This document shows positions 1-62,335 of a stretch of 62,335 nucleotides of DNA, one piece after another. Both the position numbers and the translations under genes were made by a program. Source of the DNA: a virus; the IMG/VR virus record IMGVR_UViG_3300030380_000755, positions 1-62,335 of that record; one strand, 5' to 3'. The notes below the pieces were generated by a model. That model saw only the letters and a list, made by a program, of their open reading frames with translations, ran no database searches and was not told the DNA's origin. Positions within the stretch are counted from its first letter, which is position 1. Each line of letters starts with the position of its first letter.

Positions 1-114
1 CAACGAATTATGGGAAGAAGTAGACATGATCCATGAAGATATGGGCGGTATGGCTTCTCATATGATGGAAATCATTAAGATTCAGGCTCGTGTTAAGACC
101 CTAGAAGGCACGTT
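1..114 (+). repeat. Left copy of the contig-end overlap
   Basis: Matches 62222-62335 over 114 bases with eight differences (positions 1, 8, 10, 16, 22, 25, 34, 76). Only two change the protein (Leu/Ile and Glu/Asp). Shows that the map closes into a circle or carries a terminal repeat. Confidence 0.9.
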
Positions 115-157
115 GGAGTATCTTACACGGTCTCCTATGCATTCGGATGCTAGATAA
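1..157 (+). CDS. C-terminal part of membrane-anchored coiled-coil (spanin-like) protein, continued from the right end
   Basis: Open frame from base 2 to a TAA at 155-157, with no start codon because the contig begins inside the gene. It encodes an acidic, Met-rich helical segment ending in SPMHSDAR. The same frame and nearly the same peptide occur at the right end (62222-62335), where the N-terminal half including a membrane helix is found. Joined, the two pieces make a protein of about 134 aa. The TAA overlaps the ATG of the next gene (TAATG), typical of this late operon. A role in lysis (inner-membrane spanin-like) is inferred only from topology and from lying just before the endolysin. Confidence 0.75.
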   Translation, partial: NELWEEVDMIHEDMGGMASHMMEIIKIQARVKTLEGTLEYLTRSPMHSDAR

Positions 158-351
158 TGGAACAGACTATCGAAACCTTTAATGGTACTAAGAACGTAGA
201 GGTAAACACAATTTCTAGTCAAGGTGATGTTCAAGCGGGTATTGAGTTTATATATCATATGCGAGAACATCTTTTAGATGTTGCTGTAGCCACGACTTTT
301 GGTCTTATTGTGTATGGTATAATTTTATTTATGAAAGCGAAAATCAAATGA
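157..351 (+). CDS. Small single-pass membrane protein in the lysis cassette
   Basis: 64-aa protein with a polar N-terminal half and one hydrophobic helix (about residues 38-59, from LLDVAVAT to GIILFM) followed by a short basic tail (KAKIK). There is no signal peptidase site. Its start overlaps the stop of the preceding coiled-coil gene and its stop overlaps the start of the endolysin gene (ATGA), so the three are translationally coupled. Small size, a single membrane helix with basic tail and the endolysin neighbour suggest a holin, antiholin or spanin component, but I do not recognise a family. Confidence 0.7.
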   Translation: MEQTIETFNGTKNVEVNTISSQGDVQAGIEFIYHMREHLLDVAVATTFGLIVYGIILFMKAKIK

Positions 352-986
352 GTAAAGCAATGAAAGCCTTGCAAGAACGCTGCGGAGTAACTCCTGACGG
401 AGCTTTTGGACCCAATACAGCAAGAGCAATTTCTAGACATTATGAACTATCTCCAGAACGTGCGGCTCACTTGTTAGGTCAGTCTGCGCACGAAAGTGGG
501 TATTTTAAACTTACGGAAGAAAATCTTAATTATTCTGAAGACGCATTAAATCGTGTTTTTGGTCGTTATTTTGGTGGAGGTAAAGAGGACGCATCTGAAT
601 ATGCGCGTAATCCACAAAAGATCGCCAACTATGTGTATATGGACAAGCATAGATCAAAGGGCGGTGCGCTCGGAAATGTTGAGGAAAATGACGGTTTCGC
701 TTTCCGAGGCCGAGGATTTTTGCAATGCACGGGCCGTACAAATTACCGAAAGTTTGCATCAGAAATGAGATTACCTGACGTAATGAAAGACCCTGATCTT
801 GTGGCTACAGACTACGCATTTGAAAGTGCATACTGGTTTTTTAAACGCAATGGTCTTTTTAAAATAGCAGATAAAGGTGTAAACGACGATGTAATCACAG
901 AGATTACTCGTAGGGTAAATGGCGGAACGCATGGTTTGGATGACAGGCTTGAAAAGACCAAAAAAATTTACGGTTGGTTAATTTAA
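348..986 (+). CDS. Endolysin: peptidoglycan-binding segment plus GH19 chitinase-like lysozyme
   Basis: 212-aa cell-wall hydrolase for host lysis. Residues about 5-30 resemble a short peptidoglycan-binding domain (GVTPDGAFGPNTARAI). The rest is a glycoside hydrolase 19 type lysozyme: QSAHESGYF with the expected catalytic Glu at residue 49, ENLNYS, a VFGRYF segment and the conserved GFAFRGRGFLQCTGRTNY block at about 116-133. The length fits phage GH19 lysozymes. No signal peptide is visible, so release should depend on a holin, and several candidate membrane proteins lie just upstream across the contig join. ATG 348 overlaps the previous stop codon. Confidence 0.92.
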   Translation: MSKAMKALQERCGVTPDGAFGPNTARAISRHYELSPERAAHLLGQSAHESGYFKLTEENLNYSEDALNRVFGRYFGGGKEDASEYARNPQKIANYVYMDKHRSKGGALGNVEENDGFAFRGRGFLQCTGRTNYRKFASEMRLPDVMKDPDLVATDYAFESAYWFFKRNGLFKIADKGVNDDVITEITRRVNGGTHGLDDRLEKTKKIYGWLI

Positions 987-1007
987 ACTTATAGATTAAG
1001 GTGTAAC

Positions 1008-2855
1008 ATGTCCCTAAAAAAGCTACTTTTAAAGTCTGGTGTGAACCGCGAAAACACACGCTACACAAGCGAAGGTGGCTGGTACGAGTGTGATAAGATA
1101 CGTTTTCGACAGGGTACACCTGAGAAGATAGGTGGTTGGCAACGTATATCTGCTACCACGTTTCAAGGTGTATGTAGGTCATTGTGGAACTGGGTAACAT
1201 TAGGTAGTCAGAACCTTATTGCTGTTGGCACTAACCTAAAATACTACATTGAGAACGGTGGAGCATATAGCGATATCACCCCATTACGTGCTACAGTAAC
1301 GCTTACAAACCCGTTTGCAACAACTTCTGGTTCTCCTATAGTTACGGTTACCGATGCAAATGGTGGATATACGGATGGAGATTATGTTACCTATAGTGGC
1401 GCTAGCGCCGTAGGTGGACTTACGCTAAATGGTGAATACCAGCTAACGTTGACTACTACAACTAACGAATACACAATAGATGCAGGTTCTGCGGCTTCTT
1501 CTACTGCAACGGGTGGTGGTACGGTTACAGCGGCGTATCAGATTAACGTCGGCACCGCGTTTGCTATCCCACTTACAGGTTGGGGCGCAGGTTCTTGGAG
1601 TTCAGGTATTTACGGTGTAGGCGTAACCTCTACAGAGTCTATCAGGCTTTGGAGTGAATCTAATTTTGGCGAAGACCTTGTTTTTGGTCCTCGCGGCGGC
1701 GGAATGTACTACTGGGACGCAAGCAACGGTTTAACTACACGAGGTGTAGAACTATCATCCCTTGGAGGCGCGAGTAATGTGCCCACAAGCCAGAAACTTA
1801 TAGAAGTGTCCGACATCAATCGTTTTGTGTTTGCGTTTGGTGCAAATGAGTTTGGTACTGCTACAGTAAACCCTATGTTGGTGCGTTGGTCAGATCAAGG
1901 TAGCGCGATAGACTGGACACCTTCTGTTACGTCACAGGCAGGGTTTCTTACATTATCTAACGGCACAGAGATAATTGCCGCAAAACAAGCACGACAAGAG
2001 GTATTGGTATGGACTGATTCCGCGCTGTATTCTCTACAATATGTGGGCGCTCCTGTAGTATGGTCAGCACAGCTTGTTGGTGAAAACATATCTACAGCAG
2101 CACAAAACTGTGTAGCCTATGCTAACGGTGTAGCCTATTGGATGGGTAAAGATAAGTTCTACAAATATGACGGGCGTACTCAACCATTACGCTGTGACCT
2201 ACGAAAGTTTATTTTTGGTAACTTTAATGAGCAACAGTATGAGCAAGTATTTGCAGGGACTAACGAATCTTATCACGAAATATGGTGGTTCTATTGTTCT
2301 GCAGACGCAACAGCTATAGATCGTTATGTGGTATATAACTACCTAGAAGATATTTGGTACTATGGCACAATGGCGCGTACTGCATGGCTTGATTCCGGTC
2401 TACGGGGTAATCCTCTGGCAGCTACGTACTCACACAACCTTGTAAACCACGAGGAAGGTGTAGATGACAACGAGACAGCCACCACTGCGGCGATACACGC
2501 GTTTATTGCTTCTGCAGAGTTTGATTTAGAAGACGGTCACCAGTTTGCATTTATCTGGCGTATATTACCCGATATACGGTTTGACGGGTCTACAACGGGT
2601 TCCCCTAGTGCAACAATGACGTTACTACCACTTGCTAATTCTGGTTCTGGTTATAATGATCCCTTGTCGGAAGGTGGAAGTAACTCAAGTGCGATAACGC
2701 GTACGGCTGTACTTCCTGTGGAAGCATATACAGGACAGATATACACTCGCGTGCGCGGTAGGCAGCTTGCTATGAAGGTAGAATCTACTGATGAAGGTGT
2801 TACATGGCAGCTTGGTTCGCCGCGAATTGACATGCGTCCTGATGGGAGGCGATAA
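1008..2855 (+). CDS. Virion structural protein, probably tail or neck
   Basis: 615-aa protein starting after a good ribosome binding site (AAGGTG). The N-terminus (about residues 8-45) has the pattern GVNRENTRYTSEGGWYEC followed by IRFRQGTPEKIGGW, which I know from structural proteins of marine podoviruses. Most of the rest is Gly/Ser/Thr-rich and predicted beta, with many aromatic-containing short repeats (YYWDASNGL, WWFYCS), consistent with a beta-propeller or tailspike/tail-hub fold. It ends TAATG with the next gene, the first of a virion block. The exact position in the particle cannot be told from sequence. Confidence 0.7.
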   Translation: MSLKKLLLKSGVNRENTRYTSEGGWYECDKIRFRQGTPEKIGGWQRISATTFQGVCRSLWNWVTLGSQNLIAVGTNLKYYIENGGAYSDITPLRATVTLTNPFATTSGSPIVTVTDANGGYTDGDYVTYSGASAVGGLTLNGEYQLTLTTTTNEYTIDAGSAASSTATGGGTVTAAYQINVGTAFAIPLTGWGAGSWSSGIYGVGVTSTESIRLWSESNFGEDLVFGPRGGGMYYWDASNGLTTRGVELSSLGGASNVPTSQKLIEVSDINRFVFAFGANEFGTATVNPMLVRWSDQGSAIDWTPSVTSQAGFLTLSNGTEIIAAKQARQEVLVWTDSALYSLQYVGAPVVWSAQLVGENISTAAQNCVAYANGVAYWMGKDKFYKYDGRTQPLRCDLRKFIFGNFNEQQYEQVFAGTNESYHEIWWFYCSADATAIDRYVVYNYLEDIWYYGTMARTAWLDSGLRGNPLAATYSHNLVNHEEGVDDNETATTAAIHAFIASAEFDLEDGHQFAFIWRILPDIRFDGSTTGSPSATMTLLPLANSGSGYNDPLSEGGSNSSAITRTAVLPVEAYTGQIYTRVRGRQLAMKVESTDEGVTWQLGSPRIDMRPDGRR

Positions 2856-3472
2856 TGCCTAGCGAGATTGATAGGGTAGTCCCACCTGCACTTCCGCTAG
2901 CACCTGAAGGGTATGATCGTCCATACATGGATCAGAACAGCAACGTGTTACGTTTGTTTTTTAATCGCCTTGTTAACTCATTAAACACCTTACTTAGCAC
3001 TGATGTTGGAGGTAAGTTTTTATATAACCCGTGCGCAGCGTTCCATAGCACACAGGATCAAACAGCCTCGTCCACAAACACGGGGTATGCGGTTACATTC
3101 AACAATACCTCGTATAGCAATGCCATTACGTTATCAAATAACAGTCGAATAAACGTACAAAACCCCGGTATATACAAGTTCGACGTTACGCTGCAGTTAG
3201 AACACAATAACTCTAGTGAGACACCTGTAACCGTTTGGGAACAAAAGAACGGTAGTGCGATAGCGTATTCGGGGCATATGTTTGACGTAAAAGGTAATGA
3301 TGACTACGTTATACACTGGGGGTTTACTGTTTCTTTGGTAGCAAACGACTACATAGAGGTTTATTGGGCAACAGGAGACACCCAGTTAAATTTACACACA
3401 GAAGCCGCTACGTCTCCACATCCCGGGATACCGTCTGCGTCTATAGACATCTCCTTTGTAAGTAACGTATAG
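2855..3472 (+). CDS. Structural protein with C-terminal C1q/TNF-like jelly-roll
   Basis: 205-aa protein. The N-terminal 60 residues are proline-rich then helical (RLFFNRLVNSLNTLL), a likely attachment segment. Residues about 75-205 look like a C1q/TNF-type jelly roll: AVTFNNTSYSNAI, then NNSRINVQNPGIYKFDVTL, two alternating hydrophobic strands and a terminal SIDISFVSNV. Such domains occur on phage surface proteins and trimerise. The start overlaps the upstream stop (TAATG). A short hairpin and the ACP gene follow. Surface display on the virion is inference. Confidence 0.6.
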   Translation: MPSEIDRVVPPALPLAPEGYDRPYMDQNSNVLRLFFNRLVNSLNTLLSTDVGGKFLYNPCAAFHSTQDQTASSTNTGYAVTFNNTSYSNAITLSNNSRINVQNPGIYKFDVTLQLEHNNSSETPVTVWEQKNGSAIAYSGHMFDVKGNDDYVIHWGFTVSLVANDYIEVYWATGDTQLNLHTEAATSPHPGIPSASIDISFVSNV

Positions 3473-3477
3473 TAAAA

Positions 3478-3498
3478 GCACCCTTAACAAATAGGTGC
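3478..3498 (+). promoter_or_regulatory. Small hairpin over the ribosome binding site of the ACP gene
   Basis: GCACC at 3478-3482 can pair with GGTGC at 3494-3498 across an 11-base loop. The 3' arm contains the AGGTG that would serve as the ribosome binding site for the ATG at 3502. This is the only non-overlapping junction longer than 20 bases in the block around the lipid genes. It could throttle translation of the ACP-ketosynthase pair; a five-base stem can also arise by chance. Confidence 0.3.
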
Positions 3499-3501
3499 AA
3501 A

Positions 3502-3789
3502 ATGGACTTTATAGAGCTGTTCGACGCGTGTGTACAGGAAACTAAACCACGCTTAGACAAATATACTAAACCCACATCATTAGATGTTACCTTAAAAGAA
3601 GAAGATATTGGGCTGGATAGCCTAGACGTAACGCTTACGTTTGTCATGTTGTTTGAAATATATGGCATTCCAGAGACAGAAGATTTTAGCGTGCCCACCG
3701 AATCATTACGACATGTACGAGATTATATGTGGGATAACAAACAACGAGACTTCGATACTGTAAAAGCAGCTATGGAGGCTGTAATATGA
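3502..3789 (+). CDS. Acyl carrier protein-like protein
   Basis: 95-aa acidic helical protein. Residues 35-58 match the core of acyl carrier proteins: DIGLDSLDVTL then FVMLFEIYGIPE. The DSL motif puts Ser40 where ACPs carry 4'-phosphopantetheine, and the following helix has the usual acidic and hydrophobic face. A third helix (ESLRHVRDYMWDN) fits helix IV. Length is in the ACP range (75-95 aa). The stop overlaps the ATG of a ketosynthase gene (ATATGA), so the enzyme and its carrier are made together. Whether it is loaded by the host phosphopantetheinyl transferase cannot be seen. No transferase gene is visible in the window. Confidence 0.75.
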   Translation: MDFIELFDACVQETKPRLDKYTKPTSLDVTLKEEDIGLDSLDVTLTFVMLFEIYGIPETEDFSVPTESLRHVRDYMWDNKQRDFDTVKAAMEAVI

Positions 3790-4898
3790 TTTATTTATCC
3801 AAATTTTACAATAACTATGCCGAAAACACTACGTTGGTTGATGATGTACCGTTTCCACAACATGCGCATATACTCCTTGAAACTTTTAAACGTGCTAAAT
3901 CTGGGTTGAAATATCCGCCGCATACGTTGTTAGAAACAGTAATAACCGACGAAGCCATAAATTACGTGTTGGATAACCCCGTAAAAGGTAAGACCGCATT
4001 TATCTTTGCTGCAGGCAATCAAGGTTGGATGGCTAACAATGGACGTTATGATAAAAATGATGCTGCGGAATTACATTACAAAGTAAAGCTACCGTTTATT
4101 GTATTAACAAATATATACGCGGGGCGTGTGGCTAGTATGTTTCACGTGCACGACCACGTATCCACGGACGCTAGCGCGTGCGCGTCTAGTTTAAAGGTAA
4201 TGATGGACGTACAAAATCTTATGAATAACTTTGGGTTTGACCGTGTTATTGTGCTTAGTGGCGAAGATGCCGTTAACAATTTAACCTTAGAGTTTTTTGG
4301 TGAGGCAGGGGCTAGCTTGCAGTACAAAGACGAAGAACGCATAAAACCATCCGCGTTTGACAAGGTTAATCAAGGCTTTTTCTTAGGGCAAGGCGCAGCA
4401 CTATGTATATTTGAAAAACAACATGCTGGACTAACTAAACCTAGAGCCGCGTTTCTTGGCGCATATACATCTGCGGAAGACAATACAAACCCTCTTGGAC
4501 AACGTTCAGACGGCGAAGGCTATTCAAAAGCCATAGAAGGTGCTCTACACATTTCTTGTGTCCCAGCTTCACTTGTACAGGTGGTGAAAACTCATGGGAC
4601 AGGTACAGAAGTCAATAATAAAGCAGAAAAAGCCGCATTACAACGTAGTTTGGAGAAATTTGTGGCTACATCATACAAACAACGAATAGGCCATACTATG
4701 GGCGCTAGCGGGTTATTAGAGACAGGACTGTTGCTAAATGACATGGAATGCGGTATTGTACCACAAATCCTCAACAGGACTGAAGACGATGACGTGTTTT
4801 TGTCCTACGATGCGCCAGCCCCTCAAGGGCCATTTCTTAGTCTAGCCGCTGGCATGGGTAATATCTATTCAGCCGCAATTTTTTCTACGGAGGTGTAG
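3786..4898 (+). CDS. Beta-ketoacyl-ACP synthase (ketosynthase, KAS I/II type)
   Basis: 370-aa condensing enzyme of the thiolase fold, which joins an acyl-thioester to a malonyl-ACP extender or, in some relatives, decarboxylates malonyl-ACP. All catalytic residues are visible: Cys132 in STDASACASSL, His270 in VKTHGTGTE, and Lys298 and His303 in KQRIGHTMGASGLLETG. Their spacing (C to H 138, K to H 5) closely follows E. coli FabF. The C-terminal glycine motif is AAGMGNIYSAAIF. The protein is shorter than FabF (about 410 aa), mainly at the N-terminus. It is translationally coupled to the ACP gene and followed two bases later by a small gene of the same operon. It is an unexpected gene inside a virion module. 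Confidence 0.88.
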   Translation: MIYLSKFYNNYAENTTLVDDVPFPQHAHILLETFKRAKSGLKYPPHTLLETVITDEAINYVLDNPVKGKTAFIFAAGNQGWMANNGRYDKNDAAELHYKVKLPFIVLTNIYAGRVASMFHVHDHVSTDASACASSLKVMMDVQNLMNNFGFDRVIVLSGEDAVNNLTLEFFGEAGASLQYKDEERIKPSAFDKVNQGFFLGQGAALCIFEKQHAGLTKPRAAFLGAYTSAEDNTNPLGQRSDGEGYSKAIEGALHISCVPASLVQVVKTHGTGTEVNNKAEKAALQRSLEKFVATSYKQRIGHTMGASGLLETGLLLNDMECGIVPQILNRTEDDDVFLSYDAPAPQGPFLSLAAGMGNIYSAAIFSTEV

Positions 4899-4899
4899 A

Positions 4900-5367
4900 G
4901 TGGCGACTGTAATAGACAGTAAACAAACACAATTAGAACCTGCGCAGATCATACTAAAATTTGCGGAGGATTATAACGATACGGGGTACCCTGTTGAGGC
5001 TGTTGCGGCGGGTGTAATAAAAGAGGTAACAATGCCCGACACCGATCTGGTGCAATTTGGTAATACCGCATTTATTGGGCATAGAGGTAAAGGTAAAAAT
5101 AAAGACCTTATGTGGGGACGTGGTTTAACTGTAGACACCGCACAAAACTTCATTGCGGCAGGACTAAAGTATTTTACTCATTTACAAAATATAGGCATAA
5201 AACGTTATACTACAGATTATAATGGTGATATATATGATAGTGCGTTTAGAACGTGGAAACGGTACGCAGATCGCGTCGATACTAAGATTGCCGTAGGACG
5301 TAAAGCTAACGGTGGTTCTAGGGCGTATGTTACTTTGGGAGAAATGCCATTGAGTGAGATAACTTAA
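4900..5367 (+). CDS. Unknown protein, possibly GNAT-fold acyltransferase-like
   Basis: 155-aa protein with a GTG start placed by a clear GGAGGT five bases upstream, just after the ketosynthase stop. I do not recognise a family with certainty. The order of predicted elements from residue about 45 onward (strand NTAFIGH, helix DTAQNFIAAGLKYFTHL, strand RYTTDY, helix DSAFRTWKRYA, then strands KIAVGRK and AYVTLGE) resembles the second half of GNAT N-acyltransferases. Similar proteins occur beside internal virion proteins in podoviruses. Given its neighbours, it could take acyl groups from ACP, or simply be an internal virion protein. Confidence 0.5.
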   Translation: MATVIDSKQTQLEPAQIILKFAEDYNDTGYPVEAVAAGVIKEVTMPDTDLVQFGNTAFIGHRGKGKNKDLMWGRGLTVDTAQNFIAAGLKYFTHLQNIGIKRYTTDYNGDIYDSAFRTWKRYADRVDTKIAVGRKANGGSRAYVTLGEMPLSEIT

Positions 5368-5368
5368 T

Positions 5369-8300
5369 ATGCCGATTGGTGAACTAATAAGCGATGTAAT
5401 CGGTGGCGCTGCAGACCTCGTAGGAGATGTTGTTGGTCTCGTTGGTGATGCGGTTGAGTGGGTTGTAGATGAAATAATAGAGCCTGTAGTGAGTGGCATT
5501 GGTGATGTTGTTGAGTATGCGCTCGACAATCCCATTGAAGCTCTTGCAACATTAGCAGTTACTGTGGCCGCGCCGTACGCCGCGCCTTTTCTTGGTACTA
5601 CAGCTACCGCATTAACGGGCGCTGCTAAATGGGTAATACCGTTGGCTAGCGGCACGCAAACCTTGGTTAACGGTGGTAGTATTAGTGATGCTGTTAAATC
5701 CGCTGCCATTAGTTTCGCGGGTACATATGCGGGTAAAATAGCTGGAACCTATATTAATCCTACAATAGAAAATATAACGTCCAAAGCCATATCTAATACA
5801 AAATTAGCAAGTACAGTGTCTAACGTGTTAGGCGCAGGTACAAAGTCCGCTACTAAAACTTTTGTACGAACTGGTGATTTAAAAGCAGCAAGCACCGCGT
5901 TTACTCAATCCGTAGCTCTTGGAGGTGTGAATGCAGGGTTAGAAGCCGCAACAGATGCGGTTATGGGTAATATTAATGATACCTTGCAGAAAACTGGATT
6001 TGGTAAAGAATTTAATGATCTTTCTTCGGGGATCAAAGATTCAATTTATACTAGTGTAGCCGCAGAAATTACAGGGCAAAACTTATCTACACAACAAATA
6101 GTAAACGCGTTAGATTCTAATGGTTTTGTTACAGACCTTATTAATAAATACGTACCTGTAGCAAGTTTTATGGATGGGTTTATAGAGGATGCTAAAGTTA
6201 GGCTAGGCAAAGATTTATCAGCTACACAGATACAACTTCTATCCGATGCAATGTCAGCAAGTTGGGAGAAAGCAAAAGAAGGAAATCCCGATTTAACAGG
6301 CGAGGCGTTCTTTGGTAGCTTGCAAGAAGACGCATACGAAGAGTTAATTGATACTATTAGTGATCCTATCGATGCAGCTTTAGACAATATTACAGGAAAT
6401 GCAGCTAGCGCAGAATTAGCTGCAGCACCACTTAATGAAGCTATTAGAAAAAGCGCTGAAGCAGCAGCTAACTTCAATGAATTGACAGGGCAACTAACCG
6501 AACGAATTGCGGAACAAGAACGATTACAAGGTGTATACGATGATGCAAGAGCGCAGCATAATGCTAACCCGTCGCAAGCAACAGCAGATGCCGTTAACAC
6601 CGCAGCGGCGGCATTCAACGATCACACAATAAATTTAAATGCAGACTACCCAAGTATCAAAGAGCAATTGGACGAATACAAAGCTCAACACGATAAATAT
6701 GAGCCTACGATAGAAGGCTTACAAGAAACGTATGACGAAGAATCTAAATATCTTATATCTGACATTGAAGATTTAGATGCTGCGCTTAAACCTATGTTAA
6801 CAGGTGTAGATCGAATAACTGCTATTGCGTTACGTCCCGGCATTGATGAAAATGGATACAGGGAAGCTATGGGGCTTGGTCCTGACGAAGATGTTTATGG
6901 ACATTACTTAGCGAATCAAAAATTAGCAGACAATATTATTGCTGCAGACATTGCAGCGGGCTACGTCAACATGGCAAATAATAACATATCTTCGGATAGT
7001 CTACCAAACATACCTAGCGAAATAACCCGTCCCACTATCTATGGTGCGCCTAAAGGGTTAACAATACCTGACAGCCCTGACGCACTAAACATAGATTTTA
7101 CTGCGCCAAAACCACCTGTAGTATATAGCGGACGTGGCGGCGATCCACGAGATTATGGATTAACAGAAGAAGAAGTAGCTGAATACATGGCAGATAATAT
7201 TGCTGCAGGTGTGTTTGACACGTTTAAAACAACCGCATCAGACCTATACAGAAATTTTACATCAGGCGGGGCAGAAGCTGGTGCTTACACTGTGGGCGGA
7301 TTTGGTACGTTTGCAGACGAAATAGCAGAAAATATGATTGATGCATTTAATGTAGACTACTCAGACGCTGAAGCTATTTTCTACAACAGTCTTGCAGTAC
7401 AATACGACCCAAATCTAACGGACGACGAAAAAGCTGAAGCACTGGCGCAAAACACTGCTGCATATCTTGCAGCAACAGAAAAAATAAAGGCGGAACAAGG
7501 TTCTACCGTTACTGTTTTTTCATCGTACACTGATCCATTAAAAAAATATATTATGGACATTAGCGATGCGGAGGAGGCCAAAATATCTCCTGAAATGCAG
7601 GTCCGCCAATACAATGCACTACCTGCACCCGATACTACTTGGGAACAAATTCTTTCAGGAAAAGCTAAAGACCGTCTTGGGCGTCCCTATGGGTTTGGTG
7701 ATCCTCTTGCAACGGTGATGTCTGGAGTACAAGAACTTCCCGACCTTGCGGTTGATATGGCGCTACTTGCTATAACTAAAAACCCTGCAATATTAGGTGG
7801 TACCGTAGCGGTAACGAGTATGGCAGAGGCGGGAGACGCCGCAGCGGATGAGATTGAAGAAGCGCTTACCAATGCGCGTGCGTCAGGGGAGCTACAAAAA
7901 ACACAAGAGTTTGCCGATTTAGTACGAGTATTTGATGGAGATGAAGACGCTGCGTTTGAAAGACTAGTAGACCAAAGTATGGGGTATGCTGCCACAACAG
8001 GTGTTATTGGTGGTATTGGGGACGTTGTTTTAGGTAAGATTGCAGGCGCTAGTGGTGGATCTAAATTACTATCTACAGTTCCTGTTGGTCTACAGACGGT
8101 AGTTAAAACAGGTACAGGCGGTGTTTCTGGGGGTATTAACGAAGCTGTAGAACAAGTACCTATAAACATGGCGCAGATTGATGCTGGGTTAGATGTTGAC
8201 ATTGATTCAGGTACTGGCGCAGCGTTTTTAGTCGGTTTATCAAGCGAGGGCACTGCAACTGCAGGGGCGGCGTCTCTCACAGCTATTACTGACACAGTAA

Positions 8301-11119
8301 ACAAAATTAAAAACGGTACGTATTCGTACACAATGCCTGACGGCACCACTGTGTCACCGGAACCGCCTAGCGGGGACCAAACACCACTTATAAATACTGT
8401 ATCAGACAACCTAGCTCTGTTTGAATTATACACCAACCTACTAAATGATCTTAGCAGTTGGGGGGCTATACCGTCTGATTCTACACAATTTGATGCGCCG
8501 CAGCTAATTAGCACGCTAGAAAACTTGGGTATTGAAGATACTACGTTTATACAAAATGCAGCCAATACTGCGTATGGCGATCAAGTTATAACAAAATATG
8601 AGGTAGACACGGCTCTAGGTAATGTGCAGCCAGACTTTAAACTAGATGACAATGCGTATGCCGTTCTTACTGGTGCAATCCCCAATGCTGATGCCGCTGC
8701 CATCGTTGCAGCGTATATTGACCCACTCTACATTGACGCGGATGAAGTTAAAGAAGCCGCTGCAGAAGAAGGCATAGAACTTACCGATGAGCAAATTGAT
8801 GCAATCGTAGGGCAGAAAGATGAAGCCGAGGCAGTGAAAGAAATTGATGAGTTAGGTACATCAGAGGCAGAAGCACGTAAATTTTTTACTGATCTTGGTT
8901 ACGAACCCACCGACGAAGAAGTACAGCAGTATGTAGGCTCTGTGTCTGAATCAGATCAGCAGACAGCTATTGGTAACTATGTTGACCCACGGCAGGTAAC
9001 CGAAGCAGAAGCGCGTAAATTCTTTGAAGATCAAGGTTATACACCAACAGACGAAGAAATTGTAAACTTTATAGGACAGGGCAACGTAAATTTTGAAACT
9101 AATACAAGCGAACGTGTTCCTACATACATAGACCCACGCCAAGTTACAGAAGCAGAAGCTCGTAAGTTTTTTGAGGATCAAGGGTACGACCCTACAGACG
9201 AAGAAGTTGCTAATTATGCTGGGCAAGGTAATGCTGATTTTGAGGCTACTGCACCTGACCGCGTAGGAAGTTATGTAGACCCACGACAGGTCACGGATGA
9301 AGAAGCGCGTGAGTTTTTTACAAATCTTGGGTATGACCCGACAGATGAGCAGGTTGCACAGTTTGTTGCACAGGTTGAAGAGACCACACAGTCTGGACTT
9401 ATTGCGTCTTATGTAGACCCACGACAGGTTACCCGTGAAGAAGTGCAGGCTATTGCCGATGAAGAAGGGCTTACCTTAACTGATGCTCTAGCAGCCACAT
9501 ATGTAGGTCAAGGTGTAGCGGAGAATTATGCGTCCGAGAAACTATCGGAAGCACGTGCAGAATACGATCCGTTAGCAACCACACTGGAAGAAGCTACACA
9601 ATTTTTTGCAGACACAGGGTACACTGCAACGACAGAAGAAATTGCGCAGTTTGTTGCTTCTAAAACGGAAGAAACACAGACAAGTGCTATCGGTAGTTAC
9701 GTTGACCCACGACAAATAACCGCAACAGAAGCGGAAGAATTTCTAAGTGCTATCGGGTATCAACCATCACAGGAAGATATTGCAGCGTTTACTGGACAGG
9801 TAAATGACGAAAACTATCAGACTACACAAAAAGCCGCCATTGATGAATTCGTTGATCCGAGGTTTTTTGACGCTGGTGAGGTTCGCGCAGCTTACGAAGA
9901 ATTGGGTCTTGTAAATGTAACACAAGAAGATGTGGATAAGTTTGTTGGGCAGTTTGATCCTGAATCTGAAGACTATGACGCCACAGGTTTTGAAGCATTT
10001 CAACGCGGAGAGTTGGAAACGTACGCACCAACAGCTACAAACAACATTATTGCGGCTGTTATAGGGACGCCTGCAGTTGAAGATGATCCAAATACGCCCG
10101 AAGATGAATCTAAAGATGCTACAGGCATATATGCTGAGTTTGAAGCAGGTAAAGACAGAGACGAAGCTTTAGATGCCGCAATAAATAAAGTAGCTGAAGA
10201 TTTAGGCACTACAAAAACTGATTTATTAGATGAACTTGGACTTACAGAAGACCGTCTTAACGAAGAAATTGACGCTGTAGTTGAAGATGTTGCAGGCTTA
10301 ACCGAAGAAATTGGTGACGTAGAAACACGCCTAACTGGATTAATTGAAAAGAACGACGGTGATGTTGACGCTGCACTTGAAGAATTATCTACCGCGCTTG
10401 GTACTACAGAAACAAACATACTCACAGAACTTGGTATTACTAAAGGCGAACTAACTGAAAGTTTTAAAACCGCTATAGGTGACGTAGAAACTAGCCTTGG
10501 TGCAGATATAGACGCAGTAGCGGACCTTGTTGGTAAACCTGCACGAGAGGTTACACAGGAAGATATAGATTTTGTAATTGATTTAATTGCACAAGAAAAT
10601 GTCAGCGAAGAACTAATCATGCAATATGATGTTACTGGAGACGGTATCATTGACATAGGTGACCAAGCTCTGTTAGAAACAGCATTACAGGGTGAAGAAG
10701 ATGTTACTCTTGCAGATACGTCCATGTTTGCGCCAGACACAGGTATATACGGCGAAATAGACACACAGACGGACGCAATCACTGATATGATTACTGATCT
10801 GAACACTCAGATTACTACGCAACAGCAACAGGAAAATTTACGGGACTTACTATCAATGGAGCAACAGGGCTTATTTAAAGGGGCAAAAACCACAGTTTCT
10901 GCTGCAGACCCTGCAAATATTGATTATCTATATGATTTTAACAGCATATTTGCTAATCCGTCACAACAAGGACTGTTTGCAAGCCCATATAGCACTACAA
11001 CTCGTAACAAAACGGCAAACCAACCCATGGCACCAATGCCTATGGCTAGCGGGTTTGCAAAGGGTGGACAGGTTGAGGATGAAAATGATATGCTACTAAG
11101 AATACTTGGAGGTATGTAA
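5369..11119 (+). CDS. Giant internal virion/ejection-type protein with tandem repeats
   Basis: 1916-aa protein. The first 100 residues are Gly/Ala/Val-rich and amphipathic (VIGGAADLVGDVVGLVG, then LATLAVTVAAPYAAPFLG), suited to membrane interaction. Coiled-coil-like helices follow at about 350-470. Residues about 1115-1530 hold nine degenerate repeats of 45-50 aa built on YVDPRQVTEAEARKFF and GYxPTDEEVxxFxGQ. An ETRL-type helical stretch follows. At about 1753-1772 there is a calcium-loop motif DVTGDGIIDIGDQALL. The C-terminus ends in SGFAKGGQ and LLRILGGM, a tail seen in other proteins of this phage. No tape-measure features were seen. A role as a protein ejected into the host is inferred from size, acidity and place in the operon. 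Confidence 0.65.
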   Translation: MPIGELISDVIGGAADLVGDVVGLVGDAVEWVVDEIIEPVVSGIGDVVEYALDNPIEALATLAVTVAAPYAAPFLGTTATALTGAAKWVIPLASGTQTLVNGGSISDAVKSAAISFAGTYAGKIAGTYINPTIENITSKAISNTKLASTVSNVLGAGTKSATKTFVRTGDLKAASTAFTQSVALGGVNAGLEAATDAVMGNINDTLQKTGFGKEFNDLSSGIKDSIYTSVAAEITGQNLSTQQIVNALDSNGFVTDLINKYVPVASFMDGFIEDAKVRLGKDLSATQIQLLSDAMSASWEKAKEGNPDLTGEAFFGSLQEDAYEELIDTISDPIDAALDNITGNAASAELAAAPLNEAIRKSAEAAANFNELTGQLTERIAEQERLQGVYDDARAQHNANPSQATADAVNTAAAAFNDHTINLNADYPSIKEQLDEYKAQHDKYEPTIEGLQETYDEESKYLISDIEDLDAALKPMLTGVDRITAIALRPGIDENGYREAMGLGPDEDVYGHYLANQKLADNIIAADIAAGYVNMANNNISSDSLPNIPSEITRPTIYGAPKGLTIPDSPDALNIDFTAPKPPVVYSGRGGDPRDYGLTEEEVAEYMADNIAAGVFDTFKTTASDLYRNFTSGGAEAGAYTVGGFGTFADEIAENMIDAFNVDYSDAEAIFYNSLAVQYDPNLTDDEKAEALAQNTAAYLAATEKIKAEQGSTVTVFSSYTDPLKKYIMDISDAEEAKISPEMQVRQYNALPAPDTTWEQILSGKAKDRLGRPYGFGDPLATVMSGVQELPDLAVDMALLAITKNPAILGGTVAVTSMAEAGDAAADEIEEALTNARASGELQKTQEFADLVRVFDGDEDAAFERLVDQSMGYAATTGVIGGIGDVVLGKIAGASGGSKLLSTVPVGLQTVVKTGTGGVSGGINEAVEQVPINMAQIDAGLDVDIDSGTGAAFLVGLSSEGTATAGAASLTAITDTVNKIKNGTYSYTMPDGTTVSPEPPSGDQTPLINTVSDNLALFELYTNLLNDLSSWGAIPSDSTQFDAPQLISTLENLGIEDTTFIQNAANTAYGDQVITKYEVDTALGNVQPDFKLDDNAYAVLTGAIPNADAAAIVAAYIDPLYIDADEVKEAAAEEGIELTDEQIDAIVGQKDEAEAVKEIDELGTSEAEARKFFTDLGYEPTDEEVQQYVGSVSESDQQTAIGNYVDPRQVTEAEARKFFEDQGYTPTDEEIVNFIGQGNVNFETNTSERVPTYIDPRQVTEAEARKFFEDQGYDPTDEEVANYAGQGNADFEATAPDRVGSYVDPRQVTDEEAREFFTNLGYDPTDEQVAQFVAQVEETTQSGLIASYVDPRQVTREEVQAIADEEGLTLTDALAATYVGQGVAENYASEKLSEARAEYDPLATTLEEATQFFADTGYTATTEEIAQFVASKTEETQTSAIGSYVDPRQITATEAEEFLSAIGYQPSQEDIAAFTGQVNDENYQTTQKAAIDEFVDPRFFDAGEVRAAYEELGLVNVTQEDVDKFVGQFDPESEDYDATGFEAFQRGELETYAPTATNNIIAAVIGTPAVEDDPNTPEDESKDATGIYAEFEAGKDRDEALDAAINKVAEDLGTTKTDLLDELGLTEDRLNEEIDAVVEDVAGLTEEIGDVETRLTGLIEKNDGDVDAALEELSTALGTTETNILTELGITKGELTESFKTAIGDVETSLGADIDAVADLVGKPAREVTQEDIDFVIDLIAQENVSEELIMQYDVTGDGIIDIGDQALLETALQGEEDVTLADTSMFAPDTGIYGEIDTQTDAITDMITDLNTQITTQQQQENLRDLLSMEQQGLFKGAKTTVSAADPANIDYLYDFNSIFANPSQQGLFASPYSTTTRNKTANQPMAPMPMASGFAKGGQVEDENDMLLRILGGM
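8713..9960 (+). repeat. Coding tandem repeats (YVDPRQVT / GYxPTDEE units)
   Basis: Nine imperfect repeats of about 135-150 bases inside the 1916-aa gene. Each encodes a VDPRQ-type turn, an acidic helix with EARKFFxxxGY, then PTDEE and a hydrophobic QFVxQ end. The two units around 8986-9240 share long stretches of protein identity but differ at many third codon positions. This shows old duplications kept by selection on the protein rather than recent slippage. Confidence 0.85.
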
Positions 11120-11814
11120 TGAGTATCATTGAAGATGGACTTGATGCACTAGGTAATCTTTTTAAAAAGAAAGACGGTAGTGTCGATTACGGTTCGCTAA
11201 TATCTCTAGGTGGCGCTGTTCTGGGCGGTACTGGAGTATTGGGTACTGACACTCCTATAACAGGATACCAAGGCACGGTACCAGAATATGATGTGCAACG
11301 TGAAGTTGTGCCCGGTACATATGATCCTAACAGAAGACCCGGAAGTGGTGGACAACGCTATTTTACACAAACGCAATATGTCCCTAAAAGTGCTACGCCT
11401 ACGCAACCTATGTCTGCCGAAGGTTTAGCGGCGTTGAATGCAGCAAATCCTGCACGACAAGAACGTAGAAGACCCGGCGGTCCACGTATACCAGAGCTAA
11501 CAGAAGAAACCGTAGAAGAAACTACAGAATTAGCCACAGGTGGTATCGCTACACTGAAAAAAGGTAAGTACCTAAACGGCGCTACCGATGGTATGGCAGA
11601 CAAGGTACCCGCAAACATTGATGGTGTGCAAGAAGCGCGACTAAGCGATGGTGAATTTGTTATTCCCGCTGATGTCGTAAGTCATTTAGGCAACGGTAAC
11701 TCTGATGCGGGCGCAAAAGTATTAAAAGATATGATGGCTAGGGTGCGTAAAGCACGAACTGGCAATACGAAACAGGGTAAAGAAATAAACCCTAATAAAT
11801 TTATACCCGCGTAG
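11119..11814 (+). CDS. Structural protein with conserved DGMADKVPANIDG / GEFVIPADVVSHLG domain
   Basis: 231-aa protein coupled to the previous gene by TAATG. The N-terminal 40 residues are Gly-rich and hydrophobic, the middle is a low-complexity Pro/Arg/Gln linker, and the last about 90 residues form a domain I know from many marine phage structural proteins: GGIATLKKGKYLNG, DGMADKVPANIDG, ARLSDGEFVIPADVVSHLGN, then a basic helix and a KFIPA end. Its function is unknown. It lies between giant virion proteins and probably serves in the same assembly. Confidence 0.65.
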   Translation: MSIIEDGLDALGNLFKKKDGSVDYGSLISLGGAVLGGTGVLGTDTPITGYQGTVPEYDVQREVVPGTYDPNRRPGSGGQRYFTQTQYVPKSATPTQPMSAEGLAALNAANPARQERRRPGGPRIPELTEETVEETTELATGGIATLKKGKYLNGATDGMADKVPANIDGVQEARLSDGEFVIPADVVSHLGNGNSDAGAKVLKDMMARVRKARTGNTKQGKEINPNKFIPA

Positions 11815-11824
11815 GAGGTAAAGC

Positions 11825-12703
11825 ATGGTTACTCCCGTACTTACAGGCACTGAAGACCCAATTGTAACAGGTAAAGAGTCTGGTCTGGCATCATATGCAG
11901 GTGATTATGTCACCGACATGCTCGGTAAAGGGCAAGCGTTGGGTAATGAAGCATATAACGCTTATATGGGACCGCTTACAGCGGGTGCATCAGACTTACA
12001 AACTAAAGCCTTTGAAGGCGTTGCAGGGTTAGCAAATGCGTTTGATCCCAGTCAGATGGGTACAGCAGGGTACCAACCACAACAATTTACGGGCGATGCT
12101 GTTCAACAGTATATGAATCCATACCTACAAGCCTCATTAGAACCACAACTAGAAGAAGCACGGCGGCAAGCAGGGATTACGGCTGCACAAAACGCTCGTA
12201 AGTTTGCAGGAGCCTACGGTGGATCAGCACAAGCGTTGTTTGACGCAGAATCAAACCGTAACTTAGCGCAGCAGCTACAAGGTATAACAGGTGCGGGCTA
12301 TGCAGACGCGTACACTCAAGCACTTAATCAATTTAACACAGAGCAAGATCGTGGGATGACCGCGCAAGACAAGATTAACTTGTACGGTACGCAAGGACTA
12401 CAAAACCTAGCGAATATGGGCGCAACGGAACGAGCTATAGAATCTGAAGGTATCACAGCCGACAGACTACAATTTGAAGAAGAACGTGACTTCCCGTACA
12501 AGCAAGTACAGTACATGCAGTCTCTACTACAAGGACTGCCGATTGGTGCACAAACGGTACAATACGAAGAACCGGGACTTCTACAATCTATGGCAACAGG
12601 CGCTAGTGACCTCGAAGGGTTTATCGAAAGCCTGTTTGGTACTGGTGGCGGTACTGGCGGTGGCGGTGGTCAGGATAATAACCCGAACAAAGAGGGGAGC
12701 TAA
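11825..12703 (+). CDS. Putative internal virion or ejection protein
   Basis: 292-aa protein after an AGGAGG site. It is Ala/Gln/Gly-rich and mainly helical: PYLQASLEPQLEEARRQ at about residue 98, then AQNARKFAGAYGGSAQALF, and ends in a glycine-only linker (GTGGGTGGGGGQD). The sequence type (MNPYLQ.., QLEEARRQAG) is frequent beside internal virion proteins in marine podoviruses. It is not recognised as an enzyme. It is separated from the next gene by two bases (TAATAATG). Confidence 0.55.
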   Translation: MVTPVLTGTEDPIVTGKESGLASYAGDYVTDMLGKGQALGNEAYNAYMGPLTAGASDLQTKAFEGVAGLANAFDPSQMGTAGYQPQQFTGDAVQQYMNPYLQASLEPQLEEARRQAGITAAQNARKFAGAYGGSAQALFDAESNRNLAQQLQGITGAGYADAYTQALNQFNTEQDRGMTAQDKINLYGTQGLQNLANMGATERAIESEGITADRLQFEEERDFPYKQVQYMQSLLQGLPIGAQTVQYEEPGLLQSMATGASDLEGFIESLFGTGGGTGGGGGQDNNPNKEGS

Positions 12704-12705
12704 TA

Positions 12706-14979
12706 ATGGCTTTAGAATCTGGCGGGCTTGACGCACAAGTAGAACAACGCATGGACGCCTACCGAGGCAATCCACAGAAGCTGCAACAACGGTATGGGCA
12801 GAACAAAGAACTTCTGGACTTATTGGCGTTGCAAAAACTTACGTCTGAAAAGAAGCAGGTCGCTGCAGATATGCAGTTAAAGGCACAGCAGAACCCTAAC
12901 ACCATAGCGCAGCAACGCGAACAAGAAGCCTTAGAGCTAACAAAACAGGAAATGAGTGGTACGCTTGGAGAGCTAGCGGGGCGTACAAAAGGCACGTTAG
13001 ACCAGAAACAAAAGACGCAGCAGCAAAATATGCAGCGTATGGCAAAAGCACAACCCCGTAAACCTGCAGGTATTGCTGGACTTCCGGGCCTTGCAGGTAT
13101 GCAACCCCAACCACGACGTGCTCCTATGCAACCCCAACCACGACGTGCTCCTCCTCTCCCACAAGCACAGGGTTTAGCAGGTGCACGTATGGCACAAGCA
13201 GCGCAGCAGCCGGGAGGTCCACGTAGAATGGCAGGCGGCGGCATTGTATCTTTTGCTGGAGGTGAAGAAGTTACCTCACCATTTCGTCGTGCATTTGACG
13301 CATTAGTAAACCGTGTCGGTGAAGACATGGCTTTGCAGCAGTTACGTCAACAGGTTAAAACTAAGTATGGTCTTTTTGCTTCTCCTGTTGGAGGGCTACG
13401 TGCACAATCAGATGACCAACGTGCGTATGCGAAAAAAGTGTTAGACGTGGCTGACTCACTCGGTGAAGCAGAGCTACTAGAACTAGCAGATGTAGACTTT
13501 AAAGCAGCCATGAGCGCAGCGGAAGTAGACGCACTGCCTGCACTGCCAATGTCTAGCACTTCTGAACAACAAATACCCGAAGACAACCTTCCTACTACTC
13601 TCAATCAAACAGAATCACTAGACTCTACTACTGAGCAAGCTGAAGACGAAATCACAGGTAACGTAACATTTACGCCTATAGAGCAGCAAGATTTTTTTGA
13701 AGACGTAGAAACATCATACGAACCTACAAAACCAGAAGAAGCAGATAAAACTGCATTAACAGAATCTATAGACAAAATGACCGCACAAGCGGGTGAAGTA
13801 CCTACTATGGACACTGTAACGGACCTAGAAGCTGCACCATTAGAGTTTGTAGAAGCTCCTTATGACGCACAGGGAAAAGAAATATTACGCAGCCTAACTC
13901 AACGTTACGCTGACGACATGAGCGCTGATCCGTTGGCAGCAATGCAGGCTGCAGGTGTAAGTTCTGACGCTTACTTTGACCGTTCAGGAAAAGCTAAAAT
14001 ATATGAACAGCAAGAAGCAGACGAACGTGCGTTGCAAGCGGAAACACTAGACCCTGACAGACTTAAAAAACTAGCTCGTATGCAAACGCTAGCAGGGGGT
14101 CGTCGCGGTGCAGGTGGTATTGGGCAGGCGTATGTAGACGCACAGCTAGGACAAGACAAACGTAGAGGTGAAGGTCTTAGCGCGTTGCGAGATATACAAG
14201 ACACAGGAGTTACTACTGATTACAATATTGCTTCGCAGGGGGCGGCTTCAAGAGAAAACGCAGCGTCTCGTGCAGAGGCACGCAGAACAGCGGGTATCGC
14301 TGGGGCACGGGGCTTACTTACCGACCAAGAAAACCGCGCACTGCAGGGGCAACGTGAACAAAACGAAATCAACATGCTAAACCAACAGTATGAGCAGGAT
14401 GTAGCTAAAGGTGACTTTAACGCTGCAAGAGAAGCCTTACAACGTCAGGGGCTTGCGTTGCGTGAAATTGTTGGTGTGAACGCAGATGATGTTAATAACC
14501 AAGTTAAGATAAACATCTCTGTATCTGAAGATGAAAACAAATCGCGTGAAGCTGCAGTGGAGCGAGCGTTAGAGAAAGCTACAGAACGCTCAAAAGCATT
14601 TCACGATCGTATTGACTCTCTAAGTGACGACAAGAACGAACTACTTAAAATGCGTGATGAACGGGCTAAAATTGTGTATGACGCTATAACTACACAAATG
14701 ACGGCAAACCCCCTTGTTATGCAGCTAAACAACGAGCTACAAAAACTATCCAAAGCAGAAAATCCTGTGAAATATAGAGAAATAGAAACACAACTTAACG
14801 CGTTAAGAAAAACGATAACTGAAGAACTAGTGCTAACGTACCGCGTATTTGCAGATGCTTATGGTAGCATGCACGAATTAAATATGCGAATTCAAGAACT
14901 TGATGCTTTGACTGGTACAGGTGGTTTTGCTTCACGGCTAGACCCAACCACTACTCCAATAGAAACAATTGAACCATAA
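12706..14979 (+). CDS. Large helical internal virion-type protein
   Basis: 757-aa protein rich in Gln, Ala, Arg and Glu. Residues 1-110 are helical, 110-180 is a Pro/Arg/Gln low-complexity stretch that includes a 27-bp exact tandem duplication (two copies of MQPQPRRAP). Around residue 175 comes RMAGGGIVSFAGG, a motif type shared with other structural proteins of the genome. The centre is acidic and the C-terminal 300 residues are long coiled-coil helices (EERAKIVYD, QLNNELQKLSKAE). It has no catalytic motif. It probably belongs to the set of proteins packed inside the head with its two giant neighbours. Confidence 0.6.
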   Translation: MALESGGLDAQVEQRMDAYRGNPQKLQQRYGQNKELLDLLALQKLTSEKKQVAADMQLKAQQNPNTIAQQREQEALELTKQEMSGTLGELAGRTKGTLDQKQKTQQQNMQRMAKAQPRKPAGIAGLPGLAGMQPQPRRAPMQPQPRRAPPLPQAQGLAGARMAQAAQQPGGPRRMAGGGIVSFAGGEEVTSPFRRAFDALVNRVGEDMALQQLRQQVKTKYGLFASPVGGLRAQSDDQRAYAKKVLDVADSLGEAELLELADVDFKAAMSAAEVDALPALPMSSTSEQQIPEDNLPTTLNQTESLDSTTEQAEDEITGNVTFTPIEQQDFFEDVETSYEPTKPEEADKTALTESIDKMTAQAGEVPTMDTVTDLEAAPLEFVEAPYDAQGKEILRSLTQRYADDMSADPLAAMQAAGVSSDAYFDRSGKAKIYEQQEADERALQAETLDPDRLKKLARMQTLAGGRRGAGGIGQAYVDAQLGQDKRRGEGLSALRDIQDTGVTTDYNIASQGAASRENAASRAEARRTAGIAGARGLLTDQENRALQGQREQNEINMLNQQYEQDVAKGDFNAAREALQRQGLALREIVGVNADDVNNQVKINISVSEDENKSREAAVERALEKATERSKAFHDRIDSLSDDKNELLKMRDERAKIVYDAITTQMTANPLVMQLNNELQKLSKAENPVKYREIETQLNALRKTITEELVLTYRVFADAYGSMHELNMRIQELDALTGTGGFASRLDPTTTPIETIEP
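13099..13152 (+). repeat. 27-bp exact tandem duplication in coding sequence
   Basis: Two adjacent identical 27-base units encode MQPQPRRAP twice. The perfect DNA identity, unlike the diverged repeats elsewhere in the genome, indicates recent slippage. It sits in a linker where length change is likely tolerated. Confidence 0.85.
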
Positions 14980-14988
14980 GGTCATAAA

Positions 14989-17900
14989 ATGGCAATATAC
15001 GAGCTAACTGACCCAAACGGCAACAAAATACGAGTAGAAGGACCATCAGGCGCTACTAGAGAACAGATTGTAGGAATCTACAACAATACTATGGCCGAAC
15101 GGGAGCGAGAGCCAGAACGTAGGTTACGTGCAGGGTTGGAAAACTACTACGGCACACAACGAGACATCGCAGGGCAGATAGCGCGTAGCAGAAAACCTAC
15201 GTTTGGTGACTACCTTGGTGAAATCCCTAAAGGTCTTATCGGCGGTGCCGCAGGACTAGTAGAGACAGGTGCTTTGGGTCTTGCAGCGTTACTTCCCGAA
15301 GACGCAGAGAATGTTGTACGTGACGGCATCAAGAAAGCAGGTCAAGCGGTACAAGATTATGTGCCACCAGACTTCAACTTAGAAGATAGTATACCACGTA
15401 AAGTAAGTGAAGCAGGCGGTTCGTTTGCGGGTATCATAGGTGCGTCACTTATAAACCCTGTTGCAGGCGCTACATTGGCTGTATCTGCAGGGGCGGGAGA
15501 AGCTAGTGAACGTGCGCGAGCCGCAGGCGCTACCCAAGAAGAACGTAATCTAGCCGCACTAAAGGGTATTCTTCCCGGTGCGCTAGAGCTTATTCCTGCA
15601 ACTCGTCTGGTTAAAGGTATTAAACAAGTATACCGAGGTGAGGCTAACCCTGTTCAACTTGTAAAGAATCGTATCCTACGAGCAAGCCGTGAAGGTGGTA
15701 TAGAAGCCGCGCAAGAAACTGCGTCTAGCATTGCGCAAAACATGATAGAGCAAGGATATAACCCCGAGCAGGGTACATTTGAAGGTAGCGGAGAATCCGC
15801 AGGTATAGGCTTTACAGTTGGTGCGCTAGCACAATCATTGCTTGACCTTGCCACACCTAGAACCCGTGGCGGTACATCAGATGTTACAGACGTAGAACCA
15901 GAAGAATTTATCCAAGAAGAACTGGACCTACAAGGTGGAGAAGATGCGCCTACTCGTTTGGGGCTACAAACTAATTTTGAAGGTGAACAAGGTGAATTGT
16001 TCCCGCGTTCTGATTTGGGACAAGCTCCAGAAAGACCCGCAGAACGTGATCCTAGACAGACAGAGTTTGATTTTGATGAACGTGTAGAAGAAACCAGAGA
16101 GCCTGATCTTGTAGATCGTATGCAGCAAAAGTTGCTAACAGGTCCAGAAGACCTTGGGTTGACCGTGGATTCTAAGGGAGAAGCACGAACACGAGACCAA
16201 AAGACTGCCGCCCGTGCCGAGGGTATGCAGGTAGTAGAACAAGCTAGATCAGAGATACGGAACACAGGTGAAATATCCTCTGATACCATGCAGAAGCTGC
16301 GTACCGCAGATGTCCCATTTGAAGCTGTATCTAGCGTACTTAAGGGTACACGGTATGAGCCTGCGCTAGACCGTATAGAAGGTGCCGAAGCTCCTGCAGG
16401 TATTGCGGCGTTAGACACTGGGCCACGTCCTGTACAAGATCAAGCTAGCTTTGACGCTGCAGTAGCACGAGCACGTGCAGGGGGTTTAGGACAATTAACA
16501 GCAGACATTGCACAAAACGAACAAGCAGCGCAAGAACGTGCGAGAGAGCGCCAAGCACTAGCAGCCGCAGAACGTGGGGACATAGAAGCTTTTGAACAGC
16601 CCGATCTGTTTGCGATAGAACGTGAGCAAGATGAACGTAAGTATGGTAGACCAGAGCCTACACCAGAAGCTGCGCAAGTAGAAGAAGTAGAGCAGGCTAG
16701 AACCGATCCAGATTTATTAAGTCTAATAGAACAAGATAAGGCGCGAGAAGACAGCGCACGAGTACGCAAGGCTACGGAAGTTGAACGACAGAAACAGGAA
16801 GATATTGATGTAGACACTGAACTTGGTCTGAGGGATATGCAGGAACGAGTTACCGAACCCAAACGTAGGCAAGAAGATCGGGAACGTTCCGAGCAGCTAT
16901 CGTTTCGCGGTGAGTTGCGACAACCCAAAGCAACTTCTAAAGGTATAACACCCCTTGTAAAACCTGCGGTCACATCCGCAAATGTAGGAGAACTAAAAGG
17001 AGCCGCCGATGCTAGATCAACTGACGCAGCAGCAAGTGGAGTTGGCATTCCGCCTATTAAATCAAGCAGTGCAGACGGACCCGCCGAAGCCCCTGAAAGT
17101 ACCTCCGACACTACGACATCTGACAAACGCGGAATGGGACGCTCTGTGCGAGGCGCTAGGAGAACTACTGTATCAGAAGGTACGCAGTCAGATACACTAG
17201 ACGTATTTGACGAACCGATTAATGAAGATGCCGCATTAAAAGAAGCGATAGATGACCCCAAACCTGTGCAGGTAGACCTGCCAAAACAACGTGCCCGGAA
17301 ACGTACTAAGGTAAAGTCCAAGTCAAAACGTGTTACACAGAAGGCTAAAGCTGATACCGGGCCGGGTAGACGTAATGTTATAGGTGGTAAAGCCACCCCC
17401 GCAGGAGCAAAACGCGGCCCTATACCTGAAGGTATAAAAGGCGTCAAACGCCCTAAACCCAAAAAACCAGAAGCAAAACAAGTTGCGCAACTGTACACAG
17501 AAGAAACTCCTGCAGTGGTAAAAGAAGCATTTGGCGGTAAACAAGACGTAGCTACTACAAACCCATTCTCTGATGCAGACAACAAAAAGATAAAAGACAA
17601 ACTACTAGCAGGGTTTAGCAAAAGCGACAAAAGCAAAAAAGAAGTTGCTCCCATTGTTGCCTATTTGCGTGCTTATCCAAACCCATTTGATGGGCTAAAA
17701 TTAGCAATATTTGATTTGGTTCATAGCACCCCATTAGCTACTAACGAAAAAACAAATGACCCCTCTGCACAAGCAGCCGCACAAGCTAGACAGTATATGG
17801 GCGGAGTACCTGCTAAAAAGGGGCAGTTAGCACCTGCGCTACGAGCTATTGCATGGGCCAGAGCTAATCTAAGCAAAGAGGCAAACTTACGTTTAGATCG

Positions 17901-20900
17901 TGCATTTAAAGAGATACAGCTAAACCAAGTACGCACAGTGTTGTTTGAAAGTGGTTCTGACAGAGTTATGGACGCTAGAGAAAAACGCTTGTTTGAAAAC
18001 CGTAAGAGTTTAGAAGCCGCAGTGCTCGGAGGGTACGCAAACGAAAAAGACTTGCTAGACGCATACCCTGACATATACCCAAATATGTTCGCAGTGCGTG
18101 AAGCTATGAATGACCCTGCATTTGGACGTATGGCATTAGAATTAGGTGCCGTAGTTGGGTTAGACATACCCATGCACCCAATGGTAATTGACGCTATAAA
18201 ACAGGGGAATTTACGCGATGCGCTATCTAATGTAGCAAGCACCAATGGTTCACAACAAGTGCGTCAGATAGCTGCCAAGTTCGCCAACGTAGCAGGTGAC
18301 ACAAAACTTGTTACAGTGAAAAACTTGAAAGCTGAAGACGGACGTGCAGTCGCAGGATTATTTGATCCTAAAACGAACACAATCTCGTTAGACGCAGATA
18401 CTGGTATCAACACGCACACGTTGATCCACGAAATGTCTCATGCAGGTATGTCAGCATCGTTGGCTGATCCTAAGAATGGTTTTGGTATTCAACTTAAAAA
18501 GCTGTTCAAAGACTTAGATGGTCTGCTAGGCACGGCCTACGGCTCAAAAGACCCTGATGAATTTTTAGCTGAAGCGATGGGCAATCAAGAGTTTAGATCA
18601 GAACTTGCGAGCATAAACCCAAAAGGCGAACCTGTCAGTGCACTACAGAGGTTCTTCAATATTGCTAATAACTACCTAAGTAAAATCTTACCGTTTGTTA
18701 AGTCACGTAACCTGACCGCGCTGCAAGAAGTAGACGCGCTTGTGGATGCGTTGTTAGCCCCTGCACCTGTATATCGTTATGCTAATCAAATGGCGATGAT
18801 GACCACGGCAGACGGTGTTAAGAAATTTACGCAAGACGTAGTTGATGCCACACAGAAGACTATAAACAAAGGGAGCCGCGAACAGTTTAAGTTCAGTGTG
18901 CGAGACTTCTTTACTCAAGGGTTCTCAAAAAAATCTAAGAACCTGCTGCTTAGACTTACTGGTCTACAAGGGTTGGGCGACATTGCAGAATCTGTTGGTT
19001 TGGGCAAAATGGGTCACAAGCTAGACGAGTTGGTAGCTAGTCAACGTGGGGAAATTCAGACTGCAAACAAACTCATAGAACGAAAAATTGGAGAAATTTT
19101 AACAAAGCTAAATAAAGGCACCACTGAGCAAGCACAAAAACGCAAAGAAGCCTTGGACCGTTTGATCTACGATAACGACTACGGCGCTACTATTTATCAG
19201 GTAGACCCAACGAAACCACAGGGTACATACATTAATAAAGATGGTAGCCCCCGTATGGACAACGATGGCAATGATCTGTTGGAAGTATGGAACAAGCAAC
19301 GTGCTGATTGGAAAGCATTAGGACCAGAGGGACAAGCTGTATTCAACGAAATGCGTGCAGTGTACAAAGATCAATATGAGAAGTTACGCGCTGTTGTTAT
19401 GAGGCAGATAGACGAGCTAGTACAAAATCCTGACGATGCCAAAAAACTAAAGCGCGACATCTTTGCTAAACTATTTGATGCAAGTACCCTAGATGTATAT
19501 TTCCCGTTGATGCGTGAAGGTGACTACGTGCTACGCTATGAGGTTAAGAACCCTAAGTCATCACGCGAAGCCACCGTGGTACAGACATTTACCACAGACG
19601 CAGAACGTCAAGATGCAGCTAAAATGTTTAGGGCAAACAAAGACTACAAAAATGTAGAAATTGTAGAAGAGGTATCAGCAAGAACATTTAAAGGCACAGG
19701 AGTAGACCCAAGTTTCGCATACGATGCGCTGAGTATTCTGGACAAAAACAAAGTTCCACAAGATGTGAAAGATCAAATAATCAAGTTGTTTATAAACTCC
19801 CTACCTGAGACATCGTTTGCTAAGTCATTGCAGAAACGTAAAGGTACCCCGGGGTACATGCAGGACTCTGTGTATGCTCTTAAGACAAAGGGTTATAGCC
19901 TTGCAAGTCAGACAGCTAAACTAAAATATGGGGCACTTTTACGTCAGTATGAAGCTGACTTAGACGCGTTTGAACAAGTTGCGCTACCTAAAGCCAAAAG
20001 TCTTGTAGGAAAAGGTACGGAACGGCTTACCGCCGCGTTTAATGATGTAAAAGCTGAACTGAAAGATCGTGCGCAGTTTGCGCGAAAAGGCGCGGACAAT
20101 AAAAACATAGAAGCGGTAGCACGTAGACTTAACCAAACCGCGTTTATCTACACTATCGGTTTCAACGCATCGTCTGCTTTGGTCAACCTATCGCAAATCC
20201 CCTTGTTTGTTGCACCGTTCTTGGGGGGAAAACACGGGTACGTAAAAACGTACGCCGCGATCAAGTCTGCATATGGTAATACGTTATTAGGTGGTAAACG
20301 TGGGGGTGGCACAAACTCTATCCTAGACTTCTATGATATATCTGACAAAGGTACATTTACCCTGAAGAAAGGTTTAAAATTACCTGAAGGAAAAGAGGCT
20401 GAACTGAAACGCATGGAAGCCTTGGTGCAAACTGCATCACAACGTGGTCTATTAGGTCAAGGATTTCTCGCAGAAGCCATGGGGCTTAATGAGACTAGCC
20501 GCATCAAAAAAGGTAGTAAGATAGGCAACGCTGTAGACAACGCATCGGTGCTATCCGCTTGGTTGTTTAACCATGCAGAACAGTTGAACCGTCAAGTAAC
20601 CTTGATGGCATCATTTAACCTAGCATTAGATAGTGTAACGAAGGGTAAGGCTAATAAGGCAAGCGAAGCGCAGATAGAAGAAGCTGTAAAACAAGCTATA
20701 TACGACACACAGCAGACAAACGGTGGCACGTTCTTGGAAACCGCACCTAGTATTGCACGAGAAGGTATAGGTCGCGTTGCGTTTATGTACAAAAACTACG
20801 GCCTGCAGATGTATTACACTATGCTAAAGACCGCTAAGACCGCTATGGACAGCGACAAAGGTAAATTGTTTGGAGCAGAAGGATCGCCCGAACGCAAGGC

Positions 20901-21744
20901 CGCAGTAAAACAACTTATAGGTATGCACGGATCAGCGTTGTTCTTTGCAGGTATTCAAGGCTTGCCGTTGTACGGCGCGGTAAAACTTATCGCTAACTTG
21001 TTCTTCTTAGATGACGAAGAAGAAGATTTTGATACAATCGTACGTCAATATACAGGTGAAGGTTGGTACAAAGGCGCAATAACTGAGTTTGCAGGGTTGG
21101 ATGTGGCAAGTCGTATGGCACTTACTGGGCTTCTTATTCAAGAAAACCGCTACAATAGCAATCCATCCCTAGAAGAAACACTAGGTTTCTATGCGGGTGG
21201 CCCTGCACTGAGCGTAGCTAATCGTATAATGCGAGGAAGTAATGACTTGCTGTCGGGAGAAACGCAGCGTGGCATAGAAAGTATACTACCTGCAGGATTA
21301 AGTAATGTATACAAATCAACATTTGGTAGGTACGCACAACAAGGTGGGATTTATACTAGGCGCAATGATCCTATATACGACGATCTTACTAATGGTGATC
21401 TTGTGGCTTTAACTTTGGGAATAAGACCTACCGAGTATTCGTTCCGCACTGAAACGAGTGGGGTATTAAAAAACATAGATATTGCCGTAAACAAAAAACG
21501 TTCTTTCTTAAACAAACAATATTATGTTGCTATGAGTATGGGTGACTACGAAAAGATGATGGATGTGTACGATGACATGATTAAGTTCAATGAGCGTCAT
21601 CCAGAAGCGGCCATAACACCTGATTCTATAGAGCGTTCTATGAAGCGACACGCTGAAACGACAAAAAATATGCACTATGGTAGATCGTTTAGCAGCACGT
21701 ACGGTGCAACAATTAAAGATATACGAGACGCCTTTAAACAATAA
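14989..21744 (+). CDS. Giant polyvalent virion protein with HExxH metallopeptidase motif
   Basis: 2251-aa protein, the last gene of the rightward arm. The N-terminus (TDPNGNKIRVEGPSGATREQ) is a short beta element common on such proteins, followed by a Gly/Ala membrane-active region (about 75-190). Residues about 600-850 are low-complexity charged linker. At 1147-1151 lies HEMSH in a typical zincin helix, with Glu1191 or Glu1195 in DEFLAEAMG as a plausible third ligand. The C-terminal third resembles domains of phage large polyvalent proteins (RVAFMYKNYGLQMYYTMLKT, then an acidic DDEEEDF loop). Ejection into the cell, with peptidase action on the wall or on host protein, is inferred. A second gene is nested in another frame at 17009-17200. 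Confidence 0.7.
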   Translation: MAIYELTDPNGNKIRVEGPSGATREQIVGIYNNTMAEREREPERRLRAGLENYYGTQRDIAGQIARSRKPTFGDYLGEIPKGLIGGAAGLVETGALGLAALLPEDAENVVRDGIKKAGQAVQDYVPPDFNLEDSIPRKVSEAGGSFAGIIGASLINPVAGATLAVSAGAGEASERARAAGATQEERNLAALKGILPGALELIPATRLVKGIKQVYRGEANPVQLVKNRILRASREGGIEAAQETASSIAQNMIEQGYNPEQGTFEGSGESAGIGFTVGALAQSLLDLATPRTRGGTSDVTDVEPEEFIQEELDLQGGEDAPTRLGLQTNFEGEQGELFPRSDLGQAPERPAERDPRQTEFDFDERVEETREPDLVDRMQQKLLTGPEDLGLTVDSKGEARTRDQKTAARAEGMQVVEQARSEIRNTGEISSDTMQKLRTADVPFEAVSSVLKGTRYEPALDRIEGAEAPAGIAALDTGPRPVQDQASFDAAVARARAGGLGQLTADIAQNEQAAQERARERQALAAAERGDIEAFEQPDLFAIEREQDERKYGRPEPTPEAAQVEEVEQARTDPDLLSLIEQDKAREDSARVRKATEVERQKQEDIDVDTELGLRDMQERVTEPKRRQEDRERSEQLSFRGELRQPKATSKGITPLVKPAVTSANVGELKGAADARSTDAAASGVGIPPIKSSSADGPAEAPESTSDTTTSDKRGMGRSVRGARRTTVSEGTQSDTLDVFDEPINEDAALKEAIDDPKPVQVDLPKQRARKRTKVKSKSKRVTQKAKADTGPGRRNVIGGKATPAGAKRGPIPEGIKGVKRPKPKKPEAKQVAQLYTEETPAVVKEAFGGKQDVATTNPFSDADNKKIKDKLLAGFSKSDKSKKEVAPIVAYLRAYPNPFDGLKLAIFDLVHSTPLATNEKTNDPSAQAAAQARQYMGGVPAKKGQLAPALRAIAWARANLSKEANLRLDRAFKEIQLNQVRTVLFESGSDRVMDAREKRLFENRKSLEAAVLGGYANEKDLLDAYPDIYPNMFAVREAMNDPAFGRMALELGAVVGLDIPMHPMVIDAIKQGNLRDALSNVASTNGSQQVRQIAAKFANVAGDTKLVTVKNLKAEDGRAVAGLFDPKTNTISLDADTGINTHTLIHEMSHAGMSASLADPKNGFGIQLKKLFKDLDGLLGTAYGSKDPDEFLAEAMGNQEFRSELASINPKGEPVSALQRFFNIANNYLSKILPFVKSRNLTALQEVDALVDALLAPAPVYRYANQMAMMTTADGVKKFTQDVVDATQKTINKGSREQFKFSVRDFFTQGFSKKSKNLLLRLTGLQGLGDIAESVGLGKMGHKLDELVASQRGEIQTANKLIERKIGEILTKLNKGTTEQAQKRKEALDRLIYDNDYGATIYQVDPTKPQGTYINKDGSPRMDNDGNDLLEVWNKQRADWKALGPEGQAVFNEMRAVYKDQYEKLRAVVMRQIDELVQNPDDAKKLKRDIFAKLFDASTLDVYFPLMREGDYVLRYEVKNPKSSREATVVQTFTTDAERQDAAKMFRANKDYKNVEIVEEVSARTFKGTGVDPSFAYDALSILDKNKVPQDVKDQIIKLFINSLPETSFAKSLQKRKGTPGYMQDSVYALKTKGYSLASQTAKLKYGALLRQYEADLDAFEQVALPKAKSLVGKGTERLTAAFNDVKAELKDRAQFARKGADNKNIEAVARRLNQTAFIYTIGFNASSALVNLSQIPLFVAPFLGGKHGYVKTYAAIKSAYGNTLLGGKRGGGTNSILDFYDISDKGTFTLKKGLKLPEGKEAELKRMEALVQTASQRGLLGQGFLAEAMGLNETSRIKKGSKIGNAVDNASVLSAWLFNHAEQLNRQVTLMASFNLALDSVTKGKANKASEAQIEEAVKQAIYDTQQTNGGTFLETAPSIAREGIGRVAFMYKNYGLQMYYTMLKTAKTAMDSDKGKLFGAEGSPERKAAVKQLIGMHGSALFFAGIQGLPLYGAVKLIANLFFLDDEEEDFDTIVRQYTGEGWYKGAITEFAGLDVASRMALTGLLIQENRYNSNPSLEETLGFYAGGPALSVANRIMRGSNDLLSGETQRGIESILPAGLSNVYKSTFGRYAQQGGIYTRRNDPIYDDLTNGDLVALTLGIRPTEYSFRTETSGVLKNIDIAVNKKRSFLNKQYYVAMSMGDYEKMMDVYDDMIKFNERHPEAAITPDSIERSMKRHAETTKNMHYGRSFSSTYGATIKDIRDAFKQ
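17009..17200 (+). CDS. Nested (overprinted) small gene inside the giant virion gene
   Basis: 63-aa protein read in the +1 shifted frame of the 2251-aa gene. The ATG is preceded by AAAAGGAG with a six-base gap, one of the best ribosome binding sites in the genome. The product is compact and protein-like: MLDQLTQQQVELAFRLLNQA, a Pro/Lys turn, LTNAEWDALCEALGELL and a terminal SQIH. I associate this LTxxEWxxLxxLL pattern with short conserved proteins of marine phages. In the host gene's frame the same DNA encodes a Ser/Thr/Ala/Gly-rich linker with no visible structure, which is what overprinting would leave. Function is unknown. Confidence 0.65.
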   Translation: MLDQLTQQQVELAFRLLNQAVQTDPPKPLKVPPTLRHLTNAEWDALCEALGELLYQKVRSQIH

Positions 21745-21767
21745 AAATCCCCCGCACGTGGCGGGGG
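21745..21767 (-). terminator. Intrinsic terminator of the leftward arm
   Basis: CCCCCGC (21749-21755) and GCGGGGG (21761-21767) form a seven-base GC stem with a five-base loop. Read on the minus strand the stem is followed by ATTTTTA (21742-21748), a proper U-tract, so it stops transcripts arriving from the primase operon. On the plus strand no T-run follows. It lies exactly between the two convergent arms. Confidence 0.8.
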
Positions 21768-21775
21768 CAGTCGGA

Positions 21776-21805
21776 GGAGAACGACAAGTTGTCGAGCTTG
21801 TCTCC
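21776..21805. terminator. Second hairpin at the convergent junction
   Basis: GGAG plus ACAAG (21776-21788) can pair with CTTGT plus CTCC (21797-21805) around an eight-base loop, with a small internal bulge. No T-run follows on either strand. It may slow polymerase coming from the rightward arm, which otherwise has no visible terminator here. Confidence 0.3.
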
Positions 21806-21814
21806 TAACACGTA

Positions 21815-22042
21815 TCACACTGTCCTCCACATGCGAACCCCAAACATGCCGTTTTCTATACGAATTCTAATTTCTACATCCCAATTTTTGCGATGCGCTA
21901 TATCAAGAAGCTGCTTCCGTGCTTTGACATGGTTTACGCAAGGGATGAAGACAGACGCACCGACTACCACACTATCCCAATCCACAACTATTTTTACTTG
22001 GTCTGGTGTTAAATCATCAAACCTCAGTGGCTTCTGATACAC
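21815..22042 (-). CDS. Conserved small phage protein, unknown function
   Basis: 75-aa protein, last gene of the leftward arm. It starts at a GTG overlapping the 3' end of the primase-helicase gene by 26 bases and stops just before the terminator region. It contains LTPDQVKIVVDWDSVVVGASVFIP and a C-terminal GMFGVRMWR, a pattern I know from short proteins beside replication genes in marine phages. A mixed alpha/beta fold is likely. No enzymatic motif was seen. Confidence 0.65.
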   Translation of the reverse strand: MYQKPLRFDDLTPDQVKIVVDWDSVVVGASVFIPCVNHVKARKQLLDIAHRKNWDVEIRIRIENGMFGVRMWRTV

Positions 22043-24833
22043 CGCTAAACCCTACTAATTTCACTGATAGCACCCATATAGATGGTAAATTAAAGTTTGT
22101 GCCTCTAGTCAACCGCATCTTCATACGTTTTGCGCCCATATCTTTCTGCATACCTTCTACCGTACTGGTGTAATCAATCTTCTGTTCTCCAAGCCACATC
22201 TTAAACGCCTTGGGTACAATATATAACATGTTGGTGTCTGTCTCATACCGCGCAACAAACATACCCCGTGGGTTCTGTTCTGGTATAACCATGGGTGTAA
22301 CACCTTCTGCGTTCTGCGCCTTCTCGGTGCTCTTTATTTTAAGAATGCTACCCCAGTGCTCTGTGGTAAATTCGGTAACCAAGGTTTGTACAGACGCAGT
22401 GCTATCATCTACAAACGCCTTCACCCGTATAAGTTGTCCCACTACCCACTTAAATAACTCCTTCACGTCATAGTCCACTATACCTGCGCGTTTAGCCGCC
22501 ACTGCCCCTGCCAATATAGCAGAACATCCCCCAGACCAGAAACGGTTCTTCTGGTTTAACCCTGCGCATTTATCTAATTTTGCTTTGATCCTCTCATAAT
22601 CCGCAGTAACTGCGGCCTTGTTCTCTATCACATACTGCACAAACTCTGGTCCGTAGTGTCCGTAATTTAGCTGTATATCCTTGAATAACGATGCGGATAC
22701 AACAGGGTCCACTTCTACCATGGGTATTTCATCAACTCGTAATTCCAGTAATCGTTGCATCTCTGCTTTGGTATCACCTTTCGCCATAGCCATCTGCGCA
22801 TACATACTTACGTTACCCGAAGACAATGCTATCAAATGCCATGGTCTACCCCTAACACGTTCGTAGTTGCCGCCACCTGCCATCCGGTTCTTCTGCGTTC
22901 CTTCCGATAGCTGATACGCATAATCTGATGCTTGCTTACCGTGTATGTTTGTCATCTCGTCTGTATTCAGTCCAAGATTGTGCATTACCTCGGCAAAGTT
23001 CATACGAGAATTTGGCGTATCCGCTTTAGTCCCTGTAAGCCCACGCGGTTCACCCCATATAGCTGTACCAGTATACATAGCGGTTGTTTTACCGCCCCCT
23101 GTTTCACCGAACAGATGTATGCCCAGACTGTACAAGCCCGTCAAAGGCATTAGAATAGTGCCGAACCCTGCGCATACTGTAAACTGCTGTAGCTCCATAC
23201 CCTCTTGATTGTAAAAATCCAGTATTTCTTTGTGACGTTCTTTAGAGCCTTTAGGTTTAAACTTATGTATATGTCCTGAAGTTTTACTAGACGGTGGATT
23301 ATACTCCATACCACTGGCGGTAATTAATTGATCCCCTAGAACAAACGCGTCCATCTTTTCATCATCCACCCACCCGAACTGTTGATGTGCTTCACTTGCT
23401 GTGGTGGTCTGCTGTAATTCTTTTATCCATGCTGCTGTGTACGCCATTAGTTTATCTATATCCTTCCCATAAGTTACTATACCCTGCATAGACATATGTT
23501 TGCGAAATTCTTCCCTTGAGGTAACCGCAGATAAGGGTACAACAAAATCGCGTGTTCCGTCCCTTGGTAAATGTAGCGCAAACGCTATAACTTCTCCAAG
23601 CTCCACATCGTGCAGTCTCCGCGTAACATAAAAATCATGATGGTATATACATATTTCTTCGGGTTCATCGTCTTCGTTTACGCTGCGTAGATACACACCA
23701 CCATTCTGTCCTCGAAAGTATGGTCGTGGTAACGTAGGTATGGTTATCTGCTTCGTACTGCCCCCATCTATTTCCTCTATAACATTATCTTCTGGCGTAG
23801 CTTCTTTGACTTCTTTTGTAAGCACCGCAGGGGTTGTGATCTTACCTTTGTTTGGGCAACCTTCGCACCCGTCAGGGTTTAGCCGTTCTATCGTGCTACA
23901 AAAGTGTGGACCACCTGTATCTTCCATTTTCTTTAGTGTGCCCTGCACACTGTAATCCTCGTGTCGTGCTGACATAATGTGTGCAGCTTCTGCCCCGTCT
24001 TCGCATACGTTGGCTATGGACAACCCTGCTCGCCATAAGTCATGGGATATGCTGTCTTGATTTTTTATTATGTGTTTGATCTGGTTGCAGCCCGTACCGT
24101 TCTTGGTCTTCAACAACAAACGCTTGAAGCTACCTTTGTAGTTTTGATACATTGCATCTTTGAACGCGCTAACCGCTGATGCCTCGCGTCTCTTGGGTAC
24201 TGGTATCGGCTCATCCCCTAAGAGCGTAGCAAATTTATCAAAGTCTACGGTATTAAAATCCGCTTCTACCCCATAAAACTCTACAGGTAGAGGGTCACCG
24301 TATTTGTGATTATGGGTGCTTGGAACGCGTAAAATACTGGCAGCATCAGATGTACGTGACGGATCGGCGGCAAAACCTTGTTCTTCACATAACATCTTTA
24401 ATCGTTCAGCCACAGGCCACCAATCTTCGCGGCACACAGGTTCAGACAATATCCAATAGGTGTGTACGCCACGCCCTGAGTTCACAAGAGTAGGTGTGGG
24501 CAGACCATTATTTTCACAGAAGTTACGCAGTTCATCAATAGCCACTGCTTGAGATGGAAAGTCTTTGTCGGGACCACAATCTAAATCTAAGAAAAAAGAT
24601 TTCATCCACTGCATGTTACTAGCAGCACGGGTGCTACCATCAAAGAACGTACCCAAAGCAAAGAAAGCGTTCCACCCGTTATCGTTGAGGTCACGCGCTT
24701 TATGTAGTAATTCGTCTATAGACGGGCAAAATGTCTGTTTAATGCTCTCGTTAGGTTTTACACCTTTGTTAGCCCATACGCAGTATTCCCCTTCGTGCGC
24801 TAGAACTAACTCTAAAAATCGTTTTGTTTTCAT
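22017..24833 (-). CDS. Primase-helicase: RepB/AEP-like primase plus DUF927-type ATPase
   Basis: About 938-aa replication protein. The N-terminal third has archaeo-eukaryotic primase features: FFLDLDCG with the metal-binding DxD (about residue 85), GRGVHTYWILSEP with the motif II histidine, and RVPSTHNHKYG. A Cys-rich knuckle (DGCEGCPNKG) follows at about 330. The C-terminal half is DUF927-like with a Walker A GETGGGKTTA (about 575) and a Walker B-like LNTDEMTN. It would prime and unwind DNA for the phage polymerase. ATG 24833 is chosen because it begins MKTKRFLEL; three in-frame GTG codons lie immediately upstream and cannot be excluded as the start. Confidence 0.88.
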   Translation of the reverse strand: MKTKRFLELVLAHEGEYCVWANKGVKPNESIKQTFCPSIDELLHKARDLNDNGWNAFFALGTFFDGSTRAASNMQWMKSFFLDLDCGPDKDFPSQAVAIDELRNFCENNGLPTPTLVNSGRGVHTYWILSEPVCREDWWPVAERLKMLCEEQGFAADPSRTSDAASILRVPSTHNHKYGDPLPVEFYGVEADFNTVDFDKFATLLGDEPIPVPKRREASAVSAFKDAMYQNYKGSFKRLLLKTKNGTGCNQIKHIIKNQDSISHDLWRAGLSIANVCEDGAEAAHIMSARHEDYSVQGTLKKMEDTGGPHFCSTIERLNPDGCEGCPNKGKITTPAVLTKEVKEATPEDNVIEEIDGGSTKQITIPTLPRPYFRGQNGGVYLRSVNEDDEPEEICIYHHDFYVTRRLHDVELGEVIAFALHLPRDGTRDFVVPLSAVTSREEFRKHMSMQGIVTYGKDIDKLMAYTAAWIKELQQTTTASEAHQQFGWVDDEKMDAFVLGDQLITASGMEYNPPSSKTSGHIHKFKPKGSKERHKEILDFYNQEGMELQQFTVCAGFGTILMPLTGLYSLGIHLFGETGGGKTTAMYTGTAIWGEPRGLTGTKADTPNSRMNFAEVMHNLGLNTDEMTNIHGKQASDYAYQLSEGTQKNRMAGGGNYERVRGRPWHLIALSSGNVSMYAQMAMAKGDTKAEMQRLLELRVDEIPMVEVDPVVSASLFKDIQLNYGHYGPEFVQYVIENKAAVTADYERIKAKLDKCAGLNQKNRFWSGGCSAILAGAVAAKRAGIVDYDVKELFKWVVGQLIRVKAFVDDSTASVQTLVTEFTTEHWGSILKIKSTEKAQNAEGVTPMVIPEQNPRGMFVARYETDTNMLYIVPKAFKMWLGEQKIDYTSTVEGMQKDMGAKRMKMRLTRGTNFNLPSIWVLSVKLVGFSGVSEATEV

Positions 24834-24892
24834 CACCACCACTCATACCATAAGAGTAACCACGACCACCGTAGTAGCCGTGGCATTTTGTT

Positions 24893-25621
24893 TTAGTCCT
24901 CGTCGTCAAATAAATCGTCTACGATATCATTAAGATCGCCATTTGACTTAGAGTTTACCGCTGCTTTTTTCGCAGTCTTTTTTACTGGTTTCTCATCAAA
25001 CCCATCGTCGTCTTCATCGACTTCTATGGCAGGTTTCATCTCCAAGACATTGTTTGTCTTAGCCTCGGCTTTGAATGGGTTTGGGTCTTCTACCACAAAA
25101 CCACCTTCCACCTTGCCGAATGGGTTGGCGCGTTCCATCGGAACATACTTAGTAACCTGCACAGCGGTTAGTCGTAATGACACGCTTTGGTTTCCTCCAA
25201 AGTCATATGGCACCAACTTCACAGCCACATTGACAGTACTGCCAGTAGTCAACTGAAAGTCTGCTGCTAGTGTGTTACCCTGTGAATCGTACTGGGCGGG
25301 TCTGTCAGTTACCTGACCGTTATACGCGCCCTTCAACGTGGCTTTGTGCGTAAACGTACCATTGTCATCTTTGACGAACGGGTTAGCCAGTTTCTCTGCC
25401 CATTTATCTTCGCGGTTTGCCATGTAGCAAGCACTCATAGCTTTGAACAAAGCCTTTGCCGTAGGTTGATCCATACGAAATTGGATAGAAAACTCCGCAT
25501 TAGTATCACGCGGACCGCAAGGCATACTGCGGTTAACTTTTTTGTCAAACGCATAGGTTTGATCTATGCGCGGCCATAGGGCTTCAATACCCTCAATTAT
25601 ATATGTGTCGGCCAATGTCAT
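24893..25621 (-). CDS. Single-stranded DNA-binding protein, T7 gp2.5-like
   Basis: 242-aa protein. The body resembles phage SSBs of the gp2.5 type: FVKDDNGTFTHKATLKGAY, VTDRPAQYDSQG, then VNVAVKLVPYDFGGNQ and VSLRLTAVQV, an OB-fold-like beta pattern. The C-terminus is a long acidic and Lys-rich tail ending DDLFDDED, with the aromatic and acidic end that such proteins use to contact polymerase and primase. It lies directly upstream of the primase-helicase, fitting a replisome operon. GGAG sits unusually close to the ATG. Confidence 0.82.
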   Translation of the reverse strand: MTLADTYIIEGIEALWPRIDQTYAFDKKVNRSMPCGPRDTNAEFSIQFRMDQPTAKALFKAMSACYMANREDKWAEKLANPFVKDDNGTFTHKATLKGAYNGQVTDRPAQYDSQGNTLAADFQLTTGSTVNVAVKLVPYDFGGNQSVSLRLTAVQVTKYVPMERANPFGKVEGGFVVEDPNPFKAEAKTNNVLEMKPAIEVDEDDDGFDEKPVKKTAKKAAVNSKSNGDLNDIVDDLFDDED

Positions 25622-25633
25622 TCTCCTTTCTGG

Positions 25634-25891
25634 TTATATGTCTGCATCAGCACCGAAATCGAATTCGAGCTGTTCTGATACAGGCTCGTTACGTATCTCG
25701 GCTTGTTCTGCTTCCTTGGCGGTGCTTGTCAACGCTTCAGTTACAGAAGTCTTGTTAAAACGGTATGTGTTACCGATCTTAATGTACGTGGATTTAGGGA
25801 TATGCCCCTGTCTTACCCATGCACGGATAGTAGAAATGGACACTGCAAAATGCTTTGCCAAATCTTCTATTGGTACGAATGGTTCTGCCAT
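25634..25891 (-). CDS. Small MerR/excisionase-type DNA-binding protein
   Basis: 85-aa protein. Residues 5-45 form a winged-helix/MerR-like reading head (PIEDLAKHFAVSISTIRAWV, RQGHIPKSTYIKIGNTYRF). The rest is an acidic helical tail (LEFDFGADADI). ATG overlaps the upstream stop (TAATG). It could regulate the replication operon or act as an architectural factor. There is no integrase here, so a true excisionase role is unlikely. It is one of three small HTH proteins in this arm that could read the palindromic sites. Confidence 0.75.
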   Translation of the reverse strand: MAEPFVPIEDLAKHFAVSISTIRAWVRQGHIPKSTYIKIGNTYRFNKTSVTEALTSTAKEAEQAEIRNEPVSEQLEFDFGADADI

Positions 25892-26292
25892 TATTTTTTC
25901 CTTACTGATATGACGTACTCGGTGTCTACGTTCATGCCTTTAGGCATAACGTCTGGGTTTTCCTCCAAAAACTGTTTTATATTAGTCTGGTTCAACCTTT
26001 TGTCTAAGAACTCAGGTACATCATGCTCCTTAATGAAATTGTACATTTGTTCCCAGTCGCTAGTCCAATACTTGGTTTTACTAGACCGAAAAAATAAACC
26101 TTCGGAGGTTCTAACGCTCTCGACATTGTGGTTTTCACAGTAGTCCAGTAGCGCGTTCTTCAAGATTTCCTGTTGGCGAACCAACGCTCCATCTTCTTCT
26201 TTGTACCTTGCCGATAGCTCCGCTCTTTTTGCCCGTAATTTTATGTAGGCTTTGGTCAGCTTATCTGCAGGGATGTCGGACGCGTCCTTCAT
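25891..26292 (-). CDS. Conserved phage protein of replication operon, unknown function
   Basis: 133-aa protein with a coiled-coil N-terminal half (YIKLRAKRAELSARYKEED) and a C-terminal half with KYWTSDWEQMYNFIKEHDVP, LDKRLNQTNIKQFLEENPDV and a terminal YVISVRKK. I know close relatives beside SSB or helicase genes in marine phages, always unnamed. The layout recalls Gp157/Gam-like recombination accessory proteins, but that is only a resemblance. It is the first gene after the promoter-like sequence at 26321-26349. Confidence 0.65.
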   Translation of the reverse strand: MKDASDIPADKLTKAYIKLRAKRAELSARYKEEDGALVRQQEILKNALLDYCENHNVESVRTSEGLFFRSSKTKYWTSDWEQMYNFIKEHDVPEFLDKRLNQTNIKQFLEENPDVMPKGMNVDTEYVISVRKK

Positions 26293-26320
26293 ATGCGTTC
26301 TCCTAGTTAACGAGAATTAC

Positions 26321-26349
26321 ACTTTAGTTATTAAATGTAACTTAGTCAA
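26321..26349 (-). promoter_or_regulatory. Sigma70-like promoter for SSB-primase operon
   Basis: On the minus strand TTGACT (26349-26344) is followed after 17 bases by TAAAGT (26326-26321). The -35 box matches five of six consensus positions and the -10 four of six. It lies in the only gap between the SNF2 helicase and the downstream replication genes and partly overlaps the helicase stop codon. It would give a separate transcript for the five leftmost genes, none of which has a palindromic site. Confidence 0.45.
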
Positions 26350-27877
26350 GTAATTCTTTGTAAAGGTCAATCATTTTTGTGTGAACGTCTATTCTGTTAT
26401 TTAATAATGAATAAATACGCTTTTCCACGGCAGAACCTTGTAGCTGCACGACTGTACAACGATGCTTCTGACCTGACCTATGAACCCTAGCGTTAGCTTG
26501 AGCGTATGTTTCTAGTGAAGACGTTGGTCCCCACCATACCACGGTATTGGCTGCTGTTAACGTAACACCATGTGCTGCCGACTGCGGTTGGATGACTAGC
26601 ACCCTTGGATCGGGGGTATTTTGGAACCGTTTAAAGATGTCGGTTCGTTGCGCTACGGGTACGTCCCCCCGTATTACTTCTGTAGACACCCCGTCAGTAC
26701 GCAACTTATCTGTTAATATGTCAATAGTATGTTTGAAAGGTACGAACACCAAAACCTTTTGACTGCTCTCATCAATCACCTCTTTCAATACTTTGTATCT
26801 GTGTTTGATGTCGAACTCTAACGTATCACCTTCATCGGTATAAACCGCCCCTGCGGATATTTGCAGTAGTTTATTCATAATAATTGCCGCGTTCATTGCG
26901 GTTACTTCATCATCACCCACTGTCATGGTCATGCGTTTGCGCAACGTGTCGTAGTATTTTTTCTGTTGTCGAGTAAGTTCAACGTGTCGGTTTGTGTATG
27001 TCATGTCAGGTAGATCAAGACATTCATCTTTGGTAAACCGTATGGCAGGTTGTAGTATGTTAAAAACTGTATCCGATGCGTGAGGTTTTATCGTCCACCT
27101 AAATTGTGATACCTTGGTCATCACCATATCACGGAAAGAACTAAAGAACCGTGGCACAGAATTTGGATTGATTAACTTAGCAAGGCCGTAGGCATCCAAT
27201 GGGGATTGAGCAGCAGGTGTACCTGTCATCAACCACAACCACGTATTTTCATTCACAATACGCCGTAATACCTTCCACCGTTTGGATCGTGCGTTCTTGT
27301 AATGAGTAGCTTCATCAACAATAATCAGATCGAACCCACCGTTTATGATGTCTTCGGCTACAATCTCAACACCGTCATAGTTTATTATGACAAACTCAGA
27401 ACCTTGCTGGATTATCTCGCGGCGTTTTTTAGCTGCACCATATGCTATTGATACACTGCGATGCGGTGTGAACGTAAACAGGTCTTCACGCCACGCGCTA
27501 TCCATAATCGACAAGGGACATATAACCAACACGCGTTTTATTTTGCCTTGCTTCATTAAAAAGTCCGCTGCCCAGATAGAAGAAGCGGTTTTACCTGTAC
27601 CCTGCTCGTTAAAACAGAACGACTTCTTATTCATGGTAAAAAAGGCTGCGGTTTTCTTTTGATGGTCAAACGGGGCGTACTTACCTGTCCACGTGTATCT
27701 ACCGTTGATAGGAGATGGTACATTTATATTTAATTTGCGTAGTGTATGCGCTTCGTCAATACCCCATTTTACCAATACTTCATGGTCTTGTACTGACTTG
27801 CTTTTGGGTATCGTTTCTGTGACACGTTTTGGGTTACGCAGCTTGAGCAGCAGCGCCTTACCATCGACTATTCTCAT
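26342..27877 (-). CDS. SNF2-family DEAD-like helicase
   Basis: 511-aa ATP-driven DNA translocase. Motif I is NEQGTGKTASS (about residue 93), II is VDEATHYKN, III is LMTGTPAAQ, and the C-terminal RecA domain ends in QANARVHRSGQKHRC, the SNF2 motif VI. Length fits the compact phage SNF2 helicases, with no extra nuclease domain. The product probably remodels or unwinds DNA during replication or recombination. ATG follows AGGAGG, which in turn abuts a perfect copy of the 20-bp palindrome. Confidence 0.92.
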   Translation of the reverse strand: MRIVDGKALLLKLRNPKRVTETIPKSKSVQDHEVLVKWGIDEAHTLRKLNINVPSPINGRYTWTGKYAPFDHQKKTAAFFTMNKKSFCFNEQGTGKTASSIWAADFLMKQGKIKRVLVICPLSIMDSAWREDLFTFTPHRSVSIAYGAAKKRREIIQQGSEFVIINYDGVEIVAEDIINGGFDLIIVDEATHYKNARSKRWKVLRRIVNENTWLWLMTGTPAAQSPLDAYGLAKLINPNSVPRFFSSFRDMVMTKVSQFRWTIKPHASDTVFNILQPAIRFTKDECLDLPDMTYTNRHVELTRQQKKYYDTLRKRMTMTVGDDEVTAMNAAIIMNKLLQISAGAVYTDEGDTLEFDIKHRYKVLKEVIDESSQKVLVFVPFKHTIDILTDKLRTDGVSTEVIRGDVPVAQRTDIFKRFQNTPDPRVLVIQPQSAAHGVTLTAANTVVWWGPTSSLETYAQANARVHRSGQKHRCTVVQLQGSAVEKRIYSLLNNRIDVHTKMIDLYKELLD

Positions 27878-27888
27878 GTAATCCTCCT

Positions 27889-27908
27889 ATTTAGGGAATT
27901 CCCTAAAT
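27889..27908. promoter_or_regulatory. 20-bp palindrome, copy 1
   Basis: Perfect ATTTAGGGAATTCCCTAAAT. On the minus strand it is immediately followed by AGGAGG and the ATG of the SNF2 helicase, so it forms the 5' border of that gene's ribosome binding site. Confidence 0.85.
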
Positions 27909-27911
27909 GGT

Positions 27912-28181
27912 TTATTTTTTCTTCTTATAATTCCGAGCGCGGTTCTTACTGCGGTTTTCTATTTTTACACCGTCTTTATTGGAACCACCTTTCGACAAGG
28001 CTTTCTTATGGCTGATGTCTTTGCCTTCACGTTTATCAGCTTTACCGTTCCTGTTAGCATCTTTACTGGTGCGATCCATCTTACGGCGGGCACGCTGACG
28101 TTCCATCCTAGCTTCAAAGGCTTTACTACCTACAGGTTTATTCTTTTGTTTAGGACGATCTTTGGGATTTTTATATGGCAT
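27912..28181 (-). CDS. Small basic HNH-like protein
   Basis: 89-aa strongly basic protein. The first half is a Lys/Arg/Gln low-complexity helix; the second holds KDISHKKALSKGGSNKDGV and NRSKNRARN. This resembles the core of HNH nucleases (DHxxPLSKGG then N..N), with His in the expected place but no cysteine pairs and a very short form. Nuclease activity is uncertain; it may be a nucleic-acid-binding relic. TAATG coupling to the upstream nuclease gene. Confidence 0.6.
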   Translation of the reverse strand: MPYKNPKDRPKQKNKPVGSKAFEARMERQRARRKMDRTSKDANRNGKADKREGKDISHKKALSKGGSNKDGVKIENRSKNRARNYKKKK

Positions 28182-28849
28182 TAGTTGGCTCCGTTATGAA
28201 CACATTCAATAATAGGACAATATCGTCTGCACAATCCGTTAGGCCGTGCGTTCCACATGTCTTCTTTTGCTGCGGTTTCCATCTGCCCGTACTTACCGAG
28301 CCATTTCTCCCACAGCTTGGACTTATCATACTCCATGTAAGTATCTTTTACCAAGTCATTACAAACTACAAATAGTAATGCGGCGCGTACCTTTTTGATC
28401 TGCGGATACCGCGCCATCAGTGCAAGAGCCATTAACTCTAGCTGCCCTTTGTCCGCATACCTAGAAGATTTGCCTGTTTTATAGTCCACAACGGTGGCTA
28501 TTTCATCGTCCAATATTACTAAGTCAGCAATACCACGAAACCAAACATTAGAAGCGTAAAAGTTACAAGCCTCTAGGTTTTCCGTCAGGCCCATCTTTAT
28601 CTCGCACAGCTTTTCACCCTTTCTGTCCTTCAAAGATGTTAGGGCTTTCTTCGCATAGCTGAACTTTGCGGGTACAGGTGTATCCTTACCAATGAAGTCT
28701 TCGGCCATTTTGTGGAACTCGTTGCCATATAGTATAGCCTCGGTCTGCACGAACGGCACCTCTTTCAAGATGTGTTTGTGGTAATACTGCTTCGGGCATT
28801 GCTCAAAGTCTTTGATCTTACTGAAGGACCACGGCCATACTTTTGTCAC
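28181..28849 (-). CDS. PD-(D/E)XK nuclease, Cas4/RecB-like
   Basis: 222-aa exonuclease candidate. The N-terminus WSFSKIKDFEQCPKQYYHKH and later GNEFHKMAEDF are typical of the RecB/Cas4 fold. The active-site motifs are RGIADLVILDDE and VVDYKTGK (Asp, then Asp-x-Lys), followed by QLELMALALM. The C-terminal CRRYCPIIECVHNG and the Cys at about residue 18 give four cysteines as in iron-sulphur Cas4-like enzymes. It starts at a GTG overlapping the polymerase stop (GTGA). It would act in replication, recombination or host DNA degradation with the SNF2 helicase next door. Confidence 0.87.
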   Translation of the reverse strand: MTKVWPWSFSKIKDFEQCPKQYYHKHILKEVPFVQTEAILYGNEFHKMAEDFIGKDTPVPAKFSYAKKALTSLKDRKGEKLCEIKMGLTENLEACNFYASNVWFRGIADLVILDDEIATVVDYKTGKSSRYADKGQLELMALALMARYPQIKKVRAALLFVVCNDLVKDTYMEYDKSKLWEKWLGKYGQMETAAKEDMWNARPNGLCRRYCPIIECVHNGAN

Positions 28850-30675
28850 TCACATTCTCCATACGATTTGCCTGTTCCGCTTTCGCATGTGATCGGCAAT
28901 CCATCAGCCCATTTAGGTGTTTGGTTCATACATTCTTCGACATATGCTTGTGCTTCACCCAACTCCTCGTCGGCTACACAGGCCACAATGCTGTCATGTA
29001 CAGTTAACACAACCTTGTATCTCTTGGCAATAAGTAACATTTGGTGTCCTATGATACAACGTGCAATAGCTTGACACACATTCTCCACCACCTTACCGCC
29101 GTATATACGTTTTGGACCTCTGCGTGTTTTGTATGTGTATTCGGGACCACGTTCCCCTTGCTCTGCGGCCAACCCATGATAAAACATAGGTAGACCAGAA
29201 GGTAAAATTATTGAGCTGGTAGGTGCGTCCACCTTCAATACGCCTTTACGCCCAAAATCTAAGGTATCCCCACGCTGCATACACTGAACCATATTATTAG
29301 CGGCTCGCCACAAGGAACTGATCGCACCGTTAGCATCGCGGTACACCTGTATGATGCGCCGCGCTTCTCCCAAGTCTATGTACACGCCCATGCCTTGTAA
29401 TTGTGCTTGAAACTTAACGGCACCCATACCGTAACCTGCGCCAAGGATTGTAGTCTTACCCACAAACCTTTGATCTTTGCTTACCCCATCTACTGGCACG
29501 TTATAGATACTGGACGCCATATATTTATATACGTCCTCACCGTCCGCAAACTGTTTGGTCAGATCATCTTGCCCTGCAAGCCACGCTAATACACGCGCTT
29601 CGATCTGTGAACTATCGCAGTCTATCAGGGAATGTCCTTTGGGCGCTATTATGCTACCCTTTAATTTCTTACCGTTCGGGCCACGGCTAGGTAGGTTCTG
29701 TAGGTTGATCTTATCGTCGCCGCCCCACCGTCCAGTATGTGCCGCATAATATCTTACAGGGACGGGCAGAAGTCCACGGTCCGAGATGTCGATGAACCTT
29801 TGAGTACGTGTTTCTTCTAACGTAGATTTACTACCAAGTCGCGCTGCTACTAACGACTGCACACGATCATCCTCATGTTCTAACAACTGTTTGAACTCTT
29901 CGTCGCTCTTGGCAAATGCAAATGTTTCTTTGCCTGTGGTTAGGCTTGTCTTCATCGGGGGTTTAACCCCAAACTTTTTTAACAACTCCGCAAACTTCGG
30001 GTTGGACATAAGGTCTTTCTTATCTTTTACCCCTGCATCAAATAGTAGTTGGGTTTTGCGATCTTTTACGTCTTGAAGGTGCGACTGCAATAACTCACGG
30101 TCCAAGTCTAGGGTAGGCTCTGTAAACATACGCAAAGTAGCGTCTATCAAACGTAACTCGCGGGGCGGGAACTGTCGTGCCATCCTACTAAAAAGTTTAT
30201 AGGTGAGGTCCACGTCATTAATACAGTAGTCGCCGTACTCCGCTAAATCTACGGGTCCAAAATCTCCACGCCTTTTCCCGAGCGCACGTACGACCTCTGT
30301 CCCTTTAACGCCGAGATTGTATCTTTCAGATAACGCAGCGAGGCTTGCGCGAGCTTCAGTCCCATGTAAGGCACGGGCAATACACAAAGTATCGGTATAC
30401 ATCCTAGGACGAATATTAAAATGCCAATTAAGAATGGCACCATCAAACATAGTGTTATGGCAAAGTACCATAGCTTCATGCCAGTCGAAACCGTTGAGAT
30501 ATCTTTTAAGTTGTTCATGCGTTCCACTAGCCCACTCCGTTTCTCCATTGTTTACTTTTACAGCTACGCCGATCACCTCAAATCGAGGATCACGTACATA
30601 GGCTTCTGTTGTTAGTTTAGACAGAGAGTAATCTCTATCATAATATGTTTCAAAATCTAGCGTTATAAGGTCCAT
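28846..30675 (-). CDS. DNA polymerase, family A (T7/Pol I type) with proofreading
   Basis: About 609-aa replicative polymerase. The exonuclease domain has DFET at residue 6, CHNTMFDG and YCINDVDLTY. The polymerase domain has motif A DSSQIEARVLAWL, motif B QRFVGKTTILGAGYG and motif C LTVHDSIVACV. The residue equivalent to E. coli Phe762 is Leu (codon at 29443-29445). The usual HDE of motif C is HDS. It lacks a DnaJ-type insertion between exonuclease and polymerase domains. ATG 30675 follows AAGG and overlaps the upstream TGA; a TTG one codon upstream is possible. Confidence 0.93.
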   Translation of the reverse strand: MDLITLDFETYYDRDYSLSKLTTEAYVRDPRFEVIGVAVKVNNGETEWASGTHEQLKRYLNGFDWHEAMVLCHNTMFDGAILNWHFNIRPRMYTDTLCIARALHGTEARASLAALSERYNLGVKGTEVVRALGKRRGDFGPVDLAEYGDYCINDVDLTYKLFSRMARQFPPRELRLIDATLRMFTEPTLDLDRELLQSHLQDVKDRKTQLLFDAGVKDKKDLMSNPKFAELLKKFGVKPPMKTSLTTGKETFAFAKSDEEFKQLLEHEDDRVQSLVAARLGSKSTLEETRTQRFIDISDRGLLPVPVRYYAAHTGRWGGDDKINLQNLPSRGPNGKKLKGSIIAPKGHSLIDCDSSQIEARVLAWLAGQDDLTKQFADGEDVYKYMASSIYNVPVDGVSKDQRFVGKTTILGAGYGMGAVKFQAQLQGMGVYIDLGEARRIIQVYRDANGAISSLWRAANNMVQCMQRGDTLDFGRKGVLKVDAPTSSIILPSGLPMFYHGLAAEQGERGPEYTYKTRRGPKRIYGGKVVENVCQAIARCIIGHQMLLIAKRYKVVLTVHDSIVACVADEELGEAQAYVEECMNQTPKWADGLPITCESGTGKSYGECE

Positions 30676-31109
30676 CAACCCTTACTCACTAACTCACCAC
30701 CACATGCCATGTATCCACACGCGTCCACCCAGTTGTCTGGATGTGACGGGTTCGACTTTATACGCGCAGCTTTTAACAACGTCATCATCACGGCTACATC
30801 TGTGGCGCTTACATCCACGCCTAAATGCACAGACCAGTACTTACCTATGGTACTGAAGTTATTCTCCATGTTGCCATGGTCAGCCGCACGATCCTTGGTC
30901 ACATATCCTTTGGCGGTATCTAGCACCTGCCCACGCGTTACCTTACGCGCTTCCCTTTCAAACACTTCATCTGGTGTGCCGATCTTCTGCATCAGCTTAT
31001 ATACATACCCATAAGATGTTTTGGTAGCTGTAGCTATGTCGCTCACAGTGGCCTGTGGATGTTTAATTTTATACGCCCACACTATGTCTGCTTTACTTTT
31101 CTTAGTCAT
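30675..31109 (-). CDS. HTH plus DUF6378-type protein
   Basis: 144-aa protein. Residues 1-45 look like a helix-turn-helix (ATVSDIATATKTSYGYVYKLM). The C-terminal part matches the DUF6378 pattern: DRAADHGNMENNFSTIGKYW, DVAVMMTLLKAARIKSNPSH and WVDACGYMACG. The domain occurs in many phages beside nucleotide or replication genes and its biochemical role is unknown to me. A DNA-binding head fused to it is notable. Good AGGAGAA before ATG. Confidence 0.75.
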   Translation of the reverse strand: MTKKSKADIVWAYKIKHPQATVSDIATATKTSYGYVYKLMQKIGTPDEVFEREARKVTRGQVLDTAKGYVTKDRAADHGNMENNFSTIGKYWSVHLGVDVSATDVAVMMTLLKAARIKSNPSHPDNWVDACGYMACGGELVSKG

Positions 31110-31126
31110 GCCGTTCTCCTAAACGA

Positions 31127-31378
31127 TTAAACAGTTTTTTTCTTCTTCAGTTTCTTTTTGCGGCGCTGTGCAATATATTCAAAAAGTTTTGTACTTAGCT
31201 TTCTTTGCACGAGGTTTACATAACCCTCGTTACTAGCTTGCATTGCAGAGGCGCGGTGCGTACCCCCTGCATATTCTCCTACGTAATACACAATACTGTC
31301 TCCGTACTGCGTATCTCTAATCGCATCTTCAAATGCAGTCTTGCCGCGCTCTTGTACGATGTTTAAAACCTTGCTCAT
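31127..31378 (-). CDS. Small basic protein, unknown
   Basis: 83-aa protein with a helical N-terminus (RGKTAFEDAIRDTQYGDSI), a GEYAGGTHR turn and a very basic C-terminus (RRKKKLKKKK). The region YVGEYAGGTHRASAM is compatible with a small nucleic-acid-binding fold. Its start overlaps the upstream stop (ATGA). I do not recognise a family. Confidence 0.55.
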   Translation of the reverse strand: MSKVLNIVQERGKTAFEDAIRDTQYGDSIVYYVGEYAGGTHRASAMQASNEGYVNLVQRKLSTKLFEYIAQRRKKKLKKKKTV

Positions 31379-31563
31379 ATCTTTTTACCTGCCTGTCTTA
31401 AACCACGAACAAACAAATCAAGTTCCTCACGTGCAGTCCAAAGTTCCTGTTGTATACGAGGCCGCGCATCGTTTCGATGTTCTTCGTCCTGTAAGTTATC
31501 AACCTGTCGCCGTAACCATTTTAGTTCGCTCTCTTGGAATGGGGTTAACTTAGTATCATCCAT
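31375..31563 (-). CDS. Small helical protein, unknown
   Basis: 62-aa charged helical protein (ELKWLRRQVDNLQDEEHRND, then TAREELDLFVRGLRQ), probably a coiled coil. The ATG at 31563 is preferred over one four codons upstream because GGAGG lies five bases before it. Stop overlaps the next start. Function unknown. Confidence 0.5.
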   Translation of the reverse strand: MDDTKLTPFQESELKWLRRQVDNLQDEEHRNDARPRIQQELWTAREELDLFVRGLRQAGKKI

Positions 31564-31774
31564 GTATGCCTCCATTGTTAAAGTGGTGCCCCATGTCTGG
31601 AAACACGGGGACTAACCGTGACGCGGTTTCTTCGGTACGATCACATACGCTATGAACAATCATGGAGGGCGCTGCTCGTACTGCTGCGGTTTTCGTGGGA
31701 CAATATCCATAACCCACAACCCACTCACAGCTAGGGTTAACCGTCTGAGACCATAGACCATGCACGTAACTCAT
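31556..31774 (-). CDS. Possible small gene, unknown
   Basis: 72-aa frame filling an otherwise gene-free 170-base gap. It overlaps the VRR-NUC gene by 38 bases and the next gene by 8. The product is Cys/His/Val-rich (SCEWVVGYGYCPTKTAAVRA, ending MGHHFNNGG). No convincing ribosome binding site is present. Kept as possible because the gap would otherwise be unusual in this tightly packed operon. Confidence 0.35.
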   Translation of the reverse strand: MSYVHGLWSQTVNPSCEWVVGYGYCPTKTAAVRAAPSMIVHSVCDRTEETASRLVPVFPDMGHHFNNGGIHG

Positions 31775-32039
31775 CCATTACCGTGTGCATGTTGTCCTCA
31801 TTAACAACCATGTCCAGTCCCCCTGCGGCACGTATCTCTTTTAGGTTCTTAGCTTGCAAGGGTGTGGGTTTGTTTTTCCCTGCCTTACATTCGATCCCAA
31901 AAAATAATCCTTCGTAACATCCTATAATGTCAGGCACACCGCTACCTCCGTAGCCACCTGTTACAGGGTAAAAGTAGTAGGCGCGTAGCTGCTTTAGCTG
32001 CTCTACCACTTTCTTTTTAACTTTTGCTTCGGGTGTCAT
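31737..32039 (-). CDS. VRR-NUC domain nuclease
   Basis: 100-aa PD-(D/E)XK nuclease of the virus-type replication-repair family. Motifs: GGYGGSGVPDIIGCYEG with the catalytic Asp, FFGIECKAGKN giving E-x-K, and TPLQAKNLKEIRAAGG. The size equals stand-alone phage VRR-NUC proteins, which cut branched DNA. ATG 32039 is chosen because GGAGGAC lies just upstream; the open frame extends 28 codons further 5' over a hairpin, a dyad motif and a palindrome, which looks like leader rather than protein. Confidence 0.87.
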   Translation of the reverse strand: MTPEAKVKKKVVEQLKQLRAYYFYPVTGGYGGSGVPDIIGCYEGLFFGIECKAGKNKPTPLQAKNLKEIRAAGGLDMVVNEDNMHTVMDELRAWSMVSDG

Positions 32040-32052
32040 TGTCGTCCTCCAT

Positions 32053-32091
32053 GATACCAGTACCCCCCAAGCGAGGAGCCGTGACCCCTCG
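32053..32091 (-). promoter_or_regulatory. Leader hairpin and dyad element before the VRR-NUC gene
   Basis: Reading leftward after palindrome copy 2, GCGAGG and CCTCGC (32091-32070 region) form a stem around a ten-base loop. Next comes GGGGGGTACTGGTATC (32068-32053), then the ATG context. The latter matches the dyad motif of the 40.3-40.6 kb control region. A regulatory leader is inferred from this stack of elements. Confidence 0.45.
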
Positions 32092-32093
32092 CC

Positions 32094-32113
32094 ATTTAGG
32101 GAATTCCCTATTT
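32094..32113. promoter_or_regulatory. 20-bp palindrome, copy 2
   Basis: ATTTAGGGAATTCCCTATTT, one arm slightly altered. The altered arm supplies the TAG stop codon (minus strand, 32110-32108) of the upstream gene. It starts a 55-base leader before the VRR-NUC gene. Confidence 0.8.
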
Positions 32114-32359
32114 GTAGACCCAAAATAAGTATGGGCCGATACGTGCACCCACGCCATCTACATCATTAGGTGGTGGTGGAACTTTCAGCATATTCAGCGT
32201 AGCTATTCGCTCTTGCATCCAGTTTGGTAGCTCGTCCACAGAATTGTAGTGACCATCGACTTCTTTGTCAACCTTTCCAATACCAAAACTTGTGATTGTA
32301 ACGTGTTTAGTATCAAATGCTACGTTTACACGATAAGTTATACCATCGGTTGTACCCAT
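32108..32359 (-). CDS. Conserved small phage protein, unknown
   Basis: 83-aa protein with an N-terminal beta part (ITYRVNVAFDTKHVTITSFG) and a C-terminal segment SVDELPNWMQERIATLNML, then a Pro-rich turn and GPYLFWVYK. This C-terminal pattern (LPxWxQERxAxLxML ... FWVYK) is common among uncharacterised marine phage proteins. Its stop codon lies within palindrome copy 2. Function unknown. Confidence 0.65.
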   Translation of the reverse strand: MGTTDGITYRVNVAFDTKHVTITSFGIGKVDKEVDGHYNSVDELPNWMQERIATLNMLKVPPPPNDVDGVGARIGPYLFWVYK

Positions 32360-32370
32360 GTGTTTGCACC

Positions 32371-33279
32371 TTACACGTAGAGGTAAAACGTATGGGCATT
32401 TACTTTGTATCCCACACCCTCTACGAAGTGACCATCTTCACACATACTCATAGCAGCGCACTTGTGTTGCATATCTTCCGACACCTCGTCTGGTTCGTAA
32501 GATTGTACCATCTCCACCTCGAGTCGGTAGTTTTTGGTCACGTCTTTGACACGCGCACAGTTGACCACTTGTTTACCCCATCGCTCGGCAATGTGAACAA
32601 AGTCCATAGGCACAGCACGATCACTAAACCTGTTGGCTTCTTCCTGTTGCTCAAACATATCACGGACAGCGGCATCAAGCTCCTTGTCGATAAACGTATG
32701 ACCAGACTGCACCATGGTTCGTAGCTCGGCCATCAAACGTTCTGCGGCTTTTTTGTCTGAGCCATAACCGCTTGTGTTGAGGCCAACGGTAAGTTTTGCA
32801 TGGTCATAATTTGATCGTACGGTGCTCTTGAACTTTTCTACTTCTTGTCTAACATTTTTCACCAAAGCGGTAGCACATTCGCCCACAGTGTAAGATACAA
32901 GATGTCTCTTAGCATGTTTCACGGCGGTATCCATGTTGATCGCCATACGCATGTTGTGTTGATCGCCACTGGTACAATACTTATTGTTCTCAATGTTACG
33001 TGCACACACGATGTACTTATCCTCACCGTGCACACTGGTCGCAAAGTCACCATACCCGATGTACCCCGTAGTCATCAGGTCACCCTCACGGTAGACATAT
33101 ACTGTATTGTTACTGCGTGGTATGGTCTTTACGCGTAACGTTTTTTCTACTGCGCGAACGAACTCGCGTAGTTGAGGTTTCATCTTATCTTGTTCTAGCA
33201 CCTCACCGATATCATCTTTAGGCGTAAAACGAGCCGCTTGTGCTTTGGCGGCGTCTACTATTGTATGATTTATAGACAT
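32371..33279 (-). CDS. Conserved early protein, unknown
   Basis: 302-aa soluble protein, basic and rich in Val and His. Notable segments are RSNNTVYVYREGDLMTTGYI, a GDFATSVHGEDKYIVCARNI strand region and a helical middle (ELDAAVRDMFEQQEEANRF). I recognise it only as a family found together with the next gene in marine phage replication arms. GAGAGGAT precedes the ATG. No catalytic motif was seen. Confidence 0.6.
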   Translation of the reverse strand: MSINHTIVDAAKAQAARFTPKDDIGEVLEQDKMKPQLREFVRAVEKTLRVKTIPRSNNTVYVYREGDLMTTGYIGYGDFATSVHGEDKYIVCARNIENNKYCTSGDQHNMRMAINMDTAVKHAKRHLVSYTVGECATALVKNVRQEVEKFKSTVRSNYDHAKLTVGLNTSGYGSDKKAAERLMAELRTMVQSGHTFIDKELDAAVRDMFEQQEEANRFSDRAVPMDFVHIAERWGKQVVNCARVKDVTKNYRLEVEMVQSYEPDEVSEDMQHKCAAMSMCEDGHFVEGVGYKVNAHTFYLYV

Positions 33280-33282
33280 TTT

Positions 33283-34284
33283 TTATCCTCTCACTTTTTT
33301 TGTAAAACCGCAGACTTTGTTGATCTTGCGGTTGAATTGCGCTTTGACGCATTTAATATGCTCCGCGTCACTTTCAAACATGTGACGCGTATGATAAGCG
33401 GTTTCACCCATTATCGCGTACATAAGATGTAACCGTAGTGTGTGTTCAGAGTTAGTTATAACCTTACGTGTAGTCTCTGAATTACTTTCAAAACTATCAA
33501 TTATATTCCATCCGTAACTACCTAATTCACTACGAACTTCCTCACGCATACGGTTGTTGTACTCGTAATCTCTTGTAGGTAACAGCGGATACATAGTGAA
33601 CGCCCATTCGCGGAACTCAGCAATAGCATCCTTCATCTTGGCTTTGGCTTTCGTATTTACCCGAACCTTGGGCGGAACAGGCAGCTTCTTACCACCGTCC
33701 ACAAAAGATATTTTGTCGCTGTCAACACGAAACGTCAGCGCCACACCATCATCACGAGATGTTAAGTGTTTATTCCATTGGTTTTTACGCGCATCATCAG
33801 GCAGCGCCCACGCAGCTAACGTGTTGCTCTTGGCAAGATAGTATTCTGTGTCACCTACTTTGATGAAGTGTTTACCGTTACGAATGATGAACCGCATACC
33901 CTGTGGCAAGTGTCTGTCTAAGAAACTATACCGACTGTTGTGTGCACCTTGCCCTGTACCATTACGCACCTTGATTGTAGTCGTACCATCTCTGTGTCTA
34001 CGCCACACGATTGGTGCAAGGTTAATCATTTCTGCCTCGGTTGGTTTACCTTTGTTATCACTGTAACCCCAAGTGCGAAACACATCATCACCAGTGTTAT
34101 ATCCGTCTGTCAGCACGTAGCAGTTGTTGTTGATCTTTTTGATCCGCTCCCATTTACGCGCACGGTCACCAAGAGGACGTATGTTGTGTAGTACAAGTTT
34201 ACCACGCAGCGGTTTGATAGCATCGTAGCATGCTGCTACTTTATCGAATGTGCTTAGTGTTATGTTTTGCCAATATAAGGCCAT
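33283..34284 (-). CDS. Conserved early protein, unknown
   Basis: 333-aa basic protein starting MALYWQNITLSTFDK. ATG 34284 is chosen because GGAGAAA precedes it; the same frame stays open much further upstream, but that stretch overlaps another gene and two regulatory elements. Segments include LPIVWRRHRDG-like basic strands (APIVWRRHRDGTTTIKVRNG), GTGQGAHNSRYSF and a helical C-terminal half (EFREWAFTMYPLL). It pairs with the preceding 302-aa gene. Role unknown; basic surface suggests nucleic acid binding. Confidence 0.65.
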   Translation of the reverse strand: MALYWQNITLSTFDKVAACYDAIKPLRGKLVLHNIRPLGDRARKWERIKKINNNCYVLTDGYNTGDDVFRTWGYSDNKGKPTEAEMINLAPIVWRRHRDGTTTIKVRNGTGQGAHNSRYSFLDRHLPQGMRFIIRNGKHFIKVGDTEYYLAKSNTLAAWALPDDARKNQWNKHLTSRDDGVALTFRVDSDKISFVDGGKKLPVPPKVRVNTKAKAKMKDAIAEFREWAFTMYPLLPTRDYEYNNRMREEVRSELGSYGWNIIDSFESNSETTRKVITNSEHTLRLHLMYAIMGETAYHTRHMFESDAEHIKCVKAQFNRKINKVCGFTKKVRG

Positions 34285-34329
34285 TGTATTTCTCCATTTG
34301 TTATGAGGTGACACCGCGCCACCCCTTCC

Positions 34330-34349
34330 ATTTAGGGAATTCCCTAAAT
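34330..34349. promoter_or_regulatory. 20-bp palindrome, copy 3
   Basis: Perfect ATTTAGGGAATTCCCTAAAT touching the stop codon of the HTH-membrane gene and lying 45 bases before the ATG of the 333-aa gene, with a GGTG..CACC hairpin-like stretch between. Confidence 0.85.
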
Positions 34350-35059
34350 CAATAATTTTTACCCACGTACCACGCGGCAACCACCAACACGGATACCAGT
34401 ACCCCCCAGACAAGACGCTTGGGTATACGTATAGTAAACACGTTTGTATCGACAGCAGTGGTAACCTTGGGATCGGTAAGCGTTGATTCAACGACGGGCT
34501 GTGCCTCCTTCTGTGTAACACGTTTTGGCTTGGCCTGTACGTGAGCTCTTCCGGGGTCAGGTTTGGATTGTGCTTTTGGATTGATGTCATCCAACTCAGC
34601 GGAGGTAAACGCATCCCATTGACCCTTACCCTTACGCGAGTGATTACCATAAAACACGGGGCCATACTCCGTAGTCAAAACTTCACGCGCCTCACCTGTT
34701 ACGTTATCAGGAATGAACCAACACATACCGTCCCACTTTGCGCCTAACGCCTTGGCCTGTTCCTTTGTATCAAACGTAACATGACGTAAGTAATACTTTG
34801 GTTTGGCCCGTACGGGTTTATCATCAACAAGCGCACTTATGTTGAATGGTTCTTCTATTATCTCAATAGCACGTTCTGACATTTGTGCCATACTCTTGTT
34901 CCATACGGCCATTTTCACTTGCACCGATTTCTCGGTACGTCCTAGTTGATTAGCAATATCTTTGTAGGCAAAGCCATCGTTTCTCAAAGTTATAAGCGTT
35001 TCCAACTCTTTACTTGTCCATGATTTGTTGCTCATAGGGGCAAAATTTGTTGTAACCAT
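34349..35059 (-). CDS. Membrane-anchored HTH protein with DUF5710-like domain
   Basis: 236-aa three-part protein. Residues about 12-52 form a SANT/HTH-like head (WTSKELETLITLRNDGFAYK, DIANQLGRTEKSVQVKM). Residues about 87-125 match the DUF5710 pattern (YYLRHVTFDTKEQAKALGAK, WDGMCWFIP). A long polar linker leads to a C-terminal membrane helix (LVWGVLVSVLVVAAWYVG). GGAGG lies before ATG 35059. A DNA-binding head on a membrane tether could dock phage DNA to the membrane or act as a membrane-linked regulator; that is inference. Confidence 0.7.
   Translation of the reverse strand: MVTTNFAPMSNKSWTSKELETLITLRNDGFAYKDIANQLGRTEKSVQVKMAVWNKSMAQMSERAIEIIEEPFNISALVDDKPVRAKPKYYLRHVTFDTKEQAKALGAKWDGMCWFIPDNVTGEAREVLTTEYGPVFYGNHSRKGKGQWDAFTSAELDDINPKAQSKPDPGRAHVQAKPKRVTQKEAQPVVESTLTDPKVTTAVDTNVFTIRIPKRLVWGVLVSVLVVAAWYVGKNY
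34392..34407 (-). repeat. GGGGGGTACTGGTATC element inside the HTH-membrane gene
   Basis: The 16-base sequence is identical to the one at 32053-32068 and here encodes part of the membrane helix (WGVLVS). It includes the TACTGGTATC motif found three times in the control region. Palindrome copy 3 follows 43 bases downstream. Confidence 0.5.
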
Positions 35060-35064
35060 GACGG

Positions 35065-35286
35065 TTATCCTCCAGTTTGTGGCCTTACTTTTGGCCTTAT
35101 TATTTTGGACACTACATCTGTCCGTTCACATTGAACCATGCTATTTCTATCGAAAGCATAGATCGGGTCGTAGTACGCACTTAACGCATCACCACATTCT
35201 TGCGCACTGGGGAAAACAATACTTGATCGCACGAATTCCCCTTGGATATGATAACTTAATACCATGATCGTAAAATATTCTATCAA
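35065..35286 (-). CDS. Small secreted-looking phage protein, unknown
   Basis: 73-aa protein with a TTG start overlapping the upstream stop (TTGA). The N-terminus (MIEYFTIMVLSYHIQGEF) is hydrophobic, followed by SSIVFPSAQECGDALSAYYD and a second Cys (VQCERTDV). Short proteins of this plan, with a membrane-like N-terminus and two conserved cysteines, are frequent in marine phages. Function unknown. Confidence 0.55.
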   Translation of the reverse strand: MIEYFTIMVLSYHIQGEFVRSSIVFPSAQECGDALSAYYDPIYAFDRNSMVQCERTDVVSKIIRPKVRPQTGG

Positions 35287-35429
35287 AAGTCTGGTTCTCC
35301 ATTTTCATCAAAGGTTGGCGTTTTGAAAGTGAAGTCACGCTCCACCTTCGGCTCTGGTTCTTTGGGTTGCAAAGGTATAACGCCTATAGCTTTCAACGCT
35401 ACCTCTAACGTGTTAGGTATATCACCCAT
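35283..35429 (-). CDS. Small acidic protein, unknown
   Basis: 48-aa protein missed by length cut-offs. Start chosen at ATG 35429 because GGAGG lies six bases upstream. Sequence begins MGDIPNTLEVALKAIGVIP and ends with an acidic tail (DENGEPDF). Both ends overlap neighbours, the stop with a TTG start (TTGA), which supports real coupling. Function unknown. Confidence 0.55.
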   Translation of the reverse strand: MGDIPNTLEVALKAIGVIPLQPKEPEPKVERDFTFKTPTFDENGEPDF

Positions 35430-35616
35430 CTTCATCCTCCCAGTCTCGTTCGATTTCTCCTAACCCCTTACAGTTATCGCACTCCACTTGGTATTCTTCC
35501 AAGTATCCGTACGGATTTGTGGAACTCATAGGCACAGCACGTTCACGCGTCTGTTTACCTGTACCGTCACACTCAGGACATGCGATAAACGGATTATCTA
35601 CAAAGATATTATTCAA
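35422..35616 (-). CDS. Zinc-ribbon protein with DnaJ-like CxxCxGxG motifs
   Basis: About 64-aa protein with two knuckles, CPECDGTGK and CDNCKGLGE, of the kind found in the DnaJ cysteine-rich domain; they should bind one zinc ion. The TTG at 35616 is preferred because GGGGG precedes it and it overlaps the upstream stop (TTGA), as at the next junction; a GTG ten codons upstream is the alternative. A helper for protein folding or nucleic acid binding is possible. There is no J-domain. Confidence 0.65.
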   Translation of the reverse strand: MNNIFVDNPFIACPECDGTGKQTRERAVPMSSTNPYGYLEEYQVECDNCKGLGEIERDWEDEDG

Positions 35617-35894
35617 TGCATACGTCCCCCTTGGTTCTGCACACACCGCTTCAAGAACGCGGCGGCTTCTTCCTCGGCTTCACGTACGACAGTATCTTCG
35701 TGCGCATCTGCAAGCATATCAGAGCCATGGTCACGCATGAAATCATCAAACATACCCATGATACCTACGAGTATAGACGCCCTTATGTGGACAGGCTGCT
35801 CCATGAAATCTTCCATGAACTCCATACCGATAGACACATCTGTATCGTCAATGTCAGCGTGTATCTCTAGTACCTTCATCTTCTTAGCCATCAT
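35613..35894 (-). CDS. Small acidic helical protein, unknown
   Basis: 93-aa Met/Asp/Glu-rich protein (IHADIDDTDVSIGMEFMEDF, later DMLADAHEDTVVREAEEEAA). GGAGG precedes two adjacent ATG codons. The 3' end overlaps the zinc-ribbon gene and the 5' end overlaps the VWA gene, so it belongs to the same transcript. No family recognised. Confidence 0.6.
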   Translation of the reverse strand: MMAKKMKVLEIHADIDDTDVSIGMEFMEDFMEQPVHIRASILVGIMGMFDDFMRDHGSDMLADAHEDTVVREAEEEAAAFLKRCVQNQGGRMH

Positions 35895-37078
35895 AAATCC
35901 TCCGACTGTACATGCACCGTCACACCGTGATCGGGCTTGGCATTCTTGTTATCCACGATCACCCACAACACAGGATGATCCCACGTACCCCAACCACCGT
36001 AGAGGTAGCCATCTGTAAACACGATAGACGCTTGTGGTTTTATGTTATGCTCGCGCAAATATGCAGGGACACAACGTACATCTGTGCCGCCCCCACCTAC
36101 AGGGTTAGTCTTGGCCGCTACGGTATACAGTTCGTCGTTGGTATACTTCTCGTACCCACAGACTTCTGTGTCCCAATAGCTTACGTGTAACTCGTCAGGC
36201 TTGACTGCTTCACAGATACCAACCAATTCACTAATCATTATCTGCTGTTCACGCTTACCGATGGAACCAGACATGTCGTTGTGTTCTGCGATACACTCAA
36301 CTTGTTCTGAGATGCCGCTTGGCATGTAGATACCTGCCGACACGTATTTACGATTTGGTTTATTCCATGTTGAGTAGTCGCTACCTGCACAGGTTGTTTG
36401 TACAAATTCACGCAACGCTTCACGCCAATCAACCTTGGGCTTCAACAATTCTTCCATGTCACGGTTGCCACCACTGCCCATCTTACCTGCAACAAGTGAA
36501 CCTTGGCGTATGGCCTCGTCCACCTCGCGTTGTATCTCACGTTGCTCGTCGGGCGTCATGTCTTGTGCACCTTCCCAATCGTGATCGTCGAACCCTTGGG
36601 GATGATTGCCACGGCCACCGCCGCCACCGCCATCTTCTTCGTTGTATATATCCCAGAAGATTTTAGCCGTACCCCAACCCTTGTATTTGGGATTATGGCA
36701 TCCACCCTTGGGCATCTTGACCCAACCATCTTCGCTGTACTCCTCAATGATCTTACCATTGATATCGTAGTCCATTGCGATGTTGGCGGTGTGCGGACAT
36801 ATCTTCCACAAGTGTGCCCACGTTACCAAGTGACGATACATCTTGTGGAACACCTCGTGTATCACGACGAACCGTAACTCTGCATCGTTATGTGCAGATA
36901 CAAACGCCCTACCGTAAAACTCGTCACGTCCGTTGGTACAGGCTGTTGGCACCTTGTCATCAATCGTACGTTCACCGATCATTAGCAACCCTGATATCTC
37001 GGGGATACGCGGCATGATATCAACGACTGCTTTGGATAGCCGTTGTTCTTCCGTTAGTTGTTTACCTATTGTCAACAT
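35891..37078 (-). CDS. VWA-domain protein with N-terminal HExxH metallopeptidase-like region (DUF2201 type)
   Basis: 395-aa partner of the MoxR-type ATPase. Residues about 70-110 contain VVIHEVFHKMYRH, a zincin-like HExxH, and AMDYDING, as in DUF2201 proteins. A glycine and acid-rich linker (DGGGGGGRGNHPQG) follows. The C-terminal half is a von Willebrand A-like domain whose metal site is complete: DMSGS, GGGGTD and FTDGY. ATG 37078 is chosen because GGAGG lies upstream and it overlaps the previous stop (TAATG). MoxR-VWA pairs act as chaperone-like or metal-inserting machines in bacteria; the phage target is unknown. Confidence 0.85.
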   Translation of the reverse strand: MLTIGKQLTEEQRLSKAVVDIMPRIPEISGLLMIGERTIDDKVPTACTNGRDEFYGRAFVSAHNDAELRFVVIHEVFHKMYRHLVTWAHLWKICPHTANIAMDYDINGKIIEEYSEDGWVKMPKGGCHNPKYKGWGTAKIFWDIYNEEDGGGGGGRGNHPQGFDDHDWEGAQDMTPDEQREIQREVDEAIRQGSLVAGKMGSGGNRDMEELLKPKVDWREALREFVQTTCAGSDYSTWNKPNRKYVSAGIYMPSGISEQVECIAEHNDMSGSIGKREQQIMISELVGICEAVKPDELHVSYWDTEVCGYEKYTNDELYTVAAKTNPVGGGGTDVRCVPAYLREHNIKPQASIVFTDGYLYGGWGTWDHPVLWVIVDNKNAKPDHGVTVHVQSEDL

Positions 37079-37299
37079 TATTCTTTCCTCCATACACGTG
37101 TGTCACGTGTCATTAGATCAATTGTTTTCATTGCAATTTTTATTTTTACTGCTCTAGCCGCTGCGTATGTATTTCCTCGTAGAGAATCTGGAATTACGAA
37201 ACTGTCCCCGACCTCCATCTTTTCAAGCGTTAAGCGTAACTCGCCTTTCTTATCTGCACCCCGTTCTGGGATTGGGATATTTTTTTCTATTTCAAACAT
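37078..37299 (-). CDS. Conserved small phage protein (MEVGDSFVIP / RVWRKE type)
   Basis: 73-aa protein with the pattern KMEVGDSFVIPDS, then RGNTYAAARAVKIKI and terminal RVWRKE. This is a very common unnamed protein of marine phages, often near VWA/MoxR or replication genes. GGAGAAAA lies directly after palindrome copy 4 and before the ATG. It is coupled to the VWA gene. Function unknown; size and basicity suggest a DNA-binding regulator. Confidence 0.7.
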   Translation of the reverse strand: MFEIEKNIPIPERGADKKGELRLTLEKMEVGDSFVIPDSLRGNTYAAARAVKIKIAMKTIDLMTRDTRVWRKE

Positions 37300-37311
37300 T
37301 ATCTTTTCTCC

Positions 37312-37331
37312 ATTTAGGGAATTCCCTAATT
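37312..37331. promoter_or_regulatory. 20-bp palindrome, copy 4
   Basis: ATTTAGGGAATTCCCTAATT, with two bases shared with the TAA stop of the MoxR gene. On the minus strand it is followed directly by GGAGAAAA and the ATG of the 73-aa gene. Confidence 0.82.
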
Positions 37332-38421
37332 ACTTTTTATCCGCTGCAAACATGTAGTTGTTCTGCATTGCCCATGCGGTGAACTTCTTGTTCTTCATCA
37401 CCATTGACTGCTTACTGTACTTGGGTGCACGTACACCGTTGGCGAACATACCCTGTGCCTCCACGTCCAAACGTGGCATGTAGTCCATCCACGCGTTGAG
37501 CCAGTCAGCTTCGATAGATGCAAGCGTACGATAGACAACCATACAAATACCTGCGGCACTGTCAGGAACTTTGGCTTTCTTTGGCTCGTCCTTGATAGAC
37601 TGTAGACTTGGCAGTTGGTCAGACAGTTTCACAAACGCCATCAAGTCCATAGCACCACGGTCACCGATAGTACCCATCAGTAGAGCCGTTAGCGTCTGGT
37701 CATCGAACGCATGACGTTGGTGTAATATGTCAGACGCAGAGTGTAACGAGCGTGGGGTCACAAACGCAGTCCGCTGTTGCTTCGGATGAAATATGTATGG
37801 GTTCTCGTCAGGGTCTTTGATTTCCTCGAATGATGCGAACAGTTGAGGATTGTCCTTGCACCAACCAAGCAAGCTGTGGTCGATACCTTCGTTGATACCC
37901 CATTCGATCCACGCCATGTTGTCAGTCTTACGCACCTGTACCACGGACACACGGTTACGTGCATGTGGTGGTAACATGTCACCCACACCCTCGGACCCTT
38001 TGTTAGTCGTCGCATACACAATGCTGTCAGGATGCAGCTTGATGCTACCCACCGTACGTTCTTGCATGACGCGTAGTAGTGCGTTCTTAACGGCAGGGTT
38101 GGCCTTACCAAACTCGTCAATCATAACAATGATCGGCTTACCCAGATGCGCACCCAATTCTTCGTTGGGCACAAAGGTCACATAGCCTTGCTCGTTCATC
38201 ACTGCCATGTTGGGCAGGTTCAAGTCACCCAAGTCTTTTGTGGTACAATCAAAGTAACACGGTGTATGGGTGGGGAACAACTCCGCTAGCATGTGAATTG
38301 TTGAGGATTTACCATTACCGATGTCACCTTGCAGAAGTATGGTACGTTGAGTGCCCACCGCTGCGATTGCTTTGACACACTGGTCTAGGTTGAGGGCATA
38401 CATTTGTTGTGCATTGTTCAT
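37330..38421 (-). CDS. MoxR-type AAA+ ATPase
   Basis: 363-aa ATPase. Walker A is GDIGNGKSST (about residue 32), Walker B IIVMIDEFGKA, sensor 1 VYATTNKGSEG, arginine finger region PPHARNRV. The length and the absence of further domains fit MoxR/RavA-like ATPases, which pair with VWA proteins; such a protein lies two genes downstream. The set could remodel phage or host complexes, or insert metal cofactors. GGAGAA follows palindrome copy 5 before the ATG. Confidence 0.88.
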   Translation of the reverse strand: MNNAQQMYALNLDQCVKAIAAVGTQRTILLQGDIGNGKSSTIHMLAELFPTHTPCYFDCTTKDLGDLNLPNMAVMNEQGYVTFVPNEELGAHLGKPIIVMIDEFGKANPAVKNALLRVMQERTVGSIKLHPDSIVYATTNKGSEGVGDMLPPHARNRVSVVQVRKTDNMAWIEWGINEGIDHSLLGWCKDNPQLFASFEEIKDPDENPYIFHPKQQRTAFVTPRSLHSASDILHQRHAFDDQTLTALLMGTIGDRGAMDLMAFVKLSDQLPSLQSIKDEPKKAKVPDSAAGICMVVYRTLASIEADWLNAWMDYMPRLDVEAQGMFANGVRAPKYSKQSMVMKNKKFTAWAMQNNYMFAADKK

Positions 38422-38438
38422 TTGTTCTTCTCCATTTT

Positions 38439-38458
38439 ATTTAGGGATTTCCCTAATT
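38439..38458. promoter_or_regulatory. 20-bp palindrome, copy 5
   Basis: ATTTAGGGATTTCCCTAATT. Located five bases upstream of the GGAGAA of the MoxR gene on the minus strand. The centre (ATTT) differs from the AATT of the perfect copies, while both seven-base core arms are nearly intact. Confidence 0.8.
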
Positions 38459-38460
38459 GA

Positions 38461-38565
38461 TTAATATCCAAAACCGTGGACGATAAATAATAGTGCGAGT
38501 GGGACGCCAAATACGCATAGCGCCCCGATTAGGTCTTTGAGAAAATTGCGGATACGTCCCTTCAT
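38461..38565 (-). CDS. Tiny membrane protein
   Basis: 34-aa protein: basic amphipathic start (MKGRIRNFLKDLIG) then one hydrophobic helix (ALCVFGVPLALLFIVHGFGY). AGGAGAAAG precedes ATG 38565, which overlaps the upstream stop (ATGA). It ends three bases before palindrome copy 5. Its small size hides it from ordinary gene finding. Function unknown. Confidence 0.6.
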   Translation of the reverse strand: MKGRIRNFLKDLIGALCVFGVPLALLFIVHGFGY

Positions 38566-38699
38566 TCTTTCTCCTCTTCTGATAAAAACGAACGCAGGTT
38601 CTTTTCTGATACGTCACCAAGCAACTCCTCAATCGCGGTCATGTCACCTGCTTCCACATCTTTTTTGATTTGCTTCAAAACTTTATCAACCAATTCCAT
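38562..38699 (-). CDS. Small acidic protein (TAIEELLxxVxxxxLxxFL type)
   Basis: 45-aa protein, MELVDKVLKQIKKDVEAGD followed by TAIEELLGDVSEKNLRSFL. This two-helix pattern is a recurring tiny protein in marine phages. Start and stop both overlap neighbours (TAATG and ATGA), giving a tightly coupled chain from the 306-aa gene to the membrane peptide. No function is known to me. Confidence 0.65.
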   Translation of the reverse strand: MELVDKVLKQIKKDVEAGDMTAIEELLGDVSEKNLRSFLSEEEKE

Positions 38700-39619
38700 T
38701 ACATATCCAGACTTGGTAGTGCCGCGATAGCAGCGGTGATTTTGTTGCGCGTTTCTTCACGCAGCGATGGGCTGTTCTTGATCTGATCTAGGTTAATAGT
38801 ACGATCACCCGATATATGGAACGCCTGTTCCAACCGTTGCCGCATGGCTTCCATCTGACTATCTTGTGTGATGTTACATGTACGCAACATCTCGGTCAGC
38901 TCGACGGCTCGGTCAAACACACTGTCATACAGACGATTGCCTTTACCTTCCTCGTTCACATCCAGTTGACGTGCGAGTGTGGTTAAGTTGTCATACAGTT
39001 TTTGCCATAGGTCATTCATAGCAGCAGTGATACGTGTGGTGTATGTATCTGACGCACTTGCGCGTACCATGTTCAAGGCTTCGTGTGGTAAATCCAACAC
39101 CCAATTACCTGTGTTGCCACCATCTGGTAACTCATTATAGGATAAACGAAACGCAAACTTGCGCCGCACTGTCTCACTTGTTGGATACTCGTCACGATTA
39201 AACAGTGTACCTAGCTTGGCTTGGGCGTCCATCACCTTCCAATCATACACACCCATGAACTGCTCGACTAGACGCTCGAACTCTTGTTGTAGGTCGGTCA
39301 TCACTTCGTTGTATTTGAAATATTGTTGCGTGGTCAGCAATCGGGAGCCGTTGTCAGACCATGGCATTGTCATGCTGTAGTGCATGTTACGCACGTTGCC
39401 TGCAAACTTCTGTACTGCAATCAACTCGTCACAGTTACCCAACAGCTTCTTGCGTACATCGGCTACGCCTTTGTCGGCTTGTGCCAAACTTGTTACTTCG
39501 TTGGACGCTTTGAGGTCTTGCTTACGTGCAGTCCATACGGACGCGTTGAAGTCCACAGTCATTGCGGATGATGAAATGCTAGGCACTTCGATTTGTGGTA
39601 GTTCAAGAATATTATTCAT
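38699..39619 (-). CDS. MoxR-associated protein, DUF3150-like
   Basis: 306-aa helical protein. Features are KKLLGNCDELIAVQKFAGNV, RNMHYSMTMPWSDNGSRLL, an FERLVEQFMGVYDW helix and a C-terminal segment ISGDRTINLDQIKNSPSLRE. Proteins of this plan accompany MoxR and VWA genes in phages and are reminiscent of DUF3150, so I take it as the third component. It is preceded by GGAG after palindrome copy 6. No catalytic residues were identified. Confidence 0.6.
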   Translation of the reverse strand: MNNILELPQIEVPSISSSAMTVDFNASVWTARKQDLKASNEVTSLAQADKGVADVRKKLLGNCDELIAVQKFAGNVRNMHYSMTMPWSDNGSRLLTTQQYFKYNEVMTDLQQEFERLVEQFMGVYDWKVMDAQAKLGTLFNRDEYPTSETVRRKFAFRLSYNELPDGGNTGNWVLDLPHEALNMVRASASDTYTTRITAAMNDLWQKLYDNLTTLARQLDVNEEGKGNRLYDSVFDRAVELTEMLRTCNITQDSQMEAMRQRLEQAFHISGDRTINLDQIKNSPSLREETRNKITAAIAALPSLDM

Positions 39620-39635
39620 TATCTTTCTCCATTTG

Positions 39636-39655
39636 ATTTAGGGAATTCCCTAATT
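39636..39655. promoter_or_regulatory. 20-bp palindrome, copy 6
   Basis: ATTTAGGGAATTCCCTAATT, followed on the minus strand by CAAAT, GGAG and the ATG of the 306-aa MoxR-associated gene. Confidence 0.82.
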
Positions 39656-39656
39656 G

Positions 39657-39872
39657 TTATCGGGTCTTCTGGTTTAGGTGTAGCAAGTCGTCCTTGCGTG
39701 TTACGAGCGTGTAACCTTGCTTGGGCAGTGGTACTGTGCACCAACTGGCACGTTGCTCTGCTGCTACTACATCACCACATGACATACAGTTTGGGTAGCC
39801 CAGTGCACGGCGTTTGGGTGAGAACGACTCTCCACACACGACACACTCAGCTTTGTGATTTCTACGCGACAT
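39657..39872 (-). CDS. Zinc-ribbon protein
   Basis: 71-aa basic protein with two cysteine pairs, CVVCGESF and CMSCGD, spaced 15-20 residues apart (with NHK and KRR before and between), a classic zinc ribbon. The C-terminal half is a short basic beta/helical stretch. It is the first gene of the MoxR block and lies next to the control region, so it could be a regulator of early transcription. GGAGG precedes ATG; palindrome copy 7 lies five bases further upstream. Confidence 0.7.
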   Translation of the reverse strand: MSRRNHKAECVVCGESFSPKRRALGYPNCMSCGDVVAAEQRASWCTVPLPKQGYTLVTRKDDLLHLNQKTR

Positions 39873-39888
39873 TTTTGACCTCCGAATG

Positions 39889-39908
39889 ATTTAGGGATTT
39901 CCCTAAAT
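39889..39908. promoter_or_regulatory. 20-bp palindrome, copy 7
   Basis: ATTTAGGGATTTCCCTAAAT. On the minus strand it is followed by CATTC, GGAGG and the ATG of the zinc-ribbon gene. It marks the left border of the gene-free control region. Confidence 0.84.
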
Positions 39909-40085
39909 GAAAGTTGCTGTGAACAAGACACACGGGTGCCTCGGTAGCTAACATCGCGCTAACTACTCTGTAGTTATATCACATATATCAGGAAATGTCA
40001 ATACGTGTCAAAAACTATCGTATGAGGGGTAAACGTGGTAAGGGACGTAAAGGGACGTTGTGGGGGTCTGTAAGTCACTGATGTT

Positions 40086-40293
40086 AAACGAATGTTCCGA
40101 AGTTCTTTTGTTCCGTAAGGTATATGTCTGGATTTATAAAAGGTGTTTTACGCAGAAGGTGCCCTTCTTTACCCTTCAATAAAATCTTAATATATATACT
40201 TTTAAAAACGGAACAATGGAACATTCCTTTGTTTTCAATGCGTTAAGTACCATTTGCTACGGAACATGGACGGAACTTACGGAACATTCGTTT
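40086..40293. repeat. 14-bp inverted repeat flanking the AT-rich part of the control region
   Basis: AAACGAATGTTCCG at 40086-40099 is the exact reverse complement of 40280-40293. A second pair (TTCCGTAAG at 40111-40119 against 40276-40284) overlaps it. The arms are about 180 bases apart and enclose the AT-rich stretch, so they could pair by looping or bind the same protein in opposite orientation. Confidence 0.7.
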
Positions 40294-40301
40294 GTTTTCA
40301 A
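40218..40301 (+). repeat. 21-bp direct repeats with GGAAC iterons
   Basis: 40218-40238 and 40281-40301 share 20 of 21 bases (GGAACATTC, one variable base, then TTTGTTTTCAA). Further GGAAC pentamers lie at 40210, 40261 and 40272. The cluster directly follows an AT-rich 30-base run, an arrangement typical of iteron-type origins. Confidence 0.65.
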
Positions 40302-40318
40302 ACACTTAGCATTTGCGA

Positions 40319-40350
40319 GACGCGAGGCGCTAGTGGGATACTGGTATCAA
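40319..40350 (+). repeat. Composite repeat unit A with GATACTGGTATC dyad
   Basis: A degenerate form of the GATGCGCGGCGC repeat is followed by GGGATACTGGTATCAA (40335-40350). GATAC-TG-GTATC is itself dyad-symmetric. Palindrome copy 8 begins four bases later. Confidence 0.6.
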
Positions 40351-40353
40351 ATG

Positions 40354-40373
40354 ATTTAGGGAAATCCCTAAAC
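40354..40373. promoter_or_regulatory. 20-bp palindrome, copy 8
   Basis: ATTTAGGGAAATCCCTAAAC in non-coding DNA, four bases after the GATACTGGTATC dyad of unit A. It is not next to a ribosome binding site, so here it can hardly act on translation. Confidence 0.78.
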
Positions 40374-40416
40374 GTGAGGGGTAATGCGCTAACCCCAACG
40401 TCCCGTAACATTTTAT

Positions 40417-40451
40417 AGTGATGCGCGGCGCAACATAGGTACTGGTATCGG
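40417..40451 (+). repeat. Composite repeat unit B (18-bp repeat plus TACTGGTATC)
   Basis: AGTGATGCGCGGCGCAAC (40417-40434) is identical to 40561-40578 and contains the dyad TGCGC-G-GCGCA. It is followed by GGTACTGGTATCGG (40438-40451) and then palindrome copy 9. Confidence 0.7.
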
Positions 40452-40454
40452 ATA

Positions 40455-40474
40455 GTTTAGGGGTATCCCTAAAC
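40455..40474. promoter_or_regulatory. 20-bp palindrome, copy 9
   Basis: GTTTAGGGGTATCCCTAAAC, the most diverged centre (GTAT) but both seven-base arms TTTAGGG and CCCTAAA are intact. It sits between dyad unit B and the U-tract of the orphan terminator. Confidence 0.75.
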
Positions 40475-40497
40475 AAAAAAAGACCCGCCGAAGCGGG
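40475..40497 (-). terminator. Orphan intrinsic terminator in the control region
   Basis: On the minus strand CCCGC-TTCG-GCGGG (40497-40484) is followed by TCTTTTTTTG. The UUCG tetraloop and seven Ts make a textbook terminator. No gene of more than 30 codons lies upstream of it before the 56-aa gene's own terminator, so it may end a short untranslated RNA or a leader. Confidence 0.8.
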
Positions 40498-40529
40498 CCA
40501 AGTCAGGCATTATGGTATGAGCCAGTGAC

Positions 40530-40558
40530 AATGTATAACAAAATGAAACGAATTGCAA
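40530..40558 (-). promoter_or_regulatory. Weak sigma70-like promoter upstream of orphan terminator
   Basis: On the minus strand TTGCAA (40558-40553) is followed after 17 bases by TACATT (40535-40530), four of six matches each. Transcription from here would reach the orphan terminator after roughly 50 bases, giving a small RNA. The match is modest and AT-rich DNA gives such hits often. Confidence 0.3.
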
Positions 40559-40560
40559 CA

Positions 40561-40595
40561 AGTGATGCGCGGCGCAACTGGGATACTGGTATCAA
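40561..40595 (+). repeat. Composite repeat unit C (18-bp repeat plus GATACTGGTATC)
   Basis: Second exact copy of AGTGATGCGCGGCGCAAC (40561-40578) followed by GGGATACTGGTATCAA (40580-40595), identical to the dyad of unit A. Unlike A and B no TTTAGGG palindrome follows; the terminator of the 56-aa gene begins seven bases later. Confidence 0.7.
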
Positions 40596-40601
40596 TAGGC
40601 A

Positions 40602-40632
40602 TAAAAAAATGGGGAAACCTTTCGGCCTCCCC
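40602..40632 (-). terminator. Intrinsic terminator of the 56-aa gene
   Basis: On the minus strand GGGGAGGCC-GAAA-GGTTTCCCC (40632-40611, two G-T pairs) is followed by ATTTTTTTAT. It lies nine bases after the stop codon of the 56-aa gene and isolates that gene from the control region. Confidence 0.8.
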
Positions 40633-40640
40633 GTAAGATG

Positions 40641-40811
40641 TTAGAACAACCATTCATCTAGGTCGTTATCTTCATATCCCGCCCATTCTGCGAGGGCACG
40701 ATTATCGCGTTTCTGTTTTGCTTTATCGACTATTGCCGCGACTAGGCTCCCAACTGGTTGCCATGTATTTGGTTCTTGATCTAATATTTTTTTGGTATCA
40801 TCGTCTGACAT
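40641..40811 (-). CDS. Small acidic early protein, unknown
   Basis: 56-aa protein with excellent GGAGG seven bases before ATG 40811. Sequence runs MSDDDTKKILDQEPNTWQPV, then a basic helix (SLVAAIVDKAKQKRDNRALA) and an acidic aromatic tail (WAGYEDNDLDEWLF). It stands as its own transcription unit between palindrome copy 10 and a terminator, as expected of an early regulatory or host-takeover peptide. No family recognised. Confidence 0.65.
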   Translation of the reverse strand: MSDDDTKKILDQEPNTWQPVGSLVAAIVDKAKQKRDNRALAEWAGYEDNDLDEWLF

Positions 40812-40829
40812 TTTATTTCCTCCGAGATT

Positions 40830-40849
40830 GTTTAGGGAATTCCCTAAAT
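40830..40849. promoter_or_regulatory. 20-bp palindrome, copy 10
   Basis: GTTTAGGGAATTCCCTAAAT. On the minus strand it is followed by AATCTC, GGAGG and the ATG of the 56-aa gene, the same spacing seen at copies 6 and 7. Confidence 0.85.
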
Positions 40850-40854
40850 GAAAT

Positions 40855-40876
40855 AGGGAGGCCTCTCGACCTCCCT
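40855..40876 (-). terminator. Hairpin terminator of the 179-aa gene
   Basis: AGGGAGG (40855-40861) and CCTCCCT (40870-40876) form a seven-base stem. On the minus strand it is followed by ATTTCATTT, a weak U-tract, then palindrome copy 10. The 3' flank GTAAGATGTTA is shared with the terminator at 40611-40632, so both seem to stem from a duplicated unit. Confidence 0.6.
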
Positions 40877-40884
40877 GTAAGATG

Positions 40885-41424
40885 TTATCGCTTGATTGAT
40901 AAGGTTTCGAATACTGTTAAAACCGCCTTACGTGTAGGCACGTAATCATTACCAAGGTCATCTTTATTTTTCTCAACCCAATTCTTAAGATTGGTTATGA
41001 GTTGATTGCGCATTTCAATGGTAGTCAGTGACTTGGTTTCTTTTACTGTGGCCTCGCCATTTTCTACACTCTCAATCTTGCCTAGGTTGCCACCAGTGTC
41101 ATTAAACACTTTTGGCGCTTGGCGTAACATCAAAGCATTTTTCAAATCTTTGATCGCCGATCCTATTGCCATGGAATCATGGTCGCGCTTTTTAGCTTTT
41201 AATATACTCTCAAATAATTCTTTGAGCTGAGTATATCCCTCTGCGCTAGTAGTCGATTTACCAGACGCAAGGTTATTCTTGGTCGGTGATACCGCGTCGG
41301 TCCAGCGCATATGCTTTGCCACATTGTCAATGTGGGTTTCAAATTTAGCCTCGCCGTTAAGCTTAGAATTCCAAGCTTCTTTGATTGATTTAAGCGCAGT
41401 AGTGTTATTAAGAATATTTGACAT
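40885..41424 (-). CDS. First leftward early gene, unknown
   Basis: 179-aa charged helical protein, first of the leftward arm and so likely expressed earliest. It has Lys/Asn/Thr-rich segments (SIKEAWNSKLNGEAKFETHI, then IEMRNQLITNLKNWVEKNKD) and no recognisable domain. Its composition is like small early phage proteins that act on host machinery. GGAGG lies before the ATG in the divergent promoter region and a hairpin terminator follows the stop. Confidence 0.65.
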   Translation of the reverse strand: MSNILNNTTALKSIKEAWNSKLNGEAKFETHIDNVAKHMRWTDAVSPTKNNLASGKSTTSAEGYTQLKELFESILKAKKRDHDSMAIGSAIKDLKNALMLRQAPKVFNDTGGNLGKIESVENGEATVKETKSLTTIEMRNQLITNLKNWVEKNKDDLGNDYVPTRKAVLTVFETLSIKR

Positions 41425-41731
41425 TGTTATGCCTCCATATAGTTAGACTTATTTTCGCCTTGTGGCCGTGCTAACAATTACTTTATGCCATGTTATAACG
41501 TGTTATACAATAGATAGAACCGCATTATATGACACCATATAGCATTATATGTTATTAAATACCATTTAGGGACTTCCCTAAATCATGCCCTACGCAACAC
41601 CACCCCCCTACCACCCCCCGCCGCATAGCTAGGGACTCCACATATACATATACATACTATTATGGATAAACTTATAGCTAATTTTTGGTTACCCCCGTCA
41701 CAGGATACCCCCCACCTCTTTTTCAAAACCC
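41425..41731. promoter_or_regulatory. Divergent promoter region between early and late arms
   Basis: No gene of note. The stretch is AT-rich near 41450-41560. It contains two copies of GCATTATATG 20 bases apart (41522-41531 and 41542-41551), which on the minus strand read CATATAATGC with a TATAAT box each and could drive the 179-aa gene. Palindrome copy 11 follows (41564-41583). A C-rich run (41597-41621) and a CATATA repeat lie towards the rightward promoter. Confidence 0.5.
41564..41583. promoter_or_regulatory. 20-bp palindrome, copy 11
   Basis: ATTTAGGGACTTCCCTAAAT. It is 140 bases upstream of the 179-aa gene and about 150 bases before the rightward promoter, a place where a bound repressor could affect both arms. 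Confidence 0.8.
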
Positions 41732-41760
41732 TTGTCAAAAAATTTTTTGTGCCCTATTAT
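41732..41760 (+). promoter_or_regulatory. Strong sigma70-like promoter of the late (terminase-capsid) arm
   Basis: TTGTCA (41732-41737), a 17-base spacer and TATTAT (41755-41760): five of six matches in each box with ideal spacing. It lies 32 bases before the terminase small subunit start. The phage carries no RNA polymerase gene, so reliance on host sigma70 here makes sense. Confidence 0.65.
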
Positions 41761-41791
41761 TACGTTATCGGTTACCAACCTGCGATGTACT

Positions 41792-42388
41792 ATGACAATA
41801 AATGCTGTTCCAGAGATGGGAATACCCCTAGAGGATGAGGTAAAGCACATATCTTTACCAGAACGTGCGGCTGCGCTGGATAAAACTATTGACGAACTAG
41901 AAAAGTACGGCGCGGACCTTGAACCTGATGAGGTAGATAAGGAAGTAGCTGCTACATTAGCCACTGCATATGCTCAAGACCCCGACAAAACATCCAAGAA
42001 GGTGACGCATAAGCGTGCAGCGGCCCTAACACCTGCTTCTGTGCGCTTAACAAACAATATAATAGATGAATTTAACCATTCTGTAGTAGAATCTGCCAAG
42101 CAACTGCGCAATTTAGTGACTAATAAGCTCATTATTGAGAGCGAAAACCCTGATCCAAGGGTACGTATGCGTGCATTAGAGCTTCTTGGTAAAATATCAG
42201 ACGTAGGATTGTTTACTGAGAAGTCCGAAGTAACGATCACCCACCAAACAACCGACGATATTAAGGAAAGACTACGTGGCAAGCTTGCAAAACTTGTAAA
42301 TCCACACCCAGAAGTAGAGGAGGCCACAATTATAGAGTCTCATCTACTAGATACGGACAAAGAATTTGGGTTTGACGACGATGACTGA
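41792..42388 (+). CDS. Terminase small subunit
   Basis: 198-aa DNA-packaging protein. The central and C-terminal part has LTPASVRLTNNIIDEFNHSV, DPRVRMRALELLGKISDVGL and TDDIKERLRGKL, a pattern I associate with small terminases of marine podoviruses, and it ends acidic (FGFDDDD). ATG 41792 is used; an upstream TTG in frame lies inside the -35 box and is rejected. The stop overlaps the large subunit start in an 8-base ATGACTGA junction, as expected for the two terminase subunits. Confidence 0.75.
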   Translation: MTINAVPEMGIPLEDEVKHISLPERAAALDKTIDELEKYGADLEPDEVDKEVAATLATAYAQDPDKTSKKVTHKRAAALTPASVRLTNNIIDEFNHSVVESAKQLRNLVTNKLIIESENPDPRVRMRALELLGKISDVGLFTEKSEVTITHQTTDDIKERLRGKLAKLVNPHPEVEEATIIESHLLDTDKEFGFDDDD

Positions 42389-43931
42389 GGTTCTGGACTT
42401 CGATGAGGCTGATATTGAGGTCATGTTATCCAATTTGGACGCGTTTAGCGATGAAGAAGTGGCCGAAATTGATCGAATGGTGGACGAATTGCATAATCGG
42501 ACGGTCAATAGAGCCGCGTATGACGATTTGATAGAGTTTTGTAAGTTGATGATGCCTGATTTCATAGTTGGTAAGCATCATCGCATACTGGCTAACATGT
42601 TAATGGGTATTGAGAAGGGTGATAAGGACAGAGTTTGCGTGAATATACCCCCCAGACACGGCAAGTCTCAACTTGTTTCTATCTTCTATCCAGCGTGGTT
42701 TTTGGGACGAAATCCCGGCAAAAAAGTAATGATGGTGTCTCATACCACGGACCTCGCGGTGGATTTTGGGCGGAAAGTGCGTAACCTTATTGCTACAGAA
42801 CAGTACAGGTCGATATTTCCTACTGTGCAACTAGCACAGGATAGTAAGTCAGCAGGGCGATGGAACACAAACGTAGGGGGTGAATACTATGCGTGCGGTA
42901 TTGGGTCTGCTCTTGCTGGGCGGGGCGCTGATCTCCTTTTGGTTGATGACCCCCACTCTGAACAAGATGTCATTAACGGAAACTTCGAGGTCTTCGAGAA
43001 AGCCTACGAATGGTTCACCTTCGGTGCGCGAACACGATTAATGCCGGGCGGTAGGGTTGCAATAATCCAGACCCGTTGGCACATGGATGACCTGACGGGA
43101 CGTGTCGTACGAGACATGGTGCAAAACGAACGGTCAGATCAATATGAGGTAGTCGAGTTTCCCGCTATACTAGATGTAGTAAGTAAGAAGACGAAGAAGG
43201 AAATACAAAAACCATTATGGCCTGAGTTCTTTGATTTAGAGGCACTGTTACGTACCAAGGCGTCGATGCCTACATTTCAGTGGAACGCGCAGTATCAGCA
43301 ACAACCTACGGCGGAAGAAGCCGCTATTGTAAAGCGTGAGTGGTGGCAGACATGGGCACATGAAACACCGCCATCCTGTGAATATATTATAATGTCTCTT
43401 GACGCAGCAGCCGAGAAACATAACCGCGCAGACTACACAGCGCTTACCACATGGGGTGTTTTCTTGAACGAAGAAACCAACGCGTACAATATTATATTGT
43501 TAAATAGCATAAAACAGCGTATGGAGTTCCCAGAGCTTAAACAGCTTGCTATGGATGAGTATATGGACTGGGAGCCAGATTCGTTTATAGTGGAGAAGAA
43601 AAGCTCTGGCGTAGCCCTGTACCAAGAAATGCGGCGCATGGGCCTGCCTATATCAGAGTATACCCCACATAGGGGGTCTGGGGATAAGACGGCACGCCTC
43701 AACTCTGTAGCGGACATAATTGCGTCCGAGCTTGTATGGGTGCCGCAGACACGGTGGGCAGAAGAAGTAGTGGAAGAGATTGCAGGATTTCCGTTTATGA
43801 GTAATGATGACCTCGTGGATTCGACGGTTATGGCTCTTATGCGGTTCAGGCAAGGTGGCTTTATCCGACTACCCACTGATGAACCAGAAGAACCCCGATA
43901 CTGGAAACAGCGCAGCGGCGGATATTATTAA
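42381..43931 (+). CDS. Terminase large subunit
   Basis: 516-aa packaging motor. ATPase: Walker A NIPPRHGKSQLVS (about residue 85) and Walker B LLLVDDPHSE. Nuclease: MSLDAAAEKHNRADYTALT with the first catalytic Asp, and a conserved C-terminal DDLVDSTVMAL. The length is normal. The type of enzyme suggests headful packaging, in accordance with a circularly permuted contig, though sequence alone does not prove that. ATG 42381 overlaps the small subunit stop. Confidence 0.95.
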   Translation: MTEVLDFDEADIEVMLSNLDAFSDEEVAEIDRMVDELHNRTVNRAAYDDLIEFCKLMMPDFIVGKHHRILANMLMGIEKGDKDRVCVNIPPRHGKSQLVSIFYPAWFLGRNPGKKVMMVSHTTDLAVDFGRKVRNLIATEQYRSIFPTVQLAQDSKSAGRWNTNVGGEYYACGIGSALAGRGADLLLVDDPHSEQDVINGNFEVFEKAYEWFTFGARTRLMPGGRVAIIQTRWHMDDLTGRVVRDMVQNERSDQYEVVEFPAILDVVSKKTKKEIQKPLWPEFFDLEALLRTKASMPTFQWNAQYQQQPTAEEAAIVKREWWQTWAHETPPSCEYIIMSLDAAAEKHNRADYTALTTWGVFLNEETNAYNIILLNSIKQRMEFPELKQLAMDEYMDWEPDSFIVEKKSSGVALYQEMRRMGLPISEYTPHRGSGDKTARLNSVADIIASELVWVPQTRWAEEVVEEIAGFPFMSNDDLVDSTVMALMRFRQGGFIRLPTDEPEEPRYWKQRSGGYY

Positions 43932-43941
43932 GAGGTAAGCT

Positions 43942-46413
43942 ATGGCTATTGAAAAAGGAATATTCTCTGCCCCGCTAGGGATGGATGAAGAAATTACAGA
44001 TTTAGAAGAAATGGAAGTCCCTGATATAGCGATAGAAATTATCGACCCAGAGGCTGTAACGCTATCTGATGGGAGTATGGAGGTTACCATAATTCCCGGC
44101 ACCGAAGCAGATTTTACCGAGTTCGGGGCCAACCTAGCCGAGATTATGGAAGATAGCGACCTGTCGTCCTTGTCTGACGATCTAATGGGGCAGGTGCAAT
44201 CCGACATAGATAGCCGTAAGGATTGGGCGGATACGTTCGTCAAAGGGTTAGATGTGCTTGGCTTCAAGTATGAAGAACGTACAGACCCATGGGAAGGTGC
44301 GTGTGGTGTGTTCTCTACCGTGCTTGCCGAGGCCGCGATACGGTTCCAAGCAGAAACAATGTCTGAAACGTTTCCCGCTGCGGGACCAGTAAAGACAAAA
44401 ATTCTTGGGGAAGAAACCAAGGAGAAAGAAGAAGCTGCTTCACGCGTGAAAGCGGACATGAATTACGAGTTGACGGAACGTATGGTAGAATATCGTCCCG
44501 AACATGAACGTATGTTGTATAGCCTTGGATTGGCTGGGTCGGCGTTCAAAAAGGTCTATTTTGACCCTAATATGGGCCGTCAGGCGGCTATATACATATC
44601 TGCAGAAGATGTCATTGTACCATACGGTGCATCGAACATTGAGTCTGCAGAACGTGTTACGCACATCATGCGTAAGACAAAGAATGATTTGAAGAAACTA
44701 CAGGCTGGTGGGTTTTACAGGGACGTAGACCTTGGTGACCCCGAAGCATTTCACACTGATATAGAAGAAAAGAAAGCGGAAGAAGGTGGTTATTCGCTAA
44801 CCAATGATGATCGCTACGCTGTCTATGAAATCCACGCTGACCTTTTGATTGAAGGTATAGACGATGACGACGGGATTGCTCGACCTTATGTCGTTACGAT
44901 TGAGCGTGGAAGTGGCGAAGTGTTGGCGGTCCGTAGGAATTACGAGGAGGGCGATTCCCTGACCCTCAAGCGCCAACACTTCGTCCATTACGTGTACGTG
45001 CCGGGATTTGGGTTTTACGGGCTTGGCCTTATACATATTATTGGTGGTTACGCCAAAGCAGGAACTTCCTTGATACGTCAGCTCGTTGACGCGGGTACGC
45101 TATCGAACCTCCCCGGTGGATTAAAATCGCGTGGGTTGCGTATCAAGGGGGACGATACACCGATAGAACCGGGTGAGTTTAAGGATGTAGACGTACCGTC
45201 TGGTAGCATCCGTGATAACATTATGCCTCTTCCGTACAAAGAACCCAGTCAAACTCTTCTCGCCCTTTTGAACCAGATTACAACAGAAGGACGTAGGCTA
45301 GGCGCTATTAGTGATATGAATATCTCGGACATGTCTGCTAACGCTCCCGTTGGGACTACATTGGCTCTGTTAGAACGTACTCTGAAGCCTATGGCTGCGG
45401 TGCAGGCGCGTGTACATTATGCGATGAAGCAGGAGTTTAAGCTACTTAAGGCTATTATGGCTGAGTATGCACCCACAGAGTACACATACGTGCCCGTGAG
45501 GGGCGAAGTGTCCGCCAAGCAGGCAGACTACATGATGGTCGATGTGATTCCTGTGAGCGATCCTAACAGCTCTACGATGGCACAACGAGTTGTACAGTAT
45601 CAAGCTGTCCTACAGATGGCACAACAGGCACCACAGATATATGACCTGCCACAGTTACACAGACAGATGATAGAGGTACTAGGGGTCAAGAACGCGGATA
45701 AGCTGGTGCCTACGAAGGACGATGCGAAGCCTACAGACCCTATCAGCGAAAACATGGATGCGTTGGTCGGCAAACCGATGAAGGCATTTATCTACCAAGA
45801 CCACGAAGCGCATATCGCTACGCACACATCATTTATGCAAGACCCGATGATGGCGCAGATGATCGGGCAAAATCCACAGGCAAAACAGATTATGGCGTCT
45901 CTACAGGCCCATATTGCCGAACACCTCGGGTTCTCTTACCGCAAAAAGATCGAAGAGAAGCTGGGCGCACCATTACCCGCTCCGAACGAGGAGCTGCCAG
46001 AAGATATGGAAGTACAACTGTCACGTTTGGTTGCAGACGCAGGCAAGCAGCTTACACAGGCAAATCAGCAGCAAGCAGCGCAGCAGAAGGCTCAACAGCA
46101 ACAGCAAGACCCAATTATCCAAATGAAACAGGCGGAACTACAGGTCAAGCAACAAGAGCAGCAGCGTAAGATGGCTAAAGATCAGGCCGATGCACAAGCT
46201 AAACAGACTGAACTAAAGCAAAAACAACAGAAGATGATGATTGATGCTAAGATCGCATCAGAACAGATTAATGTTGATAAAGCTGAACTCGCTATAGATG
46301 CAAAACGTCAAGGCGTAAAAGAAGCTACGGCAAAACGCATTGAAGACAACAAGGTAGAACTTGAACTTGCCCGTATGGCGCGAGCTAACCAGAAACCTAA
46401 AAAGGAGAAATAA
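43942..46413 (+). CDS. Portal protein
   Basis: 823-aa head vertex protein. The N-terminal 80 residues are acidic. The core has DPWEGACGVFSTVLAEAAIR, an AAGPVKTKI segment, YSLGLAGSAFKKVYFDPNMG and the loop NMSDMSANAPVGTTLALLERT-like region (ISDMSANAPVGTTLALL), typical of large podovirus portals. From about residue 690 the tail is Gln/Ala/Lys-rich coiled coil (QQAAQQKAQQQQQDP), fitting the barrel. It lies between terminase and scaffold. Confidence 0.9.
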   Translation: MAIEKGIFSAPLGMDEEITDLEEMEVPDIAIEIIDPEAVTLSDGSMEVTIIPGTEADFTEFGANLAEIMEDSDLSSLSDDLMGQVQSDIDSRKDWADTFVKGLDVLGFKYEERTDPWEGACGVFSTVLAEAAIRFQAETMSETFPAAGPVKTKILGEETKEKEEAASRVKADMNYELTERMVEYRPEHERMLYSLGLAGSAFKKVYFDPNMGRQAAIYISAEDVIVPYGASNIESAERVTHIMRKTKNDLKKLQAGGFYRDVDLGDPEAFHTDIEEKKAEEGGYSLTNDDRYAVYEIHADLLIEGIDDDDGIARPYVVTIERGSGEVLAVRRNYEEGDSLTLKRQHFVHYVYVPGFGFYGLGLIHIIGGYAKAGTSLIRQLVDAGTLSNLPGGLKSRGLRIKGDDTPIEPGEFKDVDVPSGSIRDNIMPLPYKEPSQTLLALLNQITTEGRRLGAISDMNISDMSANAPVGTTLALLERTLKPMAAVQARVHYAMKQEFKLLKAIMAEYAPTEYTYVPVRGEVSAKQADYMMVDVIPVSDPNSSTMAQRVVQYQAVLQMAQQAPQIYDLPQLHRQMIEVLGVKNADKLVPTKDDAKPTDPISENMDALVGKPMKAFIYQDHEAHIATHTSFMQDPMMAQMIGQNPQAKQIMASLQAHIAEHLGFSYRKKIEEKLGAPLPAPNEELPEDMEVQLSRLVADAGKQLTQANQQQAAQQKAQQQQQDPIIQMKQAELQVKQQEQQRKMAKDQADAQAKQTELKQKQQKMMIDAKIASEQINVDKAELAIDAKRQGVKEATAKRIEDNKVELELARMARANQKPKKEK

Positions 46414-46419
46414 CGCCTC

Positions 46420-46617
46420 ATGGCTAAAACCGTCTTTGACGTGCTGAAAGATAGAATCAACGACGATATATCGTCTGCACAGAGTTTCCTAAACGCAGGG
46501 TCACCTAAAGACTATGCGAATTATAGGGAAGTTGTTGGCTTAATTCGGGGTCTCGAAGCCACCAAATCTTACATTGAAGACCTTGCGAAAAATTATATGG
46601 ATGACGATGATGACTGA
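46420..46617 (+). CDS. Small conserved head-module protein
   Basis: 65-aa acidic helical protein (FDVLKDRINDDISSAQSFLN, EVVGLIRGLEATKSYIEDLA, ending in DDDDD). Short proteins of this sort sit between portal and capsid genes in many marine phages. Its stop overlaps the GroES start by an 8-base ATGACTGA, the same junction as in the terminase pair. Function unknown; possibly an assembly cofactor. Confidence 0.6.
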   Translation: MAKTVFDVLKDRINDDISSAQSFLNAGSPKDYANYREVVGLIRGLEATKSYIEDLAKNYMDDDDD

Positions 46618-46984
46618 AGCAGCAGTTAAAATCAGCGATGCTGAATTGGAGTTACAACTCCCAAAACCCGTAGGCTACCGTGTACTCGTAGCACTACCGC
46701 AACCAGAAGAAACCATATCGGGGACTTCTATTATTAAAACAGATACCGCCAAAACCCAAGATCATATTATGTCTATTATTGGCCTTGTCGTGGATATGGG
46801 GTTAGGCGCATACGCGGATAAAGACCGTTTCCCTGATGGACCTTGGTGTAAAGAAGGTGACTTTGTGATGTTTCGTATGAATTCAGGCACACGGTTTACC
46901 ATCGGTGGTGTAGAATATCGGCTAATGAATGACGACTCTATTGAGGCTGTTGTAGCTGATCCAACGGGCATACAGAGGGCGTAG
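46610..46984 (+). CDS. GroES-like co-chaperonin
   Basis: 124-aa protein with the GroES layout: GYRVLVALPQPEETISGTSI, a mobile loop-like segment (TDTAKTQDHIMSI), GLVVDMGLGAY, EGDFVMFRMNSGTRFTIGGV and a terminal YRLMNDDSIEAVV. Phage co-chaperonins (T4 gp31 is the model) replace GroES on host GroEL so that the phage capsid protein can fold. Its place three genes before the capsid gene supports that role. ATG 46610 is used because it gives the coupled junction with the previous gene. Confidence 0.82.
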   Translation: MTEAAVKISDAELELQLPKPVGYRVLVALPQPEETISGTSIIKTDTAKTQDHIMSIIGLVVDMGLGAYADKDRFPDGPWCKEGDFVMFRMNSGTRFTIGGVEYRLMNDDSIEAVVADPTGIQRA

Positions 46985-46986
46985 GC

Positions 46987-48009
46987 ATGGCATTTCAAAA
47001 AGTAGAATTTGAGTTTCCAGAAACTGATAATGAGAATGTGGATATTGAAGAAACTAGCGCAGTTGAAATCGACGTTACTGGTAAGAAAACTGCAGACGAT
47101 TTTGCAGAAGACGCGGCACCAGCTCCTGAACCTGAAAGCAAAAAGGATAGTGATGGTGACGACCTTGAGATTGAGGTTGTTGATGACACGCCAAAAGCTG
47201 ATCGCAACCGTAAACCGTCAGAACCTCCCGAAGATGTTACTGAAGACGAACTTGAAAAATATTCGGAACAAGTTCAGAAACGGATAAAACATTTTACCAA
47301 AGGTTACCATGACGAACGTAGGGCCAAAGAGGAGGCCATGCGTCAAAGTCAAGAGCTTGAACGCGTCACACAGCAGCTTATGGAAGAGAATAAGAAGCTA
47401 AAAGGCAACGTTAATAAGAACCAGACGGCGTTGCTTGAGCAGGCTAAGAAGAACGCAGTAATAGAAACTGAAGCTGCTAAACGATCATACAAAGAAGCGT
47501 ATGAAGCTGGTGATTCAGAGGCTGTGCTCGAAGCACAAGAAAAGTTAACATCTGCTAAGTTAAAGGCTGATAGGTTAGCAAACTTTAAATTACCTGCTTT
47601 ACAGGAGGAAGAAACTCCTGTACAACCAAAATCAGAACCCGCCCCGGCAGTACAGGTCGATGAACGGGCCGCAAATTGGCAGCAAGCCAATCCGTGGTTT
47701 GGACCCGACGATGAGATGACGAGTTTAGCGCTGGGGTTGCATAATAAACTTGTCAAACAGGGCGTAAGCCCGCAAAGTGATGAATACTACGAGGCAATAG
47801 ATACTCGTATGCGTCAAGTATTCCCCGATAATTTCGAGGATGCTGAACCAAAGCGAAAGACACAGGTAGTGGCACCCGCAACGCGGAGCACAGCCCCTAA
47901 AAAGGTAACACTGACCAAGACCCAAGTTCAGCTCGCTAAGAGATTGGGGTTAACGCCTCAACAATACGCCAAACAGGTTGCATTAGATATGAGGAAACAA
48001 AATGGCTGA
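46987..48009 (+). CDS. Capsid scaffolding-type protein
   Basis: 340-aa highly charged protein. It has an acidic disordered N-terminus (residues 1-85), a long central coiled coil (ELEKYSEQVQKRIKHFTKGY through EENKKLKG), a Pro-rich linker and a basic C-terminus (TKTQVQLAKRLGLTPQQYAK). This acid-coil-basic layout immediately upstream of the capsid genes is that of scaffolding proteins, which line the procapsid and then leave. There is no visible protease motif. Confidence 0.72.
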   Translation: MAFQKVEFEFPETDNENVDIEETSAVEIDVTGKKTADDFAEDAAPAPEPESKKDSDGDDLEIEVVDDTPKADRNRKPSEPPEDVTEDELEKYSEQVQKRIKHFTKGYHDERRAKEEAMRQSQELERVTQQLMEENKKLKGNVNKNQTALLEQAKKNAVIETEAAKRSYKEAYEAGDSEAVLEAQEKLTSAKLKADRLANFKLPALQEEETPVQPKSEPAPAVQVDERAANWQQANPWFGPDDEMTSLALGLHNKLVKQGVSPQSDEYYEAIDTRMRQVFPDNFEDAEPKRKTQVVAPATRSTAPKKVTLTKTQVQLAKRLGLTPQQYAKQVALDMRKQNG

Positions 48010-48451
48010 AAATCGGATTAATCGTGAATTAGAAACCCGCGAACGTACAGTTCGTAAAAAGGCTTGGACGCGCCCCGAGGTATTACCCTCTCCTAATCCC
48101 GAGCCGGGGTATGATTTTCACTGGGTACGCGTAAGTACGCAGGGTCAGGTCGATGCTACGAATGTTTCTTCAAAACTTCGTGAAGGTTGGGAGCCTGTAA
48201 AGGCGTCGGATCATCCAGAAATTACCATTGTTGCGATTGAACAAGAACGCTTCAAGGACAATGTGGTTATTGGTGGTTTGATGTTGTGTAAGGCTCCGAA
48301 AGAGATGGTTGAAGAGCGGAACGCCTATTATAATGAACAGGCACAAGCTCAGATGAATTCTGTTGACAACAACCTTATGAGAGAAAATGACCCTCGTATG
48401 CCGTTGTTTAATGAACGGAAGACGAAGGTTACTTTCGGTAAAGGAACTTAA
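48002..48451 (+). CDS. Conserved head-module protein, unknown
   Basis: 149-aa basic protein overlapping the scaffold gene by eight bases. Segments WVRVSTQGQVDATNVSSKLR, GWEPVKASDHPEI, NVVIGGLMLCKAPKEMVEER are typical of a family located just before capsid genes in marine phages. It may be a minor capsid or maturation factor. No motif gives a definite role. Confidence 0.6.
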   Translation: MAENRINRELETRERTVRKKAWTRPEVLPSPNPEPGYDFHWVRVSTQGQVDATNVSSKLREGWEPVKASDHPEITIVAIEQERFKDNVVIGGLMLCKAPKEMVEERNAYYNEQAQAQMNSVDNNLMRENDPRMPLFNERKTKVTFGKGT

Positions 48452-48466
48452 TCTTAGGAGCTTTAG

Positions 48467-49063
48467 ATGGCTTATCCTTCTGTTAGCGGACCTTATGGTC
48501 TGGTTCCGGTAAAATTACTAAGCGGTGTTCCCTTTGTTGGGGGCGTTTACCGCCAAATGAGTATTGCTAGCGGTTACGCTACTAGTATCTTCTTTGGTGA
48601 TGCCGTTAAAGTGGTTACCGGAGGCACTGTCGAACGTGATCCGTTCGATGCTGCAATGACACCTGTTGGTGTTTTCATGGGTTGTAAATACACTGATCCA
48701 AACTTGGGTTATGAATTATACAGCCAATCTTATCCTGCAGGCACAGTCGCAAGCGACATTGAGGCTTATGTAGCAGACGCTACTGACCTCTTGTTCAAAG
48801 CCGCTGTTGTTTCTTCAGGTACAACTATTGGCGATCTAGCTATAACCGATATCGGCGCAAACGTAGCAGGCGTAGACAACACAGGTGACTCGACTTCGGG
48901 TAACTCGCGTGGTGCTATTTCTGATACATCAGCAACTACTAACACGTTGCCGTTTCGCATTATTGGTTTGGTTGAAGAAACCAAAAACACAAGTGGTGGT
49001 TACACTGAAGCCTACGTTAAATGGAACGCAGGTCATCAGTACAGTAACACTACTGGCGTATAA
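48467..49063 (+). CDS. Putative capsid decoration or minor head protein
   Basis: 198-aa beta-rich protein without charge clusters: GPYGLVPVKLLSGVPFVGGV, IASGYATSIFFGDAVKVV, TPVGVFMGCKYTDPNLGYEL. I know this pattern from structural proteins encoded directly before the major capsid gene in marine viruses, so it is probably abundant in the particle. Good AGGAG before ATG. Decoration of the shell is inferred from place and fold. Confidence 0.65.
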   Translation: MAYPSVSGPYGLVPVKLLSGVPFVGGVYRQMSIASGYATSIFFGDAVKVVTGGTVERDPFDAAMTPVGVFMGCKYTDPNLGYELYSQSYPAGTVASDIEAYVADATDLLFKAAVVSSGTTIGDLAITDIGANVAGVDNTGDSTSGNSRGAISDTSATTNTLPFRIIGLVEETKNTSGGYTEAYVKWNAGHQYSNTTGV

Positions 49064-49075
49064 GGAGGTTAATGA

Positions 49076-49984
49076 ATGGCTATTTCACGCGCCCAGCTAC
49101 TTAAAGAGCTGCTCCCCGGCCTGAACGCATTGTTCGGAATGGAATACGCAAAATACGGCGAAGAACACGCTGAAATCTTTGAAACCGAATCATCAGATCG
49201 GTCATTTGAGGAAGAAACCAAATTATCTGGTTTTTCAGCAGCGCCAGTTAAAGGTGAAGGTTCCGCAATTGAGTATGATAACGCTCAAGAAGCATGGACT
49301 GCACGCTACACACACGAAACAGTTGCGATGGGTTTCTCAATTACTGAGGAAGCTATTGAGGATAACCTGTATGACTCCTTGTCATCTCGTTATACTAAAG
49401 CACTGGCTCGTGCCATGGCGTACACGAAGCAAGTTAAGGCTGCTGCAGTTCTTAACAACGCCTTCGCCGCAGGCACCACATACGGTGACGGTAAATCCTT
49501 GTGTGCTACCGACCACCCATTGGTATCTGGTGGAACTAACTCTAACACGCCAACAGTAGCGGCTGACCTCAACGAGACATCGCTTGAAGCAGCAGTTATT
49601 CAGATTGCGGGTTGGACAGACGAGCGTGGTTTGCTTATTGCATCACAACCACGTAAGTTGGTTATACCACCAGCACTGCAGTTTGTGGCAACTCGTCTCC
49701 TAGAGACAGAAGGTCGTGTCGGTACCGCCGATAACGATTTGAACGCACTACGCAATAACGGGTCAATCCCTGAAGGCTATGCGGTCAACCACTATCTGAC
49801 AGACACCAATGCTTGGTTCTTGATGACTGACGTACCAAACGGTCTTAAGCACTTCACTCGTGCGCCAATGGCGACTTCGATGGATGCTGATTTCGATACA
49901 GGCAACAGTCGTTATAAAGCCCGTGAGCGTTACAGCTTCGGTGTATCTGACCCACTGGGTATCTTCGGTTCGCCCGGAGCGTAA
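49076..49984 (+). CDS. Major capsid protein
   Basis: 302-aa HK97-fold type shell protein. Features: LLPGLNALFGMEYAKY, the E-rich EEETKLSGFSAAPVKGEG, a long spine helix (LYDSLSSRYTKALARAMAYT), LCATDHPLVSGG, then QPRKLVIPPALQFVATRLL and KARERYSFGVSDPLGIFG. This arrangement is of the Mu gpT-like capsid group. An AGGAGG precedes the ATG and a strong terminator follows the stop, as is usual for the most expressed gene. Confidence 0.9.
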   Translation: MAISRAQLLKELLPGLNALFGMEYAKYGEEHAEIFETESSDRSFEEETKLSGFSAAPVKGEGSAIEYDNAQEAWTARYTHETVAMGFSITEEAIEDNLYDSLSSRYTKALARAMAYTKQVKAAAVLNNAFAAGTTYGDGKSLCATDHPLVSGGTNSNTPTVAADLNETSLEAAVIQIAGWTDERGLLIASQPRKLVIPPALQFVATRLLETEGRVGTADNDLNALRNNGSIPEGYAVNHYLTDTNAWFLMTDVPNGLKHFTRAPMATSMDADFDTGNSRYKARERYSFGVSDPLGIFGSPGA

Positions 49985-50007
49985 GGCAGGTCATACAGAC
50001 GAGGTTA

Positions 50008-50036
50008 GGGGTCACTTCGGTGGCCCCTTTCTTTTT
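50008..50036 (+). terminator. Intrinsic terminator after the capsid gene
   Basis: GGGGTCAC-TTCG-GTGGCCCC (50008-50027, one G-T pair) followed by TTTCTTTTT. A UUCG loop and U-tract make this a strong terminator, likely partial so that tail genes are still reached, or balanced by the promoter just after it. Confidence 0.88.
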
Positions 50037-50037
50037 G

Positions 50038-50067
50038 TTGACATATTATATTATGTAATGGTATGTT
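50038..50067 (+). promoter_or_regulatory. Sigma70-like promoter for tail and lysis genes
   Basis: A perfect TTGACA (50038-50043), an 18-base spacer and TATGTT (50062-50067). It directly follows the capsid terminator, so it probably restarts transcription for the second late block. Confidence 0.6.
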
Positions 50068-50076
50068 GTTAATTAT

Positions 50077-50131
50077 CGGGAACATCCCGTGAATCTGACA
50101 GGCCCGACTGACGACATGCAGACAGATTCAC
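50077..50131 (+). promoter_or_regulatory. Structured 5' leader of the 74-aa structural gene
   Basis: Two stems lie in the leader: CGGGA-ACA-TCCCG (50077-50089), and GTGAATCTG (50089-50097) with CAGATTCAC (50123-50131) across 25 bases. They share one base and abut. A leader of nearly 90 bases is exceptional here, where most genes overlap. Control of mRNA stability or translation is possible. Confidence 0.45.
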
Positions 50132-50156
50132 TTAACTTGCATGTGAGGATATATTC

Positions 50157-50381
50157 ATGGCGAATACCACCTTTTCAGGTCCAGTGACCTCTACCAACGG
50201 CTTTGTTGGTGATATTAAAGTTCCAACTTATACCGTAGCTAACGCTCCATCTGCTGCTACAGCAGGCGCAGGTACAGTTGTGTTCGTTTCAAATGGTGCG
50301 GCTGGTGCCGCTATCTTGGCTTTCTCTGACGGAACAAATTGGAAGCGTTCTGACACAGGCGGCACAATCGCAGCATCATAA
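50157..50381 (+). CDS. Small beta-rich structural protein
   Basis: 74-aa protein, MANTTFSGPVTSTNGFVGD, then a Val/Ala/Gly-rich beta segment and FSDGTNWKRSDTGG. This type, often beginning ANTTFSGPV, is a frequent small structural protein after the capsid gene in marine phages, resembling short head-fibre or decoration proteins. First gene after the promoter at 50.04 kb and its structured leader. Confidence 0.6.
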   Translation: MANTTFSGPVTSTNGFVGDIKVPTYTVANAPSAATAGAGTVVFVSNGAAGAAILAFSDGTNWKRSDTGGTIAAS

Positions 50382-50392
50382 GGGGGTAGATC

Positions 50393-50611
50393 ATGAGATT
50401 TGCACCACCAAGTGCTGAAGAATTAGCGGCTCGTGGGTTAGACCCAGATGGAAACCCCCTAAAGGTATGGATTAACCCCAAAAAAACCCGTGCCCGTAAC
50501 ACAGATGGTACGCTTAAAGCGGACGACCCTTCTACGCCTGATGTAAATGAGGCATGGGACGATAACTCTGCTACCAAGAAGCGTGGTCGTCCTAAAAAGA
50601 AGAAGGGCTAA
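50393..50611 (+). CDS. Small protein with C-terminal AT-hook
   Basis: 72-aa protein. The N-terminal half is Pro/Leu-rich (APPSAEELAARGLDPDG), the middle acidic, and the end is KKRGRPKKKKG, a good AT-hook (RGRP core flanked by lysines) that binds the minor groove of AT-rich DNA. It opens a run of basic small proteins in the head-tail module. A role with packaged DNA is possible. Confidence 0.6.
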   Translation: MRFAPPSAEELAARGLDPDGNPLKVWINPKKTRARNTDGTLKADDPSTPDVNEAWDDNSATKKRGRPKKKKG

Positions 50612-50614
50612 CAT

Positions 50615-50887
50615 ATGTCTTCTGATGTATTATCCAAACGTGTAACAGGCACAGGATCGTTAGGTGTAGGCCCAGCGCGAGTGCGTCAGGTACAAGTTTT
50701 AACAGGTGCAGGCGCGGGGCGTCTTACAGTTACTAACGGTAACGGGGGCACTACAGTGTTGGATATTGATTTTCTAGCATCCGACTCTCATTCAATTAAT
50801 ATTCCTGATGATGGTATTCGTTGCGCTTCCGATGTTCATGTATCCGTGGCTACTAATATAACCGCCATGACTTTCTTCTATAGCTAG
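50615..50887 (+). CDS. Small beta-rich structural protein
   Basis: 90-aa protein with alternating hydrophobic strands (VRQVQVLTGAGAGRLTVTNG, TTVLDIDFLASDSHSINIP, VHVSVATNITAMTFFYS). No Cys pairs or catalytic motif. Such short beta-sandwich-like proteins between capsid and neck genes are likely virion decoration. Function unknown. Confidence 0.55.
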   Translation: MSSDVLSKRVTGTGSLGVGPARVRQVQVLTGAGAGRLTVTNGNGGTTVLDIDFLASDSHSINIPDDGIRCASDVHVSVATNITAMTFFYS

Positions 50888-50896
50888 GAGGGTGTT

Positions 50897-51205
50897 GTGC
50901 GGGCATACTATAAAAAAGGCGGGGGAGTAAAGTCTCCCGCTTGGCAGCGCAAAGAAGGTAAAAGCGAGTCTGGTGGCTTAAATGCCAAGGGTGTCGCTAG
51001 TTATCGAAAAGCCAACCCCGGTAGCAAATTGAAGACGGCGGTTACTACTAAGCCCAGCAAACTTAAAAAAGGTTCTAAAGCTGCTAAACGGCGTAAGTCG
51101 TTCTGTGCACGCATGAAGGGCATGAAGAAACGTAATACGAGCGCAAAGACGGCTAACGACCCAAACAGCCGCATAAATAAGAGTTTACGGAAGTGGAATT
51201 GCTAA
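50897..51205 (+). CDS. Basic DUF6321-type protein
   Basis: 102-aa very basic protein with GTG start after GGAGG. Its pattern KSPAWQRKEGKSESGGLNAKG, ASYRKANPGSKLK, KAAKRRKSFCARMKGMKKR and a terminal SRINKSLRKWNC matches the DUF6321 type found in phages of marine and fresh water. Two cysteines may bind metal. Strong positive charge suggests contact with DNA. Function unknown. Confidence 0.72.
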   Translation: MRAYYKKGGGVKSPAWQRKEGKSESGGLNAKGVASYRKANPGSKLKTAVTTKPSKLKKGSKAAKRRKSFCARMKGMKKRNTSAKTANDPNSRINKSLRKWNC

Positions 51206-51232
51206 TGTCCGTAGAACGTAAAAAGGAGTTTT

Positions 51233-51934
51233 ATGCCTTATCTACAAAGTAACATACCCTATTTCAAAGCATGGGTTCGCAGAGAGTACACGAAGAATTT
51301 AGAGGAGTATCACGGAGAATTTTTACACGCTATGGTAGTCGCAGTAACAACAATGCCAAACCGCACGCTCAGTTTTCAAGTAATATTTACTGGATGTGAG
51401 TCTGATGACACGGACGAGCCAAACGTGCATGGCGGAGCTATGTGGGCTAGAATGCCTCTTACAGCCCTTGTAGCAGACACACCGTACGAGGAGTGGCCTA
51501 CAGAACTACCATCTTATGTAGCGCAACCTTGGGATTGTATGTCACATTATCATAGTGTGTACAAATTGGAACGAGCTTCCCCTGCGCCATGGATAGCTAA
51601 AGTAGATGGTGAGTTTTACCCCGCAAAGTATTATTTTACTGTCGATTACACTGATAGTGAAGTAGCTGACGACCCAGCGCAGCATAAGCAAAGTCACGTA
51701 CTTGAATTATTAGATGCTGGGGAGTATACAGGTAATATAGTAGCATTACCAAATAACCGGGTTCGCGTTACGCACCCTGCGTGGTTTGAGACAGGCCAAG
51801 GTGCCCCAGACTTCAAACCAAATCAACATTCATACGGTTCAAAAGAAGACGTGGATTACGTTTGGGATACGGGCCGAGTGTTCAACAATCTGTATAAGGA
51901 AACTGACGATGATGCGACCAATGATGCGACCTGA
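51233..51934 (+). CDS. Conserved marine phage structural-module protein
   Basis: 233-aa acidic protein beginning MPYLQSNIPYFKAWVRREYT, with EEYHGEFLHAMVVAVTTMPN, LSFQVIFTGCE, GGAMWARMPLTAL and WDCMSHYHSVYKLERASPAPW. This is a well conserved but unnamed family in marine phages of several morphologies. The mix of conserved His, Cys and Trp hints at a compact beta fold. Its end overlaps the following basic gene. Function unknown. Confidence 0.65.
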   Translation: MPYLQSNIPYFKAWVRREYTKNLEEYHGEFLHAMVVAVTTMPNRTLSFQVIFTGCESDDTDEPNVHGGAMWARMPLTALVADTPYEEWPTELPSYVAQPWDCMSHYHSVYKLERASPAPWIAKVDGEFYPAKYYFTVDYTDSEVADDPAQHKQSHVLELLDAGEYTGNIVALPNNRVRVTHPAWFETGQGAPDFKPNQHSYGSKEDVDYVWDTGRVFNNLYKETDDDATNDAT

Positions 51935-52427
51935 AAATATGAAAAAGAAAAAGAAAAAGAAAAGTGGCGCACCCCAAAGCTCTTTGCGCCCTAAAGAACG
52001 TCCTGTAGACGATGGCGGCGCTGTAGCACGAGGAAATCGTGCGGCTATGCGACAAGCTACGGACGCGGCTACACTTACTATGCCAGAAGGACAAAATATG
52101 AAAGCTGGTGGTATGGCTAAGAAAGGCTACAAAGCTGGTGGTAAAATGAAAAAAGGCTACAAAGCTGGTGGTAAAATGAAAAAAGGCTACAAAGCTGGTG
52201 GTAAGCTAGAAATGGTCAAAAACAAACAGGGCAATACAGTTCCTTTTTATGCTGCTGACGGTAAAGGTAAAATGAAAGCTGGCGGTAAAGTTAAAAAAGG
52301 TTATGCCGCAGGTGGTAAAACCAAAGGTGCAGCTAAAGGTGGTAAAACTAAAGGCGCAGCTAGAGGTGGTAAAGTACGAGGAGCAGGTATTGCTCGCAAA
52401 GGTGTACGCCCAGCAAAGATAGTCTAA
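51909..52427 (+). CDS. Lysine/glycine-rich repeat protein
   Basis: About 172-aa extremely basic protein. After MKKKKKKKSG and a short PEGQNMKAGGMAKK segment it has three tandem GYKAGGKMKK repeats, then further AGGK and GGKTKGAA repeats to the end (GVRPAKIV). ATG 51909 is chosen because AAGGA lies eight bases upstream; the next codon is also ATG. The composition resembles histone-tail or nucleoid-condensing proteins. A DNA-condensing role in the virion is inference. Confidence 0.6.
   Translation: MMRPMMRPENMKKKKKKKSGAPQSSLRPKERPVDDGGAVARGNRAAMRQATDAATLTMPEGQNMKAGGMAKKGYKAGGKMKKGYKAGGKMKKGYKAGGKLEMVKNKQGNTVPFYAADGKGKMKAGGKVKKGYAAGGKTKGAAKGGKTKGAARGGKVRGAGIARKGVRPAKIV
52122..52204 (+). repeat. 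30-bp tandem repeats encoding GYKAGGKMKK
   Basis: Nearly three identical 30-base units. The DNA identity is complete between units two and three, so they arose or were homogenised recently. Further weaker AGGK repeats follow to 52370. Confidence 0.85.
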
Positions 52428-52591
52428 TGCGTAGATATTACCGCAAAAGTGCTTGTAGCAAAGGTTACAAAAAGGGCGGTACTGTTAAGGACGCGTGCTA
52501 TCGTAAGGTAAAGGCTTCGTATAAAGTGTTCCCGAGTGCATATGCGAGTGGGGCCATTGCAAAATGTAGAAAGAAAAAGGCAGGCAAGTAA
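52427..52591 (+). CDS. Small basic four-cysteine protein
   Basis: 54-aa protein too short for usual gene calling. Starts at TAATG with the repeat gene and ends at TAATG with the next. Sequence MRRYYRKSACSKGYKKGG, then KDACYRKVKASYKVFPSAYA and SGAIAKCRKKK. The CYRKVKxxYKVxPSAYASGAxxKCRK pattern is recurrent in marine phages. Its cysteines and charge suggest a small metal- or disulphide-stabilised DNA binder. Confidence 0.7.
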   Translation: MRRYYRKSACSKGYKKGGTVKDACYRKVKASYKVFPSAYASGAIAKCRKKKAGK

Positions 52592-52869
52592 TGGCTGTTC
52601 GCAAAACCGCAAAAGGGGCTGCATTAAAACGCTGGTTCAAGGAGGACTGGAAAGATGTTAAGACGGGTAAGCCGTGTGGTCGTAAAAAAGGTGAAAGCCG
52701 AGGTACACCGTACTGTAGACCATCTAAACGAGTTTCTAGCAAAACTCCAAAAACTAGTGGGGAAATGACGAAGGCTGAGAAAAGCAAACGTATAGCGCAA
52801 AAAAAGCGTTTAGGACAACCAGCGGGTAAACCCAGACGGGTATCTCCGTTAAAAAGGCGTAAGAAATGA
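52591..52869 (+). CDS. DUF5872-type basic protein
   Basis: 92-aa basic protein with the signature RWFKEDWKDVKTGKPCGRKK, GTPYCRPSKRVSSKTPKTSG, then GEMTKAEKSKRIAQKK. This matches DUF5872, common in marine phages and giant viruses, of unknown role. It is coupled at both ends to neighbours. It may act together with the 54-aa protein, with which it shares Cys/Lys-rich style. Confidence 0.78.
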   Translation: MAVRKTAKGAALKRWFKEDWKDVKTGKPCGRKKGESRGTPYCRPSKRVSSKTPKTSGEMTKAEKSKRIAQKKRLGQPAGKPRRVSPLKRRKK

Positions 52870-53555
52870 CGACATCAGGTACCACAGCGTTTGATATGGA
52901 CTTCACCGAAATAGCGGAAGAAGCATGGGAACGTGCAGGCCGCGAGATGCGTTCAGGATATGACCTACGCACTGCTAGACGGTCTATGAACTTAATGACG
53001 ATTGAATGGCAAAATCGTGGCATTAACATGTGGACGATTGATTCTGGTTCGGTAAACTTAGTTCAAGGCACTACACAGTACACTTTGCCAGCGGATACCA
53101 TTGATTTGCTTGAACACCAAATACGTACTAACAGTGGTAACGCCGCAACACAATCTGATCTTACCATAAGCAGGATCAGTGTAAGTACGTACGCGTCTAT
53201 ACCTAACAAGTTAACACAAGGCCGTCCTATACAGCTTTATGTTGAACGTTTACGCGATGCACCAAAGGTGAATGTGTGGCCTGTACCCGATAACAATAAC
53301 TATGTGTTATATTACTGGCGTATGCGTCGCATTCAAGATGCTGGGTCTGGGGTACAAACAGCAGACATGAACTTTCGATTTTTTCCCTGTCTTGTAGCAG
53401 GTTTGGCGTATCACATCGCTATGAAAGTACCTGAACTCGCTGAACGTATTCCCATGTTAAAATCTGTATATGATGAGCAGTACGAACTTGCCGCAGGTGA
53501 AGACCGAGAAAAAACAGCCGAACGATTTGTTCCTAGAATAGCTAGGATTCGTTAA
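52866..53555 (+). CDS. Head-tail adaptor or neck protein
   Basis: 229-aa protein: FTEIAEEAWERAGREMRSGY, TARRSMNLMTIEWQNRGINM, WTIDSGSVNLVQGTTQYTLP, then VERLRDAPKVNVWPVPDN and YYWRMRRIQDAG. This layout (helical start, YTLPADTIDLL, paired strands, helical LAYHIAMKVPEL) is known in podovirus neck/tail-tube adaptor proteins. ATG overlaps the DUF5872 stop. Confidence 0.7.
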   Translation: MTTSGTTAFDMDFTEIAEEAWERAGREMRSGYDLRTARRSMNLMTIEWQNRGINMWTIDSGSVNLVQGTTQYTLPADTIDLLEHQIRTNSGNAATQSDLTISRISVSTYASIPNKLTQGRPIQLYVERLRDAPKVNVWPVPDNNNYVLYYWRMRRIQDAGSGVQTADMNFRFFPCLVAGLAYHIAMKVPELAERIPMLKSVYDEQYELAAGEDREKTAERFVPRIARIR

Positions 53556-53920
53556 TGGGTAATCAGTTTGCATCTTCTCAAAAGGTAATCGCACTTTGCG
53601 ATGTATGCGGGTTTCAGTACAAGTTGCGAGAACTAAAGAATTTGTTTGTGAAAGGGCGAGATACAAATGTAAAAGCGTGCCCTACGTGTTGGAATCCAGA
53701 CCAACCACAATTACGTCTTGGAGAATATCCAGTTAATGATCCGCAAGCCATTCGCAATCCACGACCAGATCAAAGCCTCGGCCCTTCTGGAGATTTTAGT
53801 AGTCGCGGCATCCAATGGGGTTGGAATCCCGTAGGTGGAGGGGATGATCCATTTGGGCTTACCCCTAACAATTTAATAGGTGCTGGTCAGATCGGCCAAG
53901 TTACCGTAAGTATAACATAG
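53555..53920 (+). CDS. Structural-module zinc-knuckle protein
   Basis: 121-aa protein with CDVCGFQYKLRELKNL and CPTCWNPDQPQLRLGEYPVN, that is two CxxC pairs 24 residues apart, likely one zinc site. The rest is Pro/Gly-rich (GGGDDPFGLTPNNLIGAG). Such proteins stand beside adaptor genes in marine podoviruses. It is probably a small tail or neck component. Function unknown. Confidence 0.65.
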   Translation: MGNQFASSQKVIALCDVCGFQYKLRELKNLFVKGRDTNVKACPTCWNPDQPQLRLGEYPVNDPQAIRNPRPDQSLGPSGDFSSRGIQWGWNPVGGGDDPFGLTPNNLIGAGQIGQVTVSIT

Positions 53921-53930
53921 GAGTGTTAAT

Positions 53931-54098
53931 ATGAAAGTGTTTGACATGAAAGAACCCAAAGTCACAACGGCTAAAGGGGTACAACCAGTAAAAGGCGCAC
54001 CAAAACCTAGTATGAAAGATGTTAAGACTACGGGCATAAAGGTGCGTGGTACAGGCGCAGCTACAAAAGGTCTTATGGCCCGTGGGCCTATGGGGTAA
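53931..54098 (+). CDS. Small basic protein (TTGIKVRGTGAATKGLMARGPMG type)
   Basis: 55-aa protein missed by length limits. AGGAG stands nine bases before ATG 53931. Begins MKVFDMKEPKVTTAKGVQPV and ends with GIKVRGTGAATKGLMARGPM, a C-terminal signature that recurs in marine phage genomes. Flexible and basic; possibly a virion plug or DNA contact. Function unknown. Confidence 0.68.
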   Translation: MKVFDMKEPKVTTAKGVQPVKGAPKPSMKDVKTTGIKVRGTGAATKGLMARGPMG

Positions 54099-54101
54099 GT
54101 T

Positions 54102-54731
54102 ATGAATTATACCGAGCTGAAAACTAACATTGAAGACATCTGTGAGAATTCGTTTACAGATGACCAGCTCGCTATGTTCACACAGCAGGCTGAACAAAAA
54201 ATATACAACACAGTGCAAATACCCGCATTGCGTAAGAACGTAACGGGTGCGGTGACAGCAAGTAACAAATACCTGTCTTCTCCAAGTGATTTTTTGTATA
54301 GCTATAGTCTTGCTGTGATAGACGGTAATGGTGTGTATTATTATCTTCTTAACAAAGATGTAAACTTTATGCGGGAAGCGTACCCCAACCCAACATCAAC
54401 AGGGTTACCAAAACATTATGCCTATTTTGATGATGACACAATTATCCTTGGACCCACCCCAGACAGTTCATATGCCATGGAGCTGCATTACGGATATTAT
54501 CCGCAATCTATTGTTACTGCGGGCACTACATGGCTTGGTGAAGAGTTTGACTCCGCACTACTAAACGGAGCTTTGATTGAAGCTATACGTTTTATGAAGG
54601 GTGAACCAGATATTGTTGCAATGTACGAAAAGATGTATTTGCAATCTATAACGCTGTTGAAGGCACTCGGAGACGGCAAACTACGTGAAGACGCATATCG
54701 CTCGGGGCAGTTCCGAGTGCCAGTAAGTTAA
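54102..54731 (+). CDS. Head-tail connector/adaptor-like protein
   Basis: 209-aa protein: YTELKTNIEDICENSFTDDQ, LAMFTQQAEQKIYNTVQIPA, SNKYLSSPSDFLYSYSLAVI, a beta centre and helical DSALLNGALIEAIRFMKGEP. It shares the order of elements of the 229-aa adaptor four genes upstream and belongs to the phage adaptor type found in marine podoviruses. It probably forms a second neck ring. AAGTT before ATG is a weak ribosome binding site. Confidence 0.7.
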   Translation: MNYTELKTNIEDICENSFTDDQLAMFTQQAEQKIYNTVQIPALRKNVTGAVTASNKYLSSPSDFLYSYSLAVIDGNGVYYYLLNKDVNFMREAYPNPTSTGLPKHYAYFDDDTIILGPTPDSSYAMELHYGYYPQSIVTAGTTWLGEEFDSALLNGALIEAIRFMKGEPDIVAMYEKMYLQSITLLKALGDGKLREDAYRSGQFRVPVS

Positions 54732-54741
54732 GGAGACAGAA

Positions 54742-55212
54742 ATGGCAATTACACAAGCAATGTGCACATCCTTCAAAGTCGCTCTATTAGACGGCGAGAT
54801 GGATTTTAGTGCTAATACAACACAAGTTTTCAGAATCGCTTTGTACACAAGTTCCGCTACACTAAACGCTGCTACAACAGCATACGGTGGTACTATCGGC
54901 GGTTCGGTGGACTCTAACGGAGAATGCGCTGCTACAGGAAATTATACTGCAGGTGGGAATATTCTTTCTATCTCGGCTAATCCCAGCAACGGTGGATCAG
55001 GTACTACAGCGTTCTTAGATTTCGCAGACACTACGTGGACTAATGCTACAATCACGGCGCGTGGAGCGTTGATTTACAAAGTTGGCGGTAGTAACCCTGC
55101 CGTTGCTGTACTTGATTTCGGGGCAGATAAGACATCTACTGCAGGTGACTTTCAGGTTCAGTTCCCAACAGCAGATGCGACAAACGCCATTGTGCGTATT
55201 GCTACTCCGTAA
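54742..55212 (+). CDS. Beta-rich structural protein, probable tail/fibre component
   Basis: 156-aa protein: MAITQAMCTSFKVALLDGEM, VFRIALYTSSATLNAATTAY, GNYTAGGNILSI, FADTTWTNATITARGALIYK and a terminal NAIVRIAT. The pattern FKxALYTSSATLxAxTTAY is widespread in phage structural proteins of marine origin. Beta-sandwich fold likely. It leads the fibre genes. Exact place unknown. Confidence 0.65.
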   Translation: MAITQAMCTSFKVALLDGEMDFSANTTQVFRIALYTSSATLNAATTAYGGTIGGSVDSNGECAATGNYTAGGNILSISANPSNGGSGTTAFLDFADTTWTNATITARGALIYKVGGSNPAVAVLDFGADKTSTAGDFQVQFPTADATNAIVRIATP

Positions 55213-55221
55213 AGTGAGTAG

Positions 55222-55998
55222 ATGCCGTCTTCTGTAGAATATGCAGGTTGGGGTTCCGGTCCTTGGGGTCAAACGGCTTGGGGCACTAACCTAACCATAG
55301 TATATGTTGACGGCGTAGCCGCAGAGGGCGCTATTGGGTCTGTATCTGTAGATGCTAAAGCTACTGCAGTAGTCACGGGTGTAGAAGCTGACGGACACAT
55401 AAATGTAGTAGGTATTGACGCTGAAGCCGATGTTCTTGTTCAAGCGGTCCGTGCAGTAGGTTCAATAGGCACAGTTACGGTTAGCGCTGCTGCCGATATA
55501 TCAGTAACTGGGATAGAAGCAGACGGTGTTATAGGCACTGTCACTATGACTGGTACAGCTAACGTGTCACCTACAGGCGTGGAAGCCGATGGTGAAATCG
55601 GTACAGCCGTAGCAGACGCAGAAGCCAATGTATCCGTTACAGGCGTGGAAGCCAATGGTGCTGTAGGCACTATTACCATGACTGGTGCAGCTAACGTGTC
55701 ACCTACAGGTGTAGAAGCCGATGGTGAAATAGGTGACGTATTTCTCGCCCTTGGTATTGTAGTTTCAGTTACGGGATTGCAAGGGAACGCAGAACTTGGT
55801 ACTGTAACCGTATCAGCCAAAGCAGATATATCTGTTACAGGGCTTGCAGCTACGGGAATTATTGGTCTCGCAAATGTATGGGGCGAGATTGATGATAACC
55901 AAACACCTAATTGGACACCTATCGCCAGTACGCAATCTCCTTCGTGGGGGACCGTATCTGAAACACAAACTCCAAACTGGCAAGATATAGCCGCATGA
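55222..55998 (+). CDS. Repeat-built fibre-like protein
   Basis: 258-aa protein. A short aromatic head (YAGWGSGPWGQTAWGTN) is followed by about ten degenerate 15-20-residue repeats of the kind SVTGVEADGEIGTVTMTGxA. The C-terminus has three Trp repeats (DDNQTPNWTPIA, STQSPSWGTVS, ETQTPNWQDIA), a terminal motif recurring in marine phage fibres. Repeated beta strands suggest a stiff rod. It lies just before the main spike gene and may be an adapter or side fibre. Confidence 0.68.
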   Translation: MPSSVEYAGWGSGPWGQTAWGTNLTIVYVDGVAAEGAIGSVSVDAKATAVVTGVEADGHINVVGIDAEADVLVQAVRAVGSIGTVTVSAAADISVTGIEADGVIGTVTMTGTANVSPTGVEADGEIGTAVADAEANVSVTGVEANGAVGTITMTGAANVSPTGVEADGEIGDVFLALGIVVSVTGLQGNAELGTVTVSAKADISVTGLAATGIIGLANVWGEIDDNQTPNWTPIASTQSPSWGTVSETQTPNWQDIAA

Positions 55999-56008
55999 GG
56001 AACAGAAC

Positions 56009-59000
56009 ATGACAACTCAATACACTTCCATCCTTAAACTAGCGTTGCCAGTACAGGGTGAACTTTCTGGTACTTGGGGTGACGTAGTAAACGATAACAT
56101 CACCTCTATGGTCGAACAGGCCATCGCAGGGCGTGCAGTTATTAATACGTGGACTGCGAACGCACACACGCTCACTAGCGCCAACGGTACGACTTCAGAA
56201 TCACGTTGTGCTATGTTGGAGCTTACCGATACAGGTACCGCGTTGTCTGGAGCAGGTTCAGTTGTGTGCCCCACAGCGTCTAAAATTTACATCGTGAAGA
56301 ACGCGGCTGGACAGAATATCACTGTTAAAACTGCGTCGGGTACGGGTGTTCTTGTGCCTAATGGACGTACTACTTTTCTGTTTTGTGATGGCACAAATGT
56401 TGTTGAGGCGCTTACACATACTACGTCTCTACAGTTGGGCACTAGCACAACAGTTACGGCTGTTCTTGATGAAGATAATATGGCTTCTAATAGCGCTACA
56501 TCTTTGGCTACACAACAGTCAATTAAAGCTTATGTAGACAGCAAAGTTAGTGATTTTGACAGCCTTGCAGAAGTATTGGCTGTGGGTAACACTACAGGTT
56601 CAAACAACATTGTTGTAGATAATGGACAAAAGATTACTACAAATACCATTGACGAGACTACAGCAGGCTCTGGGGTTACGATTGACAGCGTGCTACTCAA
56701 GGATGATGTGGTTAACGCTACGGATATAGAAACTGGGTCTATATCAGCTAATGATGGTACAGCAGCCGCTACTATAGCGAACTCTACAGGGGTCATTACA
56801 GTCCCTTCAGCGGTCCTTACAACAGCCGACATCAATGGCGGTACAGCGGATGGCGTAGTTATTGGCGGAGCAACTCCTGCAGCGGCTACGGTTACTACAG
56901 CAACAGCTAACACAAATCTTACTATTGCAGGTACAGTCACGGTCACTTCGATCTTGGACGAAGATAATATGGCTTCTAATAGCGCTACATCTTTGGCTAC
57001 ACAGCAATCTATTAAGGCTTATGTGGACGCACAGGTTGGCACGGTTGATACACTTGCCGAGGTGCTTGGCAATGGCAACACGACTGGCGGTAATGACATC
57101 GTATTTAGCGCAGGGGACAATATTACCAACGCTTCTGGTGATCTTACTATAGATGTAGCAGGGGATATTATTCTTGATGCAGATGATGGAATTGTAAATT
57201 TTAAAGACGGTGGCACTTCTTATGGATTAGTAGCAAAAAGTGGTAACAATCTTATTGTAAAATCTCAAATCAGTGACGGTGATTTTGTTATAAGAGGTAA
57301 TGATGGTGGTAGTGAGATTGATGCTATTACAATTGATATGTCTGAGGGCGGCAATGCTGGCCTTGGGGTTTCTCCAACGACTTCATACGGCAATGTTTTA
57401 CAAATTCACGACACAGGAACTAGCGGTGCTAATCTAAGACTAACTGACAGCACGAGTGGCGCTGGAACTGGCAACGGTTTTGAAATCATCCAAATAGGTG
57501 CAGACGACTACATCATGAACCGTGAAAACGGTTTTATTGCTACATACACGAATAATACAGAACGACTCCGCATAGGGTCAGATGGCAATGTGGCTATTGG
57601 AAATTCAAGCACAGCCTCTGCTAAAACACTTATTTCTCTAACAGGTACGGCAGTTACTGGGGATACGGATGGTGCGACCATAGGTGCAAGTGGTATTGTT
57701 AACTTGCATAATGGGAACAGCGGAACAAATAGCACTGTGATGCTGCTTGGCACAACTAACGCTAGTGTTATAGGTCAGATTGCGAGTGGCATAGGTTTTT
57801 CTAGGGAAAGTTCTGGTGATTGGGGAACGCAACTAAGATTTTACACTCACTCAACATCAACGTCTGATCTTGATGAGCTAAATGAAGCTATGCGTATCAA
57901 CAGTAGCGGTAATGTTGGTGTTGGTGTTACTACTATACAAGGTAGTGTTAATGGTAAAACTTTAGAAACCTCTGGCTGCTTGGTAGTTGGTGGTAATCTT
58001 GCTGCACACCAAACAAATCGAGGCGTTTTTGAATACCAAGGCAATGTATTTCAAATGCGAGCATATGGAGCTAGTGCAGGACAAGGAGAAATAGCTTTCC
58101 GCACAGGTGGAGGCGGTGGCGGTGCTGATAGTGAAGCTGTACGTATCGACAGTAGCGGTAACTTGCTTGTGGGAACTACAAATGCAAATCCTACAGGTGC
58201 AGATGTTGTTGGTGCTTCTATTGATGCTTCTGGTGAAGGTAACTTTTCAGTAGATGGTGCTGAAGCTTTACGTTTAAATCGTAAATCATCTGATGGTGAA
58301 ATACTTAATCTACGCAAAGACGGCGGCACTGTGGGGAGTATTGCTACTTTTGCCTCAGAAATAGCAATAGGTTCAAATGATGCTTTCTTGTGGACAAGTG
58401 GTAACAATAATGCATTTTTACCTGCCTCTACAAGTACAGGTGGCGCATCGAATGGATTATTAGACCTTGGTTCTTCTGGCAGGAATTTCAAAGACCTCCA
58501 TCTGTCAGGCACAGGCAATGTTGGTAACTTAACTTTAACTGGCGGTGGGGTAATTGGCTCTAATGGAACTAGCGACACTCTAGTTCTGACTGGCTCTAAT
58601 GCAGAGCATAGTGGCGCTGGCATAACTCTTCATGGGAATACACATGCTAGTGCAAGTGTAACTCTTTTCAAAGCTGGCTCTTCAGAAATTATGCGGATTC
58701 AGAGTGGAAAAGTTTCAATTAACACGAGTTCAGCACTCTCTACTTTACATGTCAGAGACTCAGGTGCAAATTCTGGATCTTTACGAGTAGGCGGTAATGG
58801 CGCTTCTCTTGGTTTAGAATTACTTTACGATCAGGCAGCGGCTACAGAAAGTATTATCCAAGCTAATCCTTCTTACACATCAACTTCACAACTGCTTAAA
58901 ATTAGGTCTGATGGTGATTTAAATACAAATCAATTAGTCCTTGATGGGGCTGGCAATGTAATGGTTGGAGGAACCAACGGAAATCCTGTAGGTAACCATG

Positions 59001-59461
59001 TTTCTCAAGTGATCATGCATCCCACAAACGGAACTGGTATTCACAGAGATGGCGGTACACCTTTCAAGCTGGGAACTGACGGAAACCGTGCAATACTTAT
59101 TTTTCACATCAATGGGGCTGATGTTGGGTCAATTGATGTTTCTGGTTCTACCACCGCATACAACGAATCCTCAGACCATCGATTAAAGACTGACGTTCAG
59201 TCAATGACAGGTGCAACAGATCGTCTGAAGCAACTTAACCCTGTTAATTTTGAGTGGATTATCGATGGCACTAGGGCAGATGGTTTTTTAGCGCATGAGG
59301 TTCAATCAATCGTACCACAGGCAATTACAGGTGAAAAAGATGCAGTAGATGCAGATGGTAATCCAGAATATCAAGGCATTGACCAAAGCAAGCTAGTGCC
59401 ACTGTTGGTAAAAACAATTCAAGAACTAGAAGCCCGAATAACAGCACTAGAAGGAGTATAA
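56009..59461 (+). CDS. Tail spike/fibre with C-terminal S74 intramolecular chaperone
   Basis: 1150-aa receptor-binding protein. The N-terminus (QYTSILKLALPVQGELSGTW, GDVVNDNIT) is a virion-attachment segment common to marine fibres. Two copies of DEDNMASNSATSLATQQSIK are at about residues 154 and 317. The middle is a long Gly/Asn/Ser beta-helix-like region. From about residue 1050 comes an S74 self-cleaving domain: ESSDHRLKTDV (Ser1054-type nucleophile and Lys), NPVNFEWI, ADGFLAHEVQSIVPQAI, and a closing coiled coil LVKTIQELEARITALE. It should trimerise, fold and then lose the C-terminus. Confidence 0.88.
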   Translation: MTTQYTSILKLALPVQGELSGTWGDVVNDNITSMVEQAIAGRAVINTWTANAHTLTSANGTTSESRCAMLELTDTGTALSGAGSVVCPTASKIYIVKNAAGQNITVKTASGTGVLVPNGRTTFLFCDGTNVVEALTHTTSLQLGTSTTVTAVLDEDNMASNSATSLATQQSIKAYVDSKVSDFDSLAEVLAVGNTTGSNNIVVDNGQKITTNTIDETTAGSGVTIDSVLLKDDVVNATDIETGSISANDGTAAATIANSTGVITVPSAVLTTADINGGTADGVVIGGATPAAATVTTATANTNLTIAGTVTVTSILDEDNMASNSATSLATQQSIKAYVDAQVGTVDTLAEVLGNGNTTGGNDIVFSAGDNITNASGDLTIDVAGDIILDADDGIVNFKDGGTSYGLVAKSGNNLIVKSQISDGDFVIRGNDGGSEIDAITIDMSEGGNAGLGVSPTTSYGNVLQIHDTGTSGANLRLTDSTSGAGTGNGFEIIQIGADDYIMNRENGFIATYTNNTERLRIGSDGNVAIGNSSTASAKTLISLTGTAVTGDTDGATIGASGIVNLHNGNSGTNSTVMLLGTTNASVIGQIASGIGFSRESSGDWGTQLRFYTHSTSTSDLDELNEAMRINSSGNVGVGVTTIQGSVNGKTLETSGCLVVGGNLAAHQTNRGVFEYQGNVFQMRAYGASAGQGEIAFRTGGGGGGADSEAVRIDSSGNLLVGTTNANPTGADVVGASIDASGEGNFSVDGAEALRLNRKSSDGEILNLRKDGGTVGSIATFASEIAIGSNDAFLWTSGNNNAFLPASTSTGGASNGLLDLGSSGRNFKDLHLSGTGNVGNLTLTGGGVIGSNGTSDTLVLTGSNAEHSGAGITLHGNTHASASVTLFKAGSSEIMRIQSGKVSINTSSALSTLHVRDSGANSGSLRVGGNGASLGLELLYDQAAATESIIQANPSYTSTSQLLKIRSDGDLNTNQLVLDGAGNVMVGGTNGNPVGNHVSQVIMHPTNGTGIHRDGGTPFKLGTDGNRAILIFHINGADVGSIDVSGSTTAYNESSDHRLKTDVQSMTGATDRLKQLNPVNFEWIIDGTRADGFLAHEVQSIVPQAITGEKDAVDADGNPEYQGIDQSKLVPLLVKTIQELEARITALEGV
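56471..57003 (+). repeat. 44-bp exact direct repeat within the tail spike gene
   Basis: 56471-56514 and 56960-57003 are identical for 44 bases, 489 bases apart (163 codons, in frame). Recombination between them would remove or exchange exactly one block of the shaft without a frameshift. Confidence 0.85.
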
Positions 59462-59464
59462 CAC

Positions 59465-59773
59465 ATGGCTGTAACACACACATGGACTATTGAAACAGTA
59501 GAACGAAATTTGAGTGATGGTGGCATCACAACTATTCATTGGCGATGCACAGGGGTAGATGGCGATCACTCAGCGAGTAACTACGGCACAACAAACCACA
59601 CTCCAGATTCATCGGACAGCGGTTTTATTGCTTACGACAGCGTAACTGAAGCTAACTGCATTGCTTGGGCGCAAGCTGCGCTAGATAAGAATGCGATTGA
59701 AACAGCTATTGCTGATGATATTGGTATCCAAAAAACACCAACAACAGGCTCTGGGACACCTTGGGCTGCATAA
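59465..59773 (+). CDS. Small conserved fibre-associated protein (HTWTIETVERNL type)
   Basis: 102-aa protein: VTHTWTIETVERNLSDGGIT, TTIHWRCTGVDGDHSAS, then SVTEANCIAWAQAALDKNAI and a KTPTTGSGTPWAA end. This is a broadly shared phage protein, found after fibre genes in marine phages; two conserved Cys. Probably a small beta domain attached to the tail. Role unknown. Confidence 0.7.
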   Translation: MAVTHTWTIETVERNLSDGGITTIHWRCTGVDGDHSASNYGTTNHTPDSSDSGFIAYDSVTEANCIAWAQAALDKNAIETAIADDIGIQKTPTTGSGTPWAA

Positions 59774-59791
59774 CTTAGAAAGGAGATCACA

Positions 59792-60016
59792 ATGGCTGAG
59801 AAAAAAACAAACACCATTACGATCAACGACACAGACTACACTGAAGACCAACTAACAGATCAGCAAAAGATTATGATTAATCATATCGCTGACCTAGATC
59901 GTAAGATTGGATCAACTCAGTTTAATCTGGATCAACTGCAAGTCGGTAAAAAAGCCTTTATGGATATGCTGACAAACTCTTTGGAAGAATCCCCACAAGA
60001 GGTAGCGGCAGAATAA
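59792..60016 (+). CDS. DUF6447-type small protein
   Basis: 74-aa protein: NTITINDTDYTEDQLTDQQK followed by a coiled helix (IADLDRKIGSTQFNLDQLQV). The INDxxYTxxxLxxxxK start with one long helix is the DUF6447 pattern, often next to DUF7936-like fibre-associated genes. GAAAGGAG precedes the ATG by seven bases. Function unknown. Confidence 0.7.
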   Translation: MAEKKTNTITINDTDYTEDQLTDQQKIMINHIADLDRKIGSTQFNLDQLQVGKKAFMDMLTNSLEESPQEVAAE

Positions 60017-60249
60017 TGGAAATGAACGCGCTCATAAATATAGGATTAACTGCTGCAATAGGTGGTTTAGGTTGGTGGTTAAAAGCTCAACACAGTGAAC
60101 TTGGGCGCGTTCAAATTCTCTTGAATAAAACAAGAGAAGAAATGGCAAAAGAGTATGTCACTAAAACTGATAGCTCTACGGTTATGAATCAAATCGTCGC
60201 ACGGTTTGATAGAATTGAAGAAAAAATAGATCGTTTAATGGAACGGTGA
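60016..60249 (+). CDS. Small membrane-anchored coiled-coil protein
   Basis: 77-aa protein with one N-terminal membrane helix (LINIGLTAAIGGLGWWLKAQ) and a charged periplasm- or cytoplasm-facing coil (REEMAKEYVTKTDSSTVMNQ, RFDRIEEKIDRLMER). Topology fits an inner-membrane spanin or other lysis cofactor. Its start overlaps the preceding stop by one base. First membrane gene of the lysis cassette that spans the contig ends. Confidence 0.6.
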   Translation: MEMNALINIGLTAAIGGLGWWLKAQHSELGRVQILLNKTREEMAKEYVTKTDSSTVMNQIVARFDRIEEKIDRLMER

Positions 60250-60250
60250 A

Positions 60251-60424
60251 ATGCTTTGCACGCTCGTATTCATAGGGTACGGGCATGTGTTTATAAACGG
60301 CTACGGCAGTTGGTTTTACAAAGCCTGCTGGTATGACTGTGGCACGCGACCCTATAGCTACTATGACAGGATTTACCGAGTTTATCCTGATTACCAGTGT
60401 CCGGTGAGGTTTCGTGAAGCATGA
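60251..60424 (+). CDS. Small Cys/Tyr-rich, exported-looking protein
   Basis: 57-aa protein missed by length limits: MLCTLVFIGYGHVFINGYGS, WFYKACWYDCGTRPYSYYDR, VYPDYQCPVRFREA. The N-terminus is hydrophobic and may act as a signal sequence, while four Cys and many Tyr suggest a disulphide-bonded periplasmic peptide. It overlaps the next gene (ATGA). A lysis role such as an outer spanin is possible, but no lipobox is evident. Confidence 0.62.
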   Translation: MLCTLVFIGYGHVFINGYGSWFYKACWYDCGTRPYSYYDRIYRVYPDYQCPVRFREA

Positions 60425-60897
60425 TTGATCCAGCTAGTGCAATTGCAGCCTGTACCCTTGCTTTTAACGGCATAAAAAAAGCCGTTTCTGTGGGTAAAGA
60501 AATAAGTGAACTTGGAACTGATCTTTCTAGGTTCGGTAAAGCTGTGTCTGATTTAGATTATCTTGGAAATAAAGCTAAAGACCCTCCGTTATGGCGAAGA
60601 GTCAAACCGGGGTTTGATACGTCAGCCGTTGAAATATGGGCAGCGCAACAAAAAGCAAAAGAAATGCGAGAGGAGTTAAAATCGTATATCTCTTTATATT
60701 ATGGACCATCTGCATGGAAAAGCATCGTGGCAATAGAGGCTGAACAAAGAAAGTTACAGAAAGAAGCGGTATATAAAAGACAAGAAAAAATAGATAATCT
60801 CATAAACTGGGTGGTTGGAATTTGCATAGTTTTATTTGGATTTGTTTTATTTGGCGCAATGATATACTTTATCGGTAAAGCTAGAGGTCAGTGGTGA
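60421..60897 (+). CDS. Phage membrane protein of the MIDPxSAxA type
   Basis: 158-aa protein. N-terminal helix MIDPASAIAACTLAFNGIKK and SVGKEISELGTDLSRFGKAV are typical of a family seen in marine phages. A basic coiled coil (AEQRKLQKEAVYKRQEKIDN) leads to a C-terminal membrane helix (WVVGICIVLFGFVLFGAMIY). Coupled to both neighbours. Membrane topology and place suggest lysis or a tail-associated membrane function. Confidence 0.65.
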   Translation: MIDPASAIAACTLAFNGIKKAVSVGKEISELGTDLSRFGKAVSDLDYLGNKAKDPPLWRRVKPGFDTSAVEIWAAQQKAKEMREELKSYISLYYGPSAWKSIVAIEAEQRKLQKEAVYKRQEKIDNLINWVVGICIVLFGFVLFGAMIYFIGKARGQW

Positions 60898-61067
60898 TGG
60901 TTTATATCTTAGTATTCTTGCATTTCGTTAATACAGATCATTTAAAATATTACCAAATAAAATCATTTTCGGATTATGAGGAATGCCAAGTAGAAGCAGA
61001 AAAGGCAAAAATAATAGTTACTCATACGTCTATGACGGTGACTTGCCTCCAGCTTACAAACCAATAA
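60897..61067 (+). CDS. Small phage protein (MVYILxFxHFxxTDHLxxY type)
   Basis: 56-aa protein. It starts at TGATG with the previous stop and reads MVYILVFLHFVNTDHLKYYQ, then FSDYEECQVEAEKAKIIVTH and TVTCLQLTNQ. A hydrophobic, signal-like N-terminus and two Cys are conserved in related small proteins of marine phages that lie near lysis genes. The last 85 bases overlap the next gene in another frame. Confidence 0.62.
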   Translation: MVYILVFLHFVNTDHLKYYQIKSFSDYEECQVEAEKAKIIVTHTSMTVTCLQLTNQ

Positions 61068-61204
61068 TAGTAGAAAAAGGTAAAAAGTTTGCAGCTTATA
61101 ATAAAAATGGTAAGTTACTTATAATAGGATACAATAGAAAGATTGTTGAAAGGTACGCCTATGAACAAGAAAAAGTACGATTTAAACGACAACGGGAAGA
61201 TTGA
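60983..61204 (+). CDS. Small basic protein, unknown
   Basis: 73-aa basic protein: PSRSRKGKNNSYSYVYDGDL, PPAYKPIIVEKGKKFAAYNK and NGKLLIIGYNRKIVERYAYE. Beta-rich core followed by a basic helix. GAGGA touches the ATG, so the true start could be a later codon; the coding signal is best after PPAYKP. It overlaps the gene before by 85 bases and the holin-like gene after by 44. Confidence 0.55.
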   Translation: MPSRSRKGKNNSYSYVYDGDLPPAYKPIIVEKGKKFAAYNKNGKLLIIGYNRKIVERYAYEQEKVRFKRQRED

Positions 61205-61466
61205 TCCAGACGAACGTGAGATTATGCTCGAAGATCGCCGTCGTATGATGGAAGATGCTGACGCCAAGCGTGATGCACAGCTTCGCATGACTTGGTTTGC
61301 GCTTAGTGGAATGGTTTTATACCCATTTGCTATTGTTCTTGCCTCTTGGATGGGCTTAGAACAAGCCTCTAATCTACTCGCAGATATAGCAGCAGTTTAT
61401 GTAGTTGCAGTATCAGGTGTTACAGCAGCGTATTTTGGTTTTACAAACATGGGGTCTAACAAATGA
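61161..61466 (+). CDS. Holin-like membrane protein with N-terminal EF-hand
   Basis: About 101-aa protein. ATG 61161 is chosen because GAAAGG lies seven bases upstream. Residues 5-16 form a complete EF-hand loop (DLNDNGKIDPDE), then an acidic helix (EIMLEDRRRMMEDADAK) and two membrane helices (WFALSGMVLYPFAIVLASW and a Val/Ala-rich one around DIAAVYVVAVSGVTAAYFG). Proteins of this plan are common in marine phage lysis cassettes. Calcium-responsive pore formation would be a striking role but is untested. Confidence 0.7.
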   Translation: MNKKKYDLNDNGKIDPDEREIMLEDRRRMMEDADAKRDAQLRMTWFALSGMVLYPFAIVLASWMGLEQASNLLADIAAVYVVAVSGVTAAYFGFTNMGSNK

Positions 61467-61582
61467 CTAAATTAAATAAATCAAATAAAAAGACTGTTAA
61501 AAAAGTTATAAAAGGTTTGACCAAAGCTTCTAAACTTCATGCTGGTCAAGCAAAGAAACTTAAAAAGGTTATTAAAAAATGA
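61463..61582 (+). CDS. Tiny lysine-rich protein
   Basis: 39-aa protein, overlapping the previous stop and the next start (ATGA at both ends). MTKLNKSNKKTVKKVIKGLT then KASKLHAGQAKKLKKVIKK. The GLxKASKLHAxQAKxL motif is a repeated find in marine phage lysis regions. A strongly basic amphipathic helix like this could sit on the inner membrane. Function unknown. Confidence 0.65.
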   Translation: MTKLNKSNKKTVKKVIKGLTKASKLHAGQAKKLKKVIKK

Positions 61583-61974
61583 TAGGACAGTTATTAGGAA
61601 ACGCCATTGGTCCAATAGCGAATCTTGCTGGAAGTTGGATACAAGGTAAAGCCGATAAGACCGCAGCTAACGCAAAGTTAAAGCTTGTCGAGGCGGAATC
61701 GAAAGCAGCCATTTTAATGTCAAAAGAAACCTCTACCGCAGATTGGGAAAGGATTATGGCAGAGAGCACAAAAAACTCGTGGAAAGACGAATTTATAACT
61801 ATTGTAGTAATGATTCCAGTTATTTTATGTTTCATTCCGGGTTTAGAAGCTGTCGTAAAAAACGGTTTTGATCGTCTTTCTGAACTGCCCGAGTGGTATA
61901 CTTGGCTCGTTTTTGCTGTATGCTCTGCGGCCATAGGAATCCGTGGTGGTAAACAATTTATGGGTAAGAAATAA
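61579..61974 (+). CDS. Putative holin
   Basis: 131-aa protein: GNAIGPIANLAGSWIQGKAD, an acidic/basic helix (ESKAAILMSKETSTADWERI), KNSWKDEFITIVVMIPVILC, FIPGLEAV and a final membrane helix (WYTWLVFAVCSAAIGIRGG) with a basic end (KQFMGKK). This arrangement of two membrane helices after SWKDEF is the common marine phage holin-like family. It precedes the spanin-like and endolysin genes across the contig join, as expected of a lysis operon. Confidence 0.72.
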   Translation: MIGQLLGNAIGPIANLAGSWIQGKADKTAANAKLKLVEAESKAAILMSKETSTADWERIMAESTKNSWKDEFITIVVMIPVILCFIPGLEAVVKNGFDRLSELPEWYTWLVFAVCSAAIGIRGGKQFMGKK

Positions 61975-62335
61975 TGGAAAACATGAAGCTCCCTATAACG
62001 GTAATAGGCGTTATCGTCTTGCAGATAGGTGGCTTTATCTGGTGGACTGCGCAGCAAGCAAGTACAATCTCAAACCTTGAAGAGACAGTGAGCATTTTAA
62101 CTGTTGAAAACAACGCTACGGACAGAACAAATTTAATTAGAGATGTAGAGCAAAATAAAGAAAAAATAGATGAAATGATTGATACTCTTGCTGAAATGTA
62201 TGAAGACATGGAGGATTGGGATAACGAAATCTGGGATGAAGTGGATATGATCCACGAAGATATGGGCGGTATGGCTTCTCATATGATGGAAATCATAAAG
62301 ATTCAGGCTCGTGTTAAGACCCTAGAAGGCACGTT
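61974..62335 (+). CDS. N-terminal part of membrane-anchored coiled-coil (spanin-like) protein
   Basis: Begins at TAATG after the holin-like gene and runs off the contig end with no stop. It has a membrane helix at residues 5-22 (LPITVIGVIVLQIGGFIWWT) and then an acidic coiled coil (TVSILTVENNATDRTNLIRD, EMIDTLAEMYEDMEDWDNEI). Codons after 62222 repeat those at bases 2-114, in the same frame, so the gene is completed at the left end. Topology suggests an inner-membrane spanin; not proven. Confidence 0.75.
   Translation, partial: MENMKLPITVIGVIVLQIGGFIWWTAQQASTISNLEETVSILTVENNATDRTNLIRDVEQNKEKIDEMIDTLAEMYEDMEDWDNEIWDEVDMIHEDMGGMASHMMEIIKIQARVKTLEGT
62222..62335 (+). repeat. Right copy of the contig-end overlap
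   Basis: Counterpart of bases 1-114 with eight substitutions, seven of them within the first 34 bases, and an identical run from 62256 to 62296. The divergence is more than sequencing error would give and mostly silent, so the two ends may derive from two co-occurring strains. Confidence 0.9.

Follow-up and report, generated by a model that had tools for sequence, protein, structure and literature searches.

Lipid genes reported from phages are the nearest precedents for the locus described here. As far as the available parts of the sources go, an acyl carrier protein (ACP) or a fabF gene is listed singly as an auxiliary metabolic gene (AMG) in Erythrobacter phage R6L, Alteromonas phage R22Y, and Fonsibacter pelagimyophages (PMC5463345, PMC11705849, PMC7029224). 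Phage ACP genes are on record (PMC5463345, PMC11705849), as is fabF from pelagimyophages and from viromes (PMC7029224, PMC10653327); no cassette joining an ACP to a ketosynthase (KS) and a GNAT is described in these excerpts. Similarly, a fabG-acpP-fabF set appears among prophage predictions in Rhodobacteraceae (PMC8224337), in which the ACP adjoins fabF, as it adjoins the KS in our locus; however, fabG is also present there, in the gene order usual for bacteria, the set is possibly host DNA, and the accessible portion of the report mentions no GNAT.

Two groups of enzymes that use acyl-ACP bear on the third gene of the locus. RtxC enzymes share the GNAT fold but not its CoA-contacting elements, and their donor is acyl-ACP (PMC8339906). 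Along the same lines, N-acyl amino acid synthases of the FeeM type are fed by acyl-ACP (PMC8762209). Among open-licence papers, we found no description of an ACP-KS-GNAT cassette. By comparison with these systems, the locus appears to bring known folds together in a new, recurrent combination and place, for which a function can be proposed.

The three genes and their setting

The window, i.e., the whole stretch of 62,335 nucleotides that was analyzed, derives from an uncultured phage of marine type. It is probably a complete genome, or nearly so, whose terminal redundancy is imperfect, because a 113-nt direct repeat, 94% identical, lies at both ends (positions 2-114 and 62223-62335). The closest capsid, terminase, and tail genes belong to the Pelagibacter phages HTVC023P and HTVC027P, DSL-LC04, 023Pt_psg01, the Synechococcus phage MinM2, and the Roseobacter phage CRP-901; in the phages inspected among these nearest relatives, no recognizable ACP or KS occupies the cassette slot. 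CRP-901, a cultured relative by its capsid and tail genes, carries a GNAT gene flanked by the tail genes and a large late gene, but this is a canonical Pfam GNAT accompanied by neither ACP nor KS, and no profile similarity to the cassette GNAT was detectable.

Positions 3502-5367 hold three ORFs of 95 aa (3502-3789), 370 aa (3786-4898), and 155 aa (4900-5367), all on the plus strand, as are the features below unless stated otherwise. The first two overlap by four bases, ATGA, and the third has a GTG start codon, a single base away from the KS stop. The initial annotation had proposed an ACP-like gene with a DSL serine (Ser40), translationally coupled to a KS with the complete catalytic set at FabF-like spacing and followed by a 155-aa protein of possible GNAT layout, the whole lying among virion genes. 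This observation is borne out in each of its parts: the KS is confirmed by Pfam, the ACP by a family profile, and the GNAT fold by its model. The accompanying interpretation, in which the phage would make or modify an acyl chain, is supported in part.

The surroundings are those of a late, virion operon. Upstream lie a 615-aa virion structural or tail stabilization protein (1008..2855; phrog_3287, 7.8e-67, with homologues annotated as stabilization protein) and, in the same operon, a 205-aa tail-type protein (2855..3472) with a weak match to the minor tail family phrog_737 and a position kept in relatives. An endolysin gene is also found upstream. Downstream follows a late protein of 1916 aa (5369..11119), a candidate internal or ejection protein by virtue of its position, which is likewise kept in relatives; family searches gave no strong match for it. 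Within the 1916-aa protein are several degenerate ~45-aa repeats with the pattern YVDPRQVTEAEARKFFEDQGYxPTDEE.

The ACP (3502..3789) is identified by the combination of profile, model, and motif. Its family profile matches ACPs in the PDB at 1.1e-4, and the AlphaFold2 model, computed from 23 relatives, has a pLDDT of 91.8 and an ACP-like helical fold. The top 50 Foldseek matches are all carrier proteins or complexes containing one, with a best E-value of only 0.04. Pfam PP-binding does not match the window ACP and matches four of 19 relatives (best 8.8e-4). Ser40 (codon AGC, 3619..3621), the predicted 4'-phosphopantetheine attachment site, sits within a GLDSLD motif and is the first residue of helix 40-54 in the model, as in ACPs; D-S-L-D is invariant in all aligned ACPs, including those of phages without KS. 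A search of 14 phage records found no phosphopantetheinyl transferase (PPTase).

The KS (3786..4898) is a divergent protein of the KAS I/II type. Both Pfam domains, Ketoacyl-synt_C (PF02801; 4.1e-15, 56.3 bits) and ketoacyl-synt (PF00109; 1.6e-9, 38.2 bits), pass the gathering score of 20.8, FabF in the PDB is matched at 6e-20, and phrog_35856, a family of unknown function, at 7.7e-35. The nucleophile Cys132 (4179..4181) aligns with the FabF active-site Cys, His270 (4593..4595), in an HGTGT-type motif, with FabF HGTST, and Lys298 and His303 (KxxxGH, 4677..4694) with FabF KSMTGH; all four residues are invariant in an alignment of 20 divergent KS homologues. Thus far, the phage enzyme resembles FabF and FabB of type II fatty-acid synthesis (FAS-II) in fold family, catalytic set, and spacing. 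It differs in that, compared with a cellular FabF, it is ~30 residues shorter at the N-terminus, as are its phage relatives, and it carries GMGN in place of the GFGG gating loop, which is absent from all 20 aligned phage KSs; the FabF gating Phe is replaced by an invariant Met357 (4854..4856). It also falls far under the curated FabF/FabB cut-offs, reaching 101.7 bits against the 493.75 of the NCBIfam FabF equivalog. With the exception of one pair of very close sequences, dN/dS is about 0.03-0.08, which points to strong purifying selection, and the KS is likely catalytically active, judging from its residues. No chain-length factor partner of the kind found in type II polyketide synthases was detected, with only one KS per phage record.

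In the phylogenetic tree, all phage KSs group in a single clade (SH-aLRT 100), which sits on a long stem apart from the available FabF, FabB, and type I PKS references; the exact attachment point is unsure because of the long branches. The clade adds a new branch to an enzyme family that has been studied widely. KS matches in deposited records of Listeria, Enterococcus, Staphylococcus, Pseudomonas, and Escherichia phages look like bacterial FabF/FabB; they were rejected as relatives and kept solely as cellular references. For instance, NC_049343, OR846827, and OQ572406 are deposited as phages and contain apparently bacterial FabF/FabB genes, and the prophage ends of NC_049343 are probably wrong, because its KAS I gene adjoins a tRNA-modification gene of the mnmC type. 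Four KS genes (L021, L022, L023, and L024) combine two types of N-terminal half with near-identical C-terminal halves, which suggests recombination inside the KS gene.

The 155-aa protein (4900..5367) has an AlphaFold2 model with a pLDDT of 92.8 and the GNAT topology helix-helix-three strands-helix-strand-helix-two strands; its best PDB Foldseek matches are GNATs (probability 1.00, E 7e-4). It matches no Pfam or NCBIfam model. The family conserves two motifs, GNTxF and R-x-x-x-x-D-T/S, and lacks the canonical Q/RxxGxG/A CoA P-loop, where the consensus reads R-A-x-N-x-D-T-A-x-N-F. The missing P-loop and the adjacent ACP are points of likeness to the toxin-activating acyltransferases RtxC/HlyC; in contrast to these, the phage protein shows no detected sequence similarity, no RTX toxin, and no invariant catalytic His. 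Since the family alignment contains no invariant His of the kind used by RtxC (H61 varies), the GNAT-fold protein could be non-catalytic. In position, the gene recalls that of T7 gp13 (PF11090), an internal virion protein that is also small and occupies the same slot, between a tail gene and the genes of internal virion proteins. Homology with gp13 was rejected at the level of profiles (hhalign probability 0.2%, no PF11090 match), and T7 has neither ACP nor KS in that slot.

Recurrence, nesting, and exchange of the parts

More than 100 viral contigs show the order ACP-KS-GNAT, with KS identity down to 53%, so that the conservation sought in related viral contigs is found, and the ACP end and KS start share ATGA in 70 of the 73 distinct KS-bearing loci. 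Of the 50,697 deposited phage records, only MW202545 is a genuine relative; this uncultured circular genome of 57 kb has a gene annotated as 3-oxoacyl-ACP synthase (KS identity 53%), an ACP, and the third gene in the same order. A scan of genome contigs yielded a single relative, on a contig that itself looks like phage and belongs to a Balneolaceae MAG. In IMG/VR, KS relatives were found in 33 and then 566 stretches, the 566 possibly including some cellular-like KSs, and relatives of the third gene in 382. The statement in the initial annotation that such genes are rare in phages holds for deposited records but not beyond them, as hundreds of uncultured viral contigs match and, in the available parts of the sources, a single ACP or fabF is already listed as an AMG (PMC5463345, PMC11705849, PMC7029224, PMC10653327).

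The three genes occur in a nested fashion. Sixty-seven of the 84 distinct GNATs are accompanied by ACP and KS, 11 by an ACP without KS, two by an ACP and a short KS remnant, and four by neither. A KS without an ACP was never seen among genuine phage KSs. In KS-less loci, the ACP directly abuts or overlaps the GNAT, and four KS-less contigs of 60-66 kb, similar in length to the window, have no KS anywhere; contigs G009 and G011 contain no ACP. Two loci retain short KS remnants between ACP and GNAT (L153:2198-2275 and L168:4291-4400), which indicates that the KS was lost from them; L168 keeps the first KS codons and the last part of the KS on either side of an internal deletion. Thus, the GNAT is the constant element, and the ACP, then the KS, are optional additions. 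A second genomic setting is provided by L027:3267-4680, where an ACP-KS pair with no nearby GNAT lies among replication-type genes resembling nuclease, helicase, and nucleotide-metabolism genes; L171 is a near relative of L027.

Comparisons between loci indicate that the parts have moved separately. The window and the locus L001 share 95% identity in ACP and 92% in KS, but only 61% in GNAT, from which it follows that the GNAT recombines apart from the ACP-KS pair. KS-less phages are scattered on the GNAT tree, requiring four changes, whereas their ACPs form a single clade (SH-aLRT 93); the ACP, with or without KS, is therefore exchanged as a block between GNAT backgrounds, and, for the same reason, one type of ACP goes with the absence of KS. 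Across 69 loci, ACP distances have a partial r of 0.53 with GNAT, 0.31 with KS, and 0.11 with the tail gene, even though the KS lies between ACP and GNAT; that the ACP tracks the GNAT more than the KS or the tail gene is suggestive only, the Mantel test ignoring shared ancestry.

Proposed function and its alternatives

We tentatively favor a late-expressed phage acyl-transfer cassette made up of ACP, KS, and GNAT, without regarding it as probable. A host PPTase would modify Ser40 to give the holo form of the phage ACP, which is likely, as no phage PPTase was found, and host FAS-II would load malonyl and acyl groups onto it. The KS would act as a condensing enzyme with a Cys-His-His triad and a changed gate, and would likely set the chain; this enzymatic ACP-KS step is the likely part of the scheme, judging from conserved residues. 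The co-oriented GNAT-fold protein may then take the acyl chain from the phage ACP, as RtxC enzymes do from theirs, and transfer it to an amine. We infer that this amine would most likely belong to a virion or ejection protein, since the cassette directly precedes inner-virion genes, with a small-molecule acceptor as the alternative. Lipidation of such a protein would help membrane insertion or assembly. The GNAT being constant, the ACP, then the KS, would be refinements that give the phage control over donor and chain. In its most specific form, i.e., a phage lipidation system whose own ACP and KS build a defined acyl chain and whose GNAT joins this chain, late in infection, to a virion protein such as an ejection protein, the proposal is doubtful.

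Several observations argue for the acyl-transfer cassette. Despite about 50% divergence, neither the active-site residues nor the ACP serine vary, and strong purifying selection, the fixed order, the ATGA coupling, the nested occurrence, the abutment of ACP and GNAT in KS-less loci, the ACP distances that track those of GNAT, and the lack of a PPTase in the phage records searched all point the same way. A GNAT fold without a Q/RxxGxG/A loop recalls RtxC enzymes, which use acyl-ACP instead of acyl-CoA (PMC8339906), and a KS-less ACP clade would be expected if the ACP type were matched to the presence of KS. Against it stand the lack of an invariant His, the four distinct GNAT sequences without ACP, the ACP-KS pair of L027 with no nearby GNAT, and the recombination of the GNAT apart from its partners. 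If the proposal is right, the structural operon of hundreds of uncultured phages would encode an acyl-transfer chemistry of its own. This would amount to a novel means of preparing virion proteins to cross membranes, or to a lipid product of phage origin. The natural variants (GNAT; ACP-GNAT; ACP-KS-GNAT; KS deletions) offer ready comparisons for the contribution of each part.

The alternative to be weighed first, unlikely but serious, is that ACP and KS are lipid AMGs that, late in infection, raise or divert fatty-acid elongation by the host, the GNAT being an unrelated gene of the virion operon. FAS-II proteins are the best matches of both ACP and KS, the GNAT is found without them, and L027 keeps the pair among replication-type genes without GNAT; in the available parts of the reports, both fabF and ACP are phage AMGs (PMC7029224, PMC11705849). 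However, the KS score far under the FabF cut-off and the long stem of its clade are unlike a recently captured host gene, the cassette lies in the late operon in almost all cases, and the ACP stays beside the GNAT after KS loss; the window ORFs scanned include no reductase or dehydratase partner.

The three proteins might instead make a small molecule, such as an N-acyl amino acid, an AHL-like compound, or another acyl amide with a signaling or membrane-active role, in the manner of FeeM-type synthases, although we consider this rather improbable. N-acyl amino acid enzymes that use acyl-ACP are known (PMC8762209, PMC4897644), and the Foldseek matches of the GNAT include the CoA-dependent AHL synthases BjaI and MesI. 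At 155 aa, however, the phage protein is shorter than these matches (195-213 aa), and it differs from the FeeM type in having no family match and in its phage late-operon setting; no export or regulator gene was recognized near the cassette, and the GNAT, where present, always lies between virion genes.

Less probable still is a decoy or structural role, in which the ACP, together with a KS that consumes malonyl units, sequesters PPTase, malonyl-ACP, or host FAS partners and halts host lipid synthesis, or the ACP acts as a structural chaperone, a role that ACPs have in other complexes. An ACP can stand without KS, no other pathway enzymes were found, and many of the structures that Foldseek matched to the ACP model are ACPs serving as structural subunits of complex I; yet the full KS catalytic set is conserved under strong constraint, and host shut-off would be less useful at a late position. 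Finally, an assembly chimera or bacterial contamination has a negligible probability: other KS matches in deposited phage records do appear to be host DNA, but the same module with the same junctions is present in over 100 viral contigs as well as in the circular MW202545 and the phage-like MAG contig, and, because the gene order is kept in this many contigs, the cassette is neither chance nor an assembly chimera.

Two further features were seen elsewhere in the window. In the early region, on the minus strand (35891-39619), a trio of genes for a DUF2201 metallopeptidase/VWA protein, an AAA ATPase, and a DUF3150-like protein resembles a MoxR-VWA module. At 52101-52318, 30-nt repeats in four aligned copies would encode Lys/Gly-rich units.

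Follow-up and report, generated by a model that had tools for sequence, protein, structure and literature searches.

A 63-codon gene nested in the +1 frame of a giant virion protein gene, and unrelated nested families in related phages

The nested gene and its host gene

The window, the entire 62,335-base stretch of viral DNA that was analysed, encodes terminase, portal, capsid, DNA polymerase A, an SNF2 helicase and DUF927, as well as a giant virion gene that wholly contains a second open reading frame (ORF) on the same strand, shifted by one base. The features of this locus are listed below.

4900 to 21744, plus strand: run of six genes (155, 1916, 231, 292, 757 and 2251 aa) without cysteine
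14989 to 21744, plus strand: host gene, a 2251-aa cysteine-free polyvalent virion protein (LPD39; DarB-like PHROG)
16995 to 17002, plus strand: Shine-Dalgarno (SD) sequence AAAAGGAG of the nested gene, duplex energy -7.9, its strength kept in relatives
17008 to 17200, plus strand: host-frame linker over the nested gene, rich in A/G/T/P/S and poorly conserved
17009 to 17200, plus strand: nested gene, 63 aa, in the +1 frame of the host gene and open in 41 unique relatives
18427 to 18441, plus strand: HEMSH (HExxH) zincin metallopeptidase motif of the host protein
19144 to 19425, plus strand: LPD39 domain match (PF18858) in the host protein, E 6.4e-9, above the gathering score

The host gene matches the DarB-like PHROG 10089 (E 9.5e-43), and its C-terminal part shares 20-28% identity with giant DarB-like or PLxRFG genes of cultured phages. 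It combines an LPD domain and a metallopeptidase motif with giant size and a place in the virion module, as do the polyvalent and DarB-like giant virion proteins (Iyer et al., 2017; PMC5512222). Nested genes go unmentioned in the text of that article that was searched. Presence in the virion is known for such a giant protein of a relative only, gp69 of phage JC1 (PMC9144972).

The six cysteine-free genes amount to about 5,600 residues, while most other genes of the window contain cysteine; giant homologues in cultured phages have 0-1 cysteine per 1,900-5,000 residues. This run is probably an ejection-protein module, and the absence of cysteine is possibly a signature of ejected virion proteins. 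Elsewhere in the window, genes for an AAA ATPase (phrog_1297) and a DUF2201 metallopeptidase/VWA-like protein adjoin at 35891-38421 on the minus strand, a MoxR-VWA-like pair.

The product of the nested ORF (63 codons) is MLDQLTQQQVELAFRLLNQAVQTDPPKPLKVPPTLRHLTNAEWDALCEALGELLYQKVRSQIH. Its codons begin one base after those of the host, and its stop codon ends at 17200. The initial annotation placed a strong SD six bases before an out-of-frame ATG, and this arrangement holds, with the spacer CCGCCG separating AAAAGGAG from the ATG at 17009. The SD belongs to the best 0.5% of the 202 +1-frame starts in the host gene. Across relatives, the median SD energy is -8.0 kcal/mol at the best nested starts versus -2.4 at other +1-frame starts of the same genes, and energies of -6 kcal/mol or lower occur at 85% and 8% of these starts, respectively, a gap that is partly a selection effect because each nested value was taken from the most favourable among one to five candidate starts. 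The letters of the SD vary by lineage and its strength is maintained; judged from the sequences, the nested gene has its own translation start signal. The host frame across the overlap, described in the same annotation as a low-complexity linker, has that character when pooled over relatives (77% disorder-promoting and 12% hydrophobic residues). In the window by itself, 14% of synonymous re-draws that hold the host protein fixed leave the +1 frame free of stops, and without relatives the case for a nested gene would be only suggestive to moderate.

Conservation of the nested frame in relatives

Relatives were gathered with the nested protein as query and, in a manner unbiased towards the nested gene, with the last 946 aa of the host protein. 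A hidden Markov model search over all stop-to-stop frames of the collected viral contigs returned 59 matches representing 41 unique DNA sequences, some contigs being present twice under separate locus ids, with identities reaching down to about 31%. All 59 matches lie in the +1 frame inside a long host ORF, and these hosts are homologues of the same giant gene; no stand-alone copy of the family occurs among the collected viral contigs. Searches with the nested protein (tblastn) gave one weak match in phage records and none in plasmid records, and a profile search of genome contigs found no relative. The nested frame is open in all 41 unique relatives, for which re-draws give a mean open probability of 0.09 and 2.2 expected stops each. 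Stop codons in the nested frame and loss of the ribosome binding site, either of which would speak against an overlapping gene, were looked for in these relatives: none has such a stop, and 35 of the 41 have an SD of -6 kcal/mol or better.

Among the loci found through the host protein that reach the slot, the others ending at contig ends before it, 23 of 26 carry the nested gene. The remaining three (L053, L055 and L057) form one clade. Its position among gene-bearing sequences on a tree built from the C-terminal part of the host protein suggests that the nested gene was lost in this clade, a reading tempered by the long deep branches and the arbitrary root of that tree.

The distribution of substitutions identifies the frame under selection. 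Over nine pairs, with every locus used at most once, identity averages 78% in the nested frame versus 53% in the host frame of the same DNA. Differences at the first, second and third host codon positions number 203/101/60 in the overlap versus 3929/2935/8012 outside it (chi-square 218, p about 4e-48). Third positions of host codons coincide with second positions of nested codons and undergo 0.11 changes per codon in the overlap versus 0.42 outside, about fourfold fewer; substitutions in the overlap follow the nested reading frame and concentrate at its wobble positions. Under a null model in which both host proteins were kept and codons were re-drawn from the same gene pair, nested identity exceeded the highest of 1000 simulations in 29 of 29 pairs, some of which share sequences (P < 0.001 each). 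The nested protein is thus under purifying selection beyond the constraint imposed by the host frame.

The same pattern is visible along individual alignments. For example, among L006-L008 and L022-L025, host identity is high on both flanks (56-98%) and dips exactly across the nested gene, and between the window and L004 host identity is low throughout while the nested protein is still about 83% identical. The host C-terminal part can even be swapped (about 30% identity) with the nested protein remaining 84% identical. The nested stretch is a conserved island while host flanks diverge or recombine.

Together, the 78% versus 53% identity and the codon-position pattern argue that the nested ORF is almost certainly a real gene and that its frame is the dominant coding frame of the stretch, under stronger selection than the host protein there. 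The earlier proposal of a genuine overlapping gene on a disordered linker is borne out by the open frame, the retained SD and the selection on the nested-frame protein. The locus exemplifies an overlap where selection is aimed mainly at the small hidden frame instead of the large one.

Unrelated nested families in cultured relatives

When the giant genes of cultured, Bcep22-like relatives were scanned for +1-nested ORFs, two further families, HWKEF and MYQVP, were found mid-gene in the corresponding giant genes. HWKEF (about 105 aa, beginning MNLNNW) occurs in POI1126, Atu_ph08, PEp14, Pavtok, Stean, SopranoGao, VvAW1 and Mwe-JY07. MYQVP (about 120-130 aa) occurs in Parlo, Skulduggery, ZX1, 45A6, D274 and 1.232.O, its frame in the last four being deduced from coordinates. 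Representative unannotated positions are the following.

L063 5853-6158; L071 5673-5987; L069 5337-5651; L066 6585-6908; L093 8995-9321: HWKEF, +1-nested genes
L065 8205-8591; L062 8742-9128; L100 7001-7378: MYQVP, +1-nested genes

PBC5 apart, the feature tables examined contain no coding sequence of their own for these nested genes. Both families resemble the 63-aa gene in their +1 frame, SD, mid-gene slot and selection on the nested frame, with higher identity in the nested than in the host frame and comparatively few host third-position changes. They differ from it in having no detectable sequence relation to it and, for HWKEF, in also occurring stand-alone. Homology among the three families was ruled out by profile comparison (hhalign probability for the 63-aa family of 0.1% with HWKEF and 2.3% with MYQVP).

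PEp14, SopranoGao and Parlo have in common the host-frame motif LDDMVxQFDxEV and an SD just 5' of the slot, and in Parlo HWKEF is replaced by MYQVP at this same slot. HWKEF is followed by a methylase-like stretch in PEp14 and SopranoGao, and MYQVP by a helicase-like stretch in Parlo and Skulduggery, the domain names being assigned by eye. Of five phages compared, four show a nested family whose type tracks the domain that follows; the fifth could not be resolved. It is an evenly balanced proposition that giant polyvalent virion genes of podoviruses have a recurrent slot at a domain junction, where unrelated +1 small genes, each serving the giant protein or the neighbouring domain, are swapped as cassettes that annotation has overlooked.

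Among HWKEF loci in viral and bacterial contigs, 85 are nested, two are partial at a contig end and six are stand-alone, the stand-alone class following a rule of our own; some of these six may be decayed prophages. No HWKEF gene was found in plasmids. HWKEF homologues lie near type I restriction-modification genes in three bacterial contigs (L115 5974-6762, L118 5899-6321 and L122 5998-6228), where Pfam confirms HsdM in L115 and a specificity subunit in L118, the other neighbours being read by eye. In PBC5 (L068 1-5894), unlike its relatives, HWKEF is in frame with an annotated 2180-aa gene, possibly owing to a frameshift in the sequence. In Itty13 (L095 3899-15157), large minus-strand ORFs are annotated where a giant plus-strand gene with a nested gene is expected, which is probably an annotation problem; the giant frame was not resolved.

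Small genes embedded in others are already known in phages. Rz1, within the spanin gene Rz, lies on the same strand in a different frame and has its own start. This embedding is stated for JC1, a Bcep22-like phage (PMC9144972). The 63-aa gene shares all of these properties with Rz1; it lies, however, inside a virion gene, whereas Rz1 is a lipoprotein that works with Rz in lysis. By eye, the 63-aa product lacks a lipoprotein signal (an N-terminal hydrophobic stretch and a lipobox cysteine), its only cysteine being C47. Internal +1 overlaps of overprinted viral genes, in which one partner is disordered, have been reviewed (PMC8227390). The 63-aa gene shares the internal +1 overlap and the disordered partner, but in this case the small frame is the better ordered and more strongly conserved of the two, leaving the host frame passive.

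In the open-licence literature searched, genes nested within DarB-like genes are not described; an earlier mention may exist outside it, for instance in the original Bcep22/BcepIL02 genome paper. Gene callers that bar nested ORFs would miss all three families. Their recognition brings three unannotated gene families to a group of phages with cultured, tractable members, in which function can be tested directly.

Possible role and origin of the nested gene

AlphaFold2 models the nested protein as two helices (residues 7-22 and 40-62) with a mean pLDDT of 78 and a pTM of 0.54. The view that the product looks folded gains from the two helices, while confidence of this order is not strong support for it. 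E11, A13, P32, L35, L38 and W43 are invariant in the family alignment, and the most diverse alignment has no stretch conserved enough for pattern scans. Sequence searches of PHROGs, Pfam, NCBIfam and the PDB gave no meaningful match, and Foldseek searches of the PDB and BFVD with the model gave a best E above 2. The presence of C47 beside cysteine-free, presumably ejected neighbours is a weak hint that the protein works in the producing cell.

In the mechanism proposed here, ribosomes would start internally on the giant-gene mRNA at the strong SD and ATG, and translation in the +1 frame would end after 63 codons. The cost to the host protein would be that the linker joining its N-terminal module to the downstream metallopeptidase/LPD39 part is free and disordered. 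The small two-helix product probably assists the giant virion protein as an accessory partner inside the producing cell, for instance as a chaperone, a loading factor or a guard that restrains the protease or other enzymatic parts before packaging. This role is suggested by the constancy of the slot and by the way unrelated small genes replace one another at such a position in related phages. A genuine nested gene whose small helical protein is accessory to the giant virion protein is the reading taken as probable, if modestly so. An HExxH motif follows the slot in every one of the 40 host ORFs that extend far enough, and HWKEF or MYQVP occupies the same slot in relatives. Against it, no fold or sequence match names a function and model confidence is moderate. 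Tight co-evolution with the host C-terminal part is disfavoured, since that part swaps while the nested protein stays 84% identical. The clade without the nested gene keeps its HExxH, so the metallopeptidase does not strictly need the nested gene; the idea of this enzyme as the sole partner is weakened accordingly.

The main alternative is a real nested gene of unrelated function, such as host takeover or anti-defence, that lodged where linker space was free. The evidence that the gene is real applies to it equally, host flanks recombine independently around the gene, and the unrelated HWKEF occurs stand-alone in bacteria, in three cases near restriction-modification genes. The 63-aa family, however, was never found outside this host gene, and unrelated nested families in a comparable slot point to a slot- or host-linked role; this alternative is possible, though on the unlikely side. 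It is far less probable that the act of translating the nested ORF matters instead of its product, with ribosomes slowed or gated for domain-by-domain folding. The domain-junction slot and strong internal SD would suit such gating, but there would then be no need for the amino-acid sequence to be conserved and for changes to sit at wobble positions of the nested frame.

Programmed +1 frameshifting that fuses the N-terminal part of the host protein to the nested frame is more improbable still. The nested frame is open for tens of codons upstream in some relatives (L010 and L014), but for just 4 codons upstream of the ATG in the window, and in six sequences (L001-L004, L048 and L049) an in-frame stop lies directly 5' of the ATG. 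Because of these abutting stops and the strongly retained SD, internal initiation is the economical reading of how the nested ORF would be translated. A chance ORF on a linker, or a constraint on DNA or RNA instead of protein, could explain the open frame of a single genome and is refuted by the simulations and the codon-position signal, leaving it a negligible prospect.

Whether the nested gene was overprinted on the host gene or displaced into it can be approached through codon usage. Correlation of relative synonymous codon usage (RSCU) with the rest of the host gene is -0.18 for the nested frame, 0.16 for the host frame in the overlap and 0.88 for the flanks, with a bootstrap difference of 0.20 to 0.45 between the host frame in the overlap and the nested frame. 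A lower correlation than that of the partner frame is the usual sign of a new frame, and codon usage leans towards the nested frame being the newer, overprinted one. The overlap distorts the codon usage of both frames, however, since the host frame there lies far below the flanks. By analogy, HWKEF leans towards a displaced gene bridged by the host frame. A slot with interchangeable nested genes is a good system for the origin of overlapping genes, by a new frame on an old gene or by the bridging of an old gene, and HWKEF illustrates that a small gene with stand-alone relatives can occupy such a slot.
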